Origin: Gammaproteobacteria bacterium
GTDB taxonomy: Bacteria; Pseudomonadota; Gammaproteobacteria; Tenderiales; Tenderiaceae
Length of the DNA: 62,539 bases
Assembly (NCBI GenBank): GCA_016200485.1
Contig: JACQEP010000008.1
Location: 1-62,539, forward strand
Reading direction: 5' to 3'
Positions 1 through 62,539 of this stretch are shown here, one piece after another; positions within the stretch are counted from its first letter, which is position 1; every line of letters starts with the position of its first letter. Both the position numbers and the translations under genes were made by a program. The notes under the pieces were generated by a model, which was given only the letters and a program-made list of their open reading frames with translations, did no database searches and had not been told where the DNA came from.

Positions 1-2043
1 AACTATCTCACTACCGGCATCAAAAAAGTCATTGGCATCGGCCGTGAAGTCACGGGCAAACGCAAGGACGGCTCTACCTTTCCCATGGAGCTGGCGGTCA
101 GTGAAATGGAAGTGGCTGGCGAACGCATGTTTACCGGGATCATACGTGACATCACCGAGCGCAAGCGGTCAGAAGAGATGTTGTTGAATATTACCGCGTT
201 ACGCCAGGCTCTTTTGGATAGCGCCAACTTCACCATTATCTCGACTGATTCCAATGGCACTATTCAGAGTTTTAATCGCTGCGCTGAACGCATGCTGGGT
301 TATTCGGCTGAAGAGATGGTGGGTCGATGTTCACCAGCAATTATTCATGATATTGACGAGATTGTTATACGAGCTAAAGAACTTTCTGTTGAACTGGGTA
401 GAACCATCGAGCCAGGATTCGAGGCCTTCGTGACTAAGGCACGCTTAGGCATACCTGATGAGAGAGAGTGGACCTATATTCGCAAGGATAGATCACGCTT
501 TCCCGTATTGCTGTCTATCACTGCGGTCTGGGGGGCGGAAGGAAATATTATCGGTTTTCTTGGTGTAGGGAGTGACATCACAGAACGTAAGAAAACAGAA
601 CGGATACAAAGTGAATTTATCTCTACTGTTAGTCATGAATTGCGCACACCCCTGACTTCAATAAAAGGGGCTTTGGGGCTCGTGTTAGGTATGTTTGCCG
701 CGCAGTTACCAGAAAAAGCATTGCATATGCTGGAGATGGCTGAGCGCAACAGTGAACGGTTGACCCTGTTGATCAATGATATTCTTGACCTGGAAAAAAT
801 TGAGGCAGGTCGTCTCGCGTTTGATTTCAAAATGGTAGATCTGGTCGCCTTGGCCAGACGTGCGTTGGAAGACAATGAAGGTTTCGCTCGCAAACACCAG
901 GTGCGGCTCATACTCGATCATGACATCACATTTACACCAATATGGGCTGACGAATATAGACTATTACAAGTATTTGCTAATCTAATTTCGAACGCAGTGA
1001 AATATTCCTCTCAGAACGGTGAAGTTGTTGTTTCAGTATTTGCGTATGCCGATGGTTTTCGGGTGGAAGTGAAGGATCGTGGGCCAGGAATACCAGAGGT
1101 GTTTCGCAGCCGGATCTTCCAGCGCTTTGCCCAGGCCGATAGCTCTGATACCCGGGAAAAAGGCGGTACTGGCCTCGGCTTGAGTATTACTAAAGCTATT
1201 ATCGAGCGCCATGAAGGCAAGATTGACTACACGACCGCAGTTGGCGTGGGCACTGTTTTCTTTTTTGATCTTCCGGCTTTGCGTGACGTGGTAGAAACAA
1301 TAGAGAAAGGCTCCACTGAAGGACGTGCGCTAATTTGCGAAGACAGCCCGGATGTGGCTCATATTCTAGCCGACATGGTGCAACAAGAAGGCGTGGTCTG
1401 TGATATCGCCGCCTCTGCTGCCGGTGCAAGATCATTACTGGCCAAACATGCCTATCGCTTGATGCTACTTGACCTGACTCTGCCTGATGCCGATGGTCTG
1501 GTATTTTTACAGGAATTGCGTGCAAATGTGACTACCGCAAAACTGCCGGTTATTGTGGTCTCAGGTCGTGCTCAAGAGGGACGTGTCGCCTTCAGCGGCG
1601 ATGCGCTTACCGTAGTAGATTGGATTCAGAAACCAATAGGGAAGCAACGCCTGGCGCAGGCGCTGCAGGATGCACTGAGTCGTACCAAGCGGCCACATAT
1701 CCTGCACGTAGAAGATGACTCCGACATTGTGCAAATCGTCCAAGTGCTGCTTGATGGCGTGGCTGATATGACATATGTGAATAGCTTGCAGAATGCGCGC
1801 CAACAATTGGCTGATCAAAATTTTGATTTGGTCATCCTTGACTTGGCCCTCGTGGACGGCTCAGGACTTGAACTGCTGGCCGAGCTGAAGGGGCGTTGTC
1901 CAGTATTGATCTTCTCGGCGCAGATACCTGATCGTAATATCACCGATCAGGTGGCAGCAGCCCTGATCAAATCCATGACCAGCAATGCACAGTTGTTGGG
2001 TACTATCAGAAGGATTTTGAACGTGGAGGACACAAAACCATGA
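1..2043 (+). CDS. Hybrid sensor histidine kinase (PAS-PAS-HisKA-HATPase-REC-REC), 5' end cut by window
   Basis: The frame is open from base 1, so the N-terminus lies outside the window. The first in-window residues (NYLTTG, then [13 protein letters not shown]) are the end of a FixL-type PAS domain. A second PAS domain follows (about residues 60-185, counting from base 1). The dimerisation domain has the H-box VSHELRTPL with phosphoacceptor His212; the ATPase domain has the N-box around Asn331 and the GTGLGLS glycine box. Two receiver domains follow, with predicted phospho-Asp at 491 (LLDLTLPD) and 614 (ILDLALVD). No membrane segment is seen in this part. By family it is a multistep phosphorelay kinase that passes phosphate from His to its own receivers. 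Its TGA overlaps the ATG of the following broken REC-GGDEF gene (ATGA), so the original output partner was probably a diguanylate cyclase. The signal is unknown. Confidence 0.93.
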
Positions 2044-2270
2044 GCCAGCTATTACAAGTGCTCTATTGAGGGTGAGCCGGATATCCGTGCCGGACAGAGT
2101 TTGCCCATCGAGGATGAGGGCCTCGAGTGGGTGTCCTGCTCATCGCCAGTACTACTGATTGTAACGATACCCCGGAACACCTATTGCGGACCACCGATCA
2201 AGCGCTATACCTCGCAAAACAGACCGGTCGTGACCGGATATGTGCCGAGAGAAGATTCTCTCCATATTGA
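2040..2270 (+). pseudogene. Relic of a REC-GGDEF response regulator (diguanylate cyclase), internally deleted
   Basis: The ATG overlaps the stop of the upstream kinase. The first codons read MSQLLQVLY and then hit TGA at 2067. Shifting frame by one base continues with IEGEPDIR, the start of a receiver domain (compare HVEDDSDI in the neighbouring kinase). A large deletion follows. From about 2094, back in the ATG frame, the sequence reads EFAHRG, a TGA at 2115, then GVLLIAST...TPEHLLRTTDQALYLAKQTGRDRICA, which is the C-terminal end of a GGDEF domain, and stops at 2268-2270. Only about 10 receiver residues and about 50 GGDEF residues survive, so no enzyme can be made. Assignment rests on the motif order and on the kinase-cyclase operon context. 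Confidence 0.8.
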
Positions 2271-2778
2271 CAGGTGTCTGTCACAAATAAAATCCTTCCT
2301 CGTAGAAAAACATCAGAAATATCATATGATTTGGGGACAGATAAGCCGGTAGTCACATCTTTCCGGGATAATCGCAGCGGTGATCTACTTGCCTGCATTA
2401 AAATTGAGCTGGTGACAATCATTTAAAAATACCGCCTATGTTTTATTTGGCTAACCTGCTGAAACGGCGATACATATTTCCTCAGAACTGACATTTATAT
2501 TTACGCGATTGCGCGGATTAAAGATGTCTTTGGAGAAGGTTGGGGACAAAAATGCCACTCTGTAAATCTTATTGAAATTGATAGGAATTATATCGGTCAG
2601 ATGTATCACAAGTAATCTCTTTAGACTTCTGGCAAAAAGGTAGATATCTCGTGAGTCGAATTGGGACGCCGATGCTAAAACATCGTCTATCATTAAAGAA
2701 ATTGACGAAGAAAGGGCTGACCAAGACTTGGCTTGGAGCAATGAAAGAAGATATGGAATAAGAATAGAGGGTCTCGCC
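2271..2778. other. Gene-free stretch before the FBPase gene
   Basis: About 500 bases with no convincing gene, more AT-rich than the flanks. The frame of the next gene is open upstream to about 2644, but those extra residues resemble nothing in the enzyme family and there is no start with a ribosome binding site there. It may be further debris of the deleted GGDEF gene; no recognisable motif supports that. The FBPase promoter should lie near its right end, but I cannot point to clear -35/-10 boxes. Confidence 0.4.
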
Positions 2779-3939
2779 ATGAAATTAACGCTAAGTGTTA
2801 TCAAAGCAGATATCGGTTCCATCGGGGGACATATTTGTCCGTCGCAGCTGCTGCTGGAATCAGTTCGCAATCACATCTACAAACACGGCACAAAATTGCT
2901 GCTGGATAGTTATATCAGTTCGACCGGGGATGATATCGCCATCGTCACGAGTCATGAACGTGGCGTTGGCGATGAAGCTATCCATAAACTTGCCTGGGAT
3001 GCCTTTATTGCCGGAACGGAGGTGGCGAAACAACAGGGACTCTATGGCGCCGGGCAGGATCTTCTGAAAGACGCCTTTTCCGGTAATGTGCGAGGCATGG
3101 GTCCGGCCGTAGCCGAGATGGAATTCGAGGAGCGCCCCAACGAACCTTTCCTGTTTTTTGCAGCGGACAAGACCGATCCCGGTGCCTTTAATCTGCCGCT
3201 CTATCTCGGATTTGCCGATCCGATGAATACACCGGGATTGATGTTGGCCCCAGGCATGGCCAAAGGTTTTAAATTTATAATCATGGATGTCAATTGTACC
3301 GAGGGTGATCGCATAATCGAATTGAATGCCACTGAAGGGCTCTATGATATCGCCGCGCTGTTACGCGATACCGAGCGTTATGTGGTCGAGTCTATCTACT
3401 CGCGCGACACCGGTGAACAGGCGGTGTCTGTATCAACTTCGCGGTTGCATAATATCGCTGGCAAATACACCGGCAAGGATGATCCTGTGATGTTGATGCG
3501 CGTGCAGAAAAATTTTCCTGCCACTGGTGAGGTGTTAGCGCCGTATGCGATTGGTCACTTGGTGGCCGGCTGTATGCGTGGGTCACATCAGATGCCCTTG
3601 ATGCCAGTGCGACTCAATACTGGTATTAGTTACTTTGATGGCCCACCAGTGGTCACCTGCGCCGCCTTTGCTATGCATCATGGCAAGTTTACCGAAGCGG
3701 TTGATGCCTTTGCCCATCCATTCTGGGATCTGGTTCGTAACCGTACGGCAGACAAAGCACTGGAAATGCGGCGCCAAGGATTTTTTGGTGCTGCGATGCT
3801 GCCCATGTCGGAACTGGAATACACCGGCATCATGGATAAGCTGGGTGTGCTCGATAAGCGCTTTAATTTGCGTAGTGCTGAGAGGCAGGCAGGGATGAAG
3901 AAAACCACTGTCCGTGAAGAAACAGAAACGTTAGTCTAA
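2779..3939 (+). CDS. Class V fructose-1,6-bisphosphatase (archaeal-type FBP aldolase/phosphatase)
   Basis: A 386-residue protein starting MKLTLSVIKADIGSIGGH. The ATG at 2779 is chosen over an upstream in-frame start because it has GAGGG nearby and gives the family's usual N-terminus. Family members convert fructose-1,6-bisphosphate to fructose-6-phosphate; archaeal ones also condense triose phosphates. Expected metal ligands are visible: Asp11, His18, Asp51-Asp52, and Asp234-Asp235. In the motif YTGKDD, Tyr230 and Lys233 fall where the archaeal enzyme has its aldolase Tyr and Schiff-base Lys (from memory of that numbering), so both activities are plausible. It stands alone, 50 bases before the dnaK-like gene on the same strand. 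Family assignment is firm; bifunctionality is inference. Confidence 0.9.
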   Translation: MKLTLSVIKADIGSIGGHICPSQLLLESVRNHIYKHGTKLLLDSYISSTGDDIAIVTSHERGVGDEAIHKLAWDAFIAGTEVAKQQGLYGAGQDLLKDAFSGNVRGMGPAVAEMEFEERPNEPFLFFAADKTDPGAFNLPLYLGFADPMNTPGLMLAPGMAKGFKFIIMDVNCTEGDRIIELNATEGLYDIAALLRDTERYVVESIYSRDTGEQAVSVSTSRLHNIAGKYTGKDDPVMLMRVQKNFPATGEVLAPYAIGHLVAGCMRGSHQMPLMPVRLNTGISYFDGPPVVTCAAFAMHHGKFTEAVDAFAHPFWDLVRNRTADKALEMRRQGFFGAAMLPMSELEYTGIMDKLGVLDKRFNLRSAERQAGMKKTTVREETETLV

Positions 3940-3989
3940 ATTGAATAATGTTGGCCATAAAACAGTGCACAACAGCGTGAGGTGGGGAA

Positions 3990-5858
3990 ATGGCAATCAT
4001 TGGCATCGACCTGGGCACATCCAATTCGGCGGCGGCAGTATTGCGTGGTGGCCGCCCCGTTATTATTCCGAGCGCGGAGGGGATCAGCCTTGGTGGCAAG
4101 GCCTTTCCCAGTTATGTAGCGATCACTGCCGATGGCCAAACCCTGGTGGGTGAGTCGGCGCGGCGTCAGGCAGCCGCCAACCCAGAAGGGACGGTAACGG
4201 CTTTTAAGCGCAAAATGGGCAGGCGTGACAAGATTCGCCTGCGTGACCGCGAGTTTTCACCCGAGCAACTGTCTGCTTTTTTGCTTCAAAAAATAAAACG
4301 TGACGCCGAAGCCTATCTCGGCGAGCCGGTGGTAAAGGCGGTTGTCACCGTCCCAGCCTATTTTGACGATAATCAACGTAATGCAACCAAGGATGCGTGT
4401 CGCATCGCCGGCCTCGATGTCGCACGTTTGGTCAATGAACCGACTGCGGCATCGTTGGCTTATGGTCTTGATCGGCTTGGCGAAGAGTTGCGCATTGTGG
4501 TCATCGACTTTGGCGGCGGCACGCTTGATGTCACGATTATGGAATTTGGTAAGGGTGTGTTCGAGGTGAAGGCCACCAGCGGTGATACTCAATTGGGTGG
4601 CACCGATATGAACGAAAATATTTTTGACTACCTCGTCAAGCGCTTCAAAGAACAGACCGGCATCGATATCCGTGGCGATCACAAGGCGGAAGCACGTTTG
4701 CTTGAGGCGGCGGAGATCGCCAAAATCGAGCTTTCCACGAGCACCACAACCCATATCAGCCTTCCTTATCTGACGGCCAAAAGCGGAGAGCCACAACATC
4801 TGGATATTGATCTGACGCGCACGGATATGGAGCGTGTCATTCGTTCGGTGATCGAACGTTGCCGGGGGCCGATAGAGCAGGCGCTGAGTGATGCCGGTGT
4901 CACACCGAAGGAGATAGATCGCATTGTCTTTGTCGGCGGGCCGACACGGATGCCTGCCGTCCGTGCTTTTTTCGAAGAGATGTTCGAGCGCAAGGCAGAG
5001 TCCGGCATCGATCCCATGGAATGCGTTGCCCAAGGCGCGGCGATTCAGGCGGGTGTACTCAGTGGCGAGGTTGGTAATATTGTTTTAGTGGATGTAACAC
5101 CACTTACTTTGGGTGTTGAGACGTTGGGCGGTGTTGCGACATCGTTGATCGCACGCAACACGCCGATTCCCGTGAAACATTCGGAAATCTTTACCACCGC
5201 CGCCGATATGCAGCCCAGTGTCACGGTGCATGTTTATCAAGGTGAACGACCCATGGCGGCCGACAATACCAGCCTGGGCGAATTTAATCTTGATGGACTT
5301 GTCCCCGCACCACGTGGCGTACCCAAGATTGAGGTGACCTTTGATATCGACTCTAACGGCATCCTCAATGTCACTGCGAAAGATCAAGCTACAGGAAAAT
5401 CGCAATCGATTGCTATTACTGGCTCAACCAGGCTCAGTGAAGATGAAAAACAACACATGATCAAAGAATCAGAAAAATATGCCGAGCAAGATAAACAGCG
5501 GCGTAAAAAGGCCGACAAATTGAATGCGGCAGATGCAGTATGCTATCAGGCAGAAAAGCTGCTGGCGGATTTCAGTAACAAATTGGCGGAAGAAATGCGC
5601 AAGCGGATTGAAGATAGTCTGCGTCAAACGCGAGAAGCACATGTGAAACAGGATGCGGCGCTTGCCACAGAGCGTGCCGAACAACTCAAAAAGGTATTGA
5701 AAGAAGCCGGTGTCGCGATTTATGCGCAAACTCCGCAAGCCGGAGTTTATAAGGAGACACGTGCCTCACAGGGCACAGGTTCTGGTGGTCAGGCGCGGCC
5801 GTCGGGTTCCGGTTCACGCGGCCGTGTAGTCGATGCAGATTACAAAGAAACCGTCTAA
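3990..5858 (+). CDS. dnaK: Hsp70 chaperone, DnaK family
   Basis: 622 residues. The actin-like ATPase domain shows GIDLGTSNS (residues 5-13), [11 protein letters not shown] and FVGGPTRMP. The substrate-binding domain begins near [14 protein letters not shown], with the typical [19 protein letters not shown] stretch, and a helical lid follows. It ends [12 protein letters not shown], reminiscent of the acidic EEVD-like tail of bacterial DnaK. Relative to common DnaK, the start ([11 protein letters not shown]), the [10 protein letters not shown] stretch and the [10 protein letters not shown] motif differ, so this may be a second, specialised Hsp70 rather than the housekeeping copy. grpE is not adjacent. 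A GAGGTGGGG ribosome binding site precedes the ATG. The DnaJ gene starts 20 bases downstream, so the two should act together in ATP-driven folding in the cytoplasm. Gene symbol is by family; paralogue status is open. Confidence 0.92.
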
Positions 5859-5878
5859 CCAACCTTAAACAGTGATGT

Positions 5879-6991
5879 ATGGAGAGCGCGCAACGCGATT
5901 ATTACGAGGTGCTCGGCGTATCACGCGACGCCGATGCCAAGGCCATTAAGGAGGCGTTTCGTACACTCGCGTTAAAGTATCATCCTGACCGCAATAAATC
6001 GCCAGATGCGGAGGAGCGCTTTAAAGAAATCGCCGCCGCCTATGCCATCTTGTCGGATCCAAAAAAGAGGGCCGATTATGATGCGCAGGGTTTTGCCGGC
6101 GTTGCCGGATTTACGCCTGAAGACCTGTTTGGTGGCATCGACTTCGGCGACATCTTTGGCGATCTCGGTTTTGGCTTTGATTTCGGAGGCGGATTATTCG
6201 ATCGGCTGTTTCGCCGCGCCAGGGCGGCGCCTAGCCGCGGACAAGATGTAGAAGTACTTTTGAACGTTCCTTTGCAACGTGTTCTTCATGGCGGTGAAGA
6301 AACGGTTCGCATCAGTCGCCCTGTGATTTGCGCGACATGCCATGGTACAGGGGCCAGGGTAGGTACTGCACCGAGAACATGTAGCGAATGCAACGGCACG
6401 GGGCGCAAGGTCATCGCTCACCAAGAAAAAGGAGGCATTCACTTCCAACAAATCTCGACCTGTTCAGTCTGCGGCGGTGTAGGTACCATCATCGACAAAC
6501 CATGCAAGGATTGCGAAGGACGCGGCGAAGTTGATCGAGTAGAAACGCTGAAGGTCAATATTCCGATAGGGATCGAGGAAGGAACCGCGTTACGAATTTC
6601 AGGCCATGGGCTTCCATCACATGAAGCCAACGCACCTCCTGGTGATCTTTTTGTTGTGGTTCGCACCGCGCCGGATCCGCGCTTTGAACGAGTGGATGCC
6701 GATCTCTGGCGTAGCGAAACCATTGAACTTGTCGATGCGGTGCTTGGCGCCCAACTTAGCGTGCCTACGTTGGAAGGAAATATCGAGGTGACAATTCCGG
6801 CGGGCACGCAATCAGATTCGATTTTGCGGCTGAGGGGCAAGGGGCTGCCCTCATTTGGGAGTGTTCACCGAGGTGATCTCCACTTACGCATCGTAGTTCA
6901 CATCCCGGAACATCTTTCTACCAAGGAGCGAAAACTCTATGAACAACTTCGCGCTATGGCTAAAGAGGATCGAAGACAGAGAATGATATAA
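5879..6991 (+). CDS. dnaJ: DnaJ-family co-chaperone with zinc domain
   Basis: 370 residues. The J domain (residues 6-72) contains the HPD motif in KYHPDRNKS, which stimulates Hsp70 ATPase. A short Gly/Phe-rich linker ([21 protein letters not shown]) follows. Then come four CxxCxGxG zinc motifs ([32 protein letters not shown]) and the two beta-barrel substrate domains. Length is close to normal DnaJ. It sits between the dnaK-like gene and archease; the archease ATG begins three bases after the DnaJ stop, so translation is probably coupled. That coupling ties the chaperone pair to the RNA ligase genes rather than to the heat-shock operon. Confidence 0.94.
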
Positions 6992-6994
6992 ACG

Positions 6995-7420
6995 ATGATG
7001 AACACTCCCTATTGGGAACATTTTTCTCACGAAGCCGATATCGGCATTCGTGGCGTAGCGGATTCCTTGACCGCTGCTTTTGAACAGGCCGCTTTGGCGA
7101 TGACGGCCGTGATTACCGAAATAAATGCGGTGGCATGTCAGGAACGGGTGGACATTGAGTGTGAGGCGCCGGATGCAGAACTGTTATTCGCCGATTGGAT
7201 CAATGCCTTGATCTACGAAATGGCGCTACGCAAGATGCTGTTTGCCCGGTTCGAAGTTGTATTGACGGGAACCCATCTGCGCGCCAAGGCCTGGGGCGAA
7301 CCCGTGGATGTCAGCAGACACAAGCCTGCTGTCGAAATCAAAGGTGCTACCTATACTGAACTAAAGGTATACCAGCAGGAGCATGGTCTCTGGATCGCCC
7401 AGTGTGTCGTGGATGTGTGA
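6995..7420 (+). CDS. Archease, RtcB ligase activator
   Basis: 141 residues, the usual archease size. It shows [22 protein letters not shown] at the N-terminus, the conserved [14 protein letters not shown] helix, [12 protein letters not shown], and the typical [15 protein letters not shown] strand near the C-terminus. Conserved acidic residues (Asp14 in HEADIG and the C-terminal Asp of VVDV) fit the metal site known for the family. By established knowledge archease speeds guanylylation of RtcB and widens its nucleotide use. It lies three bases after dnaJ and is separated from rtcB only by a palindromic insertion element, so it was probably contiguous with rtcB originally. Confidence 0.93.
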
Positions 7421-7423
7421 TGC

Positions 7424-7696
7424 TTAGGGCCTGTTAACACTAATTAAGCCGCAGCGTTGCTGCCCCAAAAGGCGCCAGGCAAGGCGCGAGGAGAGAAGTT
7501 TGGTTACTCCAAATGAACGACGAGCAACGCGGCATGGCGCCTTTTGGGGCGCAACCCCGAGGGACGTAGGCGCTTTTTCCGCGAGACAAGGCGCACCGAG
7601 TGTAGTGTACTTGATGTACATAAGCGAAGGTGCAACGCCGTATCGCGGAAAAAGCGCCTACGTCGCTGCGGCTTAATTAGTGTTAACAGGCCCTAA
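7424..7696. repeat. Nested palindromic element (MITE-like) between archease and rtcB
   Basis: The ends are a perfect 33-base inverted repeat (7424-7456 and 7664-7696, beginning TTAGGGCCTGTTAACAC). Inside are two further perfect hairpins: arms 7462-7477/7535-7550 (16 bases, GCCCCAAAAGGCGCCA) and 7563-7584/7643-7664 (22 bases, starting GACGTAGGCGC). Each inner hairpin holds a core starting CAAGGCGC, a small central palindrome (TTTGG..CCAAA or GTGTAC..GTACA) and an ending such as GCAACGC. Folded, it would be a three-way cruciform. It codes for nothing convincing. No clear target-site duplication is visible. It probably forms a strong RNA structure between archease and rtcB. I do not recognise a named family. 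Confidence 0.88.
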
Positions 7697-7711
7697 CGCA
7701 AGGATCGCAAC

Positions 7712-9142
7712 ATGGATATCGCCCGCTTTATAAGACATTCGGCCTATGAATGGGAGATCCCGCCCTCCGGAAACATGCGAGTGCCGGCCATCATTTATGC
7801 CAGCGAAGCATTGATTCGCGACATGGACGACAAGGTGGCAGAGCAGGTCAGCAACGTTGCTATGTTACCCGGTATTATCAAGGCTGCTTATGCCATGCCT
7901 GATGCTCATTGGGGCTACGGTTTTCCCATCGGCGGCGTGGCTGCCTTCGACCCGGATGAGGGTGGAATAGTTTCTGCGGGTGGAGTCGGATTCGACATCT
8001 CCTGCGGTGTGCGCACCTTGCGCACTGGCTTGAAACGTCACCATATCGAAGCGGTAAAACGAGAGTTGGCGGAATATCTCTATGTCACCATCCCCGCCGG
8101 CGTCGGCAGCACTGGCCGCCTGCACCTGAATAGCAACGAAATGGATGCCATGTTGCGCGGTGGTGCGCAATGGGCACTGAAACATGGTTATGGTCGCGCC
8201 GAAGATCTGGATCGCATCGAAGAACACGGCTGCATGGAAGGTGCCGATCCAGCCCAAGTCTCGGCCCACGCCAAAAAACGGCAACAGGATGAGATGGGCA
8301 CGCTCGGTTCTGGTAATCATTATCTGGAGATTCAAGAAGTAAAGGTAGTTTATAACGCACAGATTGCCGCCGCCTTTGGCATTGCCGAAGGCGATATTGT
8401 GGTCAGCATTCACTGTGGTTCGCGCGGTCTCGGGCATCAGATCGGTACCGAGTTCCTCAAAGAAATGGTGATCACCGCAAGTGACCACGGCATAACGCTG
8501 CCGGATCGTGAACTGGCCTGCGCACCGATCAACTCACCACTGGGACGGAAGTATCTCGGTGCCATGCGGGCCGCGATCAATTGCGCCTTGGCCAACCGTC
8601 AGATTCTCACCCATCTCACCCGTAAAGCTTTTGCTCAGTTGTTACCCGAGTCCAGCATGGATCTTTTATATGACGTTTCCCACAACACCTGCAAAGTTGA
8701 AGAGCACGTCATTGATGGCCGACGGCGCAAAGTCTATGTTCATCGCAAAGGGGCGACCCGAGCCTTTGGCCCTGGCCATCCCGATATCCCCGTGACACTT
8801 CGCGCGGTAGGACAACCCGTGCTGATTGGCGGCTCGATGGGTACTGCATCCTACATCCTCGCCGGTGCCAAGGATAATGAACAACGCTCTTTCAGTTCTG
8901 CCTGTCACGGTGCCGGCCGCGCCATGAGCCGTCATGCCGCCACTAAACAATGGCGCGGTAGAGAGGTCATTGATGAACTGGCCAATCGTGGCATCATCAT
9001 CCGCAGCACAAGTTATCGCGGCGTGGCTGAAGAAGCCCCCGGTGCCTACAAAGATGTTTCTGCTGTAGTTGAGGCAGCGGACCAGGCCGGTCTTGCCAAT
9101 AAAGTGGCTAGGCTTGAACCACTGATATGTATCAAGGGGTAA
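7712..9142 (+). CDS. rtcB: RNA-splicing/repair ligase RtcB
   Basis: 476 residues, full length. Metal and nucleotide residues align almost one to one with the archaeal enzyme: Asp95 and Cys98 (GVGFDISCGVR), His203 (GSGNHYLEI), His234 (SIHCGSRGLGHQ), His324 (DVSHNT), and His399 in CHGAGRAMSR as the residue that becomes guanylylated. RtcB joins RNA 2',3'-cyclic phosphate or 3'-phosphate ends to 5'-OH ends using GTP. There is no rtcA or rtcR beside it; instead archease, dnaJ and dnaK precede it on the same strand. The palindromic element upstream may add its own regulation or partly uncouple it from the cluster. Confidence 0.96.
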   Translation: MDIARFIRHSAYEWEIPPSGNMRVPAIIYASEALIRDMDDKVAEQVSNVAMLPGIIKAAYAMPDAHWGYGFPIGGVAAFDPDEGGIVSAGGVGFDISCGVRTLRTGLKRHHIEAVKRELAEYLYVTIPAGVGSTGRLHLNSNEMDAMLRGGAQWALKHGYGRAEDLDRIEEHGCMEGADPAQVSAHAKKRQQDEMGTLGSGNHYLEIQEVKVVYNAQIAAAFGIAEGDIVVSIHCGSRGLGHQIGTEFLKEMVITASDHGITLPDRELACAPINSPLGRKYLGAMRAAINCALANRQILTHLTRKAFAQLLPESSMDLLYDVSHNTCKVEEHVIDGRRRKVYVHRKGATRAFGPGHPDIPVTLRAVGQPVLIGGSMGTASYILAGAKDNEQRSFSSACHGAGRAMSRHAATKQWRGREVIDELANRGIIIRSTSYRGVAEEAPGAYKDVSAVVEAADQAGLANKVARLEPLICIKG

Positions 9143-9242
9143 ATGTGAGAATTATTGCTTTAACAAATAATGAATACCTCTTGTTCATGTTAGTGCGTCC
9201 ACGGATGCGGGCGTCGACCGTGCTCTAGCCATGCCCCAATAC

Positions 9243-9671
9243 TTAAGGCATAACTGGATTAACGGCCTTATCAGCAGGTAATCCCAGTGTGCGCCATACC
9301 TTCATATCACCCTCCAGATGCAATATCTTGGTAAAGCCTGCTTGTTTGAGAATATCCATGGCGATTCCGGCACGGCGCCCGCTTTCACAATAAACAATAA
9401 TTTCTTTGTCCATGTTATCGCGTATTTCATCAATGCGTTTTTCCAATTCGGTGTGCGGGATATTGATGGCCTTGGGTACGTGGCCAGTGACATATTCATC
9501 GGGTCTTCTTACGTCCAATACCATCGGTGCAGTGTTCGTTTCCATGAGCTTTAGCAACTGCTGCGAGGTGATTTCAGTAGCGTGAGCACTGGTACCGAAT
9601 AGTAATTGCAGTAAAAAGGCAAAGCCAATGATAAAGGGAGTGATGGAGAATGCCCGAGTTGATGTGACCAT
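9243..9671 (-). CDS. Secreted single-domain rhodanese-like sulfurtransferase
   Basis: 142 residues. The N-terminus is a signal peptide (hydrophobic TPFIIGFAFLLQLLFG, cleavage after SAHA), so the protein should be periplasmic. The rhodanese domain (about residues 34-135) shows VLDVRRPDEYVTGHVPKAINIP and the active-site loop YCESGRRA, where Cys is the sulfur acceptor. The family moves sulfane sulfur to thiol acceptors or cyanide, but the physiological partner here is unknown. It is transcribed against its neighbours, with rtcB convergent on one side and an apparently divergent start region on the other. The ribosome site on the minus strand (GGAGG just before ATG) supports the start. Confidence 0.9.
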   Translation of the reverse strand: MVTSTRAFSITPFIIGFAFLLQLLFGTSAHATEITSQQLLKLMETNTAPMVLDVRRPDEYVTGHVPKAINIPHTELEKRIDEIRDNMDKEIIVYCESGRRAGIAMDILKQAGFTKILHLEGDMKVWRTLGLPADKAVNPVMP

Positions 9672-10021
9672 AAATCCTCCGTAGAAATCGAAGTTAAATG
9701 GCCACCGGTAAAGCCGGTGGCTTATTGGGTGAGCGCCTCAAAGGTGCGTTAACACCGTGAGCCATCTAAAGATGGCCAGTAACACAACTCTTTATCCCCT
9801 CCTCATGGCCATAAGGAGGGGTGCGGCGGGGTGGTGTGCGTGACGAACCACACACCATTAAATCTTTCATCAACCACCACCTCGTCCTGAGGTAGTGTTG
9901 CCCCATAAGCAGTCCTGTTTTGAAATTGCCGGCATCTGCCACATAATCACGTGTTGTGACAGACTGCGTGCCGTTGCTTTGTTATAGTTTAGATTGTGCT
10001 GAATAAAAACAGGAGCACGCC
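9672..10021. other. Intergenic region with serial hairpins
   Basis: This region separates the divergent rhodanese and HDAC-like genes. 9701-9721 is a hairpin (GCCACCGG / CCGGTGGC). 9743-9756 contains GGTG..CACC. 9761-9776 is a hairpin (GCCATC TAAA GATGGC). 9796-9821 is a GC-rich hairpin (CCCCTCCT / AGGAGGGG). The first hairpin resembles subterminal hairpins of IS200/IS605-type elements, but no transposase or insert is present. An AGGAG site precedes the HDAC-like ATG. No gene is seen. Confidence 0.5.
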
Positions 10022-10945
10022 ATGCAAACCGCCTTCATCACCCATCCCGCCTGCCGTAAGCATGATATGGGCAGTCACCATCCGGAATGTCCGACGCGGC
10101 TGATGGCCATCGAAGATCGATTGATCGCCAGCGGCCTGTATCCCATGTTACAGCATCATGAATCACCTCGCGCCAGCCGCGAGCAGTTATTGCGTGTCCA
10201 TAGTCTGCACTATGTCGAAGCGATTGAAGCGGCCGCACCCAGCAAAGGGCTGATCCAGCTCGACCCGGATACGGCGATGAATCCATTCACCCTGGAGGCG
10301 GCCCTGCATGCGGCGGGCGCAGTGGTATTAGGCACGGATCTGGTGATGGCGGGGCAAGCTGAAAATGCCTTCTGCAATATCCGGCCACCTGGACACCACG
10401 CCACCCGCGATCATGCCATGGGGTTTTGCGTATTCAATAATGTGGCAGTGGGCGTGGCACATGCCTTGGCGGTTCATGGACTGGAACGAGTGGCGATCGC
10501 CGATTTCGATGTTCATCACGGCAATGGTACTGAAGATATTTTTGCGGAGGATGACCGAGTGATGTTGTGTTCCACCTTTCAGCATCCGTTTTATCCTCAT
10601 TGTGGTGCAGACAGCGGTAGCGATCACATCATCAACGTACCGTTGCCCGCGGGCACAAACGGTGTAGATTTCCGGGCCGCGGTGCGTAAATACTGGTTAC
10701 CCGCGTTGGAAAAATTTCAACCGCAAATACTATTCATCTCCGCAGGATTCGATGCCCACCGCGAAGAAACCATCGCCAGCCTGGCGTTGATCGAAGCCGA
10801 TTATGTCTGGGTCACAGAGGAACTCAAAACTGTGGCGCAAAAGTGGTGCAAAGGTCGCATCATTTCAGTGCTGGAGGGCGGATATGCATTGAGCGCGCTG
10901 GGGCGTAGCGCAACAGCGCACATTAAGGCGTTGAGCGGCTTATAA
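10022..10945 (+). CDS. Histone-deacetylase-family amidohydrolase
   Basis: 307 residues, one arginase/deacetylase-fold domain. Catalytic histidines His125-His126 lie in RPPGHHA; zinc ligands are Asp163 and His165 in DFDVHHGNGT and Asp244 in SAGFDAH; the late EGGY motif (Gly-rich, with Tyr) is present. It belongs with class II HDAC-like bacterial proteins, including acetylpolyamine amidohydrolases and acetoin-utilisation-type proteins, which remove acyl groups from lysine or polyamines. The true substrate cannot be read from sequence. A GGAGCACGCC stretch gives a good ribosome site for the ATG at 10022. No signal peptide, so it is cytoplasmic. Neighbours give no pathway hint. Confidence 0.92.
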   Translation: MQTAFITHPACRKHDMGSHHPECPTRLMAIEDRLIASGLYPMLQHHESPRASREQLLRVHSLHYVEAIEAAAPSKGLIQLDPDTAMNPFTLEAALHAAGAVVLGTDLVMAGQAENAFCNIRPPGHHATRDHAMGFCVFNNVAVGVAHALAVHGLERVAIADFDVHHGNGTEDIFAEDDRVMLCSTFQHPFYPHCGADSGSDHIINVPLPAGTNGVDFRAAVRKYWLPALEKFQPQILFISAGFDAHREETIASLALIEADYVWVTEELKTVAQKWCKGRIISVLEGGYALSALGRSATAHIKALSGL

Positions 10946-10957
10946 TCCCCAAATCCT

Positions 10958-11263
10958 TCAGGCAACCGCCTCAAATCCTTCAAACTGTGGCGGGCCGAGA
11001 TAAATGTTTTTCCTGGCGCCACCGGCATTGGCATGCGCCTTGCGGAAGGCCTCTGAACGGGTCCAATTTTCAAAATCCTGCTGGCTTTCCCAGATCGAAT
11101 GAGAGGCGAACAATGTATATTCGTCCATGGTTGGACCTTTGAGCAAGTTGAATGATTTAAATCCGGGCACGGTATCCAGATAGGTATCTCGACTCTTCCA
11201 GATGTTAATAAAATCCTGTTCACAGCCAAGGGCAATTTTGAAACGGTTCATGGCGATATACAT
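10958..11263 (-). CDS. Antibiotic-biosynthesis-monooxygenase-fold protein (HmoA-like)
   Basis: 101 residues when started at MYIAMNRFKI (ATG at 11263, with GAGG about nine bases upstream); a longer frame from 11302 adds an unlikely N-terminus. The motif set MNRFKIALGCEQDFINIW, the SRDTYLDTVPGFKSFNLL stretch and the FASHSIWESQQDFENWTRSEAF segment is typical of dimeric ferredoxin-fold monooxygenases such as HmoA/IsdG relatives, several of which degrade heme. The family also contains members without heme activity, so function is inferred only. It converges on the HDAC-like gene, 12 bases from its stop, and diverges from the lipoprotein hydrolase gene. Confidence 0.82.
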   Translation of the reverse strand: MYIAMNRFKIALGCEQDFINIWKSRDTYLDTVPGFKSFNLLKGPTMDEYTLFASHSIWESQQDFENWTRSEAFRKAHANAGGARKNIYLGPPQFEGFEAVA

Positions 11264-11360
11264 GGGTTGCCTCGTGTGGTGAGATAAAAGGTCAGCTATC
11301 ATTCATCATATGACAACTTTAAAATATTGAACTCTCTGAGTTAAGACAACAGGATACATC

Positions 11361-12734
11361 ATGATCAGACAATTTTTCAGAATTACCGCAGCGGCCTTTT
11401 TGATCCTCAGCCTAGCTGGCTGCGCGCCGTTCACGCAATACCGTACTGATTACAATGTGTGTTTCAGTGCTGCCATTCCACCCCCGGCACCCTGTGAAAA
11501 CCACGCCTTACAGCAAATCACCACTCCTGAAGGCGCAAGCTACCTGCTGGGGTTCATCGAATTCGACGACCAGGGCCAATTGTGGGATCGCAAGCAGATG
11601 CGAGCCGTAGTGGACAAACTATCCACAGAGGCTGCCACGAAAGACCTGCTGATGGTCGTGTTTGTGCATGGCTGGAAACATAACGCAGCCCCATACGACG
11701 GCAATGTCGAAACCTTCCGCAACGTGCTGGCGCAAGTAAGCGCAGCGGAAGCGGCATTCGCTCAGAAGACTGGCGCCCCGGCGCGGCAAGTGGCCGGTGT
11801 TTATCTTGGCTGGCGCGGCAGTTCCATCACGCTGCCCTGGATCGAGAACATCACCTTCTGGGATCGTAAAAACACCGCCCTGAAAGTCGGTTACGTCGGC
11901 GTTACAGAAGTGCTCAGCCGTCTCGATCTCATCAAGCGTGACAAGGATGGCATCCAGGGCGGCAGCAGCGGCACGCGCCTGGTGGTTGTCGGCCACAGTT
12001 TCGGCGGCGCTGTCGTTAATTCCGCGCTGGCACAGATCCTCGAAAATGGTTTTGTGAACACCGTCGGCCCGGCCACCGTGCAGGGCAATGTCGCAGGTTT
12101 CGGCAATCTCGTGGTGCTGATTAACCCAGCTTTTGAAGGTTTGCAGTTTGCGCCATTAAGCGACATGTCCGCCGAACGCGGTACTTACTTTGATACCCAA
12201 CTCCCAGTCATGGCGATATTGACATCGGAGCACGACTACGCCACACGCTATGCCTTCCCGGCAGGGCGCTGGTTTTCCACCTTCTTTGAAAAGGACCGTG
12301 ACATCACACGTTGGAATGCCGCCATCAAACAAAACGAAACCTTAGATGAAGGCGAGGCCAACACCACCGCTGTGGGTCATTTTAAACCGTACCGCACTCA
12401 CACACTTTATCCTGCTGACGACAGAACGCGGGAGCAGGTGATGGCATCGGGCGTTGACGGCGGCATCGCGAAGACCATCGAAGCCGGAGCCGCTTGGCAG
12501 CATGATACGCCCGGCAGCAAAATCGTGTTCGATGACCTGATTCTGGAACGCACCCCCAACTCAGCGGGACGCAATCCCTTTCTCGTCACCTATGTCGATA
12601 AGAGTCTGATTCAGGATCACAACGACATCGACGATCCGCGAATCATCAATTTCATCAAGCAATTGATTCTGATTTCAACGCAGAGTCCTCAGATGACAGA
12701 GATGATGCGCCAGGTGAAAGTACCGGCGCCATAG
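11361..12734 (+). CDS. Alpha/beta-hydrolase lipoprotein
   Basis: 457 residues. A lipoprotein signal peptide ends in LAGC with Cys21 as the lipid anchor, so the protein is on the periplasmic face of a membrane. An alpha/beta-hydrolase core includes VFVHGWKHNA (oxyanion strand) and the nucleophile elbow VGHSFGG with Ser213. A later STSEHDYATR-like loop (TSEHDYA) and GHFKPYRTHTLY could supply the acid and the His of the triad. Substrate unknown; lipase or esterase activity is a family-level guess. It is followed 110 bases later by a small secreted protein gene on the same strand. Confidence 0.8.
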   Translation: MIRQFFRITAAAFLILSLAGCAPFTQYRTDYNVCFSAAIPPPAPCENHALQQITTPEGASYLLGFIEFDDQGQLWDRKQMRAVVDKLSTEAATKDLLMVVFVHGWKHNAAPYDGNVETFRNVLAQVSAAEAAFAQKTGAPARQVAGVYLGWRGSSITLPWIENITFWDRKNTALKVGYVGVTEVLSRLDLIKRDKDGIQGGSSGTRLVVVGHSFGGAVVNSALAQILENGFVNTVGPATVQGNVAGFGNLVVLINPAFEGLQFAPLSDMSAERGTYFDTQLPVMAILTSEHDYATRYAFPAGRWFSTFFEKDRDITRWNAAIKQNETLDEGEANTTAVGHFKPYRTHTLYPADDRTREQVMASGVDGGIAKTIEAGAAWQHDTPGSKIVFDDLILERTPNSAGRNPFLVTYVDKSLIQDHNDIDDPRIINFIKQLILISTQSPQMTEMMRQVKVPAP

Positions 12735-12843
12735 CCAGGGGCCTCAAAAAACATTGTACATGCCCACATTGACTAAAAGCCATTTATTGCCTTTACTGTT
12801 TATTGCAGGTCCACTTCGTCACGATCACAGGGAGAGTAACGTC

Positions 12844-13158
12844 ATGAAGACACGGCATCTGGTTTTTGGCATCATAATTTCAGTGCTAGCTATAGGGACT
12901 AGCGTCGCTCAGACGAACACCTTTAGCAATACCAACACCAATACGAACACTTTTAACAACAATCAGAGTTTTGCCGGCGGTTCGTTCAGCTTTTCGAACG
13001 GCAATATGAGAATCTCGCAAAATACGTCAGGGAGCACATTTTGCCAATTCTTTAGCTTTACTTTTGGGTTAACGCAAATTATCCAAACTATCCAGGGTAA
13101 TTCGATGAATCAAACCTTTGGCGCAATTACCGATCCGGTGACTGATCCCTGCCTGTAA
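12844..13158 (+). CDS. Small secreted Asn/Thr/Ser-rich protein, unknown function
   Basis: 104 residues. I choose the ATG at 12844 because GGGAGAG lies just upstream and the product then begins with a clean signal peptide (MKTRHLVFGIIISVLAIGTSVAQ, cut near SVA); a longer frame from 12754 has no such start. The mature protein is low-complexity, with repeated NT and FN units (NTNTNTNTFNNNQSF), aromatic residues, two Cys and no charged residues to speak of. That composition suits an extracellular or surface-associated amyloid-like or adhesive protein, but this is only inference. A strong terminator follows. No family is recognised. Confidence 0.65.
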   Translation: MKTRHLVFGIIISVLAIGTSVAQTNTFSNTNTNTNTFNNNQSFAGGSFSFSNGNMRISQNTSGSTFCQFFSFTFGLTQIIQTIQGNSMNQTFGAITDPVTDPCL

Positions 13159-13188
13159 TACGGTGTGTAAAAGAAGCCATTTAACCGG

Positions 13189-13228
13189 CATCGCTGCTGC
13201 ATTAATGTTATGCAGTAGCGATGTTTTT
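13189..13228 (+). terminator. Rho-independent terminator after the small secreted protein gene
   Basis: A 14-base stem with one mismatch (13189-13202 with 13210-13223, CATCGCTGCTGCAT against ATGCAGTAGCGATG), followed by TTTTT. It lies 31 bases after the stop and before the PEBP gene. Confidence 0.85.
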
Positions 13229-13245
13229 GCAACCAGTTGAGAAAG

Positions 13246-13713
13246 ATGCAAATTAAATCAACCGCGTTTAACGGCCAAGGCATGATTCCAGCCAAATACA
13301 CCTGCGATGGGGAAGATGCGTCACCTCCGTTGGTTTGGTCAGAGATTCCTCCACAAACCAAGAGTCTGGTATTGATCGTCGATGATCCGGATGCCCCCGA
13401 TCCGGCGGCTCCGCGGCGGACGTGGGTACATTGGGTTCTTTACGATATACCTCCGGCGTCGTCCGGCTTGGCAGAAGGCGCCGCCGACCGGTTGCCGCCA
13501 GGTATTCGTGAGGGCATGAATGACTTCCATAGTACGGGCTATAGCGGTCCATCTCCGCCAATAGGTAAACATCGCTACTTTTTCAAACTCTATGCCTTGG
13601 ACAAAACGCTGGGGATTATAGCTAATGCAAACAAAGCCAGCATTGAGAAGGCGATGCAAGGCCACATTCTGATGAAATGCGAATTGGTGGGGTTGTATCA
13701 AAAACATCGATAG
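13246..13713 (+). CDS. YbhB/YbcL-family phosphatidylethanolamine-binding-like protein
   Basis: 155 residues from the ATG at 13246 (MQIKSTAFNGQGMIP); an in-frame TTG three codons earlier is an alternative. Family hallmarks are YTCDGEDASPPLVW, LIVDDPDAPDP, WVHWVLYDIP, and GYSGPSPPIGKHRYFFKLYALD, which form the anion-binding pocket of PEBP proteins. Bacterial members have no settled function; kinase or protease inhibition has been proposed for some relatives. No signal peptide, so it is cytoplasmic. It lies 22 bases before the ABC transporter gene and may share its transcript. Confidence 0.9.
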   Translation: MQIKSTAFNGQGMIPAKYTCDGEDASPPLVWSEIPPQTKSLVLIVDDPDAPDPAAPRRTWVHWVLYDIPPASSGLAEGAADRLPPGIREGMNDFHSTGYSGPSPPIGKHRYFFKLYALDKTLGIIANANKASIEKAMQGHILMKCELVGLYQKHR

Positions 13714-13734
13714 TGCAGCTAACTGAGGTTTTGA

Positions 13735-14520
13735 ATGTCGACCGCTATTGCCAGCGCGCATCGATCAAGCGCCATTTTGTCGGTTACTGATTTGTGTAAA
13801 GCATACCGCCACAAACCCGTCGTTAATAATGTTTCCTTTAACGTTGGCCATAACGAAATTGTAGGACTCGTGGGTCCTAATGGGGCTGGCAAAACCACCA
13901 TCATCAACATGGCACTGGGTGTGCTGGAACCAACGTCCGGAACTATCTTGATTGAGGGGATGGATATCACGGCGCATCGCTCGCAAGCACTGGCATGCAC
14001 AAATTTCGCAGCTGTTTATGCCCCGCTGCCCGGCAACTTGACTGTCTATCAGAATCTTCGCGTTTTCGGCATGATCTACGGCGTAAAGCAACTGCCGGAG
14101 CGGATAGATACGCTGCTCAATCAGTTCGAGCTTGAACGTTTTAGAAATGTTAAATGCGGTATATTATCTTCCGGTGAACAAACGCGCGTCGGTTTGGCCA
14201 AGGCAATGCTCAACCGGCCACGCTTATTGTTTCTGGACGAACCAACGGCCTCGCTCGATCCTGCCGCGGCCCATGATATACGCGAAAGAATCCATGACGT
14301 GGCCATGCAAGATTCAGGCGGTATTCTGTGGACCTCGCACAACATGTACGAGGTTGAACATGTGTGTGATCGTGTGCTGTTTCTATCCCAGGGAAAAATC
14401 CTGCTTCAGGGGAATCCGAAAACCCTGCCACGCGAACATGGCAAGGAAAGTTTGGAAGAACTTTTTGTCGCGGTGGCGCGAGAACCGCTCACAATTGGGC
14501 TAGGTAACGCCAATGAATAG
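13735..14520 (+). CDS. ABC transporter ATP-binding protein
   Basis: 261 residues, one nucleotide-binding domain. Walker A is GPNGAGKTT (about residues 44-52), the signature is LSSGEQTRVGLAKA, and Walker B is LLFLDEPTASLDP, followed by the switch His in TSHNMYEVEHV. It is close to the exporter-type ATPases paired with ABC-2 permeases (DrrA/NodI-like). The permease gene starts inside its last codons (ATGAATAG, 8-base overlap), so the two are made together. Transported molecule unknown. Confidence 0.93.
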   Translation: MSTAIASAHRSSAILSVTDLCKAYRHKPVVNNVSFNVGHNEIVGLVGPNGAGKTTIINMALGVLEPTSGTILIEGMDITAHRSQALACTNFAAVYAPLPGNLTVYQNLRVFGMIYGVKQLPERIDTLLNQFELERFRNVKCGILSSGEQTRVGLAKAMLNRPRLLFLDEPTASLDPAAAHDIRERIHDVAMQDSGGILWTSHNMYEVEHVCDRVLFLSQGKILLQGNPKTLPREHGKESLEELFVAVAREPLTIGLGNANE

Positions 14521-15316
14521 TTCCCGTATTGCTGCCGTCGTCCTGCGCCAGATCTACCTGATACGAGGCAGCTTTTCACGAATGTTCCCATTATTTGCCT
14601 GGGTGGCGATTGATATGGTGCTGTGGGGGTTCATCACGCGCTATCTCAACAGCGTGACCTCGTCTGGCATCAACTTTGTGCCACTATTCTTGGGTGCAGT
14701 TTTGTTATGGGACTTTTTGATCCGCGTCATGCAAGGCGTGACCATGGCCTTCTTTGAAGATGTCTGGTCTCGTAATTTTCTCAATATGTTCGCCACACCG
14801 CTATCAGTCTCGGAGTATTTAAGCGGATTAGTTATCGCCAGTATCGCCACCAGCTCGATCGGTCTGGTCGTAATGCTTAGCTTAACTACGACAATCTTCG
14901 GCCTCTCTTATTTTTCTTTTGGCTTGATGATTATTCCGTTTTTATTGATCCTGTTTCTGTGCGGTATCGCACTGGGTATCGTGAGCAGTGCTGTAGTTCT
15001 CAGGTTTGGCCCCGCGTCCGAATGGTTTATTTGGCCGCTGCCTGCCTTGATTTCACCATTTGCCGGTGTATTTTATCCACTGGAAACACTTCCGCACTGG
15101 ATGCGAATGGTCGCTGTGTTATTGCCACCCTCATATGTGTTTGAGGGGATGCGTGCCATCGTCAGCCAGGGAACTTTTTCTGCCCCCATGTTATTGTGGG
15201 GGACTGGTCTGACAATCCTCTATGTGCTGTTGGCGTGCTGGTTCTTTTCACATACGTATCGTCACGCAGTCCGCACCGGACTGCTGGCGCGCTATAGCGC
15301 GGAGACGGTAAGTTAG
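14513..15316 (+). CDS. ABC-2 type transporter permease
   Basis: 267 residues with about six hydrophobic segments (for example SGINFVPLFLGAVLLWDFLI, VIASIATSSIGLVVML and WPLPALISPFAGVFYPLETLP). The FAGVFYPLETLPHWM stretch is the conserved ABC-2 family signature. It overlaps the ATPase gene by 8 bases, forming an inner-membrane exporter, probably a dimer with two ATPase copies. Candidate cargos in the family include polysaccharides, lipids and drugs; nothing nearby identifies one. Confidence 0.9.
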   Translation: MNSSRIAAVVLRQIYLIRGSFSRMFPLFAWVAIDMVLWGFITRYLNSVTSSGINFVPLFLGAVLLWDFLIRVMQGVTMAFFEDVWSRNFLNMFATPLSVSEYLSGLVIASIATSSIGLVVMLSLTTTIFGLSYFSFGLMIIPFLLILFLCGIALGIVSSAVVLRFGPASEWFIWPLPALISPFAGVFYPLETLPHWMRMVAVLLPPSYVFEGMRAIVSQGTFSAPMLLWGTGLTILYVLLACWFFSHTYRHAVRTGLLARYSAETVS

Positions 15317-15322
15317 AGCACT

Positions 15323-15343
15323 CCCTCTCCCTCAGGGAGAGGG
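15323..15343. terminator. REP-like hairpin between convergent genes
   Basis: Ten-base arms CCCTCTCCCT / AGGGAGAGGG around one base, followed by GCTGGGGTGAGGGG. It lies between the convergent permease and DUF2845-like genes and could end transcription from either side. The same unit, degenerate and in opposite orientation, recurs at 22811-22957, so it is also a repeat. Confidence 0.6.
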
Positions 15344-15381
15344 CTGGGGTGAGGGGATAAAAGCGAAACCTAGGCTGAAAT

Positions 15382-15975
15382 TCACTTAAACCCTTTCTCA
15401 CCCGTTTTTATTTCCACAAGCTCGCCGTTACGAAATGTAAGAATCCGTATGAAGTGAGTCGGACCAAGATTAAACGTCCATTTATCAACAGTGACTGTTA
15501 CTTGTCGTCTACCCCCGGGTATTTTAGTTGTAACAGTTTCATAACGCTGCTCTTTCAAGTCGGGCTCGCCACATTTTGCTCCCAGTTCGATCATGGTGAT
15601 CCCCAAAGACAAAACGTCGAAATTGCAGTGTTGCATTCCCGGCACCACAGTAAAACCACGGCTGCCGTTCTCAATGCTGAATACTTCGCCATCCTTGAAA
15701 GTGATAATACGGAGAAATTGGGCAGGGCCAAAATTATAAATCCAGCGCTCATTAATGCGGCTGACACGACGTTCAAAATCAGTATCGGGAAAATCAACAA
15801 TCTCCTCCGGCCAGCGGTCAATTAAAGCCGGCTCGCCGCATTTATCGAGCACCGACAGCTTTGAGTCTCCCTCACTTACTAGTTCATTGCCGCAACGGAA
15901 GGCAACCGCGTTCTGGCTCGCCACAATGCAAAGACAACCGGTGAAAACTGCCAATAACCATCGACATCGTGACAT
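15382..15975 (-). CDS. Secreted two-repeat DUF2845-like protein
   Basis: 197 residues from the ATG at 15975, which has AAGGAG upstream; earlier in-frame starts add residues before the signal peptide. The signal peptide is WLLAVFTGCLCIVASQNAVA. The mature part has two similar halves: FRCGNELVSEGDSKLSVLDKCGEP...RWIYNFGPAQFLRIITFKDGEV and CNFDVLSLGITMIELGAKCGEPDLKE...KWTFNLGPTHFIRILTFRNGEL. Each half has paired Cys in C..KCGEP, suggesting a disulfide in each. This matches DUF2845 proteins, whose role is unknown. Periplasmic location is predicted. It converges on the ABC permease. Confidence 0.82.
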   Translation of the reverse strand: MSRCRWLLAVFTGCLCIVASQNAVAFRCGNELVSEGDSKLSVLDKCGEPALIDRWPEEIVDFPDTDFERRVSRINERWIYNFGPAQFLRIITFKDGEVFSIENGSRGFTVVPGMQHCNFDVLSLGITMIELGAKCGEPDLKEQRYETVTTKIPGGRRQVTVTVDKWTFNLGPTHFIRILTFRNGELVEIKTGEKGFK

Positions 15976-16107
15976 AAAACCATTCACTCCTTGGTAACCT
16001 AGACTGGTCAATTTATCAATAATTGTAATCACAATTATTGCGTATTTGCTAATCCATCAACTAGATTAATGAGTGAGAAGGAAAGGGAATTCAGCGAGGC
16101 AATCACC

Positions 16108-17833
16108 ATGCCCATCCACAATGCCGATATTGCAGCGATTTTTGATGAAATTGCCGACTTGCTGGAGATCGAAGAGGCCAACCCATTTCGTATCCGCGCC
16201 TACCGCAACGCCTCGCGCACCTTGCAGGGGTTAGGGGAGGAGGCGAAGACCATGGTGGAACGGGGAGAAGATTTGACCGAGTTGCCGGGTATCGGCAAGG
16301 ATCTGGCGGCCAAGATCGAAAGAGATCGTCGAAACCGGCCATTGCCTGGCGCTGGAAAAACTGCAAAAGGCATCAGCGCCCGGATTAACAGAGCTGTTGA
16401 AAATCCCCGGCCTCGGCCCCAAGCGCGTCCACGCCCTCTATCATGAACTCGATATCCATACCGCCGAACAACTGTTTCGCGCTGCGCATGACGGGCGCCT
16501 GCGTCAGCTTCCCGGCTTCGGTGAAAAAACTGAAAGTCGTATCCTCGAAGCAATGGAAACCCACGTGCAGCAAACCACCCGCATCAAGCGGGCGTTGGCC
16601 GCGCAATATGCGCAGCCGCTACTGGAATATCTACAAAAAGCAAAAGGCGTCAAACACGTGATCGCAGCCGGCAGTTATCGGCGCTGTAAAGAAACCGTCG
16701 GTGACCTGGATATCCTCGTCACCGCCGCGCATAGCCGCTCCGTGATGGAGCATTTCGTCGCCTATGACGAAGTCACCAATGTGCTCGCGAAAGGTGAAAC
16801 ACGTGCCACTGTGATTTTGCGCGGCGGCTTGCAGGTGGATGTGCGTGTCGTGCCGGACGCGAGTTATGGCGCCGCACTGCATTACTTCACCGGTTCCAAA
16901 GCGCACAACATCGCCATTCGTCGCCGTGGCCAGGCGCGTGGCCTCAAAATCAACGAATACGGCATTTTCAAGAATGACAAGCAAATTGCAGGAGCAACAG
17001 AGGAATCGGTGTTTAAAGCAGTAGGCCTACCATGGATTGCACCGGAGCTGCGTGAAAATCACGGCGAGATTGAAGCCGCAGAGGCGGGCACATTACCGAA
17101 ATTAGTTGAACTTGAAGACCTTAAAGGTGATCTCCATGCCCATACCCAAGCCACCGACGGCCACAACAGCCTCAGTGAAATGGCAGCCGCCGCCAAGGCA
17201 CGCGGTTGGACTTATTTGGCGATCACCGAACACTCGCGCCGCCTCACCGTCGCCCACGGTCTCGACGAAAAGCGGCTGTTGCAGCAAATCGACGCCATCG
17301 ATCAACTGAACGAAACGCTGCACGGCATCACGTTACTCAAAGGTATCGAAGTGGATATCCTCGAAGACGGTAGCCTCGATCTGCCCGAGCACGTGCTCGC
17401 CAAACTTGATCTCGTCATCGGCGCCGTCCACAGCAAGTTCAATCTTAGCCGTGAAAAACAGACAGAACGCATCCTCAAAGCCATGGATCAGCCGCACTTC
17501 ACCATCCTCGCCCATCCCAGCGGGCGATTGCTGCAAGAACGTGAGCCCTACGACGTGGACATGCCTCGCATCATTCGCCAGGCACACCAGCGTGGTTGTT
17601 TTCTCGAAATCAACGCCCAACCCGAACGCCTCGATCTGATCGACACCTATTGTCAAATGGCAAAGGAAGAGGGCGTATTGCTGTGTATCAACTCTGACGC
17701 TCATTCAACGCGCGATTTTGACAACCTCATTCACGGCATCGGCCAAGCCCGCCGGGGTTGGGTGGAGAAGAAAGATGTCCTCAATACACGGTCGTTATCT
17801 CAACTGCGCACATTGTTGAAACGAACTATGTAG
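16108..17833 (+). pseudogene. polX: PolX-family DNA polymerase with PHP domain, broken by a one-base insertion
   Basis: Translated with one frame correction this is a full-length PolX of about 574 residues. Frame 1 from ATG 16108 (GAGG eight bases upstream) gives the N-terminal helix-hairpin-helix domain through GIGKDLAAKIE. One extra A in the AAA at 16319-16321 then shifts frame. The other frame continues EIVETGHCLALEKL and runs to 17833. The nucleotidyl-transfer motif is GSYRRCKETVGDLDILV, with the third Asp in LQVDVRVV. The PHP domain shows DLHAHTQATDGHNSL, ITEHSRR, VIGAVHSKF, LAHPSGRLL and INSDAHSTRDFD. The intact enzyme fills gaps in base excision repair and has a metal-dependent exonuclease. 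All motifs are intact outside the shift, so this is either a recent mutation or a sequencing error. Confidence 0.88.
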
Positions 17834-18001
17834 CGCTCGGCCGGCTTTCTGAGAAAGGGGGAAAACAACAAAATCATTACATATTACTTTAAATACCGCG
17901 TGCAACTAACATTAATAACAGAGCTTAATATTATGTTTATAATATACTTATTGTTAATGTGAGATAACTGTGGTTATTCAATAAAGCCTCTTGCCTTATT
18001 T

Positions 18002-18038
18002 TCTATATAGAGTATTATTTATTTAACTCTCTATATAG
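18002..18038 (+). promoter_or_regulatory. Candidate operator of the RES-Xre operon
   Basis: Two copies of TCTATATAG (18002-18010 and 18030-18038), 28 bases apart in a very AT-rich leader. The second runs into the TAGGAG ribosome site of the antitoxin gene, so binding there would block initiation. Such antitoxins usually repress their own operon; which protein binds here is inference. Confidence 0.5.
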
Positions 18039-18050
18039 GAGTACTGGCCG

Positions 18051-18449
18051 ATGACTACCCGCCAAGCCTCGCCCGCCAATGTATCCCCCGAACAAATGGC
18101 CACTGCCGGCCTCCAGGCCTTTTTCGCCATTAGCGAACAGTGGCAACTCTCCGCCCGTGACGAACGAACCCTCCTTGGTAACCCACCCGAGTCCACCTTT
18201 TATAAGTGGAAGTCAGAACGGGCCGCGCGATCACTCTCACATGACACCCTGGAGCGCATCAGCTACATCCTCGGCATCTATAAAGCGCTGCATATCCTGC
18301 TGCCACCCAGCGCCGCCAATGAATGGGTGCACAAATCCAACACCGCGCCGTTGTTCGGCGGCAAAACCGCCTTGTCACGACTCACCGCCGGCAATGTCGC
18401 TGATCTCATCGACGTCCGCCGCTATCTCGACGCCCAGCGCGGCGCATGA
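18051..18449 (+). CDS. Xre/MbcA/ParS-type antitoxin of a RES-Xre pair
   Basis: 132 residues. An N-terminal helical DNA-binding part is followed by the toxin-binding domain with WKSERAARSLSHDTLERISYILGIYKALHILLP and, near the C-terminus, LFGGKTALSRLTAGNVADLIDVRRYLDAQRG. The latter matches the DUF2384-type region of this antitoxin family. The RES toxin starts in its last codons (ATGA overlap). A TAGGAG site nine bases upstream fixes the start. By family knowledge it neutralises the toxin by covering its active site and represses the operon. Confidence 0.9.
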   Translation: MTTRQASPANVSPEQMATAGLQAFFAISEQWQLSARDERTLLGNPPESTFYKWKSERAARSLSHDTLERISYILGIYKALHILLPPSAANEWVHKSNTAPLFGGKTALSRLTAGNVADLIDVRRYLDAQRGA

Positions 18450-19126
18450 CAAACACCACGCCACCCATCGCTGAAGTGGAGGGCACACGCCACTACCGAA
18501 TCATTCCCTCCGCTTATCCACCGGTAAATTTCTTCGAACGTCTCGTCGATCCATCACTGTGGGAAGCATTGTTTGCCTTGGAATCACTCACCAACGATCG
18601 CCTGCGCGACGAAGTCGGCGATATCAGTCGGGTGCCCGCGGAAGATCGCGTCACCGGCACCGGCGCCACCGTCGTCATGGCCGCATTTACTCATGTCGGG
18701 CTCCCATCGCGATTTTCTCCCGGCGATTATGGTGTCTATTACGCCGGGCTCGACCTTGATACCGCCATCGCCGAATCCAAACATAGCCGCGCTCGCTGGC
18801 TCAGCTACACCCATGAAGGGCCACTGGAAATCGACCTGCGCGTTTATCTCGGTGAAGTCGCAAAACCGCTGCATGATATCCGCGCAGGTTTTGACCACTA
18901 CCACCAACCCGATAACTGGCTGCCATCCCAAGCCTTCGGTGGCTCACTGCGAGAAACGCGTTCCTGGGGAATCCTCTACCGCTCCGTGCGTCATCCAGGC
19001 GGAGAGTGTATCGCTGCCTTGCGACCACCGGCGATTACACTGCCACGGCAAACCAAGCATTTGTCTTATGTTTGGGATGGGGAGGTGATTTGTGGGGTGT
19101 ATGAAAAGAAGTTGATATCGACGTGA
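18446..19126 (+). CDS. RES-domain toxin (predicted NAD-degrading)
   Basis: 226 residues. RES-domain hallmarks include HYRIIPSAYPP near the N-terminus, GTGATVVMAAFTHVGLPSRFSPGDYGVYYAGLDLDTAIAES with the conserved Tyr and Glu, and SVRHPGGECIAALRPPAI with the conserved Ser near the C-terminus. Characterised relatives are ADP-ribosyltransferase-fold enzymes that break down NAD+. It overlaps the antitoxin gene by four bases. A damaged copy of the C-terminal part of another RES gene lies 1.1 kb downstream, so RES genes have been duplicated or rearranged here. Confidence 0.9.
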   Translation: MTNTTPPIAEVEGTRHYRIIPSAYPPVNFFERLVDPSLWEALFALESLTNDRLRDEVGDISRVPAEDRVTGTGATVVMAAFTHVGLPSRFSPGDYGVYYAGLDLDTAIAESKHSRARWLSYTHEGPLEIDLRVYLGEVAKPLHDIRAGFDHYHQPDNWLPSQAFGGSLRETRSWGILYRSVRHPGGECIAALRPPAITLPRQTKHLSYVWDGEVICGVYEKKLIST

Positions 19127-19150
19127 ACAAACCTACTCATCTTGAACATT

Positions 19151-19183
19151 CCCAAAATGGGCATTAATATGCCCAATATGGGC
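19151..19183 (+). promoter_or_regulatory. Four alternating half-sites at the start of the nucleotidyltransferase gene
   Basis: Half-sites CCCA, TGGGC, GCCCA and TGGGC occur at 19151, 19158, 19171 and 19179, making overlapping dyads (TGGGCAT TAAT ATGCCCA at 19158-19175; GCCCA ATA TGGGC at 19171-19183). They straddle the possible start codons. Because the gene product begins with a winged-helix domain, this looks like its own operator; that is inference. Confidence 0.5.
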
Positions 19184-19804
19184 ACAAAAGCTAAAACCCG
19201 GGGTTCCAAAATCCTGAAACGCACCAGTCTGGCAGACGCTCTTTTTTCGACTATTCGGCAGCGTGTGCTGGGCTATTTGTTCGGCCAGCCGGAGCGCAGC
19301 TTCTTCGCTACCGAGCTAATCGGGCTAGCCGGTGGCGGCTCTGGTGCTGTTCAGCGCGAACTGGCACGGCTAGCTGACAGTGGCTTGGTAACAGTCACGC
19401 GCGTGGGAACGCAGAAGCACTATCAGGCCAATCCAAATTCACCCATCTATGCCGAACTTTGCGCCATCGCGCAGAAGACCGTGGGATTGGCCGAACCGTT
19501 GCGGGAAGCGCTGGCGCCGCTGGCGGACCGCATCACGGCAGCCTTCGTGTTCGGGTCCGTGGCTAAGCGCAGCGATACTGCATCCAGTGACATCGATGTG
19601 CTCGTACTCTCCAACAGTGTGGACTATGCAGATGTGTTTACAGTGTTACAGTCGGCGGAAACGAAACTCGGGCGCACTGTAAATCCGACGGTCTATACCC
19701 CAGCAAATTGGCGAAAGAAGCGGAAAGACGGCAATTCCTTTGTTGTAAAGGTAGCCGCTCAACCTAAGGTGTTCCTCATCGGCACGGAAGAAGATCTTGG
19801 CTGA
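19169..19804 (+). CDS. Winged-helix plus minimal nucleotidyltransferase protein (MNT-type)
   Basis: About 211 residues from ATG 19169; in-frame starts at 19142 (TTG), 19157 and 19178 are also possible and none has a clear ribosome site. The N-terminal half is a winged-helix domain (TIRQRVLGYLFGQPERSFFATELI...GAVQRELARLADSGLVTV). The C-terminal half is a small nucleotidyltransferase with FGSVAKRSDTASSDIDVLVLS, containing the GS and DxD catalytic motif. The next gene encodes an all-helical HEPN-like protein with an 8-base overlap. MNT-HEPN pairs are known toxin-antitoxin systems in which the transferase adds AMP to the HEPN ribonuclease; here the fused DNA-binding domain suggests it also regulates the operon. 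Confidence 0.85.
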   Translation: MPNMGTKAKTRGSKILKRTSLADALFSTIRQRVLGYLFGQPERSFFATELIGLAGGGSGAVQRELARLADSGLVTVTRVGTQKHYQANPNSPIYAELCAIAQKTVGLAEPLREALAPLADRITAAFVFGSVAKRSDTASSDIDVLVLSNSVDYADVFTVLQSAETKLGRTVNPTVYTPANWRKKRKDGNSFVVKVAAQPKVFLIGTEEDLG

Positions 19805-20231
19805 GAAATCCAAAGAACTCGGGAATCTTGCCCGAATCGGCAAACTGGTTGCAGAACCGGGCGCACCCACGGAGATCAAAGGATTAGTCACCTCCGGGAG
19901 TGAACGGCTGAAAGATGCACGCAACACAAATCTTGCCCTATCGAGCCGATTCGATCTTGCCTACAACGCGGCTCACGCATTTTCGCTAGCGGCATTGCGC
20001 TGGCACGGCTATCGCTCGGACAGCCGCTACCTCGTGTTTCAGGCGTTACCGCATACACTTGGACTGCCCGCCGCCGTTTGGCGTGTGCTCGCCAAAGCGC
20101 ACGAGATACGTAATATCGCCGAATATGAAGGGCATTTTGATGCTGATGAAACGATGTTGAAAAATCTCATTGATGCAGCCGATGCGGTGCGGGCTGCGGT
20201 TATAGCGCTGCCCCCCTTGTCGAAAAAGTAA
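19797..20231 (+). CDS. HEPN-domain-like protein, partner of the nucleotidyltransferase
   Basis: 144 residues, predicted all-helical, starting at TTG 19797 within the end of the preceding gene. Segments such as ARNTNLALSSRFDLAYNAAHAFSLAALRWHGYRS and AHEIRNIAEYEGHFDAD match HEPN proteins found beside minimal nucleotidyltransferases. The usual RNase motif of HEPN toxins is R-x4-6-H; here the region reads RNIAEYEGH, so the spacing is longer and nuclease activity is uncertain. The likely pairing is toxin (this gene) with transferase antitoxin, in the opposite gene order to many MntA-HepT loci. Confidence 0.75.
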   Translation: MAEKSKELGNLARIGKLVAEPGAPTEIKGLVTSGSERLKDARNTNLALSSRFDLAYNAAHAFSLAALRWHGYRSDSRYLVFQALPHTLGLPAAVWRVLAKAHEIRNIAEYEGHFDADETMLKNLIDAADAVRAAVIALPPLSKK

Positions 20232-20232
20232 A

Positions 20233-20336
20233 CCATTCTGTGTCCCATCCAGACGGGGGAGTGCATCGCTGCCTTAAGACCGCCTGCGGTCATGCTGACA
20301 GGATTTATCAAAAGAATTTGTAACCGCGTGAAATAA
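20233..20336 (+). pseudogene. C-terminal relic of a second RES-domain gene
   Basis: Translation gives SVSHPDGG in one frame and, after a one-base shift in a run of G at 20255-20259, ECIAALRPPAVML continuing to a stop at 20334-20336. The intact RES toxin upstream reads SVRHPGGECIAALRPPAITL at the same place. Only about 30 residues remain and they begin right after the HEPN gene, so this is a truncated leftover, not a working gene. Confidence 0.75.
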
Positions 20337-20454
20337 GTGGTAGAAAATGGATAAAACGAAAAGGTGGCCGTGTTGTTTTGCGGTTGTTAGGTCGGATATT
20401 AGTAGTTAGGCACAGGCAGAATGCAAAGCCGCTGACGTTCTTGTGGAGAGCTAC

Positions 20455-21363
20455 GTGTCAGAAGCGACAGACCAGAAATCACCTGAGTGGGAGCAGCTTG
20501 AACATCTCGTGGCAGCGATCCAAAAGCAATTGGCACCAGGGGCTATTGTCAGACATAACGTAAAGCTGCCAGGACTTCAAAGCGAAACAGAACGCCAGAT
20601 AGATGTCCTGGTTGAGCAAAATGTAGGCCAATACATGATGCGCATAGTGATTGATTGTAAGGACTACGCATCACCTGTCGATGTAAAGGGAGTTGAGGAA
20701 TTTTACGGGTTAGTGCAGGATGTTGGCGCGCATAAAGGAGCGCTTGTTTGCCCAAATGGTTTCACAAAATCTGCTAAGAAACGTGCAAAGAAACTTCAGA
20801 TTGAATTGTATAGCCCTATTGATACCGATCCACATAAATGGACGGCCACTGTCGCTGCGCCAGTTCTCTGTGACTTCAGAACCACTTACATGTCATTCGG
20901 AATTAGCGTTTCGGCGCCTAAACCTTTTTCGATGCCTATTGACTTCTATACTTTGCCTGTTTACGACAAGGATGGTGAGCCAATTGGCAAGATTATCGAA
21001 ACGGCTCGGATAAACTGGGACCTTGGAAAGTACCCAACTGATCCGGGCGAGCACCATGATCTACCCATCTTCTTTGACCAATCAACCCTTATGGATAATG
21101 GTCGCCACGACTTGGTCGAGGTCAAATTAACAGTCAGTCTATTTGTAAAAAGGCAGCTCTATTTGGGTAAGCTCCCGATTGAAAAAATTAGAGGACTTAA
21201 GGATGAACAAACAGGTGCAGTTGTGACCAATGCATTTACTACGGGCGCACTAGATTCAGTGGTTGTACAAAATGAATGGGATAAAATCAAAAAAGGACAG
21301 CCATTACCGTTTCAGCCATTGTTAGTGGTTATCGGTCTTGATTGTTATGGTTACGGCGCCTAA
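20455..21363 (+). CDS. Mrr-like restriction endonuclease-fold protein
   Basis: 302 residues from GTG 20455, which has GGAGAG upstream; a GTG at 20443 is an alternative. The N-terminal third is a PD-(D/E)xK nuclease domain: an acidic helix (EWEQLEHLVAAIQ), RQIDVLVEQ with the metal-binding Asp, IVIDCKDY (the D/E-x-K element), then VEEFYGLVQDVGAHKGALVCPNGFTKSAKKRAK, typical of Mrr-type enzymes. The C-terminal two thirds (YMSFGISVSAP onward) is predicted beta-rich and unrecognised, perhaps the target-sensing part. It follows two toxin-antitoxin pairs, a usual place for defence genes. It has no methyltransferase beside it, which fits a modification-dependent (type IV-like) or solitary nuclease. 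Substrate is inferred. Confidence 0.75.
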   Translation: MSEATDQKSPEWEQLEHLVAAIQKQLAPGAIVRHNVKLPGLQSETERQIDVLVEQNVGQYMMRIVIDCKDYASPVDVKGVEEFYGLVQDVGAHKGALVCPNGFTKSAKKRAKKLQIELYSPIDTDPHKWTATVAAPVLCDFRTTYMSFGISVSAPKPFSMPIDFYTLPVYDKDGEPIGKIIETARINWDLGKYPTDPGEHHDLPIFFDQSTLMDNGRHDLVEVKLTVSLFVKRQLYLGKLPIEKIRGLKDEQTGAVVTNAFTTGALDSVVVQNEWDKIKKGQPLPFQPLLVVIGLDCYGYGA

Positions 21364-21487
21364 TAATCGCGTCAACGCTGACGGCATAAAGCGGCATTCG
21401 CTGACACTCATATTATTTGATCCACCAGTTATTACGCAAAACGTTTGACTGATGTTGGTGACAATCTCATTCCTCTATACAAAGACT

Positions 21488-22342
21488 ATGACAATTCAAC
21501 TTTTCTCAAAATCGATAAGAACCATTGTCACAACTTGCCTAGCTCTTATGTTGTGCTGGCAACCCGCGTTCGCAGCCCCGGGCCAGGTAATGCTTCATGG
21601 TCCATCGGAAGATGTATACCGCCGGGCACAAAGCGGGCATTGGTTTGCAGAGGCCGCCAAATTGAATCCCGATGTTCTGCCAACATCGGATGGCCAGAGT
21701 TTTGTTGTGGCGTGGAAAGCGCCCGGAACAAATCCGAAGCGCTGGATTGTTTCGCTTCATGGAACCCGTGGCTTTGCCACGGATGATCTTGCCATCTGGT
21801 ACCCGACATTGAAAGATCGCGATGTTGGGTTACTCAGTGTGCAGTGGTGGATCGGTGCCGACGATACACCGCGATCATATTACGCACCCTTGCAAATCTA
21901 CCGGGAAATTGACATTGCGCTCCAGAAACTCGGCGTGCAACCGGGGATGGCCATGTTGCACGGGTTCAGTCGCGGGTCTGCCAATTCTTACGCCGTCGCC
22001 GCGATCGATGCTGGCCGAGGCCAGCACTATTTTTCGCTCATTGTCGCCAGTTCCGGAGGCGTCGCCACCGACTTTCCACCAACGCGGGCAATTCTCACGG
22101 GGGCCTTTGGTGATCATCCGCTACGTGGCACTCGTTGGATAACTGCCGCTGGCGGACGCGATCCGAACCCCGATCGAGACGGCATCTCAGCCATGAGGCG
22201 AACGGCTGATTGGCTAGTGGAGCAGGGCGCCACCGTGATTGAACGCATCGAAGACCCCGCACAAGGGCACGGCGCGCTACAACTAAATGCAGCAAATGCT
22301 CGGCACGTGCTCGACGTATTTCTGAAGCAGACAGCCGGGTGA
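21488..22342 (+). CDS. Secreted alpha/beta hydrolase
   Basis: 284 residues from ATG 21488, chosen because a signal peptide then starts at once (SIRTIVTTCLALMLCWQPAFA, cut after AFA). The fold's elements are WIVSLHGTRGF (oxyanion), MLHGFSRGS with nucleophile Ser161, an Asp in GGRDPNPDRDG, and the catalytic His in AQGHGALQL. It is predicted to be an esterase or peptidase of unknown substrate, exported to the periplasm. Its stop codon overlaps the first codon of the next reading frame, which begins in the middle of a PNPOx domain, so a deletion may have joined the two. Confidence 0.78.
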   Translation: MTIQLFSKSIRTIVTTCLALMLCWQPAFAAPGQVMLHGPSEDVYRRAQSGHWFAEAAKLNPDVLPTSDGQSFVVAWKAPGTNPKRWIVSLHGTRGFATDDLAIWYPTLKDRDVGLLSVQWWIGADDTPRSYYAPLQIYREIDIALQKLGVQPGMAMLHGFSRGSANSYAVAAIDAGRGQHYFSLIVASSGGVATDFPPTRAILTGAFGDHPLRGTRWITAAGGRDPNPDRDGISAMRRTADWLVEQGATVIERIEDPAQGHGALQLNAANARHVLDVFLKQTAG

Positions 22343-22794
22343 ATGTCTCACCAAAAGGGATGGATTCGCTGCGGGTGTTGGGTAACAACCGCGTGGCGTG
22401 GTTGAATGTTACCGGCAGCGGCAATGAAACGTCGGCGCACGTCCAGCAACATCCGCGCATGACGCTCATGTTCTGTGCATTTGAGGGCGATCCGCTGATT
22501 CTCCGGTTATATGGTACGGCCAGGGTTATCCATAAGAATGATCCCGAGTGGGATGGACTGTTCCCACAATTTGTGCCGTTACCCGGCGCCAGACAGATTT
22601 TTGATCTCTCAATCGATCTGGTGCAAACCTCCTGTGGCATGGGAGTGCCGTATTATTCCTATGAAGGTGATCGTGATTTGCTCAATGACTGGGCGAAGAA
22701 AAAAGGGGCCGAGGGTTTGAAAAAATACTGGGAAGATAAGAATCAACTTAGCCTTGATCAGATTCCCACGAATATCATGGAGAAGAATACCTAA
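22339..22794 (+). CDS. PNPOx-like flavin split-barrel protein, N-terminally shortened
   Basis: 151 residues starting at GTG 22339, overlapping the upstream stop. The start reads VNVSPKGMDSLRVLGNNRVAWLNVTGSGNET, which in relatives lies about 35 residues in, after a first helix and strand; LMFCAFEGDPLILRLYGTARV and the C-terminal tail are normal. Family members bind FMN or F420 and act as oxidoreductases. Loss of the first strand probably harms the dimer interface. It may be a decaying gene joined to the hydrolase by deletion. Family call is firm; activity doubtful. Confidence 0.7.
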   Translation: MNVSPKGMDSLRVLGNNRVAWLNVTGSGNETSAHVQQHPRMTLMFCAFEGDPLILRLYGTARVIHKNDPEWDGLFPQFVPLPGARQIFDLSIDLVQTSCGMGVPYYSYEGDRDLLNDWAKKKGAEGLKKYWEDKNQLSLDQIPTNIMEKNT

Positions 22795-22810
22795 CGGCTT
22801 GTTGAAAAAC

Positions 22811-22957
22811 TTCTCCCTCTCCCCCCGGAGGGTTGCGAGCGCATGGATGCGCGAGGTAGGGCAACACGGAGCAGTTGCCGAGGGTGTGAGGGGATTGGTA
22901 TGAAATATCGCCTTGTGTTTGATCCCCTCATCCTAACCTTCTCCCGAAGGGAGAAGG
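22811..22957. repeat. Pair of inverted REP-like units
   Basis: The left unit is a degenerate copy of the 15323 hairpin (CTTCTCCCTCTCC...GGAGGG) ending in GGTGTGAGGGGA, interrupted by a 48-base module. The right unit, in opposite orientation, has TCCCCTCATCC and the hairpin CCTTCTCCC GAA GGGAGAAGG at 22937-22957. The two face each other, as BIME-type REP pairs do. They follow the PNPOx-like gene and could serve as its terminator. Confidence 0.65.
22837..22884 (+). repeat. 48-base inserted module, copy 1
   Basis: The stretch begins GCGAGCGCATGGATG and ends GGAGCAGTTGCCGAG. It matches, at about 40 of 48 positions, a stretch in the opposite orientation at 25805-25852. Here it splits a REP-like unit between GGAGGG and GGTGTGAGGGG. 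No coding potential is seen. Confidence 0.65.
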
Positions 22958-23413
22958 AACATAAGACATTTTTCATAGGCTCCTAAGGCTTCATTGTTGA
23001 ATAGAAGATGGAAATTTAATGACAACACCCGCCACGACATTACGCCGTGATCTTCACCTCAATCCGAACCAGGCTTTCTTGGCTTTGAATCCGCGCGTTT
23101 GTACGCGAGAGTGAGAAGTGGGAAATCAGCAGCCTCGAAGTGACACCCCCTGGCACTTGCAAGCTTCGGTTGCATGCTGTCCGCTTGTGACCAGGGAAGT
23201 TCCAGCGGTCGTATGGTCGTATGCTGGCTGGCAGCACGATGATGACGCAACTTCCAACCAGCTACCAGGAATGACCAAAGGTCGTCCTGAAGCATGCGGG
23301 GTGAGAGACGACAGTGGACATCCGCTGGGGATGCTGCATTTTCGCCTGCCGGAGGCTTATACGCGATTTAACATAATATATATTATGCGAAGTACTCAAG
23401 GCTGATTAATTTT
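22958..23413. other. Gene-free region around the dif-like site
   Basis: No convincing gene. A 95-codon frame at 23118-23405 has no ribosome site and no family features. The dif-like site lies near the right end. Genes to the left run rightward and genes to the right run leftward, so this is the convergence point of the window. Confidence 0.55.
23366..23393 (-). other. dif: XerCD recombination site dif (candidate chromosome dif)
   Basis: On the minus strand: XerC-type arm ACTTCGCATAA, centre TATATA, XerD-type arm TTATGTTAAAT. Against the E. coli dif sequence as I remember it, the XerD arm is identical, the XerC arm matches in its inner CGCATAA, and the six-base centre differs at one position. 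XerC and XerD act here to resolve chromosome dimers, with FtsK at the septum. It lies exactly where gene direction switches, as expected of the replication terminus. The alternative is a dif copy carried by a Xer-integrating mobile element, but no such element's genes are next to it. Confidence 0.88.
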
Positions 23414-24184
23414 TCACTGACGGCACGGCCTCTGGATCATTGCCTCTGGATCATTCATTTGCAAATATTGGCGAAACAACCTTCTCATGCCGTCATCTAT
23501 CCTGCCGAACTCGAATGCAATCAGCACTTTCTTATCTTCTTTTGGTTCTGTGCGTTCCCCCTCAATACGTATTATTTGGGCATACAGCTTGAGCGTCTCA
23601 CCCGTTGCGGGGCGCAACACCAATGTAGCGATATCGTAGACATAACCAACGCCTTGTGCGGGGACTCGCGAACGCAGTAAAACTCCAGAATCGGAAATAT
23701 TCACAATTTCAGCCGCATAAGTTAGCTGAGTGTCTGTAAACCCCAGATCTACCTCGCATCCGATAAAGGGAAGAATACGTTTAGCGCAACGTCGCTCAAC
23801 AACCCCCACCGCCGCCAGCGCCAGCACCATTAATCGCTCCGGATCAAATGGTTTGGTCAGTACTGCCGTGGCACCTACTGAGTCTGCCACTGAACGCGCC
23901 TTTTGCTCGTTTTCGGCGGTTAACAAAAAAATCGGGGCTCCGGCCAGTCTGGGACGCAATTGAAGGCTCTTGAGAAACTCCGCCAACGGCATGCCTGGCA
24001 TGTTCCAGTCACTGACGATGAATTGCAAATTGCCGTCATGTTGTTGCAATAACCGTAAAGCGTGATCGGGGCTTTCGGCTTCAACTATTTCGCCCACACG
24101 TCCATCTTGACGCAAGATTGAAGCCACATACTGACGCATGGAAACAGAATCATCGATGACTAAAGCAAAATTGTTGTTACCCAT
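23414..24184 (-). CDS. Receiver-PilZ protein (c-di-GMP binding response regulator)
   Basis: 256 residues from ATG 24184 (GAGG seven bases upstream); longer in-frame starts add a Cys-rich stretch unlike a receiver domain. The receiver domain (residues 6-122) has the acidic pair Asp11-Asp12, phospho-Asp59 in VSDWNMPG and Lys111. The PilZ domain (about residues 131-245) has both c-di-GMP motifs, RCAKR at 132-136 (RxxxR) and NISDSG at 162-167 (D/NxSxxG). So it should bind c-di-GMP and respond to phosphorylation. Its leader carries a c-di-GMP-I riboswitch, so the same second messenger may control both synthesis and activity. It is the first gene right of dif. The cognate kinase is not adjacent. 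Confidence 0.9.
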   Translation of the reverse strand: MGNNNFALVIDDSVSMRQYVASILRQDGRVGEIVEAESPDHALRLLQQHDGNLQFIVSDWNMPGMPLAEFLKSLQLRPRLAGAPIFLLTAENEQKARSVADSVGATAVLTKPFDPERLMVLALAAVGVVERRCAKRILPFIGCEVDLGFTDTQLTYAAEIVNISDSGVLLRSRVPAQGVGYVYDIATLVLRPATGETLKLYAQIIRIEGERTEPKEDKKVLIAFEFGRIDDGMRRLFRQYLQMNDPEAMIQRPCRQ

Positions 24185-24312
24185 GATACACCTCGCCGCA
24201 TTGCACAATTTGCAGATACCGAAGACCGGCACTTTGTAGTACCGGGATTCCTGATCTATTATTTGCCGAAGGCGAGACGAAAACGCACAGCCGTCCCATA
24301 GGAGGATGAATC

Positions 24313-24409
24313 CTGTTTCGGCGGTCCCGCTGTCATAGGGCTTGTCGCCCCTTAGACCGGTAACTTTGCGCCCCTACACTTTCGCATCGGGTTGCCTTTT
24401 ACAAAACAG
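24313..24409 (-). promoter_or_regulatory. c-di-GMP-I (GEMM-I) riboswitch aptamer
   Basis: Read on the minus strand: closing stem CTGTTT (24404-24409) with AAACAG (24313-24318); GGCAACCCG; a stem capped by a GCGAAAGT-type loop; GGGGCGCAAAGTTACCGG, matching the invariant ACGCAAAGCCTCCGG core; TCTAAGGGG; and the second stem end ATGACAGCGGGACCGCC, matching GGTAGCGGGGTTACC. The domain order, GNRA loop and conserved AAAG/CCGG residues fit the class. It starts the leader of the receiver-PilZ gene, 129 bases before its ATG. No clear intrinsic terminator follows, so control may be at translation; this is unresolved. Confidence 0.87.
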
Positions 24410-24546
24410 ACTCTTAAGTTGGAGTCAGTTCACATTAATACCGCAAACTTGGTCACACATAGTATTTGTCGACTAAATTGTTAAACATCTTTACATGTAT
24501 TTAGAATACCCTGAATATTGAATTTATTTCTTTAATTAACAAATAG

Positions 24547-25629
24547 TTATGAAGCCATATTATCAAGGATGGCCTTTTTGACGGCATCCATGGTTGCCTC
24601 TACCGTGATCAATGGCGACTTGCCTTGCTTGATCGCGGTGTCCGGATCCTTGAGGCCATGACCGGTGAGCGTACAGACAATCTTGCTGCCGGCAGGGATC
24701 TTGCCGTTCTTGATATCACGCAACGCCCCGGCCAGTGACGTCGCCGATGCTGGCTCACAGAACACACCTTCTTTTACTGCCAGCAGACGCTGAGCAGCGA
24801 GGATCTCTTCATCCGTGCATTCGTCGAACCAGCCATTGGATTCTTTTTGCAGTTTCCAGGCCATATCCCAGCTTTGCGGGTGGCCGATGCGGATCGCGGT
24901 GGCGATGGTCTCGGGATTATCGACCATCTTGCCGCGCATGAAGGGCGCGGAACCACTGGCCTGATAACCGACCATGCGCGGCACATTATTGACGATGCCG
25001 TGATCATGATATTCCTTGTAGCCCATCCAATGCGCCGAGATATTGCCGGCGTTGCCGACGGGCAGACAGTGAAAATCAGGTGCCGTACCCAGCTCCTCGA
25101 CAATTTCAAACGCTGCTGTTTTCTGTCCTTGCAGACGATAGGGATTGATCGAGTTGACGATAGTGACCGGCGCCAACTTGGCGACGTCCTTCACCAATTG
25201 CATTCCGGCATCGAAATTGCCCTTGATCTGGATCACCACCGCGCCATGAATTAACGCCTGCGACAACTTACCCATGGCAATTTTGCCTTCGGGAATCAGC
25301 ACAAACGCGGTAATTCCGGCACGGGATGCGTAGGCCGCAGCGGCGGCGGAGGTGTTACCCGTCGAAGCGCAAATAATAGCCTTGCTGCCTTCTTCCACGG
25401 CTTTGGTCACGGCCATGGTCATGCCGCGATCTTTGAATGAGCCGGTCGGATTCAAACCTTCGTATTTGACGTAGATGTCCACGTCCTTGCCTAATTCGCG
25501 CGGGATGTTGCTCAAGCGAATCAGCGGCGTGTTGCCCTCGCCCAGACTGATGATACGGGTGTCGTCATGCACCGGCAAACGGTCACGGTATTTCTCGATC
25601 AGGCCGGTGTAGCGGGAACGAAAGGGCAT
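24547..25629 (-). CDS. thrC: Threonine synthase
   Basis: 360 residues. The start is ATG 25629, with AAGGAG seven bases upstream, not the longer frame. It is a PLP enzyme of fold type II: the Schiff-base Lys lies in [11 protein letters not shown], the phosphate-binding loop in [13 protein letters not shown], and [12 protein letters not shown] marks the N-terminus. It converts O-phosphohomoserine to threonine in the cytoplasm. It is the short (about 360-residue) class common in proteobacteria with hom next door. It follows hom and alaC on the same strand. The 230-base gap to hom is filled by a palindromic repeat, so it may keep its own promoter. Confidence 0.95.
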
Positions 25630-25668
25630 GGTATGACTCCTTAACAATTAGCAAAAAATACAAAACCG

Positions 25669-25870
25669 ATAAAAATCCAACGCAGAGACGCGGAGGCGCA
25701 GAGATGTTACTAAATAAAAAACCTCTTCCTGCTAGAGATAAGATGAGAAAAAGAAGTAAGGGCCTAAAACATGCTCCTTTTGATTTTTCTCCGCGTCTCT
25801 GCGCCTCGGCAACCGCTCCTGCGTTGCACTACCTCGCACATCCCTGTGCTCGTCCGCGTTGGATTTTTAA
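25669..25870. repeat. Palindromic repeat between thrC and hom
   Basis: Outer arms AAAAATCCAACGC and GCGTTGGATTTTT enclose matching GCAGAGACGCGGAGG-type and CTCCGCGTCTCTGCG-type stretches. The right arm is interrupted by the 48-base module. A related repeat of the CCACAGGGGCACGGAGG type sits between hom and alaC. It codes for nothing visible. Confidence 0.7.
25805..25852 (-). repeat. 48-base inserted module, copy 2
   Basis: On the minus strand it begins CGAGCACAGGGATGTGCG and ends GGAGCGGTTGCCGAG. It corresponds to 22837-22884 with a single-base length difference and a few substitutions. It sits inside the right arm of a palindromic repeat unrelated to the REP unit holding copy 1. Confidence 0.65.
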
Positions 25871-25880
25871 AATCAAAAAA

Positions 25881-27197
25881 TCAATTAGCATCCAGCGTCT
25901 CAAGACGAATCCGCATTACGCTGCCATGGATCGTATCCAACGCTTCAATACGCTTGATCGCCTGATTCATCTGCTCTTCACGAATGTTGTGGGTCAGAAT
26001 GATAATCGGCACTTCACTTGCGCCCTCTGCCGGTTCTTTCTGCAATATTGCTTCGATGCTGATCTGCATATCGGCAAGGATACGCGTGACATCGGCCAGC
26101 ACGCCCGGACGATCCGCCGCATGCAGGCGTAGATAATAAGCGGTCTGCACCTTATCCATCGACAGGATCGGCAAGTCAGCGAGCTGATCCGGCTGGAAGG
26201 CCAGATGCGGCACCCGGTTTTCGGGATCCGCGGTTAACACGCGCACGACATCCACCAGATCCGCGACGACCGCTGAGGCGGTCGGTTCAGAACCCGCGCC
26301 AGCGCCGTAATAAAGGGTAGGCCCGACAGCGTCGCCCTTCACCAGCACGGCATTCATCACGCCATCCACATTAGCGATCAGGCGGCGATGCGGAATCAAG
26401 GTCGGATGCACGCGCAGCTCAATGCCATTATCGGTACGGCGGGCGATGCCGAGATGCTTGATCCGGTAACCCAATTCCGTCGCATAGGAAACATCAGCCG
26501 GGGTAATCTTGCTGATGCCTTCGGTGTAGACCTTCTCAAACTGCAACGGAATTCCGAACGCGATCGAGGCCAGAATAGTCAGTTTGTGGGCGGCATCGAT
26601 ACCTTCGACGTCGTAGGTCGGATCAGCTTCGGCGTAACCCAAACGTTGCGCCTCAGCCAGTACATCACCAAAGGCACGGCCCTTGTCGCGCATCTCGGTA
26701 AGGATAAAATTACCCGTACCGTTGATGATCCCGGCCAGCCATTGAATCCGGTTCCCGGCCAAGCCCTCACGGATGGCTTTGATGATCGGAATCCCACCCG
26801 CGACGGCCGCTTCAAACGCGACCATTACACCTTTCTTGTGGGCGGCGGCGAAAATCTCATTACCATGCCGGGCGATCAGTGCCTTGTTGGCGGTGACCAC
26901 ATGCTTGCCATTATTGATGGCGCGCATGACCAGATCGCGGGCCGCCGTAGTGCCGCCGATCAATTCAACCACCACCTCCACGTCCGGGTGATCGACCACG
27001 GCCAGGGTATCAGTGGTGAGTTGGATGTTTCCGGTGTCAACATTGCGAACCTTTTTAAGATCGCGGGCGGCAGCAATCACCACCTCGATCCCACGCCCGG
27101 CACGGCGCTGAATTTCCTCGGCGTTACGTTTCAATACACTGACCGTACCGCCACCGACGGTGCCCAGGCCCAGCAATCCAACTTTAACCGGTTTCAA
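25881..27197 (-). CDS. hom: Homoserine dehydrogenase
   Basis: 438 residues starting at TTG 27197, supported by GGGAG seven bases upstream and the expected MKPVKVGLLGLGTVGGGTV. The NAD(P)-binding glycine motif is at residues 8-16; the catalytic core shows ANKALIARHG, AAVAGGIPIIKAIREGLAGN and GIINGTGNFILTEM; an ACT domain (about residues 350-425, AYYLRLHAADRPGVLADVTRIL) is the likely threonine feedback site. It reduces aspartate semialdehyde to homoserine, the step before the threonine/methionine split. Organised with thrC downstream and alaC upstream. Confidence 0.96.
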   Translation of the reverse strand: MKPVKVGLLGLGTVGGGTVSVLKRNAEEIQRRAGRGIEVVIAAARDLKKVRNVDTGNIQLTTDTLAVVDHPDVEVVVELIGGTTAARDLVMRAINNGKHVVTANKALIARHGNEIFAAAHKKGVMVAFEAAVAGGIPIIKAIREGLAGNRIQWLAGIINGTGNFILTEMRDKGRAFGDVLAEAQRLGYAEADPTYDVEGIDAAHKLTILASIAFGIPLQFEKVYTEGISKITPADVSYATELGYRIKHLGIARRTDNGIELRVHPTLIPHRRLIANVDGVMNAVLVKGDAVGPTLYYGAGAGSEPTASAVVADLVDVVRVLTADPENRVPHLAFQPDQLADLPILSMDKVQTAYYLRLHAADRPGVLADVTRILADMQISIEAILQKEPAEGASEVPIIILTHNIREEQMNQAIKRIEALDTIHGSVMRIRLETLDAN

Positions 27198-27232
27198 GAT
27201 TGTTCTCCCAACTATTTGTATTTAATTAGTTC

Positions 27233-27366
27233 TTTACCACAGGGGCACGGAGGGCACAAAGAAGCTACAATTCAATCCCCCCTAGCAGGGAGAAAGAGCA
27301 TCAACGCAGCCTGTTACATGCCGGATCAATAAATTCCTCTGTGTTCTCTGTGCCTCTGTGGTTCAA
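27233..27366. repeat. Palindromic repeat between hom and alaC
   Basis: Imperfect inverted arms: ACCACAGGGGCACGGAGG near 27236 and CTCTGTGCCTCTGTGGT ending near 27363. The central 70 bases are unrelated. It is of the same general type as the repeat between thrC and hom, and both lie inside one gene cluster. Confidence 0.6.
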
Positions 27367-27368
27367 AA

Positions 27369-28577
27369 TTATTTAGCCGACACATCCGAACCCGCTTTCG
27401 AGTCACGGCGCAGCATGTCGCGGATGCCGCGTACCGCCTGACGGGTACGGTGTTCGTTTTCGATCAGACCAAAGCGGACGTGATCATCGCCATAACTGCC
27501 AAAACCGACGCCCGGTGACACCGCCACCTTGGCCTCACGCAACACCTTCTTGGAAAATTCCAATGACCCCAGGTGACGGTATTGCTCCGGAATCGGCGCC
27601 CAGACGAACATCGTCGCCTTCGGCGGCGTCACGTCCCAACCAATCGAGTTCAGGCCACTGCACAACGCATCACGGCGGTCCTGGTACATATTACTGATCT
27701 CGCGGACACAGTCCTGCGGCCCTTCCAGCGCGGCAATGGCCGCCACCTGCACCGGCGTGAACATGCCGTAATCCAGATAAGACTTCATCCGTGCCAGCGC
27801 CGCCACCAGCTTGGGGTTACCGACCATGAAACCTACCCGCCAGCCAGGCATATTGTAGCTCTTGGAAAGCGTGAAGAACTCCACCGCCAGGTCCTTGGCG
27901 CCGGGCACCTGCATGATCGAAGGCGCCACGTAACCATCGAAGGCAATATCCGCGTAGGCCAGATCATGAATGACCCAAATCTTGTGCTCGCGGCAAATCG
28001 CCACCACCTTCTCGAAGAAAGACAGCTCCACACACTGCGCCGTCGGATTGCCGGGGAAATTCAATATCAGCATCTTCGGCTTGGGCCAGGAGTCCTTGAT
28101 CGCCTTCTCCAGTTCAGCAAAAAAGTCACCGCCTTCCACCAACGGCACATGGCGGATATCCGCCCCGGCGATGACAAAGCCATAGGGATGGATCGGGTAG
28201 GCGGGATTCGGCACCAGTACCGCATCACCCGGCCCCACCGTGGCCAGTGCCAGATGGGCCAGACCTTCCTTGGAACCGATGGTCACAATCGCCTCGCTCT
28301 CGGGATCGAGCTGTACCTGGAAGCGGCGCTCATACCAACCGCAAATTGCCTTACGCAGGCGCGGGATACCGCGCGACAAGGAATAGCGGTGAGTATCGCC
28401 CCGTTGCGCCGCCTCAATCAGTTTATCGACGATATGCTGTGGTGTCGGCTGGTCCGGATTACCCATGCCGAAATCGATGATGTCCTCCCCACGGGCGCGG
28501 GCCTTCGCCTTCAAATCGCCAACGATATTGAACACGTACGGGGGCAGGCGTTTAATTCTTGGAAAATCGTCGATCAA
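27369..28577 (-). CDS. alaC: Alanine transaminase AlaC-type aminotransferase
   Basis: 402 residues from TTG 28577, with GGAAG eight bases upstream; the product then begins [19 protein letters not shown] as in relatives, while the longer frame from 28676 adds unrelated residues. PLP aminotransferase class I features: [32 protein letters not shown], and the Schiff-base Lys in [15 protein letters not shown]. It interconverts pyruvate/glutamate and alanine/2-oxoglutarate. The alaC-hom-thrC arrangement is common in beta- and gammaproteobacteria. It diverges from the Mth938-like gene, with about 170 bases between them for promoters. Confidence 0.92.
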
Positions 28578-28750
28578 GGTCGTACTTCCACTGCTGATGA
28601 AATAACAAAAGCTCCGCCCGCGGGCAGAGCCAGTATACTGGGCGCTAACATTACCGAGGCTGACTAACCCTGTCAATTACCACGCGTTTATGACCTTGAA
28701 AGCGGGAATAACATGACCCAAAATGGGGTTCCAAAACGAAAGGACTCACC

Positions 28751-29194
28751 ATGGCTTTCAACCAGGACATTGATTTTAGCATCTACACCATTCGTAGTTA
28801 TCAGCGTGGTGAAATCATTGTCAGCCTCCCCCCCCGTCAGGAAGAGATGGATGAGGCCCGCAATGCCAGCCCCAACGCTAAACCGCGCCTGCCCTACGAG
28901 AGGCTCAGTCAAAGCTTTATCATCACTGCCGAAACCGTGATCCGTGATTGGCCCCCACAAGACATCAGCACCCTCAGCCGTGACCACATCGCCCAACTCG
29001 CCGCCTATGATCCCGAGGTCGTCCTCATCGGTACCGGTACCCGCCTCACCTGGCCCGACCGCGCCCTCCTCACCCCATTGATGGAACAACATATCGGCTT
29101 TGAAGTGATGGACACCGCCGCCGCCTGCCGCACCTACAACGTGCTCAGCCTGGAAGGCAGAAAGGTGGTGGCAGGATTGATGATGATTCGGTAG
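28751..29194 (+). CDS. Mth938/NDUFAF3-like domain protein
   Basis: 147 residues, a single Mth938-like domain. Characteristic parts are IRSYQRGEIIVS near the N-terminus, RLSQSFIITAETVIRDWPP, LAAYDPEVVLIGTG, and the C-terminal MDTAAACRTYNVLSLEGRKVVAGLM. Eukaryotic relatives (NDUFAF3) help assemble complex I; the bacterial role is not established. Its position about 5 kb from the nuo operon is notable but not strong evidence, as this gene also sits beside alaC in other genomes. A GGACTCACC stretch precedes the ATG. Cytoplasmic. Confidence 0.87.
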   Translation: MAFNQDIDFSIYTIRSYQRGEIIVSLPPRQEEMDEARNASPNAKPRLPYERLSQSFIITAETVIRDWPPQDISTLSRDHIAQLAAYDPEVVLIGTGTRLTWPDRALLTPLMEQHIGFEVMDTAAACRTYNVLSLEGRKVVAGLMMIR

Positions 29195-29500
29195 ATTTAT
29201 TTTTGGGTATGCACCGTACTTCCCAATCATCACTATTCCTTGCCTGCGCCAGGCATTACATCAGTCTCCACCGTTAACAACCTCCAACAATAATCCGTCC
29301 GGCACAACGCTTGGCGACCGCAACTCAATAAAGACGGTCGGCAATCATGCCTGCGATTCACTGCAATGCCACTTCAGTTCCTTGAGGACTTTTCCCGACT
29401 CAGTGATTAATTGGTAATTCACCGCAGCAGCTGCTAAATAAATATCAAGGCTTCCACATTTGCATTCACATGAATGAGATCGTAACAAGCGAGGGCAGGG
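29195..29500. other. Intergenic region before the phospholipase gene
   Basis: About 300 bases without a supported gene. A short run in a minus-strand frame (FIELRSP..VPDGLLLEVV) faintly resembles a glyoxalase/VOC-like C-terminus but is too short to call. AGGG repeats (CGAGGGCAGGGATG) precede the phospholipase start, and the octamer GGGCAGGG at 29493 fits a KOPS consensus pointing away from dif. Confidence 0.4.
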
Positions 29501-30397
29501 ATGAGGGGATTTAGCTTACATATCGTTTTGGGTTGTGGTTTGCTGTTACTCGTTGGCGTGCAGGCGGATGCCGACGATGCCAATCAGGAAAATAAAGTCG
29601 ATACCATTAGTCACTATCTTAGCGGCAACGAACCCTCCTATTTCGTGTTTGCCCGCGATAAAGGAGATGATGACTATCATGGTGAGTTTTATCTTTCGAT
29701 CAAATATCCTCTTCTGCAACGACCAATTCGATATCTCTTGGGAAAAAATTCCGCACTTAATTTCAATTACAATGGCCTGTATGATTTTTACCTGGCATCA
29801 CGCTACTCCTCCCCCATCATCTCACGGCGGCAAAATCCTGGGCTGATGTACGAATACCGTTTTTTGGGGCACAACACATTACGCAAGGCAAAGTTTGGCT
29901 ACTTTCATGAATCAAATGGTCAGACGATCGATAATCAAGCTGACTTTTTAAACACCACTAATGTCCAGGATTATGTCAGCCGCGGCTGGGACTATTTGCA
30001 TCTGGAGTTGAGCGTTACACCCGAGGAGAGTTGGTACGTCTACTTGCAGGGGCACCTCTACTTAAACAAACAGATGTTCAAACTTGACAGAGAGGAAAAA
30101 TGGCCATGGGAAGTCCCTGTCGGAGTAGCGTTGCCAATCGATGAATATGACGGCCTGAGATTAATCGTCGGCCAGACGCTTAAACGTAAACATTGGTACT
30201 TCGACGAAATAAAACTCAGCGCCATTTATCGAACGGGGTATCATGATCCAGGCCATAACTCGACCCGCAGATTAGAGGCTACGTTCAGGATTTTTGATGT
30301 TCCGTTATACCTATATTATTTTGACGGCTATGGGATCAACATTGCTTCATATTTCATGAAGAGCTCGTCTTATGGCATTGGTTTTGAACTTTGGTAG
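29501..30397 (+). CDS. pldA: Outer-membrane phospholipase A (OMPLA family)
   Basis: 298 residues. A signal peptide (HIVLGCGLLLLVGVQA) is followed by a 12-strand barrel-like protein ending in an aromatic residue (GIGFELW). The active-site motif FHESNGQ provides the His and Ser that correspond to His142/Ser144 of E. coli PldA. The third triad position, Asn156 in SRSWN, appears here as SRGWD, so Asp replaces Asn. Family members cleave acyl chains from outer-leaflet phospholipids after dimerisation with calcium. The swap could still support catalysis, since Asp is the usual acid in serine hydrolases. It converges on rpoS. Confidence 0.83.
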   Translation: MRGFSLHIVLGCGLLLLVGVQADADDANQENKVDTISHYLSGNEPSYFVFARDKGDDDYHGEFYLSIKYPLLQRPIRYLLGKNSALNFNYNGLYDFYLASRYSSPIISRRQNPGLMYEYRFLGHNTLRKAKFGYFHESNGQTIDNQADFLNTTNVQDYVSRGWDYLHLELSVTPEESWYVYLQGHLYLNKQMFKLDREEKWPWEVPVGVALPIDEYDGLRLIVGQTLKRKHWYFDEIKLSAIYRTGYHDPGHNSTRRLEATFRIFDVPLYLYYFDGYGINIASYFMKSSSYGIGFELW

Positions 30398-30461
30398 CTG
30401 CTCTCAATCTGCGACATGACAACGATGTGGGTTCATTCATGTGTCGCTTGTGGCGACAAGT

Positions 30462-30495
30462 GGGTGGATTGCGCCGCAACGCGGTTAACCCACCC
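30462..30495. terminator. Hairpin between the convergent pldA-like gene and rpoS
   Basis: GGGTGG (30462-30467) pairs with CCACCC (30490-30495) around a GC-rich inner part. A smaller hairpin, TGTCGC / GCGACA, precedes it at 30442-30458. No long T tract follows on either strand, so termination strength is uncertain. Confidence 0.45.
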
Positions 30496-30506
30496 TGCTT
30501 TCAACT

Positions 30507-31496
30507 TTATCCCAACAACTGATCGCCAGAAATGCCCTGTTTTTCAAGTATACGCCGCAGTTTACGCAACGCCTCAACCTGTATTTGGCGAACACGCTCA
30601 CGCGTTACACCGATGCGTTCGCCGACTTCCTCAAGGGTGGCGATCTCATCGCCATTGAGTCCAAAACGCTGCTCAACGACTTGGCGCTGTTTTTCATTTA
30701 ACTGCGACAACCAGGCGGCGATACTGGCCTGGATTTCTTCCTCCTGCAGTTGCGCGGCGGGATCGATTTGATTTTCGTCGGCGATCGTTTCCTGCAACAA
30801 GCGATCCTTATCAAGACTCGCCGATTCAACCATTGATAGCTGTTCCTGCAAACCTAAAATCATTTGCACCTCAGCCAGGGGTAATTCGAGCCTGGCGGCG
30901 ACTTCTTCGGGACTGGGATCGTGATCGAGCTCTTGGGCAAGCTTGCGGGCAATTTTTTGATAGCTATTGATTTGCTTGACGACGTGGACCGGGAGACGAA
31001 TAGTGCGAGTTTGATTCATTATCGCTCGCTCGATGGTCTGACGTATCCACCAGGTGGCGTAGGTGGAAAATCGAAACCCGCGTTCAGGATCGAATTTTTC
31101 CACCGCATGAATCAACCCAAGATTGCCTTCTTCGATCAAATCCAGAAAGGCGAGTCCACGATTCATGTAATAACGGGCAATTTTGACAACAAGGCGCAGA
31201 TTACTTTCGATCATGCGCCGTCGCGCATCATCATCCCCTTTAAGCGCACGCCGGGCGTAATAAACTTCTTCTTCGGCGGACAATAATGGCGAAAAGCCAA
31301 TCTCACTGAGGTAAATACGCGTCGCATCGACCACGACTTCAACCGCCTTCCAACTGGAAGCGGTCTCAGCATCTGCGGGAATTCCCACCTCATCCTTGAG
31401 TAGCTCCTCTGGTTCTGTCCAGAGTTTATTTGCCTCGGTGTCGTCAGTCAGTTCATCCGACTGCGGTTGCTCCACCGAACGGTTTTTCTCCACCAC
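30507..31496 (-). CDS. rpoS: Stationary-phase sigma factor RpoS
   Basis: 329 residues, almost the E. coli length. Region 1.2 ([10 protein letters not shown]), region 2 ([52 protein letters not shown], then [19 protein letters not shown]), region 3 ([13 protein letters not shown]) and region 4 ([17 protein letters not shown]...[19 protein letters not shown]) are all present. It directs RNA polymerase to starvation and stress genes. The start is GTG 31496 with a G-rich site upstream. Its identity as RpoS, not a housekeeping sigma, rests on length and on nlpD, yqaA, pcm and surE lying directly upstream in the classic order. The rpoS promoter usually lies inside nlpD. Confidence 0.96.
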
Positions 31497-31607
31497 CCCA
31501 ACACCCCCCCAATTATGATGCGTTGAGCGATACTTGACAGTCTAACCGCAAAAAACAGTTTCCAACAAGCATAATGTCGAAGTGCAAAAACAATATTAAA
31601 CAGGTAG

Positions 31608-32390
31608 TTATGATCCACCTTTTGGGAGATAGCGGAGCGGATCAACGGGTTTACCATCGGCCCGTATCTCAAAGTGCAATTTTACCCGATCCGCCTCGGT
31701 ACTCCCCATGCGGGCAATGCCCTGACCACGACTAACTTGCTCACCTTCTTTGACCAATAATTCGCGATTATGAGCATAGGCGCTGAGATATTTGTCATTG
31801 TGCTTGATGATCAGCAACTTGCCATAACCGCGCAATCCATCGCCACTATAAACCACTTTGCCACTCGCTGCTGCCTTAACGGCATCGCCGCTCATACCAC
31901 TGATAGCAATTCCCTTCTTGCCTTGCGACCTGGCATCATAACGATGCACCACATCGCCTTGTGCGGGCCATTGCCATTCAACTTCATCACGAACGATGGG
32001 CGCTGCATCCACTGGTGCAATGGCTTGACGCGAATCGGGATGAGCAGGTGTTTTTGCAACTGTTGTCGGCTGTGAGGATCGCACCGGTGCTTTGCCGGGG
32101 CTATGTTTTTTGGGTTGAACTGCCCCCTCCTCGCCATCGACTGGCGGCACCACTCGCAACCAGTCACCATAATGCACAGTGTAAGGAGGCTCTATATCAT
32201 TCCACCGGGCGACATCGTGATAGTCACGATCGTAGCTCCAGCTAATTGAATACAGCGTATCACCGTCACGCACCTGGTGATAAAAATGACTGCCACAACC
32301 AGGCAGACTCGATGTTGCGATGAGAAATACCACTGTCTTTAACCAGACCCAAGTGTGCTCTTGAATCCGTTGCTTCGCATTAAACCGCAA
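31608..32390 (-). CDS. nlpD: NlpD-like lipoprotein with LysM and degenerate M23 domain
   Basis: 260 residues. The lipoprotein signal ends in SLPGC, so the mature protein is anchored in a membrane of the envelope. A LysM domain (VRDGDTLYSISWSYDRDYHDVARWN...) binds peptidoglycan; a Pro/Ala/Lys-rich linker follows; the C-terminal M23 fold covers about residues 145-258. The first zinc motif HxxxD of active enzymes is replaced by KGIAISG, while YAHN and LHFEIR remain. That is how NlpD/EnvC-type amidase activators look: a fold kept without hydrolysis. It should activate the cell-division amidase AmiC. It is 12 bases from yqaA and upstream of rpoS. Confidence 0.93.
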   Translation of the reverse strand: MRFNAKQRIQEHTWVWLKTVVFLIATSSLPGCGSHFYHQVRDGDTLYSISWSYDRDYHDVARWNDIEPPYTVHYGDWLRVVPPVDGEEGAVQPKKHSPGKAPVRSSQPTTVAKTPAHPDSRQAIAPVDAAPIVRDEVEWQWPAQGDVVHRYDARSQGKKGIAISGMSGDAVKAAASGKVVYSGDGLRGYGKLLIIKHNDKYLSAYAHNRELLVKEGEQVSRGQGIARMGSTEADRVKLHFEIRADGKPVDPLRYLPKGGS

Positions 32391-32402
32391 TAGCCAATAC
32401 CT

Positions 32403-32984
32403 TTAAGAAAACTTACTGAACAGATACAACACAACCACCAATACCACCAACAGCCAACCGATAAGATCAACGTAGTGACGCAACATTCGCTCCATGCGCT
32501 CACCACCCCACTTCATCAGTCCGGCCACCATAAAAAAACGCGCGCCACGGCCAACTAAAGAAGTGAGTACAAATGGAACAAACGCCATGCTCATCACACC
32601 AGCGCCGATGGTAAATAGTTTATAGGGAATTGGCGAGAATGCGGCAATAAAAATCACCCAAATTCCTTCCTCAATAAACCATTGTTTCACTTTAAGAAAT
32701 CCATCCCAGTAACCCACCTGATGCAAAATGGGTTCCACAGCTTCGAATGCCAGCATGCCAATCAGGTAGCCAAACGCCCCACCCGCTACTGAGGTCAGGG
32801 TCGTTAATAGGGCAAAAAACCAGGCTCGCCGGGGCGCCGCCAATGACATCGGTGCCAACATCACGTCGGGTGGAATTGGGAAAAAAGAAGATTCCGCAAA
32901 ACTTATCGCGCCCAAAAACCACGGGGCATGCCGATGTCTCGACCAGTTCAGCGCTTTATCATAGAGCAAGGAAAAAAACCGCAT
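32403..32984 (-). CDS. yqaA: YqaA/DedA-family membrane protein
   Basis: 193 residues with four to five hydrophobic segments. The conserved stretch ISFAESSFFPIPPDVMLAPMSLA is typical of this DedA/SNARE-associated branch, as are FAAFSPIPYKLFTIGAG (in the form IAAFSPIPYKLFTIGAGV) and GRGARFFMVAGLM. The DedA superfamily includes undecaprenyl-phosphate and phospholipid flippases, but this branch is uncharacterised. Its ATG overlaps the pcm stop by one base (TGATG), so it is part of the surE-pcm-yqaA-nlpD unit. Inner membrane. Confidence 0.9.
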   Translation of the reverse strand: MRFFSLLYDKALNWSRHRHAPWFLGAISFAESSFFPIPPDVMLAPMSLAAPRRAWFFALLTTLTSVAGGAFGYLIGMLAFEAVEPILHQVGYWDGFLKVKQWFIEEGIWVIFIAAFSPIPYKLFTIGAGVMSMAFVPFVLTSLVGRGARFFMVAGLMKWGGERMERMLRHYVDLIGWLLVVLVVVLYLFSKFS

Positions 32985-33646
32985 CAGCGATTTCCAGATA
33001 ACAGGGGCACGAACTCGACTTCTTCGATCGGCATCCTGTGAAATCCCTCTTCGGTACGGGTGATCAGCACCAACTCTTGTTTACCACTCTGCCCCACAGG
33101 GGCGATCAAACGCCCACCGATGGCCAACTGCTCAAGCAGTGCAGCGGGAATTTCCAGCGGTGCTGCGGTCATGACAATGACATCATAGGGCGCATATTCC
33201 TGCCACCCCATTTGGCCATCGACGTGTTTGAGCCTGAGATTGTGGAGTTTCAATTCACGAAATCGTTGCCGGGCACGCTGCGACAATTCACCTATCCGTT
33301 CAACGCTAAAAACCTGCTCGGCCACTTGCGCCAAAATTGCCGCCTGATAACCGGAACCGGTACCAATTTCCAGCACCTTCTTGCAGGGGCCGGTTTCAAT
33401 GACAATTTCAGTCATCCGCGCCACGATATACGGTTGCGAGATCGTCTGACCAAAGCCAATGGGCAATGCGGTGTCATCATAGGATCGACTGGCCAATGCT
33501 TCATCGACAAAAATGTGCCGCGGTGTATTGCGGAATACATCCAACACCTTGGGATTGCGTATCCCCTGTTCCTGCAGGCGCGAGATCAGGCGCTCGCGGG
33601 TGCGCTGCGAAGTCATACCAATACCGCGATGCCGAGGACCATTCAT
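32984..33646 (-). CDS. pcm: Protein-L-isoaspartate O-methyltransferase
   Basis: 220 residues from ATG 33646, five bases after surE; an ATG at 33670 inside surE and one at 33616 are alternatives. Markers are [45 protein letters not shown] (substrate loop) and [17 protein letters not shown], the S-adenosylmethionine-binding motif. It methylates damaged isoaspartyl residues so they can revert to aspartate. It acts in the cytoplasm and is co-transcribed with surE and rpoS-linked genes, matching a stationary-phase repair role. Confidence 0.95.
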
Positions 33647-33651
33647 GAAAC

Positions 33652-34398
33652 TTACATTCCTGATAACCACGTTGCCACTTGTTCGAGCGCAGTATAACGC
33701 GTCAGATCGATTTGAATGGGGGTTACTGATATTCGGTTGCGCCGAACGGCATGAAAATCCGTGCCCGGCCCGGCATCGGCCTCAGAACCCGCAGGTCCCA
33801 CCCAGTAAATATCCCGTCCACGGGGATCATGCGCCTTGATGACGGGCTCGGATTTATGACGATGCCCAAGCCGGGTCGCCTCAAAGCCTTCGATTTTCTC
33901 CCAAGGAATATCCGGTACATTGACGTTAAGAATGGTATCCGCAGGTAACGGATCACGTAACAACCGATCGATCAGTTGCATAGCGGCTTTCGCCGCCGTG
34001 GCATAGTGTTTTGGATCGGCGCCCACCAACGATACCGCTATCGCAGGAAACCCCAGAAAGCGGCCTTCCGTTGCCGCCGCGACGGTACCCGAATATAAAA
34101 CATCATCCCCCATGTTGGCCCCGGCATTAATGCCGGCGACTACCATGTCTGGTTCTTTATCGAGCAGGCCGGTAATTGCAAGATGCACACAATCGGTGGG
34201 GGTGCCGTCGACATAGATCACGTTGTTAGACACATAATGGGCACGCAGCGGTTGATCAAGGGTCAGGGAATTGCTCGCGCCGCTACGATTCCGCTCCGGC
34301 GCGACCAGGGTAACATCAGCGATTTGACGAAGGGACTCCGCCAGACACTGGATACCCGGAGCAAGATAACCATCATCATTGCTCAGCAGAATACGCAT
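33652..34398 (-). CDS. surE: 5'-nucleotidase SurE
   Basis: 248 residues. The N-terminus [16 protein letters not shown] has the paired Asp of the metal site; [14 protein letters not shown] and [24 protein letters not shown] complete the conserved core. SurE removes phosphate from nucleoside monophosphates and related compounds. It heads the surE-pcm-yqaA-nlpD-rpoS run; upstream is the nuoN 3' end with about 100 bases between, where the surE promoter must lie. Confidence 0.96.
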
Positions 34399-34504
34399 AT
34401 TGCCATCACCAACATCCAGCCAGGATACCCGCCCGCCGACACGGCGGAACCTTTGTTACAACCATCCCGCTTAACTCGGGGATGAACACGGAATCCAATT
34501 CCAA

Positions 34505-35941
34505 CTAGAATACCGTTAAACAGTAGCGCATCAATGCTGCCGGGAAGATGCCCAACACCAACATCGCCAAACAGTTTACCGACAACACAACTCGCATGTC
34601 CGTACCCGTTTCGATGCGACCAGCCTCTTCAGGTTTGTCAAAATACATGACCTTGATGACACGCAGGTAATAAAACGCACCCACCACGGAGAAGACGACT
34701 GCGTAAACGGCAAGCCAGACCAGATCGATTTGAACGACGGATTGAATCACTGACAGCTTGGCATAGAAACCCACGGTCGGTGGTACCCCTGCCATTGAGA
34801 ACATCAGGATCAACATCATGGCCGCCAGCCATGGACTTCGTTCGTTCAGGCCTTTGAAGTCTTCAATCTTATCCGCCTCGAAACCGGCACGGCTGAGCGC
34901 GATGATCATGCCGAAACCACCCAGCCCCATCAGCGCATAAACAATCACATAGAACATGGACGCGGAGTAGCCATTTTCGGTGCCGGAGAGGATACCCAGC
35001 AGGAGAAAACCGACATGGGCAATCGTCGAATACGCCAACATGCGTTTGAGATTGGTTTGCGCGATGGCAATGACGTTACCAATGGCAATCGACAAAATCG
35101 ACAACACAATCAGCAAGTCTTGCCATTGATGATGCAAATCGCCCAATCCTTCTACCAGGAGCCGCATGATCATGGCAAATGCAGCGATCTTGGGCGCGGT
35201 GCCGATGAACAACGTGACCGCCGTTGGCGCACCGTGATAAACATCCGGTATCCACATGTGGAACGGCACAGCGCCCAACTTGAAGGCCAAGCCCACCACC
35301 ACAAACACCAAACCAAACATCAACACAATATTATCGCTATTGGAGGCCACATAGCCGCCGATGACGGCCAGATCCAGGCTGCCGACCATGCCGTAGATCA
35401 TGGACATGCCATACAACAACATCCCGGAGGCTAGCGCGCCGAGGACAAAATACTTCATCGCGGCTTCAGTGGCATTCAACGAATCCCGTTGAAACGCGAC
35501 CAGGGCGTAAAGCGAGAGCGACAACAGCTCCAGCCCCAGATATACGGTCAATAGGCTATGGGCGGAGACCATGACCATCATCCCGAGTACAGCAAACAGC
35601 CCCAGTACGAAAAACTCACCGCGATACAGACTGCGCTGTTTGAGATAACGCCGCGAATAGAGAAATACCACTGCCGTAACCAGATAGATAAAGAGCTTAA
35701 GTACATTACCCATCTGATCAATCACGAAACTGTCATTGAAGGTCAGCACACGTTCACTTTCTGACAGGCTGATGGTCAGCATCGCTGCCCCAGCCAGTGT
35801 CGCCAGTGACATAAAAAAGGTCACGACGCGATCACTGTCTTTGAGATAAAGATCAATAATCAGGATCGCGCAGGCCATGCCCAAAACAAAAATTTCAGGC
35901 AGTGCTGGGATAAAATTTGGCATTACAAAATTCATGCTCAC
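34505..35941 (-). CDS. nuoN: NADH-quinone oxidoreductase subunit N
   Basis: 478 residues, multi-spanning. It is one of the three antiporter-like proton-channel subunits of complex I: the conserved Lys/Glu helices include [19 protein letters not shown], and [21 protein letters not shown] is family-diagnostic. Start GTG 35941 has GGAAG six bases upstream; ATG 35935 is an alternative. It is the last gene of nuoA-N. Confidence 0.95.
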
Positions 35942-35974
35942 CGTTCGCTTCCAAAGACTTTAACGATCATTTAA

Positions 35975-37492
35975 TTACATCAGCTTCGATGTCACTGCCT
36001 GCTGCAATAAATGCTCTACCGAACTATGCATTACATCCAGCAATGGCGCCGGCCAGACCCCCAGCAATAACACCAATACCGCCAGACTACCCAACACCAG
36101 CCCTTCACGGGCATTGATATCTTTGAGTTCAGCGACATGTTTGTTCTTGATCTCGCCAAACACCACCCGCTTCACCATCCACAAGGTATAGGCGGCGCCG
36201 AGGATCAATGTCGTCGCGGCCAGGAATGCGTACCAGAAATTCGCTTTAAAGGCGCTCAGCACCACCATGAATTCGCCGACGAAGCCAGAAGTTCCCGGCA
36301 ATCCCGCATTGGCCATGGCGAAGAAGACCATTAAGGCGGTAAACTTGGGCATGGTATTCACAACACCGCCGTAATCACTGATGTTACGGCTATGCATCCG
36401 GTCATACATGACGCCCACACAGAGGAACATCGCGCCGGAGACAAAACCGTGTGAGATCATTTGCACCAGGGCGCCTTCAACACCCATCGCCGCCCCTGCA
36501 ACTGCACCTGTCTGCCGGAAAATATCGAACACCACGAAGAAACCCAGCGTGACAAATCCCATATGCGAAATTGAAGAATAGGCGATCAGCTTCTTCATGT
36601 CTTCCTGCGCCAGAGCCACCAACGCGATATAGACCACCGCAATCAGTGACATGGCGATGATCATCCAATCCAGCTCCGCACTGGCATCCGGCGCAATCGG
36701 CAACATGAAGCGGACAAAGCCGTAGGCGCCCAGCTTGAGCATGATCGCCGCCAGGATCACGGAACCGCCGGTAGGCGCCTCGACGTGAGCGTCCGGCAAC
36801 CAGGTATGCACTGGCCACATCGGCACCTTGACTGCAAACGCGATCAGGAAGGCAAGGAAGATCAGTATCTGGGCGGTCATGCTGACCGGCACGGCGTGGA
36901 AATCGAGAATGCTGAAGCTGTTGGCCTGGAAATAAAGATAGACCAGCGCAATCAGCAGGAATACCGAACCAAAAAACGTATAAAGGAAAAATTTCAGGGT
37001 CGCGTAAACACGCCGCGCGCCACCCCAGATACCGATCACCAAAAACATGGGGATCAGCATCCCTTCCCAGAATACGTAGAACAAGATGGCATCCAGCGCT
37101 GCGAAAACGCCATTCATCATCCCTTCCATGATCAGGAATGAGGCCATGTATTGGGCAACTTTATAGTCGATGACTTCCCAGGCGGCGATCACCACCAGAA
37201 TCGTGGTGAACGTGGTCAGCAGAATAAGCGGCATGGAGATGCCATCCACGCCGAGGAAATAATTGATATTGAATGCCGGGATCCAGGAGGCTTTTTCGAC
37301 AAACTGCATGTCGGCGGTGGTGACATTAAACTCGGTATAGAGCGGCAATGACACCAGAAAGCCGACGATTGCCGCCGTCAGTGCGGTCCAGCGCACGGCA
37401 CAGTTATTGCCGCTGGCGCCCACGGCCAATACAAGCAAGCCGCCGAGTACCGGCAACCAAACCACCAAACTAAGAAGCGGAAAATCCGACAT
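35975..37492 (-). CDS. nuoM: NADH-quinone oxidoreductase subunit M
   Basis: 505 residues. Antiporter-like subunit with the conserved Glu helix around ALDAILFYVFWEGMLIPMFL and the Lys helix FAVKVPMWPVHTWLPDAHVEAPTGGSV. EDMKKLIAYSSISHMGFVTLG is the family signature. It lies in the membrane arm and pumps protons. It is preceded by nuoL and followed by nuoN, with short gaps. Confidence 0.96.
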   Translation of the reverse strand: MSDFPLLSLVVWLPVLGGLLVLAVGASGNNCAVRWTALTAAIVGFLVSLPLYTEFNVTTADMQFVEKASWIPAFNINYFLGVDGISMPLILLTTFTTILVVIAAWEVIDYKVAQYMASFLIMEGMMNGVFAALDAILFYVFWEGMLIPMFLVIGIWGGARRVYATLKFFLYTFFGSVFLLIALVYLYFQANSFSILDFHAVPVSMTAQILIFLAFLIAFAVKVPMWPVHTWLPDAHVEAPTGGSVILAAIMLKLGAYGFVRFMLPIAPDASAELDWMIIAMSLIAVVYIALVALAQEDMKKLIAYSSISHMGFVTLGFFVVFDIFRQTGAVAGAAMGVEGALVQMISHGFVSGAMFLCVGVMYDRMHSRNISDYGGVVNTMPKFTALMVFFAMANAGLPGTSGFVGEFMVVLSAFKANFWYAFLAATTLILGAAYTLWMVKRVVFGEIKNKHVAELKDINAREGLVLGSLAVLVLLLGVWPAPLLDVMHSSVEHLLQQAVTSKLM

Positions 37493-37528
37493 TCACCCGA
37501 GCCCTTTTTTAAACTTATTCCTGAATTC

Positions 37529-39484
37529 TTATACTAAAACCAGGAGCCAACCTAGCATCACCAGCAATCCGATAATCATCCAGAATGCGTAATGGTAGAG
37601 GTAACCCGTTTGCCATTGCCGGATGACGCCCGACAACCAACCCACGCCATTGGCCGTGCCATTGACCATGATGCCGTCTATCGCCTTGACGTCGCCAAAT
37701 TGCCAGAACATGCGTCCAGCCTTGCGGCTGCCACTGGCGAAGAACATTTCATTGAAGGCATCAAAACCATACGCTTTTGTTAGCACGTTATATACACCCT
37801 GGAACTTGTCTTTGATCTGCGCCGGCAATTCAGGCCGCTGCATATACAGATAATACGCCGTGCCGACACCGGCGGCAGCCAACCAGAACGGCAGCCCCAT
37901 AATGCCATGCAGCACGAAGCCAAGCGCTCCGGTGTAATGCTCACCCAGATGACCCAGCACGTCGTGATGTTCACTGACATATATCGCCTTGCCAAAATAA
38001 TCACCGAACAGCCATGGACCGACTGCAATGGCACCGATGATCACTGACGGGATCGCCAGCAATACCAGCGGTACGGTGATCACGGCCGGTGATTCATGCA
38101 GGTGTTCCCGGGTATGGTGATCCATGCGCTCCTTGCCATGGAACACGAGGAAGAACATGCGGAAGCTATAAAGCGCCGTCACGAATACGCCAATCAACAC
38201 ACACAGGTAGGCAAAGGTCGAACCTGCGACATGAGACTCGGCCACAGCTTCGATGATGGCATCCTTGGAGAAGAAACCGGACATACCGGGGAATCCAATC
38301 AATGCCAGCGAACCGACCAACATGCACCAGTAGGTGATTGGCATGTATTTTTTCAGGCCACCCATCTTGCGAATATCCTGTTCATGGTGCATGGCGACGA
38401 TGACCGAACCTGCCGCCAGGAACAACAGCGCCTTGAAAAAGGCGTGGGTCATCAGATGGAAAATACCGGCAGCGTAAGCTGAGGCGCCGAGCGCCACGGT
38501 CATATAACCCAGCTGTGACAAGGTGGAATACGCCACCACGCGCTTGATGTCGTTCTGCACCAACCCGAGGAAGCCCATGAACAGCGCCGTGATGGCACCA
38601 ATCACCAGTACCACAGTCAACGCAGTTTCAGACAATTCATAGAGAGGTGACATACGAGCCACCATGAAGATACCGGCGGTGACCATGGTCGCGGCGTGGA
38701 TCAGGGCCGAGATCGGGGTCGGGCCTTCCATCGAATCCGGCAGCCACACATGTAACGGCACTTGTGCCGATTTACCCATCGCGCCGATAAATAGCAGGAT
38801 ACAAATCACTGTCATCAACGACCAATCGATCCCAGGAATGATCTGAATGGTCAGATCTTTCATCAGCGGTGCGGCGTTAAACACATCTGCATAATCAAGG
38901 CTGTTGAAATACATCAACACGGCCGCGATGCCGAGCAGGAAGCCAAAGTCACCGACACGGTTGACGAGAAACGCCTTGAGGTTGGCGTAGATGGCGGATT
39001 CCTTTTTGAACCAGAAACCGATCAGCAAATAGGACACCAGGCCTACCGCCTCCCAACCGAAGAACAGCTGCATGAAATTGTTGGCCATCACCAACATCAA
39101 CATGGAGAAGGTAAACAGGGAGATATAACTGAAAAAGCGCTGATAGCCAGGATCATCGTGCATATAACCAACGGTGTAGATATGCACCATCAACGAGACA
39201 AAAGTCACAATCATCATCATCGAGGCCGTCAGTTCATCGATCATGAAACCGACCTCGAAGCGGATGCCATCACTCACACCCCAGGTATAAACAGTCGCGT
39301 TATAGGCAGCGCCATCATTGAGAACGATGTTATTAAAGACTATCGCTGACAAAGCAAAGGCCACGACCACGCCAATGATCGTGACCCAATGCGCCCCGCT
39401 ACGCCCGATTGTTTTCCCAAAGAAACCGGCAATCACCGATCCGATGAGCGGCGCCAGTACAATCCAAAGATAAAGACTCTCCAT
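37529..39484 (-). CDS. nuoL: NADH-quinone oxidoreductase subunit L
   Basis: 651 residues, the largest membrane-arm subunit. The antiporter core includes MQLFFGWEAVGLVSYLLIGFW, AMGKSAQVPLHVWLPDSMEGPTPISALIHAATMV and NDIKRVVAYSTLSQLGYM. The C-terminal part (after about residue 510) holds the long lateral helix that spans the membrane arm, followed by a last membrane segment. It pumps protons at the distal end of complex I. Confidence 0.96.
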   Translation of the reverse strand: MESLYLWIVLAPLIGSVIAGFFGKTIGRSGAHWVTIIGVVVAFALSAIVFNNIVLNDGAAYNATVYTWGVSDGIRFEVGFMIDELTASMMMIVTFVSLMVHIYTVGYMHDDPGYQRFFSYISLFTFSMLMLVMANNFMQLFFGWEAVGLVSYLLIGFWFKKESAIYANLKAFLVNRVGDFGFLLGIAAVLMYFNSLDYADVFNAAPLMKDLTIQIIPGIDWSLMTVICILLFIGAMGKSAQVPLHVWLPDSMEGPTPISALIHAATMVTAGIFMVARMSPLYELSETALTVVLVIGAITALFMGFLGLVQNDIKRVVAYSTLSQLGYMTVALGASAYAAGIFHLMTHAFFKALLFLAAGSVIVAMHHEQDIRKMGGLKKYMPITYWCMLVGSLALIGFPGMSGFFSKDAIIEAVAESHVAGSTFAYLCVLIGVFVTALYSFRMFFLVFHGKERMDHHTREHLHESPAVITVPLVLLAIPSVIIGAIAVGPWLFGDYFGKAIYVSEHHDVLGHLGEHYTGALGFVLHGIMGLPFWLAAAGVGTAYYLYMQRPELPAQIKDKFQGVYNVLTKAYGFDAFNEMFFASGSRKAGRMFWQFGDVKAIDGIMVNGTANGVGWLSGVIRQWQTGYLYHYAFWMIIGLLVMLGWLLVLV

Positions 39485-39495
39485 GGCGCTCCCGC

Positions 39496-39801
39496 TTATC
39501 CCTTCAGGCTGTCCAGATGTTCAACATTGATACTGCGGCGGTTACGGAACCACACGACCAGTATCGCAAGACCAATTGCCGCTTCAGCGGCTGCCACCGT
39601 CAGGATGAAGAACACGAATACCTGGCCGGCAATATCCCCCAAATAATAGGAGAAGGCGACAAAATTCAGATTCACTGCCAGCAACATCAACTCAATGGCA
39701 ATCAACAGCACGATGACATTCTTGCGGTTGATAAATATACCCGCCACACTGATGCAAAACAGGATTGCACCCAGCAGCAGAAAGTGTGATAACGCAATCA
39801 T
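39496..39801 (-). CDS. nuoK: NADH-quinone oxidoreductase subunit K
   Basis: 101 residues, three membrane helices, MrpC-like. The conserved Glu in [17 protein letters not shown] and a second one in [13 protein letters not shown] are needed for proton movement in the family. It lies between nuoJ and nuoL, 11 bases from nuoL. Confidence 0.96.
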
Positions 39802-39840
39802 AATCCCCTCATTGGTTCGTAATCTACGAACCTGGATCCC

Positions 39841-40446
39841 TTATTTGGCTTCTTTTTTTTCAGCCGCCATCTTCACTATACGGACGCGATCCTCGCGCTT
39901 CACTGCAACCTGCGCACCTGGGTCCTGATGCTTACTATCCGGCCGACGCCGCAGGGTCAACGCAATCGCTGCAATAATCGCCACCACCAGGATGACAGCA
40001 GCCAGCTCAAAGGAATAGACATAGTCGGTATACAGCACTCGTCCCAGTTCCTTGGTATTACTGTAATCCGCCGCATGACGCACCGGTGCGGCCACTTTGT
40101 CGAGGCCGAAGTTCTTGGCGCCGACCACCATGCTCAGCTCAATCACCATAATCACCGCTACCGCGATACCCACCGGCAGGTAACGAATAAAACCTTCACG
40201 TAGAATAGCGATATTGATATCCAGCATCATCACCACAAACAGGAACAAGACCATGACCGCGCCGACGTAGACCAGCACCAGCGTGATCGCAAGAAACTCG
40301 GCCTCCAGCATCAACCAGATCGCGGCACTGGTGAAAAAAGTCAGCACCAGAAACAGAACGGCATGCACAGGATTGCGCACGGTAATCACCGCCAACGCAG
40401 AAGCGATCAAGATCGCGGCAAAGAAGTAAAAAATTACGGTGTCCAT
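39841..40446 (-). CDS. nuoJ: NADH-quinone oxidoreductase subunit J
   Basis: 201 residues with five membrane segments and a charged C-terminal tail (RREDRVRIVKMAAEKKEAK in reduced form). The conserved loop AEFLAITLVLVYVGAVMVLFLFVVMML carries the pi-bulge helix of the subunit, next to the quinone chamber. Its upstream gap to nuoI is unusually long (about 185 bases) because a palindromic element is inserted there. Confidence 0.95.
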   Translation of the reverse strand: MDTVIFYFFAAILIASALAVITVRNPVHAVLFLVLTFFTSAAIWLMLEAEFLAITLVLVYVGAVMVLFLFVVMMLDINIAILREGFIRYLPVGIAVAVIMVIELSMVVGAKNFGLDKVAAPVRHAADYSNTKELGRVLYTDYVYSFELAAVILVVAIIAAIALTLRRRPDSKHQDPGAQVAVKREDRVRIVKMAAEKKEAK

Positions 40447-40481
40447 GTCCTGTCGTTATTCTCTTTTAAATTAAAACTAAA

Positions 40482-40622
40482 GGACACCTCTATAAATTCG
40501 ATCAAGCCGATGATGGCAAGGCGCAAACGGGCGAAAAAGCGCAGTGTACATGTAGTACATGAGCATTTTGAGCCCGTTTGCAACACCGCCAGCGCGGCTT
40601 CAGCGAATTTATAGAGGTGTCC
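40482..40622. repeat. Nested palindromic element between nuoI and nuoJ
   Basis: A 141-base element with perfect 19-base inverted ends (40482-40500 GGACACCTCTATAAATTCG, 40604-40622). Inside are CAAGCCG/CGGCTTC and a further stem GCAAACGGGC / GCCCGTTTGC. The core has CAAGGCGCA, then AGTGTACATGTAGTACAT, then TGCAACACCG. This core is shared with the inner hairpin of the 7424-7696 element, although the outer ends are unrelated. It lies eight bases after the nuoI stop and 35 before the nuoJ start, inside an operon, so it must be transcribed through. No ORF of note. Confidence 0.85.
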
Positions 40623-40630
40623 CATCGCTG

Positions 40631-41119
40631 TCATCGGTATTGCGAATCCACCGCCCGGTCAGCCGCAATCTGTTTTTCCAGACGATCGCCCACCGCCAGG
40701 AGTTTTTCCTTGGTCATGATCTGCTCACCGCGTCGTTCGAAGTGATACTCGAACTCACGGGTCTCAACAATCGCATCAACCGGACAGGCCTCTTCGCATA
40801 AGCCGCAATAGATACACTTGAACAGATCAATGTCATAAAGCGTGGTGCGGCGGCTGCCGTCCTCACGCTGATCCGACTCAATCGTAATCGCCAGTGCCGG
40901 GCACACCGCTTCACATAGCTTACAGGCGATACAACGTTCTTCACCATTCGGGTAACGCCGCAACGCATGCAAGCCACGGAAACGCGGCGACATTGGCGTC
41001 TTCTCTTCCGGGTATTGCACCGTGATCTTTTTGGCGAAGAAATACTTCCCCGTCAACTTGAGACCAATCAACAATTCCCAGAGTATGAAACTCTTAACAT
41101 AGTGTTGCATTGTTTTCAT
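40631..41119 (-). CDS. nuoI: NADH-quinone oxidoreductase subunit I
   Basis: 162 residues. Two [4Fe-4S] ligand sets, [16 protein letters not shown] and [16 protein letters not shown], hold clusters N6a and N6b that pass electrons towards NuoB. A short N-terminal amphipathic part attaches it to the membrane arm. It lies 18 bases after nuoH. The stop is followed closely by the palindromic element. Confidence 0.96.
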
Positions 41120-41137
41120 CGCAGCACCTCCCAGGGC

Positions 41138-42184
41138 CTAATCGAACCAGGGGCCGATATGGCCCATGATCGCCAGACCAACCACCAACAGCCAGACGAT
41201 GGTGACTGGAATAAACACTTTCCATCCGAGACGCATAATCTGGTCATACCGATAACGCGGGAATGTCGCCCGGAACCACAAGAAGAAAAACAGGAAAAAC
41301 GAAATCTTGGCCAGCAACCATACGATGCCTGGTACCCATGCAAAGAGTGCTTCAAGGCCCGGAACTCCCTGGAACGGCGAAAGCCAGCCGCCTGCAAACA
41401 TAGTCGCGCACAACGCCGACACCAGAATCATGTTGGCGTATTCCGCCAGGAAGAAGACGGCGAAGGTCATCCCGGAATACTCAACATGGAAACCGGCAAC
41501 AATTTCAGATTCACCTTCCGCCACATCGAAGGGTGCACGGTTGGTTTCAGCAAGTCCAGAAATAAAATAGACCAGAAACAGCGGAAACAGCGGCAACCAG
41601 TACCAGTGCAGGAAGCTGCCTTGCTGGGCCAACACAATCTCACGCAAATTCAAACTACCCGCCGCCATCAACACACCGACCAAGGCAAAACCCATGGCGA
41701 TTTCATAAGATACCACCTGTGCCGATGAACGTAACGCCCCGAGGAAGGCATACTTCGAATTGGAGGCCCAGCCAGCGATGATAATGCCGTAAACCCCCAT
41801 TGAAGTCATGGCCAGAATATAAAGTAGACCAGCATCGATATTCGCCAATACCAGTTGCTTATCAAACGGTATCACCGCCCACGCTGCCAATGCCGGTGCC
41901 AACGTCAGGATCGGTGCAAAGAGAAACAGGAATTTATTGGCATTGGTCGGAATCACCACCTCCTTGAATGCCAGCTTGATACCGTCGGCAATGGGTTGCA
42001 ACAAGCCACGCGGGCCTACCCGGTTCGGGCCGATACGCACCTGGATGTAACCAATCACCTTGCGTTCAGCCAGCGTCAAATAGGCAACGCTAAGCATGAT
42101 CGGCACCACAATGACGACGATCTTGATAATAATCTGCAGCAATACGGGCAAACTGCTCCAGAGTGTGAGTGCTGTATCCAACAT
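41138..42184 (-). CDS. nuoH: NADH-quinone oxidoreductase subunit H
   Basis: 348 residues, eight-helix membrane protein at the joint of the two arms, near the quinone site. Diagnostic stretches are [37 protein letters not shown] and [27 protein letters not shown], with the acidic residues of the E-channel. It lies about 20 bases after nuoG, with no frame problem. Confidence 0.96.
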
Positions 42185-42204
42185 ACCCGCTATTGTCTCC
42201 GTCC

Positions 42205-44607
42205 TCAGGCCCGTTTTAATTCCACAGCCATGCCATTAGCACCCAAGCCAATGGTTCCGGCCAGCGCGGCGGATATCCAGGCACAACCCGACGCCACACG
42301 GTTGTCCACCACCAAGGTCAATATACTCTCGGCGCCTTCCTGTTTGACCGACACCAAATCACCATCAGCCAAACCTAGTTTCTTCGTGTCAGCGTCATTA
42401 ATACGTACTAACGCCGTTTCAGCCAACGGACTCTTTTGTAGCGAGACCGCACGACGCACCGTTGCGTCGAGCGCATAAATCGGCACATCGGCAATACGCA
42501 CCATGCCAGGCGGCGCGCTATGTAACTTTTCCGGACAACGCCAACCATGTTCTTGTTTGCTCATCGTGCCACTGGCACGTTCAATCTCAGCGTCGCTGGC
42601 GCGCTTGAGTTCATCACGCACATCTTCCGATGACACATAGTCAAAACCACCGAGGCTAAACAAATTGCCCAACACTCGCAGCACTTTCCAGCCAGGACGA
42701 GCTTCACCTTTGGCAGCGACTGCCGCACCGAAACTCTGCCAACGGCCTTCCACGTTGACATACGTACCGGAGGTTTCAGCAAACGGAGCGATCGGCAGCA
42801 GTACATCCGCATATTCGAGCATCGCACCGCTCTTGTAAGCCGTCAGCGCCACTACAATTTCCGCATTTTTGAGCGCGGTCATCGCCATTGCTGGATTGGC
42901 GCAGTCGTATTCCGGCTCTAAACCGCACACAACATATCCTTGCAGCTTTTCCTGTAGCATATCGTGCGCATTAAGGCCAAAGCTGCCGCCCTTGCCTGCG
43001 GCGGCGCGATGCGGCACCGCACCGGCAATCCATGCGCCTGCGGCATTGGCACCGTCGGTCAAATAGCCAAACTTGGCGCCACTCAGCTGTGCAATCGCCA
43101 ATCCCAACGCCCGCAATGCAGCACCCGCCGGATGATTGAGGGCAAAATTACCGATCAGCACCGAGCCATTCGAGGCCGCTTTCAATGTATCTGCAATCTT
43201 GCGCTCTGCCTTATTGGCGACAACGCTTGCCAGCAACTTAGACAATCCCTGCGGTGCATTCCCGGAATGACCATCCAATAGCGCCTTGGCAATACCCGCC
43301 AATGCACGCTCCATGGCAACAGGATCAGCGATAATCTTTTGATGCACATCAAAGCGGAAATCGTAATCGACAGGATTGATGAACATGATGCGACCGCCAT
43401 GCACTGCTGCCTTACGTAGACGATGACCAATCAGCGGCTGCTCCATGCGCACATTCGAACCAATCAATAACGCAGCATCCGCCTTTTCAAGATGCTGGAT
43501 TGCAGTTCCCAGCGTCGGAACACTCGGCATCAGATCCTGATCACTGAAATCAAGCTGACGGTTACGGTGATCCACATTGGAGCTTCCGATGCCACGCATC
43601 AGCTTTTGCAGCAAATACATTTCTTCGATAGTCGCGCTTGGCGAAACAAGCGCCCCAAGCTGCGCTGCGCCGCGTTGCGAGACGACATTCTTCAGCCCAC
43701 TCACTGCGACATTCAGCGCCGTTTCCCAATCCGTTTCCTGCCAGCCCGATTCGCGCTTGATCATTGGCACTGTCAAGCGATCAGCGCTATTGACACCTTC
43801 ATAGCTGAAACGGTCACGATCGGAGATCCAGGTTTCATTAATTTCTTCATTTTCTTTGGGCGTGACACGACGCACTTCTCCGCGCAAGGTTTCGACATGA
43901 ATATTGGAACCGACACAATCATGCGCCGCCACCGAAGGACGCTTGTCCATTTCCCACGAACGGGCGTGAAAACGGAACGGCTTGGAGGTCAGTGCCCCGA
44001 CCGGACACAAATCGATGACGTTACCCGAAAGTTCCGAAGCGACAGATTTCTGTATATAGGTACCAATAAGCATATGCTCACCACGTCCGGTGGCACCCAG
44101 TTCGCGCAAACCGGCGATCTCTTCGCCAAAACGCACGCAACGGGTACAGTGGATGCAGCGCGTCATATCGGTCGCAATCAGCGGACCGATGTCTTTGTCC
44201 GCCACTACACGCTTCTTTTCAGAGTATTGGGAATGGTCACTGCCGAAACCCATTGCCAAATCCTGAAGTTCACACTCGCCGCCCTGATCGCAAATCGGAC
44301 AATCCAGCGGATGATTGATCAGCAAAAATTCCATCACGCCTTTTTGCGCCTCAATCGCTTTACGCGACTGAGTGAAGACCTTCATCCCCTCAGTCACCGG
44401 GGTGGCGCATGCGGGCAATGGCTTGGCTGCCTTCTCAACCTCAACCAAGCACATGCGACAGTTGGCGGCGACCGACAATTTCTTATGATAGCAAAAACGC
44501 GGAACAGCAATACCGGCGGCATCGGCGGCTTCAATCACCATTGCCCCGTCGTTTGCCTGAATCTTTTTGCCGTCGATCTCTATGTTAACCATCAAAGGCT
44601 CCGCCAA
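42205..44607 (-). CDS. nuoG: NADH-quinone oxidoreductase subunit G
   Basis: 800 residues. The N-terminal ferredoxin domain has the [2Fe-2S] Cys set ([22 protein letters not shown]...CATPV). [17 protein letters not shown] carries the His-ligated N5 cluster, and [14 protein letters not shown] with a later Cys carries N4. The extra N7 cluster cysteines of the E. coli type are not seen around [13 protein letters not shown], so electron transfer follows the mitochondrial-like path. The rest is a molybdopterin-oxidoreductase-like fold without cofactor. The C-terminal part is relatively diverged, as usual. Confidence 0.95.
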
Positions 44608-44633
44608 TAATTTTCTTCATCTCAGCGCTCACT

Positions 44634-45899
44634 TCAAACCATGCACTTGCGATGGTCGATGTGATACTGGAACTCGTCGCGATAATGTTTGATGAAACTC
44701 GCAACCGGCATCGCTGCCGCATCGCCCAGGGCACAAATCGTGCGCCCCATGATCTTGTTGGACACATCCACCAGCCGATCCAAATCTTCATGCCGCCCTT
44801 CGCCATGCTCGATCCGATGTACCATCCGCGCCAGCCAACCGGTACCTTCGCGGCACGGCGTACATTGACCACAGGACTCTTCAAAATAAAAATGTGACAG
44901 ACGCCCCAGCGCCTTCACCATGCAGGTCGAATCATCCATCACAATCACCGAACCGGCACCCAGCATCGAACCCGCCTTGCCGATGGAATCGTAATCCATG
45001 TTCACATCCATCATCATATCGCCCGGCACCACGGGTGTTGAAGAACCACCGGGAATAACCGCCTTCAATTTATGGCCGGTGCGCACGCCACCCGCCATTT
45101 CCAGCAGCTGCGAAAACGGCATGCCCATGGAGACTTCATAGTTGCCCGGCTTATTCACGTGGCCGGAAACAGAGAAAATCTTGGTTCCGCCATTGTTCGG
45201 CTTACCCAGTTCAAGAAACCATTGACCGCCATTCCGCAGAATCATTGGAATCGAAGCCAGCGTCTCAGTGTTATTGATCGTTGTCGGCCGACCATAAAGT
45301 CCGTAACTGGCCGGGAACGGCGGCTTGAAACGCGGCTGCCCCTTCTTGCCTTCGATCGACTCCAGCAGTGCGGTTTCTTCACCGCAAATATAAGCTCCGG
45401 CACCCAGGTGAACATCAAGATCGAAATCGATTCCCGAGCCCAGAATGTTCTTACCCAGCAGCCCTGCGGCACGAGCGTCTTCAATGGCCGCCTGGAAACG
45501 TTCATACGGTTCCCAGAACTCGCCGCGAATATAGTTGTAACCTTTGGTGGCACCAATGGTGTACCCGGCAATCGCCATCCCCTCCACCAATTGGTGAGGA
45601 TTGAAACGCAAGATATCACGATCCTTGCAGGTACCCGGTTCACCTTCATCAGAATTACAGACGATGTATTTCTGACCCGGGGTGTTGCGCGGCATGAAGC
45701 TCCACTTCAGACCCGTTGGGAAACCCGCGCCACCACGACCGCGCAAGGCTGAAATTTTGACTTGATTGATGATTTCTTCCGCGGGCGTTTTCTCGCGCAG
45801 AATCTTTTTCCATACGTCATAACCGCCGGAATTCTGATAGACGTCAAACGTCCATGACTTGTCGATATGATTATTACGGAAGCAGACTTCGTTGGTCAT
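44634..45899 (-). CDS. nuoF: NADH-quinone oxidoreductase subunit F
   Basis: 421 residues, the NADH- and FMN-binding subunit. [19 protein letters not shown] is the NADH/FMN glycine-rich region; [15 protein letters not shown] and [19 protein letters not shown] bind [18 protein letters not shown] holds three Cys of cluster N3, with the fourth near residue 402. It is tightly packed between nuoE (5 bases) and nuoG. Confidence 0.96.
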
Positions 45900-45904
45900 G
45901 GCCG

Positions 45905-46399
45905 TTACTCGAGACTATCCAGAATTTGATCGATCTTTTCCGGCGTCAGATTTTCAAAATACTGCCGCCCGATCTGCATCATTGGCGCACCGCAACATGC
46001 CCCCAGGCACTCAACTTCCTTGAGGGTAAATTTGCCGTCACCGGTGGTCTGCCCTAATTTGACACCAAGCTTTACTTCCAAATGTCGCACAAGATCCTCG
46101 GAACCACACAACAAACAGGAAATGTTAGTGCAAACGGATATCTTGTGTTTACCCACCGGCTTGTGTTCGTACATCGAATAGAACGTAGCCACCTCATAGA
46201 CTGCAATCGCAGGCATATCGAGGTACTCGGCCACAGCATCCATCAGATCGTTGGTCAGCCAGCCGCCGTTTTGATCCTGAAGAATACGCAATGCGGGCAT
46301 CACTGCCGATTGCTTCCGCTCCACAGGGTATTTGGCAATCCAAGTATCAATCTCGGCACGCGAAGCGTCAGTAATCAAATGCAACTTGCTCGACGACAT
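45905..46399 (-). CDS. nuoE: NADH-quinone oxidoreductase subunit E
   Basis: 164 residues, thioredoxin-like domain. The [2Fe-2S] cluster N1a ligands are visible as [11 protein letters not shown] and CLGACCGAP. The ATG overlaps the nuoD stop by one base (TGATG), showing translational coupling. It forms the NADH module with NuoF and NuoG. Confidence 0.96.
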
Positions 46400-47652
46400 C
46401 AGCGATCAACCTCTCCAAATACGATATCCTGGGTACCGATAATCGCCACCACGTCAGCGATCATGTGACCGCGCGACATTTCATCCAGCCCCGCTATATG
46501 TGCAAAGCCCGGCGCGCGGATTTTCATCCGGTACGGCTTGTTCGCGCCGTCCGATACCAGATAAATCCCAAATTCACCTTTGGGATGCTCAACAGCGGCG
46601 TACGCCTCACCGCGCGGCAACGAATATCCTTCCGTGAACAACTTGAAATGATGAATCAGGGCTTCCATATCACCCTTCATCTTCTCACGCCGTGGCGGTG
46701 TCACCTTGTAATTATCGACCTTGACCGGGCCGGGATTTTTGCGCAACCAATCGATACACTGCCGCACGATGCGATTGGATTGCCGCATCTCCTCAACGCG
46801 CACCAGATAACGGTCATAGCAATCGCCGTTCACACCGACAGGAATATCGAAGTCCAGCTTGTCGTAAATTTCATAGGGCTGCTTCTTGCGCAAATCCCAC
46901 TCGATGCCGGAACCACGCAACATCGGCCCCGTAAATCCCATCTGCAACGCACGCTCCGGCGAGACCACGCCGATACCGACAGTGCGCTGCTTCCAGATGC
47001 GATTATCCGTCAGCAAGGTTTCATATTCATCGATATAGGTCGGGAAACGAACCGTAAAATCTTCCAGGAAATCGAGCAACGAGCCTTGACGATTGCGATT
47101 CAACTGGTCCACTTCACGGCTGTTATGCCATTTTGAAGTTTTGTAGTGCGGCATAGTATCCGGCAAATCACGCGCCACACCGCCGGGGCGATAATATGTC
47201 GCATGCATACGTGCACCGGAAACCGCTTCATAGGCGTCCAGCAGATCCTCACGTTCGCGGAAGGCGTAGAGAAACACCGTCATCGCACCGATATCCAGTG
47301 CATGCGCCCCCAGCCACAGCAAATGATTCAGAATCCGCGTAATCTCGTCGTACATGACGCGGATATATTGCGCCCGCAATGGCGGCTCCATACCCAACAA
47401 CTTCTCAATCGCCAGCACATAGCCATGCTCGTTACACATCATCGACACATAATCGAGCCGATCCATATAACCAATACTCTGGAGATATGGTTTACCTTCA
47501 ACCAGTTTCTCAGTCGCGCGATGCAGCAATCCGATATGCGGATCGGCACGCTCAATGACCTCACCATCCAGCTCGAGCACCAAACGCAACACGCCGTGAG
47601 CGGACGGATGCTGTGGCCCGAAATTCATGGTGTAATTGCGAATCTCAGCCAT
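46399..47652 (-). CDS. nuoD: NADH-quinone oxidoreductase subunit D
   Basis: 417 residues, related to [NiFe]-hydrogenase large subunits. [21 protein letters not shown] at the start and [34 protein letters not shown] contain the His and Tyr that bind the quinone headgroup. [24 protein letters not shown] follows. A separate nuoC, instead of a fused nuoCD, is the usual layout in non-enteric proteobacteria. Confidence 0.96.
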
Positions 47653-47657
47653 GCCGC

Positions 47658-48266
47658 CTACCTGCTCTTAGCCACTTTTGCATAACGATTGTCATGACGA
47701 ATCACGCGCGGAACATTGACTCGCGACTCAATGGATACCGGCTCGTAAACCACGCGCTTGCGCACAGGGTCATAACGCATCTCGACCTGACCGATCAGCG
47801 GGAAATCCTTGCGGAATGGATGACCGATAAAACCATAATCGGTCAACAGGCGACGTAAATCCGGGTGTCCATCAAACAGGATGCCATATAGGTCAAAGGC
47901 TTCGCGCTCATACCAATTGGCGCTCGCCCAGATATCAGCCACTGAAATTATCCTTGGATCATCATCTGCAACGAACACGCGTAACCGCAGGCGCATGTTA
48001 TGTTTGATTGACAGCAAATGATAAACAACGGCAAAACGCGCCCCCTGCCAGGCGCCGTCTTCGTATTCGAGGTAATCCACGCCGCAAAGATCGATCAACT
48101 GCTCAAAATGCAGCCCGGCGTCATCACGCAAAATGAGGCAGGTTTCATGCAAGCGCTCACATCCGACTTCAATCGTGACTTCATTGACATCGACGACGCA
48201 GGAAGCCAGCCCGTCGCCGAACTTCCCCTGTAAACGCTCCACCAATTTCTCGTTCGAGATCGACAT
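47658..48266 (-). CDS. nuoC: NADH-quinone oxidoreductase subunit C
   Basis: 202 residues, the 30-kDa subunit. The family signature [43 protein letters not shown] is complete. It is a structural part of the hydrophilic arm that contacts NuoD and NuoB. It lies 9 bases after nuoB and 5 before nuoD. Confidence 0.95.
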
Positions 48267-48275
48267 AATTTATGC

Positions 48276-48770
48276 TCAGCGGGCAATGGTATTGGTGCGT
48301 TTAATTTTGTTCTGTAACTGGATGATGCCGTAGAGCAACGCCTCGGCCGTGGGTGGACAACCAGGCACATAAATATCCACCGGCACGATCCGGTCGCAAC
48401 CACGCACCACGGAATAGGAATAATGGTAATAACCGCCGCCATTAGCACAGGAACCCATGGAAATCACCCACCGTGGTTCGGCCATCTGGTCATAGACCTT
48501 ACGCAATGCGGGCGCCATCTTATTGACCAAGGTACCTGCGACCACCATCACGTCAGACTGGCGCGGGCTGGGTCGGAACACCACGCCAAAACGATCCAGG
48601 TCATAACGCGCTGCGCCTGCGTGCATCATTTCAACGGCGCAACAGGCCAGACCAAAGGTCATCGGCCACAACGAACCGGTGCGCGCCCAGTTGATCAACT
48701 TGTCAGCGGTCGTGGTGACCACGCCTTTTTCGAGTATGCCTTCAATACCCATAGCTTGCCTCCAAAACAC
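48276..48770 (-). CDS. nuoB: NADH-quinone oxidoreductase subunit B
   Basis: 164 residues. Ligands of the terminal [4Fe-4S] cluster N2 appear as the tandem Cys in [13 protein letters not shown], Cys in [23 protein letters not shown], and [15 protein letters not shown]2 passes electrons to quinone. It lies between nuoA (54 bases upstream) and nuoC. Confidence 0.96.
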
Positions 48771-48824
48771 TCATCCGTTGGCAGCCAGCAGCATTCGCGG
48801 ACGCTCGCATCCTCGCAAATTCAG

Positions 48825-49181
48825 TTATTCCCATTCTAGCGCTCCCTTTTTCCATTCGTAAATGAAACCGATCACCAGGATCGCCAGGAACAAAACCATT
48901 GCCAGAAAACCGAACATGCCGATTTCTTTCAATACCACGGCCCACGGGAACAGGAACGCAATTTCCAAATCGAAAATGATGAACAGGATGGCGACGAGGT
49001 AATAGCGCACATCAAACTTCATGCGCGAGTCTTCGAATGCTTCGAAGCCGCATTCGTACGGTGATAATTTTTCACTGTCCGGCCGGTACGGGGCCAAAAT
49101 AAAACCGGCGATGATCGGCCCGACGCCGAACAAAACACCAAGTACTACGAACACTAGAATTGGTAAATAATTATCCAGCAT
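48825..49181 (-). CDS. nuoA: NADH-quinone oxidoreductase subunit A
   Basis: 118 residues, three membrane helices, first gene of the operon. The loop [44 protein letters not shown] is diagnostic, with the conserved Cys near the quinone channel. It is preceded by a leader of about 100 bases, if the promoter at 49292-49321 is used. Confidence 0.96.
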
Positions 49182-49250
49182 GCGATCGGATACTGTCCCT
49201 AATCAGCCCTTATTTTTGAAATAAAGGGCGTTGTGTCCCCATTTTTTTAT

Positions 49251-49269
49251 AACACCCCTGAAGGGTGTT
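49251..49269 (+). other. Hairpin in the nuo leader
   Basis: AACACCC (49251-49257) and GGGTGTT (49263-49269), followed by T residues on the + strand and preceded by a T run. On the minus strand, in the direction of the nuo genes, the hairpin is flanked by A-rich sequence, so it is not a terminator for nuo. It could fold in the leader RNA. A second hairpin, GCCCTTATTT / AAATAAAGGGC, lies at 49206-49229. Confidence 0.4.
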
Positions 49270-49291
49270 TTTTAAAAGTGTTAAGAGGTCG

Positions 49292-49321
49292 AGTCTAGGT
49301 TAGTTTTTTGTGAAGTGTCAA
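49292..49321 (-). promoter_or_regulatory. Candidate sigma-70 promoter of the nuo operon
   Basis: On the minus strand TTGACA (49316-49321), an 18-base spacer, and TAGACT (49292-49297). The -35 box is perfect and the -10 box matches 4 of 6. Its position about 110 bases before nuoA and after tRNA-Leu fits the operon start. Predicted from sequence only. Confidence 0.55.
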
Positions 49322-49443
49322 CCCGGTTCTTATCCGAATATACCCTTGTTATTCTAGAGGTTAGATACACATAAGGTAACTAGCTTCATGTAAAACAAGC
49401 GTATATCCAACAACAGTCACAATTTCTTCAGTTATTACAAAAA

Positions 49444-49528
49444 TGGTACCGATGGCCGGACTCGAACCGGCACGGCTTTCGCCACTACCCCCTCAAGATA
49501 GCGTGTCTACCAATTCCACCACATCGGC
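49444..49528 (-). tRNA. tRNA-Leu (anticodon GAG)
   Basis: 85 bases on the minus strand including encoded CCA. The acceptor stem GCCGATG / CATCGGT closes with one G-U pair. The anticodon stem CTATC / GGTAG holds the loop TTGAGGG with anticodon GAG, reading CUC/CUU codons. A long variable arm (TGGCGAAAGCCG) marks a class II tRNA, and GGTTCGAGTCC is the T loop. It lies between secG and the nuo operon. Confidence 0.96.
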
Positions 49529-49598
49529 ATTACATAAAACAACATTGGCTGAGCCATTTCCGATCTCAAGGCTCAGCCAACAAATCAATTATATTCTA

Positions 49599-49934
49599 TT
49601 ACTTATTAGCAGGCAGTACTGGAACGTCTGCGGGTGCTGTTGGAGCAGCGGGCACAGACTGTACCGGCGCCCCCATATCCACCACGCTCTTATTAACTTC
49701 GACACGTTTGCCGGTCAGATAAGCCAACCCGAGACAGGTAATAAAAAACAAGGTCGCAACCACGGCCGTGGCCCGCGTTAAAAATGAGGCCGAACCTTGG
49801 CTGCCAAAAACCGTATTCGATGCGCCGCTGCCAAAAGCCGCGCCGATATCAGCCCCCTTACCGCGCTGGATCAGCACCAGCACGCTCAGAGCCACTGCCA
49901 GCACGACGAGAAACACTTGTAAAACCGTAAACAT
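49599..49934 (-). CDS. secG: Protein translocase subunit SecG
   Basis: 111 residues. Two membrane helices (VLQVFLVVLAVALSVLVLIQ and ATAVVATLFFITCLGLAYLTG) flank the conserved loop RGKGADIGAAFGSGASNTVFGSQGSASFLTR. It stabilises SecYE in the inner membrane. The C-terminal tail is Pro/Ala-rich. It lies 16 bases after tpiA, as in many proteobacteria. Confidence 0.95.
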   Translation of the reverse strand: MFTVLQVFLVVLAVALSVLVLIQRGKGADIGAAFGSGASNTVFGSQGSASFLTRATAVVATLFFITCLGLAYLTGKRVEVNKSVVDMGAPVQSVPAAPTAPADVPVLPANK

Positions 49935-49949
49935 TACATCAATCCTCTA

Positions 49950-50702
49950 TTAAACCGCTGCCCGACAGATCGTCAGAAACTCATCCGCCTTGAGCGAGGC
50001 ACCACCGATCAGGCCGCCATCGATATCCTGCTGTGCAAACAGCTCCTTAGCATTATCGCCTTTGACGCTGCCACCGTAGAGTAGCCGCATCTTCTGCGCC
50101 AAGCCACTGTCACGCGCCGCCAATCGCTGGCGAATAAACGCATGCACCGCCTGCGCCTGCTCCGGCGATGCCGTCATCCCGGTACCAATCGCCCACACCG
50201 GTTCATAGGCGATCACAGCGTTGGCCAGCGCAGCCAAACCACCTTCTTTATTCAGTACTGCATCCAGCTGGCGGGCAACAACCGCCTCGGTTTTGCCTTG
50301 TTGCCGTTCTTCCAGCAACTCGCCCACACAGAGGATGGGTTTCAATCCCGCCTTGCTGACGGCGATCAATTTATCGGCCACAACGGCATCGTCTTCCCCG
50401 TAAAGGGCGCGACGCTCGGAATGGCCAATAATGACGTAGTCGCATCCCATGTCTTTGAGCATGGCGGGCGAAATTTCACCGGTAAACGCGCCGCTATCGC
50501 GGTGAGAGACATTTTGTGCCCCCAAGACTACCACCGAACCCTGCAACTGTTGTTTCACTTGCCCCAGATAAACAAAGGGCGGACAAACCGCGACTTCCGC
50601 TTTAACCCCCGCCATCCCGGCCAAGACCCCTTCGATCAGGGCTTGCGCGGCCTGGCGGCTGCCATTCATTTTCCAGTTTCCGGCGACTAACGGTTTACGC
50701 AT
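49950..50702 (-). CDS. tpiA: Triosephosphate isomerase
   Basis: 250 residues from ATG 50702 (MRKPLVAGNWKMNG); a longer frame adds an unrelated leader. Catalytic residues are Lys in NWKMNG, His in VIIGHSERR and Glu in AYEPVWAIGTG; LYGGSVKGDN binds the phosphate. It interconverts glyceraldehyde-3-phosphate and dihydroxyacetone phosphate. It starts the tpiA-secG-tRNA-nuo run. Confidence 0.96.
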   Translation of the reverse strand: MRKPLVAGNWKMNGSRQAAQALIEGVLAGMAGVKAEVAVCPPFVYLGQVKQQLQGSVVVLGAQNVSHRDSGAFTGEISPAMLKDMGCDYVIIGHSERRALYGEDDAVVADKLIAVSKAGLKPILCVGELLEERQQGKTEAVVARQLDAVLNKEGGLAALANAVIAYEPVWAIGTGMTASPEQAQAVHAFIRQRLAARDSGLAQKMRLLYGGSVKGDNAKELFAQQDIDGGLIGGASLKADEFLTICRAAV

Positions 50703-50828
50703 TCTGCTGCCTGTGTTGGGCCATGAAAAAAGAACGCAAAGATTACAGTCCCCGGCGTAATAAATCAAATTTTCCGGGGTGTTGGGAGGTCCTGCAATTA
50801 TCCTCGCTTGAAAGGTGAACTCAACCGC

Positions 50829-50852
50829 AGGGGCGATTCATGAATCGCCCCT
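50829..50852. repeat. Perfect 24-base palindrome between tpiA and glmM
   Basis: AGGGGCGATTCA followed by its exact reverse complement. The flanking CGCA and TGCG extend it imperfectly. This GGGGCGATTCATGAATCGCCCC type of hairpin turns up between genes in other proteobacteria, so it is likely a dispersed repeat. Confidence 0.65.
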
Positions 50853-50883
50853 ACATGCGGGGGATACCACTCGCTTAGCAGTT

Positions 50884-52242
50884 TTATACCGCACCCTCCG
50901 ACGCGGCATAGGCCTCGCGCACGGTATCGGCCAAATAAGTTGCACAATCCTTGACTTGGATGGCATCCCGCCCCTCGACCATAACCCGGATCAGTGGCTC
51001 GGTACCTGAGGCGCGCAGCAGGATGCGCCCCTGATCGGCCAGCCGGGCCTGGACTTCCTGTTCCGCCTTCTTCACCTGAGGCGAGGCGGCAAAATCAAAG
51101 CGCCGCTCAGTACGGACATTGATCATCACCTGCGGGTACTTGACCATCCCTGCCTTGAGGTGGCGCAAACTCTGCTTACTGTCGATCATCGCCGCCAACA
51201 CCTGTAAGGACGAGATGATGCCGTCGCCGGTGGTGGTCTGATCCAAGCAAATAATGTGACCCGACGACTCGCCGCCGAGGCTCCAGCCGCCCTGCTTCAA
51301 CATTTCCATCACATAGCGATCCCCTACTGCCGCCCGATGCAGGCGGATGCCCTGCTCGGTAAGGGCATGCTCGAGGCCGAGGTTGCTCATCACGGTCCCC
51401 ACCACATCCTGACACCCCGCCGTCGCCCGGGCGATGATATAAAGAATCTCGTCGCCGTCGATGATCTCACCCTGGTCATCGACCATGATCAGCCGGTCGC
51501 CGTCCCCGTCGAGGGCAATCCCCAGATTGGCGCGTTTCGCCTGCACGGCATGTTGCAGCGCCTCGGGGCTGGTCGAACCGCAATGTTCATTGATATTCAA
51601 GCCATCGGGCTCGGTGCCCAAGGTAATCACCTTGGCCCCCAGTTCTTCAAAAACATGGGGGGCGATGTCATAGGTCGCGCCATGGGCGCAATCCACCACG
51701 ATCGTCAGACCGCGCAAGCTGATGCGATTTGGAATTGTGCTCTTGCAGAATTCGATGTAGCGGCCCGCCGCATCACGCACGCGCTCGGCCTTGCCGAGGG
51801 CGTTGGACGCCACCGTGGTCATTTCCTTTTCCAATTCCGCTTCAATGGCCAGCTCAACCTCATCCGGCAACTTGGTGCCATCGGCCGAGAAAAATTTAAT
51901 ACCATTGTCATAGTAAGGATTGTGCGAGGCGCTGATCACAATACCGGCCTTGGCCCGCAGCGTGCGCGTCAGATAGGCAATCCCGGGCGTCGGCATCGGC
52001 CCCAGCAGGTGACTATCGACCCCAGCAGCAGATAATCCCGCCTCCAACGCCGACTCGAACATATAGCCTGAGATCCGGGTGTCCTTGCCGATCAGCACCT
52101 TGCTCTTGCGGCCATTGCTTTCCGCCAGTACCCGGCCCGCCGCCCAGCCGAGCTTGAGCACGAATTCAGGCGTAATTGGGAACTGACCTACCTTGCCACG
52201 GACACCGTCGGTGCCGAAATATTTGCGTTTTTGTTGTTTCAT
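50884..52242 (-). CDS. glmM: Phosphoglucosamine mutase
   Basis: 452 residues from ATG 52242. [15 protein letters not shown] opens the protein; the phosphoserine loop is [15 protein letters not shown], with catalytic Ser; the metal loop is DGDGDRL; the C-terminal phosphate loop is [15 protein letters not shown]. It converts glucosamine-6-phosphate to glucosamine-1-phosphate for UDP-GlcNAc and cell-wall synthesis. folP is directly upstream, as is normal, with a short hairpin (52274-52300) between. ftsH, the usual gene before folP, is absent. Confidence 0.95.
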
Positions 52243-52317
52243 ACTTGTCTCGTCACCTGCGTCCACTTATGTCTCCCCGTCTCCTAAAAGAAGGCGGGGA
52301 TAATAAATAATCTGTCC

Positions 52318-53124
52318 TCACACCATTGACACCGCCCGCCACACCCTCAGCACATCCACCGTCGCGGCCACATCATGCACCCGCAAAATATCAGCTCCCT
52401 GTGACAAGGCCAAGACAGCCGCCGCCAGACTGCCATACAAACGCTGCTCCACCGGCTTGCCCAAGATCTGCCCGATCATGGCCTTGCGGGAAATCCCCAC
52501 CAGCAACGGCACACCCAGCGCCTTAAATCGGTTCAATTCCTTAAGTAAAAGCAGATTATGCGCTAAAGTCTTGCCGAAGCCAAAACCTGGATCGATCAAC
52601 AGATGATGGCGCGCGATGCCTGCAGCCAGCGCAGCGTTGATTCGTTGTTCAAGAAAATGAAAAACCTCAGCCACAACATCATCGTAGTGAGGATCAGCCT
52701 GCATCGTCCGCGGCTCGCCCTGCATGTGCATCAAACACACCGGCACATTTAATTCAGCCGCAGCCGCCAGCGCACCCTCTTCTTGCAGCGCACGCACATC
52801 GTTGATCATGCTCGCCCCCGCCGCCACGGCCGCCCGCATCACTGCTGGCTTGCTGGTATCGACCGAGATTGGAACATTACTGTGCTGGCGAATCGCCTTG
52901 ATCACCGGCACGACGCGAGCGATCTCATCGACTACTGTCACTGGTTGCGCACCGGGGCGCGTCGACTCACCGCCAATGTCGATGATATCCGCGCCTTCCT
53001 CAACCATCGCCAATGCCCGCTCGACAGCAATTTCAGGCGCGACATAACAACCGCCGTCGGAAAATGAATCCGGGGTGACGTTGAGGATGCCCATGATTTG
53101 GGGGTAGGTGAAATCGAGAGGCAT
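52318..53124 (-). CDS. folP: Dihydropteroate synthase
   Basis: 268 residues. MGILNVTPDSFSDGG, GADIIDIGGESTRPGA, ISVDTSKPAVMRAA and LIDPGFGFGKTLAHN are the four conserved loops that bind pterin diphosphate and p-aminobenzoate. It makes dihydropteroate in folate synthesis. TAGGAG lies ten bases before the ATG. Upstream is not ftsH but a Fic gene, so the ancestral ftsH-folP-glmM order is broken here. Confidence 0.95.
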   Translation of the reverse strand: MPLDFTYPQIMGILNVTPDSFSDGGCYVAPEIAVERALAMVEEGADIIDIGGESTRPGAQPVTVVDEIARVVPVIKAIRQHSNVPISVDTSKPAVMRAAVAAGASMINDVRALQEEGALAAAAELNVPVCLMHMQGEPRTMQADPHYDDVVAEVFHFLEQRINAALAAGIARHHLLIDPGFGFGKTLAHNLLLLKELNRFKALGVPLLVGISRKAMIGQILGKPVEQRLYGSLAAAVLALSQGADILRVHDVAATVDVLRVWRAVSMV

Positions 53125-53212
53125 CGCTATAACACTCCTATTGGCATCGCGTGAATACGCTCGACAATGGAAAAGAACAAATTACCCTTGCGATCCTCGA
53201 GAAACTCATTGC

Positions 53213-53243
53213 GTCCATTATGCAATCTGATTGCATAATGGAC
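53213..53243. other. Inverted repeat upstream of folP
   Basis: 13-base arms (GTCCATTATGCAA, TTGCATAATGGAC) around TCTGA, 90 bases before folP and 54 after the end of the Fic gene. No T tract on the minus strand follows, so it is more likely an operator or repeat than a terminator. Confidence 0.5.
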
Positions 53244-53296
53244 GAATAGTCTACTTTTTATTATCTCTTTCTTAGGTATGTTGAGCATTCGTTGAA

Positions 53297-54459
53297 TTAT
53301 TTGTGTTCAGATGCGAGCGCCACACAGCCAGGCCAGAGCCTGTTGTTTTCATCCTGAATTACGAGCCCCTTTTCACGCAAATCACGCTGCTTGGTTTTAT
53401 CGGTGAGTTTAACGTATAGCGCCTGATACCAAGGCGCGCTACGCAGCTCAGCCAAGGACATCGGTTTTCCTGCAGCCATGAGCTGGCTGGCAATCGCGTA
53501 TTGCCGAGAATTGATTTCTTTTTCGTCGTGACGATGTTTGAGATCATTTTCAAAAAGAAGAAGACTGACCAGTGCATTCACGCGATCATGCAGATTATGG
53601 ATACTGGTAAGCATGCCTTGCAGAAAAAAGGCGATAAACGCCGTATTGGGAAAAACCACCTTATTTTCCGCCTGTTTGCGGCAGGTATTGAATAATGTGA
53701 AGTAGTGGTGAATGTTATCGAAGTAATAGCGCGCCTGGGCGAAAGGGGCGTATTTGAATCCCTCCGCCTGGAGCAAGGTCGCCTCCAGCACCCGGCCGAC
53801 GCGACCATTGCCATCCCAGAAAGGGTGAATCAACTCGTAATAGAGGTGAACCAACGGCGCCCGGATAAGCACCGGCACGCCCTGCAATTTCAGCGTTTGC
53901 TGCCACTCAATGAGATAACTGAGCAGTGATTCTACATCCCGACCAGACTGAGGTGGCTTGTAACTACCACCATGCTCTTTATTACCCACTTGGGTCACAA
54001 TGCCTTGGGGTTATCGCGCAACAGACCAGGCTGGTTGTAGTCGTGCGGCAGTTGATCGGTCACCGCGGCATGAACCTGCCGGATGAAATCGATGTTCAGC
54101 TGCCAGCCGGGTGTGGCAGCGGCATGTTGGGCCAGTTCGTAGGCATGTTTGAGGTTGATGGCGCGCCGCTGCTCAACGTCATGCACCTGGGCTGGCGCAA
54201 GGTCAAGCGCCTGTTCTGTCTCTTCCTCCGACAGGGTGCCGCCTTCGATGGAGTTGGTGCCGAAGATACTGTTGACGACTACCTCTTTCTCTAACCGGCT
54301 GGCGACCTGGGACAACGGTGAGCCACGAAACCGCTGGTGAGCATCTTCGATACGCAGCAACAGGGTTTCTACAGCAGCCAGATCCACCCCGACCTGGAAG
54401 GTAAAGGGGACAAAACGGTCGGTATCCACTCTGAGCTGAGATTCGATATCTTTTGTCAC
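53297..54459 (-). pseudogene. Fic-family AMP-transferase, split by a one-base frameshift
   Basis: The N-terminal part (54459-53995, 154 residues) contains GTNSIEGG, the inhibitory T-x-x-x-E-G helix of class II Fic proteins. It ends LLRDNPKAL at a TGA (53995-53997). Read one base off, from the GTG at 53998, the sequence continues VTQVGNKEHGGSY and then the Fic core with IHPFWDGNGRVGR, the HPFxxGNGRxxR catalytic motif. A C-terminal winged-helix-like part follows (LMAAGKPMSLAELRS...LYVKLTDKTKQRDLREKGLV). One missing base explains the split; both halves are otherwise intact. GTGA could in principle allow reinitiation, giving two polypeptides. The length with correction (about 387 residues) is normal. 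The target protein is unknown. Confidence 0.82.
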
Positions 54460-54610
54460 CCAAAATGTCTCGAAAAATGTCCGGGGAAAATATGTTATTT
54501 AATATAAAAATATTAATATGTTACACAAACATAATATCAATTATTGACCTGAAATATGTCCCATCATAATACTAGGCCATCGGATTAATTGCCAGCAACT
54601 CAGATTCAGG

Positions 54611-54647
54611 TAAAAAAATACCCACCCTCAAGGATGAGGGCGGGTAT
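54611..54647 (-). terminator. Rho-independent terminator of the RTX gene
   Basis: On the minus strand, a stem of ATACCC..GCCCTCA against its complement, with 12 paired bases and one mismatch (arms 54618-54630 and 54635-54647), followed by a run of seven T. It lies about 55 bases after the RTX stop. Confidence 0.9.
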
Positions 54648-54702
54648 CGATCACATGACTACTCGCGAATCGCCCCGTTATTTACGCCGAGGCTGATTTC
54701 GC

Positions 54703-57700
54703 TCACTGCCAATTGGCCACCAACACCGGCGCCAAGGCGGTCTCAACATCCGGCGACAAGGTCAACTGCCCCGCAGACGGTGCCGAAAACGCGGCCATCG
54801 CTGAGACGAGATTTTCGACGTTGGTGTCCAGCAATGTCTTACCGTCTGCGGTTTTGAGTTGCTCGACGTGGTAGGCACTGCCCAGATACCAGTCTTTGAT
54901 CACCAGGTGGTCTGAAGTGCCGATGATGTTGATATCCAGGTTGTTGCCTGTATGCTGGAACCAGAGTTGATCGGTCGCAATCCCGGCGCCGAACGATGCC
55001 ACATCCGTGTTACCGGCGGTGGTGTCGTTTTCGGTGACGGTATCGACGTCATAGCCTCGACCAAAGAGATAAGTATCATTCCCTGCGTCCCCCACCAGCG
55101 AATCATTCGCAGCTGCGCCATCCAGGCTATCATTACCCGCAAAGCCATACATCAGATCAGCCCCACTGGTGCCTGACAACACATCATTGCCGCTCGTTCC
55201 GGTAACGACATTGCGCGTGGTGCCCACATTGATCAGGAAATCACCCGTCACCTGGGTCCCTGAGGTGTCCGTTGCGATGACACGAATCGTCAGTGTACCC
55301 ATATCCGGAATGGCAGGGGTACCGCTGAAGGTTTGCGTCGCGGAATTGAAACTCATCCAACTCGGTAACGCAGTACCATCCGCCTGGATGGCCGTCAGGG
55401 TCAACGTGTCCCCGGCATCAATGTCGGCAAAGGTACCTGCCGGAAGGGTAAGGCTGAACGGTTGGCCCTCATTCGCCGCTTGATCAACGATAGGCGCAGC
55501 CACGATTGGTGCATCATTGACATTGGCCACGGAGATGATGAAGTTATCGCTCACTGTGGCACCGGCCAGATCGGTAGCCATCACTTTGATGTCGATATTG
55601 CCAACATCACTGTTTACTGGCGTACCCGTAAAGGTTCGAGTTGTTGCATTGAAACTCAACCAGCTTGGCAAGGCACTGCCATCGGCATTTGTAGCGGTGA
55701 ATATCAGACTATCACCAGCGTCCACATCGACGAATGTGTTCACTGGAACAGTGAAGCTGAACGCCTGGTCTTCGGTCGCTGCTTGATCTGCGATCAGTGC
55801 AGCAGCCGTCGGCGCGTCGTTGGTGTTGGCAACAGTGACCACAAAGTTATCACTTACCGAAGCACCTGCCAGATCGGTCGCGGTGACTTTAACACCTACT
55901 ACACCCACATCACCATTGGCTGGCGTGCCGCTAAAAGTCTGCGTCGCCGCATCAAAGGATAACCAGCCTGGCAATGCCGTTCCATCAGCACGAGTTGCGC
56001 TTAGCGTCAGGCTATCTCCCGCATCAGCATCTGTAAACATCCCCGTAGGCACTGCGAAGCTAAATACGGCACCTTCGCTGGCCAATTGATCAGATATTGG
56101 AAGACTGACTTGAGGCGCTGTGTTCGTTGATGGCTGCCCCTGTGCGGGTGCCGTATAAATATCACCCGTCGTAGCATAGTTATATGCATAGTCGCCGCCA
56201 GCCAATCCCACCGTAGAGGTGATATCGAAATTGGCGATTACATCAGCCGTGAACAGCGGAATTGAAGTTCCTTGATTGTAGGCGTCAATTAATTCGTTCT
56301 TTCTCGCATTGATGATGCCGAGCAGGTCAAAAACTTGGCCGCCGTTGATATTTAGAAATTGTAGCTGTTCAACAAATGCATCGTTACTGACGATTCCGGT
56401 ACCATCGTCATAGGTATATTGCCAATTGATATCAACACTATCGCCCGTTGCGCTCCCAATTTGAAGATGCAACATTGACCACGTATTACCATTTCCGTAG
56501 TCTTCAAACTGAAGCGAGGCAGTCACATCTTCTGGATGGATACCCATACCCAATGACAATGTATCAATACCACCAGAATTTCCAGTTAGTGTCGAAAGAT
56601 CCCAAATAAAGTCTCCACCGTCACCTGGGTTAAAGAGATAGACATCATTGCCGTCATCACCCTCTAGATCATCCGCACCTTCTTTACCCACAAAAATGTC
56701 AGTTCCTTGCGAACCAGTGAAATAGTCATTCCCAGCGGTACCTTCGAAAACCCAGGTCGTTGGAACTGGCCCTAAATAATTAAGCAGGTCTGATCGCGTC
56801 AACGTAACATCAGAGAATTGATAATTTTCGATACCAAACCCGAGAAAATCATTGTCCCCGCGCTGGGCCACATAGACAGAGGCATCGGGATTACTTTTTG
56901 AAGTGATTTTGATGCCCAAACGGCCATCACTGTCCGGCGCGACCCAGCTGAGCTTTACATCCGCCAGATTGACGTTAACCTTCAGAGTATCTTCCGCAAG
57001 CACCAAACCATTAGTAAAAATGGCCTGTAATTCAGGGATCAGCGTGGTCAGTGTCGCTTCCGGCCCTTTTAGGGTTTGAATGTTCTGTTCATACGTGCCT
57101 GACATAGCTTCATAAAGCAAGGTCCCAATATCACTGCTCGTAAAAAGCCCATTATCAACGATATGGGTTTCAGTCGCTTCACTCAGGTCAACAACGTATC
57201 GATCCGAGCCGCCAGAACCGTACAAATAGTTCCATCCTGCGCCCCCAGAGAGTACATCATCACCTGCATAGCCAAAGAGGACATCACTACCCTGCCCGCC
57301 GGACAAGAAATCGCCAGTACTCCCGCCAAACAGCCAATCGTTACCCTCTCCCCCCTCAATGCACAACGGTCCGTAAAATGAGGTACTTCCAACCGCTTCC
57401 CAAATCGAACCCGGCTGATAAATGGCTTCTGTGCCCACAACATCATCACCGGCACCGGCATCGATCACGGAAATTCTATCGTTGTAGGACAATACCGCGA
57501 CTTCGCGCATCGCTATATTGTTATAAACACCCTCATTTCCTGTCAGCTCACCAGCAGGAACGTTTTCCGGTCTCACATAACCGGAATCGTAAATTCTGGC
57601 CAAAGAATGGTTAATAGTATTATTCGTGTTTCCGAGCGCCAGGAGTGATCCCATTTTAAAATAGGCTCGCTCTTTACGGAATGTGTATTCGGTTGCGGTA

Positions 57701-60700
57701 GCTGGCAGGATATTATCAGCACCATCTGAGCCCGCCACCTTATTGATCGTGGCATATTCCTCGAATCTCTGAAACACGTCGTCCATCAACTGGATATTCA
57801 CCCCGCGCCCAGGAACACTTTTAAGCAAATAATTCAACGGATCGATGCCATACGGCAATTTTTCGCTACCTGATGTCAGCTCCGGCATAAGGCTATTATC
57901 AGGAAGCCCCTGCACAAGCGTAAGGTCTACCCGGCCTTTTATAGGCGTCAGCTCTCGTGAATAATAATCAAGTGCTGCATAGGCTGATTCGATGTAACGT
58001 TCACGCTCGTCATCGATTAAATTAGTGCTGTTCTGCTGAGGGTCCAGAATCCGGGCCACAGGAATTACCGTGCCGCTCGTATAGGTAAACTGCCAGGCAT
58101 CAGGATTTATGAAATAATTCTCAATTGTCGCTGAGCCAGCGGTATTTTTCCAACTCATGACCAGAGAATCGCCGGAACGGGACGCCGTCATATCACCCAC
58201 TACCATGCCAGGCGATAAACGGACAACGTTGAGCGACCCATCTTGGACATCATCACGCACGATAACATTGCCCGGCACATTACCAACGATATAAACATCG
58301 CTACCGCTACCGCCCAATAGCAGGTCGTCACCACCATTGCCGTTGAGAATGTCGTTATCGGCGCCGCCATCCAGTACGTCGGCCATATCGCCACCGATCA
58401 ATCGATCATTGCCGCCACCGCCGGAAAGATGATTCTGCCCCCCATCGTTACCGCGCAATGTATCGTTGCCGGGACCACCGATCTGTTGCGAGCTGGCCTG
58501 CGTTAAAATGGTTCTATCCCATGCAGTACCATCCGCGAAGCGAACCTCGCCTATCGAACTTTGAGGGTCTACGAACCAACCCCGGACAAAAATCTGATTG
58601 CCGCTGCCATCGATCAGAACAAGGTCATCTACAGATTTTGCGGCAGTGATATCACTCTTATTGATATCATTCCCAAACTGGATAACATCTCCACCATCAT
58701 CAGTATTGATCGAATCTATTCCCCAATTAGCATTAAACAGATAGGTATCATTCCCTATGCCGCCAGAAAGCTCATCGTCTCCCGTGCCGCCGGTGAGTTG
58801 ATCATCACCGTCATCGCCAAAGAGGATATCAGTGCCAGCGCCACCATCGAGCAAGTCATTGCCACTCCCACCGAATAACCCGTCTTTACCTCCGTCGCCA
58901 GAGAGCGAATCCGAGCCGTCACCACCCCATAACGCATCGTCATTTTCGCCGCCAGCCAATGCATCATCACCGGCATCACCATGGAGCACATCATTACCTA
59001 ACCCCCCGCTAAGCGTATCATTGCCGATTCCGCCAGACAGAGTATCGTCGCCTTCATCCCCAGCGAGCACGTCATTACCGGCACCCCCAGAAAGATTATC
59101 TACACCAGCGCCGCCTCTCAAAATATCGTCGCCTAAATCACCGATAAGATTATCTTTCCCATCACCACCTAATAGGGTATCCGCGCCATCACCGCCGTTT
59201 AATAAATCATCGCCAGTACCACCATCGAGGGAATCGTTACCATCACCACCCCATAACTTATCAGCACCTGCGCCTCCCTCTAATGAATCATCGCCTGATT
59301 CACCCAGGAGTCGATCGTCGCCCTCACCACCCAGCAGCACATCGTTACCACCGCCGCCGAACAGAGTATCGTTGCCCAAACCACCATCGAGATGGTCGTT
59401 GCCATGTAATGAAATGTCGATACCGAGAGAATCGCCTTCCAACACGTCATCGCCGGCACCACCGATCAGCGTATCGGAGCCGCCACTGCCAATTAACGTG
59501 TCATTACCCGCGCCGCCATCGAGATAGTCGTTTCCATACAGCGCAGCGGCAAGACCAACAGCATCGCCATCCATCGTGTCATCACCGTCACCTCCCAACA
59601 GCGTATCCGAGCCGCCGTCACCTACTAGAACGTCATTTCCGGCGCCGCCGTCGAGCGTGTCATCACCTACCGCACTGTCTGGCACACTGGCATCATCACC
59701 GTATAGCTGGTCCATGCCGTCGCCGCCCAGCAACGTATCAGCACCACCGCCACCGTATAAGATATCGTTACCCAGACCGCCTTCGAGATGGTCATTGCCG
59801 TACTGTTTGTTGACAACAAGGCTGGGCGCATCGCCTTCCAAAATATCGTTACCGTCACCGCCGATTAACGTATCATTGCCGGAACCACCCAACTGATGTG
59901 ATGCAACTTGCAGAAGGTCATTTGCATTCCACACTGTTCCATCAGAGAAGCGGAATTGCTCAACTCGAGCAGAAGGATTGGTATACCAGTCTTTAATAAT
60001 GATCTGATTACCCTGCCCATCCAGCAGATAGAGATCGTTTCCGGTCTGGAGCGTATAGAAATTAGCGCTACTGACATTGGAATTGATATCGACAATATCG
60101 ACACCACTCTCTTCCTGAATAACATCAACCCCCCAATTGCCAGAGAAGTTATAAGTGTCATTACCGGAACCGCCTTGCAGCCCGTCATTACCTTCGCCGC
60201 CATCAAGCTCATCGTCGCCTCGTCCGCCAAACAAAAGATCACTGCCGGCACCGCCGCTTAAGCGGTCATTTCCCGCGACATCAATGGCGTCCTGATACTG
60301 CCGATAAACTCCTTTAGCAGTAATGGCATAGCTTGAGTCTGCATAATTATCAGTATATGCAAGCGACATGTCTGCTTCGTACTGAGCTTTGTAAATGTCC
60401 CCAAAAAGAATGTCATCACCATCACCACCGTCAAGCTGGTCATCGCCCGCTTCACCATACAAGGTGTCGTTGTCACGGCCGCCATACAGTTGGTCATTCC
60501 CGCCACCACCGAAAATGATATCGTTGCCGTCGTCGCCGCTGAGAATGTCGTCGCCCACCCGGGTTTGATCGACGTCGCGGGTGAGAGGGCGATCGACGAT
60601 GCCGCCGTTGGGATAGAGGTAGCCCAACATAACCGGTGGCATGGTGCCTATGGATGTTATGCCGGTCGACCAGTCGTAGTAATAAATTTGATAGGCATTT

Positions 60701-62539
60701 TCGGTATCACCCCAGAGATAATCGTTACCCGCACCGCCCGAAATAAAATCCGCATCGGCACCTGCATATAACTTGTCATTACCTTCGCCTCCGATCAAGG
60801 TGTCGTTGCCATCGCCCCCGAAGAGGCGATCACTGCCGTCCATCCCAAGCAGGATGTCGTTTCCATCCAGCGAGAAAATAAAATCGTTCCCCAGGCCGCC
60901 GTCGAGCAGATCATTCAGGGTGGATCCACCCAGGTAGTCGTCTCCGGCCTCACCGTAGAAATAAGCGCCTTCCGTTTGGCCAACGGCGGTTTGGCGCGTT
61001 GCCAAGCCTGCTGAGTCATTTCCGTTTCCTAGATATACCGCAATGCCGGGGTTAGCCGCGATGCTGTTAACGCTGACCTTGTCGTTTCCTTCACCAACAT
61101 AGATGGTATTGATGGTTGATGAATAGACGGCGTAGCTGGGGACGCTGGGTTCAGAACCGACGATTCCGCCGCTGCCGCTATATTTCGGGTCTCTGCGTGC
61201 GGCATTGCCGTTGATATACAGGGCGTCGATGGCATTGCCATAGGTGGTGGCGACAGCACCCGTCGTGGGCTCGGTTGATTCGATAAAGTTCAACCCCAAA
61301 CTGCCACTGCTGAACTTATCTACGGCGATGGATGATCCATTCGGACCGCTGATTTGCAGCCAGTTGTCGTTGTTGGGTTTTTGGATGAGGGTGTAGGTGA
61401 AAGCGCCATCCTGACTGCGATAAACATTCTCGGCAATTTTTTCGCCGCCGGTGAGGACGGTGCTGTTGAAGATGATCTTGCCGCTGCCGTCGCTGTCGGC
61501 GATGACATCGAAGCCTTCGCCGCTGTTGTAGACGTAGGTGTCGTTACCGGCACCGCCTTGGAGGATGTCGCTGCCGGCGCCGCCGGTGAGTGTGTCGTCT
61601 CCGGCGCCACCATAGATATGATCGGTATCGGCGCCGCCGTTGAGAACATCATTGCCCACGCCGCCGTTGAGCGTGTCCGCTCCTTCATCGCCGGAAAGGA
61701 TGTCAGCGCCGGTGCCGCCGAGGAGGGTGTCGTTGTCCTGGCCGCCGGAAAGCGTGTCGTCGCCGGCGTTGCCTTCGAGGTAGTCTTTGCCCAATCCGCC
61801 GGAGATGTTGTCATTCCCCGCTCCGCCGTAGAGATGATCCCATTTATCGCCGCCAGTGATCGTGGAATTGCTGGTTATGCCGGTGCCTTGATCAAAAATA
61901 AGCCGTGAGGTCTCCGCCAGTGCTGGCGGAGTAAACGGATACGTGGGGGCTAGATACAATCTGTACAGTTGAGCGCCATTGATATCATCAAAGCTCTGGG
62001 GCGCTCCATTGTAAACGGCCCAGTCGTCGCCACTGTTCTCGTAATGGCGATCATTAACGCCACTCCATATTTTGTTCGCCAGAAACGTGGCTCTATCGTC
62101 AAGATAGGTGTCGGTGAGACCGGTATCGGCAGTGCTGTCGTAGAGATTGAGTTCGCCGTTGACGTTGTAAGTTTGATAATCGATGCCGAGCACGACAAAA
62201 GGATTCAATGTTTGCAGCGCATAGCGGTAGGCCTGGCCTTCGGCGTCGGTTTGTTTGGCTTTGGCGAGGATGGCGTCGCGGGAGAGACCGACGAGGGGGA
62301 TAAGTTGGAGGTTGGGGTGGGCGGTTGTTTCGAGTTCTATGATCGCCTGGAGTTCATAGAAATTTTTATAGAAGTCGTCGCGGTGGATTTCAATGGAGGG
62401 ATAGGTCTTGCCAAAAACCGTTCCAAGATCGGCGAGCGCAGATTCGAGGCTGTTGGCGGGGTTGCTGGAGGTGGCGGTGAGGATGCTGTTTATCGTGCCG
62501 ATGCTGGCCGAGGGGTCGAGTTTGGCGAAGAGGTTGTAG
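54703..62539 (-). CDS. Giant RTX calcium-binding protein with cadherin-like repeats (type I secreted), 5' end beyond window
   Basis: The frame stays open from the window end, giving at least 2,611 residues with the N-terminus missing. The visible start region reads ALQTLNPFVVLGIDYQTYNVNGELNLYD, seen in large RTX proteins. Many GGxGxDxLx nonapeptides follow (main tracts near 61860-61550, 60980-60700, 60540-60400, 60260-60150, 59890-58740, 58450-58270). Between them are haemolysin-related segments such as GNQIIIKDWY and GNQIFVRGWF. Around 56130-55220 are three tandem cadherin/He_PIG-like domains (NTNDAP and SGTP motifs). A last RTX block and a tail (YHVEQLKTADGKTLL) act as the secretion signal. 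It should be exported by a type I system, fold with calcium and act in adhesion or matrix. No secretion genes are nearby. Confidence 0.93.
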   Translation of the reverse strand, partial: YNLFAKLDPSASIGTINSILTATSSNPANSLESALADLGTVFGKTYPSIEIHRDDFYKNFYELQAIIELETTAHPNLQLIPLVGLSRDAILAKAKQTDAEGQAYRYALQTLNPFVVLGIDYQTYNVNGELNLYDSTADTGLTDTYLDDRATFLANKIWSGVNDRHYENSGDDWAVYNGAPQSFDDINGAQLYRLYLAPTYPFTPPALAETSRLIFDQGTGITSNSTITGGDKWDHLYGGAGNDNISGGLGKDYLEGNAGDDTLSGGQDNDTLLGGTGADILSGDEGADTLNGGVGNDVLNGGADTDHIYGGAGDDTLTGGAGSDILQGGAGNDTYVYNSGEGFDVIADSDGSGKIIFNSTVLTGGEKIAENVYRSQDGAFTYTLIQKPNNDNWLQISGPNGSSIAVDKFSSGSLGLNFIESTEPTTGAVATTYGNAIDALYINGNAARRDPKYSGSGGIVGSEPSVPSYAVYSSTINTIYVGEGNDKVSVNSIAANPGIAVYLGNGNDSAGLATRQTAVGQTEGAYFYGEAGDDYLGGSTLNDLLDGGLGNDFIFSLDGNDILLGMDGSDRLFGGDGNDTLIGGEGNDKLYAGADADFISGGAGNDYLWGDTENAYQIYYYDWSTGITSIGTMPPVMLGYLYPNGGIVDRPLTRDVDQTRVGDDILSGDDGNDIIFGGGGNDQLYGGRDNDTLYGEAGDDQLDGGDGDDILFGDIYKAQYEADMSLAYTDNYADSSYAITAKGVYRQYQDAIDVAGNDRLSGGAGSDLLFGGRGDDELDGGEGNDGLQGGSGNDTYNFSGNWGVDVIQEESGVDIVDINSNVSSANFYTLQTGNDLYLLDGQGNQIIIKDWYTNPSARVEQFRFSDGTVWNANDLLQVASHQLGGSGNDTLIGGDGNDILEGDAPSLVVNKQYGNDHLEGGLGNDILYGGGGADTLLGGDGMDQLYGDDASVPDSAVGDDTLDGGAGNDVLVGDGGSDTLLGGDGDDTMDGDAVGLAAALYGNDYLDGGAGNDTLIGSGGSDTLIGGAGDDVLEGDSLGIDISLHGNDHLDGGLGNDTLFGGGGNDVLLGGEGDDRLLGESGDDSLEGGAGADKLWGGDGNDSLDGGTGDDLLNGGDGADTLLGGDGKDNLIGDLGDDILRGGAGVDNLSGGAGNDVLAGDEGDDTLSGGIGNDTLSGGLGNDVLHGDAGDDALAGGENDDALWGGDGSDSLSGDGGKDGLFGGSGNDLLDGGAGTDILFGDDGDDQLTGGTGDDELSGGIGNDTYLFNANWGIDSINTDDGGDVIQFGNDINKSDITAAKSVDDLVLIDGSGNQIFVRGWFVDPQSSIGEVRFADGTAWDRTILTQASSQQIGGPGNDTLRGNDGGQNHLSGGGGNDRLIGGDMADVLDGGADNDILNGNGGDDLLLGGSGSDVYIVGNVPGNVIVRDDVQDGSLNVVRLSPGMVVGDMTASRSGDSLVMSWKNTAGSATIENYFINPDAWQFTYTSGTVIPVARILDPQQNSTNLIDDERERYIESAYAALDYYSRELTPIKGRVDLTLVQGLPDNSLMPELTSGSEKLPYGIDPLNYLLKSVPGRGVNIQLMDDVFQRFEEYATINKVAGSDGADNILPATATEYTFRKERAYFKMGSLLALGNTNNTINHSLARIYDSGYVRPENVPAGELTGNEGVYNNIAMREVAVLSYNDRISVIDAGAGDDVVGTEAIYQPGSIWEAVGSTSFYGPLCIEGGEGNDWLFGGSTGDFLSGGQGSDVLFGYAGDDVLSGGAGWNYLYGSGGSDRYVVDLSEATETHIVDNGLFTSSDIGTLLYEAMSGTYEQNIQTLKGPEATLTTLIPELQAIFTNGLVLAEDTLKVNVNLADVKLSWVAPDSDGRLGIKITSKSNPDASVYVAQRGDNDFLGFGIENYQFSDVTLTRSDLLNYLGPVPTTWVFEGTAGNDYFTGSQGTDIFVGKEGADDLEGDDGNDVYLFNPGDGGDFIWDLSTLTGNSGGIDTLSLGMGIHPEDVTASLQFEDYGNGNTWSMLHLQIGSATGDSVDINWQYTYDDGTGIVSNDAFVEQLQFLNINGGQVFDLLGIINARKNELIDAYNQGTSIPLFTADVIANFDITSTVGLAGGDYAYNYATTGDIYTAPAQGQPSTNTAPQVSLPISDQLASEGAVFSFAVPTGMFTDADAGDSLTLSATRADGTALPGWLSFDAATQTFSGTPANGDVGVVGVKVTATDLAGASVSDNFVVTVANTNDAPTAAALIADQAATEDQAFSFTVPVNTFVDVDAGDSLIFTATNADGSALPSWLSFNATTRTFTGTPVNSDVGNIDIKVMATDLAGATVSDNFIISVANVNDAPIVAAPIVDQAANEGQPFSLTLPAGTFADIDAGDTLTLTAIQADGTALPSWMSFNSATQTFSGTPAIPDMGTLTIRVIATDTSGTQVTGDFLINVGTTRNVVTGTSGNDVLSGTSGADLMYGFAGNDSLDGAAANDSLVGDAGNDTYLFGRGYDVDTVTENDTTAGNTDVASFGAGIATDQLWFQHTGNNLDINIIGTSDHLVIKDWYLGSAYHVEQLKTADGKTLLDTNVENLVSAMAAFSAPSAGQLTLSPDVETALAPVLVANWQ

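Follow-up and report, generated by a model that had tools for sequence, protein, structure and literature searches.

A probable single chromosomal dif site in the terminus region of a Tenderiaceae genome, adjoining the nuo and rpoS genes

Proteobacterial dif sites have been tabulated, and their distance to the GC-skew maximum has a median of 7.3 kb and a third quartile of 21.4 kb (PMC2731167). In the same work, position 13 is the most variable place in the central hexamer, and the dif of Thiobacillus denitrificans, ACTTCGCATAATGTATATTATGTTAAAT, lies outside genes, 9.3 kb from the skew maximum. Most chromosomes with dif are symmetric, whereas in Pseudomonas aeruginosa PAO1-UW, which has unequal arms, both the skew and chromosome segregation keep to dif, and replication ends about 0.7 Mb from it, opposite the origin (PMC6199493).

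Here we analysed a window of 62,539 nucleotides that constitutes an entire contig (JACQEP010000008.1) of the 3.06 Mb, 25-contig assembly GCA_016200485.1, from a gammaproteobacterium of the family Tenderiaceae. A sequence-only reading had placed a dif site at 23366-23393 on the minus strand, and the 28-mer ACTTCGCATAATATATATTATGTTAAAT, i.e. ACTTCGCATAA-TATATA-TTATGTTAAAT, is present there exactly as it was given. We conclude that this is almost certainly the single chromosomal dif, the XerC/XerD dimer-resolution site in the terminus region. The site and its surroundings are organized as follows.

23366..23393, minus strand: dif site, with XerC arm ACTTCGCATAA, centre TATATA and XerD arm TTATGTTAAAT
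23366..23376, minus strand: XerD-binding arm TTATGTTAAAT, from direct sequence, exactly matching the XerD arms of several sites in the table of PMC2731167
23377..23382, minus strand: central hexamer TATATA, from direct sequence
23383..23393, minus strand: XerC-binding arm ACTTCGCATAA, from direct sequence, an arm shared with the T. denitrificans and Methylobacillus flagellatus sites of PMC2731167
22339..22794, plus strand: nearest gene on the left of dif, PNPOx_N-like, transcribed toward the site
23414..24232, minus strand: nearest gene on the right of dif, for a response regulator receiver plus PilZ protein, transcribed toward the site, its end 20 bases away
24547..35941, minus strand: thrC, hom, alaC-like, rpoS, nlpD-like, pcm, surE and nuoN, the start of the minus block (pcm and surE by position only)
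29501-30397, plus strand: phospholipase A1 gene, a lone plus gene inside the minus block
35975..49181, minus strand: remainder of the nuo operon, from nuoM through nuoA, named by gene order and after the sequence-only reading

Within nuo, two identities were tested, NuoN against a profile and NuoF through its homologues.

The 28-mer shows the 11-6-11 layout with the conserved XerD arm and inner XerC arm of proteobacterial XerCD/dif systems. It lies in the intergenic gap 22795-23413, between ORFs that end at 22794 and 23414, and is AT-rich, with G or C at 5 of its 28 positions against about 0.52 across the window. Both arms are the same as in the dif of T. denitrificans, and the sole difference from that site is position 13, A here and G there (PMC2731167). 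The resemblance to the E. coli site is less close, with four mismatches (positions 1, 2, 4 and 13) and an identical XerD arm and inner XerC arm; the earlier description of these differences as the outer XerC arm and one central base was thus accurate. The identical 28-mer occurs once in each of 97 other genome records, whose titles are mostly those of gammaproteobacteria, with two Neisseriaceae. These records include Kushneria pakistanensis, Aeromonas diversa and Salinicola tamaricis, in which the gene surroundings appear to differ. Versions with one to three mismatches occur in 21 of 55 relatives (its own genome left out), always one per genome. That the site would be a chance AT-rich palindrome, and the flip of gene direction beside it a coincidence, is scarcely credible given that the 18-base inner dif pattern has one match in the window at up to three mismatches, versus 0.01 expected by chance, and that the XerD arm and inner XerC arm are fully conserved across many genomes. 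Such a reading draws on the fact that many operons give long same-strand runs, so that the direction flip alone is weak evidence.

The sequence-only reading had also considered that several identical sites flanking mobile elements would speak against a chromosomal dif. A search of the whole assembly at up to three mismatches returned this site and no further one, and the reversed control pattern gave no match at the same threshold; nor did the window contain a second whole dif-like site at up to eight mismatches, besides the site's own palindrome. This single occurrence largely refutes the view that the site is an attachment-site copy left behind by a mobile element hitchhiking on the Xer system. 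We consider that view highly improbable; the genes next to dif included none recognisable as phage genes. In its favour, the exact 28-mer is carried by two viral contigs, one of 10.7 kb (L181, 9934-9961) and one of 8.1 kb (L182, 1702-1729), which are possibly phages integrating through host XerCD, and the stretch at 18-21 kb, left of dif, with its RES, nucleotidyltransferase and Mrr-like genes, was perhaps acquired. This small-gene cluster (18079-21363, plus strand) codes for a RES-domain protein preceded by a small gene, an ArsR-like/nucleotidyltransferase protein (MntA-like, below cut-off) with a small gene after it, as well as an Mrr-type nuclease, and looks like a toxin-antitoxin/defence patch.

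The genes xerC, xerD and ftsK, which the sequence-only reading had proposed to look for, are all present according to profile searches of the assembly. One XerD (contig 4, 387.6 bits versus an equivalog cut-off of 329.6), one XerC (contig 17, 380.5 bits versus 335.15) and one FtsK gamma domain (contig 5, E 8.9e-28) were detected. The gamma domain is the part of FtsK that reads KOPS and touches XerD. At the sequence level, the dimer-resolution system of this genome is thus complete. By analogy with the well-studied family, each 11-base arm would be bound by its recombinase, XerC or XerD, and strands would be exchanged where the arms meet the 6-base centre; at division this reaction would resolve a chromosome dimer into two monomers, with FtsK likely bringing both dif sites together and activating XerD. 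An additional tyrosine recombinase, resembling integron integrases (494 bits versus a cut-off of 265), is encoded on contig 7 (L026, 1114-2097), directly upstream of a gene resembling mnmE.

The convergence of gene direction on dif that had first been noticed holds for the ORFs counted as genes in the window: on the left of dif 19 of 21 are on the plus strand (two on minus), and on the right the minus strand holds 30 of 31 (one on plus). Genes on both sides read toward dif probably because transcription mostly runs in the same direction as the replication forks, and both arms would end in this region.

Several other features of the window were recorded. A c-di-GMP-I riboswitch (24317-24406, minus strand; 67 bits, gathering threshold 35) lies 84 bases upstream of the receiver-PilZ gene at 23414-24232, and this c-di-GMP sensor RNA thus precedes a gene whose product is likely c-di-GMP-binding. 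A protein of 2501 residues is encoded at 54703-62208 (minus strand); it has putative Ig domains and 29 stretches of RTX calcium-binding repeats. On the plus strand are a gene for a histone-deacetylase-family protein (10022-10945) and, beside dnaK-dnaJ-like genes, one for a bifunctional fructose-1,6-bisphosphate aldolase/phosphatase (2728-3939), a type that is mainly archaeal.

GC skew supports the assignment of the site to the terminus region and does not fix the terminus to the base. It had been anticipated that the skew would switch at dif, and the best single changepoint of the raw skew in the window, at 23428, indeed falls 35 bases from the site (support range about 22900-25788), with non-coding skew of +0.035 on the left and -0.062 on the right. 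The cumulative maximum, however, is at 11291, 12 kb left of dif, an offset within the proteobacterial spread of PMC2731167, and the left side of dif is limited to 23 kb. Fourfold-degenerate sites were compared with a reference drawn from contigs 4 and 7, comprising 72 genes taken as leading (mean +0.10) and 32 as lagging (mean -0.27), which is not wholly independent since its strands were set by contig skew. Against this reference, the right side is clearly leading-on-minus, and the left 23 kb show no plus-leading signal and fall clearly on neither side (summed log-likelihood about -1.9). Part of the raw skew flip is therefore gene direction itself: genes carry their own G/C bias, so that a flip in direction makes the skew flip, and the two arguments for a terminus are not independent. 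The KOPS octamer GGGNAGGG occurs five times in the window versus 6.4 expected, that is, at chance, with four of the five pointing toward dif; the sequence-only reading rightly took the number as too small to decide and missed the octamers at 15720 (+) and 60011 (-).

Taken together, single copy, intergenic position, nearby skew change and the encoded XerC, XerD and FtsK bear out the original identification of dif. The accompanying term 'replication terminus' is supported only in part, given the lack of a clear fourfold-site signal on the left, the contig end 23 kb to the left and the precedent of PMC6199493. Since skew keeps to dif even if forks meet at another place (PMC6199493), we prefer 'dimer-resolution site in the terminus region'. 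That forks normally meet away from this dif, which would then mark the terminus of segregation and not of replication, is a possibility to be taken seriously even if we hold it to be the less probable one; it would refine our interpretation without excluding it. Besides the P. aeruginosa case, it finds an argument in the family member G004, whose near-closed 3.657 Mb contig (L017, G004:C1) carries dnaA at 3.175 Mb and its dif at 2.035 Mb, distances that make the arms strongly unequal (about 1.14 and 2.52 Mb) provided that the contig is the circular chromosome. Arms may therefore be unequal in this family. Conversely, the present assembly, being in 25 contigs, gives no arm lengths, and the prevailing symmetry of dif-bearing chromosomes (PMC6199493) argues the other way. 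In G004, a local skew maximum lies about 32 kb from the homologous dif, and the fourfold-site signal near dif is similarly weak; a change of skew sign was also seen between 2.86 and 3.05 Mb, not at dnaA.

With a single dimer-resolution site in the terminus region as the preferred reading, the dif described here is ordinary and textbook, and the only local oddity is the adjoining nuo (respiratory) and rpoS (stress-sigma) genes. The first reading had inferred that housekeeping operons lie near the terminus, which is true of this genome, where rpoS is 7 kb, NuoN 11 kb and the nuo block 11-26 kb from dif, but not of G004, where the block is about 0.67-0.68 Mb away. There, NuoF (1.353 Mb) and RpoS (1.367 Mb) have the same spacing as here, about 14 kb, and in G001 nuo and rpoS are together on contig 35, with dif on contig 26. 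No nuo or rpoS orthologues were found beside dif in G001, G003, G004, G006 and G008 (stretches of 7 to 160 kb). The nuo-rpoS block is thus conserved in the family, and its nearness to dif is lineage-specific, or at least absent from the readable relatives. The only synteny match among the five family dif surroundings is a pair of PEBP-like and DUF2845 genes, 7-10 kb left of dif here and 58-60 kb left of it in G004, with order and orientation preserved.

Rearrangement of core genes relative to dif is, by inference, common, which makes the nuo-rpoS placement a minor point. We venture, as an unlikely scenario, that the lineage moved nuo-rpoS from mid-arm to 7-26 kb from dif with leading-strand orientation kept, which would give these genes the lowest dosage in fast growth and could point to a slow grower in which selection on dosage is relaxed. 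The site itself shows where the terminus region lies in a fragmented genome, so that contig 8 can be assigned to the end of both arms. For the well-described XerCD/dif system it is one further case, and the modest point that it makes is the free movement of core operons relative to dif.

Follow-up and report, generated by a model that had tools for sequence, protein, structure and literature searches.

A probable palindromic MITE between nuoI and nuoJ with a folded core that recurs within different terminal stems

Introduction

The customary view of MITEs is that each is a deletion derivative of a single IS and an evolutionary dead end. Those of the IS5 family are short and gene-free, with IS5-like inverted ends, target duplications and many copies, and the element described here and its relatives resemble them in this regard, with duplications visible in many of the relatives; they differ in that only the outermost ~12–18 bp are IS-like, and in that a conserved hairpin is common to different IS5-type ends. 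Amongst the BOX elements of pneumococcus we know of no exchange of terminal repeats. They, too, are small repeats of modular build in which some internal units are optional, although their modules stand in series rather than nested (PMC3049150).

A 2013 study described REPs that lie within longer palindromes (PMC3733652). The GTAG/CGTC REPs of that study are similarly small palindromes in larger palindromic stems, and the CGTC type is found here in one such stem (stem B; L280, L281); the focal core, in contrast, is 75 nt long and tagless, with conserved internal loops and an interchangeable IS-type outer stem. REP elements with RAYT transposases resemble a small module described below (M1), in that both have GTAG followed by a hairpin and no target duplication. 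Unlike them, M1 was not found beside any of the nine Y1 transposase genes of the genome studied here (G000), and the core itself is not REP-like. TIMEs, which are Tn3-derived miniature elements forming mosaics (described in 2014; PMC4133298), are also non-autonomous, with conserved ends, a variable interior and a strong predicted fold. Their ends, however, are 38-bp Tn3 ends of a single type, and what lies between these is a resolvase gene or captured DNA, not a single core common to several end types.

Nested short palindromes are therefore known already, whereas the open-access literature yielded no description of one folded core common to exchangeable IS ends. It likewise gave no account of the focal core, or of a single core passing from one IS5-type end to another; nor were the core and M1 strings found in print there, an absence of little weight, since such strings seldom appear. 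The reading that we favour, with a probability of roughly 80 %, is that the focal locus is a non-autonomous palindromic MITE built of separable layers, namely IS5-type ends and a folded core that is also carried in other ends.

Results and Discussion

The focal palindrome and its insertion between nuoI and nuoJ

The palindrome occupies positions 40482–40622 (141 bp; its + strand being the one that reads GAAAAAGCG) of the window, i.e. the whole 62,539-nt stretch of DNA that was analysed, and these limits are those proposed in the initial annotation. The left outer stem (40482–40500, + strand) belongs to class A, GGACACCTCTATAAATTCG, a putative IS5-type terminal repeat, and the right outer stem (40604–40622, − strand) is its perfect inverse. 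Internal to these are two sub-terminal blocks, ATCAAGCCGATGAT on the left (40501–40514) and CAGCGCGGCTTCAG on the right (40590–40603), both on the + strand and common to stems B, C and D. These enclose the folded core (40515–40589, + strand), which scores 94.3 bits against covariance model R1. Within the core, conserved GA residues at 40533–40534 and 40570–40571 face each other in an internal loop, and a further conserved internal loop at 40541–40543 (all + strand), facing 40561–40562, reads GGA in most copies and GCA in the focal one.

The arms extend for 28 nt at 93 % complementarity, with the outermost 19 bp being perfect. The predicted fold has a free energy of −79.8 kcal/mol (z −11.3), which none of 200 shuffles equalled, and each strand folded alone reaches ~−80 kcal/mol, 11–12 standard deviations below shuffles. 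ORFs overlapping the element are mechanical entries of the ORF list. The element is thus short, non-coding and bounded by 19-bp perfect terminal inverted repeats, and it belongs to a dispersed, multi-copy family, with ten cores detected by the covariance model in the 3.06-Mb genome, all of which is in keeping with a MITE. It does not conform to the definition of a GTAG/CGTC REP (20–40 bp, with a tag at one end; PMC3733652). Comparison with Rfam gave only best matches far below the gathering score for the focal element, and no element was matched in 20 loci.

The neighbouring genes, assigned by Pfam and synteny, are nuoI upstream (40631–41119, − strand) and nuoJ downstream (39841–40446, − strand). 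They are separated by 184 bp here, as opposed to 14–50 bp (92 bp once) in the 28 relatives found to carry both genes. The initial annotation had suggested that relatives with an empty gap be sought, and none of these 28 possesses a palindrome at this position. As removal of the 141-bp element would leave 43 bp, an ordinary nuoI–nuoJ spacing, the element is an insertion between the two genes. There is no recognisable target duplication at the focal copy, the flanks being TAAA and CATC. The region 40400–40700 contains no terminator-like sites (GC-rich stem followed by a T-run), and the element is therefore probably read through as an intercistronic hairpin of the nuo operon; the view in the initial annotation that it must tolerate read-through is a reasonable one.

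A second element in the window

Another element of this kind lies at 7424–7696 (+ strand), and it had been proposed that its inner hairpin matches the focal core whilst the outer ends are unrelated. Both parts of this proposal hold. Global alignment of the focal core with the 7424 inner hairpin scores 56.5, a value reached by none of 5000 random hairpins, for which the mean score was 22.9 (sd 5.6). The covariance model, for which 45 cores were used, amongst them the focal one but not the 7424 element, finds two short cores within the latter, at 7585–7641 (+ strand, 35 bits, E = 3.7e-6) and 7478–7533 (+ strand, 23.3 bits, E = 0.0027), and no further matches in the 62.5-kb window besides the focal core. 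The outer stem is TTAGGGCCTGTTAACACTAATTAAGC, as opposed to GGACACCTCTATAAATTCG at the focal locus. The 7424 cores are shorter than the focal core, without its middle stem and AAAAAGC/GCATTTT helix. They sit side by side in one stem, and that at 7478–7533 had been overlooked in the initial annotation.

Conservation and distribution of the folded core

Across the 45 cores, 95.2 % of pair cells hold standard pairs, compared with 83.1 % in shuffles, and changes on both sides of a pair are seen in 137 cells, compared with 36; neither value is reached by any of 500 shuffles, and controls in which the structure was slid along the alignment gave at most 45 % pairing. In an independent count for the middle stem of 131 elements, pairing stood at 85 %, and it fell to 54 % once the partners were shuffled. 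The internal-loop bases (AA, GC/AA, GA/GA, GGA/GA and a bulged A) are mostly conserved at ≥90 %, whilst adjacent paired columns vary. The opposing G/A loops form only on the strand reading GAAAAAGCG.

The core is not confined to this genome. Relatives of the same class carry it in 19 of the 56 genomes searched, and in an even sample of Pseudomonadota the covariance model matches 105 of 398 genomes, or about a quarter, many of these having 12 or more copies, single-contig genomes included. A pattern scan recovered the core from isolates of Pseudomonas punonensis, Thioalkalivibrio denitrificans, Halomonas eurihalina and Marinospirillum celere, as well as from many MAGs, mainly of Gamma- and Betaproteobacteria with some Desulfobacterota. 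Single matches in Bacteroidota MAGs may be binning errors. Related cores are present in three plasmid records; a viral vehicle was also considered, and viral contigs gave no match.

It could be argued that the conservation and compensation just described are by-products of palindrome maintenance and search bias, and that the core is functionless, although we regard this as somewhat unlikely. Copying from arm to arm could generate complementary changes in any palindrome, and because relatives were found by core queries, which favour central bases, the loop conservation is perhaps inflated. The same copying, however, should also erase the conserved mismatches, yet these persist at the frequencies given above; moreover, conservation extends to loop bases that lie beyond the seed region (AA, GC/AA), and the model finds its matches across a quarter of the sampled genomes. 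A covarying core with conserved internal loops, present in 105 of 398 genomes and absent from Rfam, constitutes a concrete and testable motif.

Terminal stems as probable IS5-type ends

Target duplications track the end class across relatives, both for the focal stem and for others. Stem E elements (CAGGCTGTTGAAA ends) are flanked by YTAR duplications (CTAG, TTAG, CTAA), stem C elements (GAGCCTGTTC ends) by TNA, and stem A elements (GGGCACCTCT ends) by varied 4-bp duplications (TTTA, TTCA, TTGA, TAAA, TGAA, TCAA). Two complete elements encoding an IS5_4 transposase (NF033581) were found in related genomes, one (L312) with GGAACCTCTG ends and TTAA, and the other (L311) with CAGGCTGTTGAAA ends and CTAG/TTAG. 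Their ends match the outer ~10–13 bp of stems B and E, respectively. The outer stem is therefore most plausibly an IS5-type terminal repeat, two of the stem types having counterparts in the ends of complete IS5-family elements. Focal stem A agrees with L312 only in its first ~10 bp, sharing GGA-ACCTCT, and no complete IS bearing precisely the focal end was found.

A MITE needs no transposase in its own genome, and the matching enzyme may have been lost. No DDE_Tnp_1 (PF01609) transposase was detected in G000 at an E-value of 1e-5, and the copies there would therefore be either relics or elements moved by an enzyme since lost. Candidates for a complete IS with the core inside its ends, chosen for one-sided arms (L148, L149, L168, L185 and others), proved to be copies of the core that hold other inserts, in one case a RAYT gene. 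In that instance (L185, reverse strand from 4005), from an Ectothiorhodospiraceae MAG, the RAYT gene has GTAGGAGCGG repeats on both sides and lies just past the core, the right arm of a stem-E element apparently being its site of insertion. RAYTs were also considered as mobilisers of the core, and rejected, as neither the core nor M1 is found at any of the loci of the nine Y1_Tnp genes in G000. These RAYT-like genes (L411–L419) are spread over contigs C16, C6, C12, C10, C20 and C24 of this genome, which gave no DDE_Tnp_1 match, and two of them (L418, L419) have GTAGGTCGGGTTAGCG...GTAACCC hairpins nearby.

The same core within different ends

The proposal that different terminal stems can carry one core is confirmed in G000, across the class and in a closed genome (G242). 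Grouping a genome-wide search by outer stem gave at least four stem types in G000, the stems including GGACACCTCTATAAATTC, TAGGGAACCTCTGATTAATTC, GAGCCTGTTCACGATC, GCAACCTGTTGAAAAAACG and AACCTGTTCAAGAT, and overall the core is known from seven or more classes of outer stem. The two outcomes that had been named as counting against the proposal, i.e. core likeness at chance level and a single outer stem, were thus both absent. Two or three end classes co-occur in seven genomes. In all 75 elements with two classifiable arms, the left and right arms agree in end class, with seven classes represented, and none of these elements is a hybrid with two different arms, as would be expected of a half-exchanged intermediate.

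The clearest case is provided by the closed genome, in which L440 has CAGGCCGTTG ends (stem E, with a CTAG duplication) and L442 has GGGCGCCTCTG ends (stem A). Their inner sequences are identical at 106 of 110 bases (96 %), whilst their terminal 11 bp match at only 6/12 and 2/11 positions, i.e. at chance level. Furthermore, the inside of L440 is closer to that of L442 than to those of the stem-E copies L443 (91 %) and L444 (87 %). Comparisons with L448, for which the wrong strand had been taken, were left out of account.

This pair bears directly on the suggestion that these are ordinary IS5-derived MITEs, all descended from one ancestor, whose ends drifted after different IS5 transposases without exchange between elements. 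Such a history would account for the similarity of stems A and B (GGGCACCTCTA and GGGAACCTCTG), for the sub-terminal CGATCAAG/CTTCAGCG block that stems A–D have in common, and for the higher mean inner identity of copies that share both stem and genome (0.93, compared with 0.80–0.84 otherwise). It is, nevertheless, difficult to reconcile with the near-identical insides and chance-level ends of L440 and L442, or with the recurrence of two inserts (M1 and M2, below) in different stems of one genome, and we consider it improbable. The modular reading, in which a core is combined with exchangeable ends, is supported.

We envisage that the outermost ~12–18 bp on each side act as an IS5-type terminal inverted repeat, cut and joined in trans by an IS5-family transposase, around a conserved hairpin of ~75 nt, the stems of which covary and the G/A internal loops of which are conserved. 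Replication or repair might switch template at a short A-rich junction and so change the end of one arm, after which the hairpin would copy the new end onto the other. Thereafter, only matched pairs of ends would be mobile, by means of the corresponding IS5-type transposase.

The same ends around other insides

The converse arrangement is seen as well, in that several stems surround material other than the core. Stem B forms coreless 47-bp palindromes at L265 and L266, whilst at L280 and L281 it surrounds CGTCATTCC...GGAATGACG repeats of the CGTC type. In G000, stem E surrounds a CCCTCTCCC repeat that in turn surrounds GTAGGGGCGATTCATGAATCGCCCCTAC, giving a triple nesting (L299, G000:C9:100000-101600), whilst in G002 stem A holds another core, in many copies. 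This different palindromic core of ~150 bp, flanked by 4-bp duplications, is represented by L267–L275 (G002 and G011), amongst which a 65-bp version has apparently been made by deletion between short direct repeats.

Inserts are also found inside the core. M1 is a ~48-bp double hairpin, ACGAGCNCATGGATGNGCGAGGTAGGGCAACGCA.GGAGC.GTTGCCG, comprising two small hairpins, and its site in cores is AAAAAGCGG^AGTTTAC, within stems A, B, C and E. At least four repeat families harbour it, for besides the core it is seen in CGCAGAGACGCGGAG repeats, in CCCTCTCCC repeats and in one repeat of the CGTC type; the copy in the window (25805–25860, − strand) lies in a CGCAGAGACGCGGAG-type repeat, and elsewhere in the genome the module is located inside the core. 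No target duplication surrounds M1. In the window copy, as at L367, L374, L377, L380 and L420–L430, the site is G(G/T)^AG, and the module itself contains GTAG ahead of a hairpin. Two more inserts, M2 and M3, lie in the right arm and are likewise common to different stems.

The initial annotation had alternatively suggested that one element inserts into another, and this is true of M1, which is found in the core and in other repeats, but probably not of the core itself. Were the core a mobile hairpin that had entered pre-existing short terminal-repeat palindromes, stem palindromes with no core and stems with other cargo (L299, L280 and L281) would be natural findings, and M1 does behave in this manner in several repeat families. 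Around the core, however, there is neither a duplication nor a constant junction; L265 and L266 look like deletion products, as the right-arm sub-terminal block is present in them; and stems A–D have sequence outside the core in common. The absence of a flanking duplication, together with the common sub-terminal block of stems A–D, indicates exchange of ends rather than clean insertion, leaving nested insertion of the core a doubtful explanation.

Possible role of the core

Taking the locus as a MITE of separable layers, the core would be retained for its working as a folded strand, and likelier as DNA (a cruciform, or single-stranded during replication) than as RNA. Core orientation relative to neighbouring genes is unbiased (28 same sense, 23 antisense, 21 divergent and 13 convergent), and a replication-strand bias, as judged by GC skew, is not significant (p 0.06–0.13); with no bias in gene orientation and no significant strand preference, a role at the DNA level is weakly favoured. 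That transposition has instead spread the core as a regulatory or structured RNA, with a part in attenuation or in the stability or processing of mRNA, seems quite improbable, for whilst the core has strong covariation, conserved internal loops and a very stable fold within the nuo transcript, it displays no gene-orientation bias and no Rfam match, and the nuo mRNA carries its antisense strand, which lacks the G/A loops.

More tentatively, the core may be a widespread and hitherto undescribed folded module that survives throughout Pseudomonadota as a passenger, changing mobility systems by swapping IS5-type ends, with its G/A loops read by a host or mobile-element protein. If so, after loss of one transposase another could move the module. 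The occurrence of one core with several IS5-type ends, at times in a single genome, suggests an ability of non-autonomous elements to outlast their transposases and to change them, and this would account for the persistence of MITEs in genomes without a matching IS. It thus seems that, in the small mobile hairpins of bacteria, ends and insides alike can be exchanged.

Elsewhere in the window, at 54703–62208 (− strand), is an ORF of 2501 aa, the DNA of which is full of short in-frame repeats (families D1–D3), and which resembles RTX-type glycine/aspartate-rich repeat proteins.
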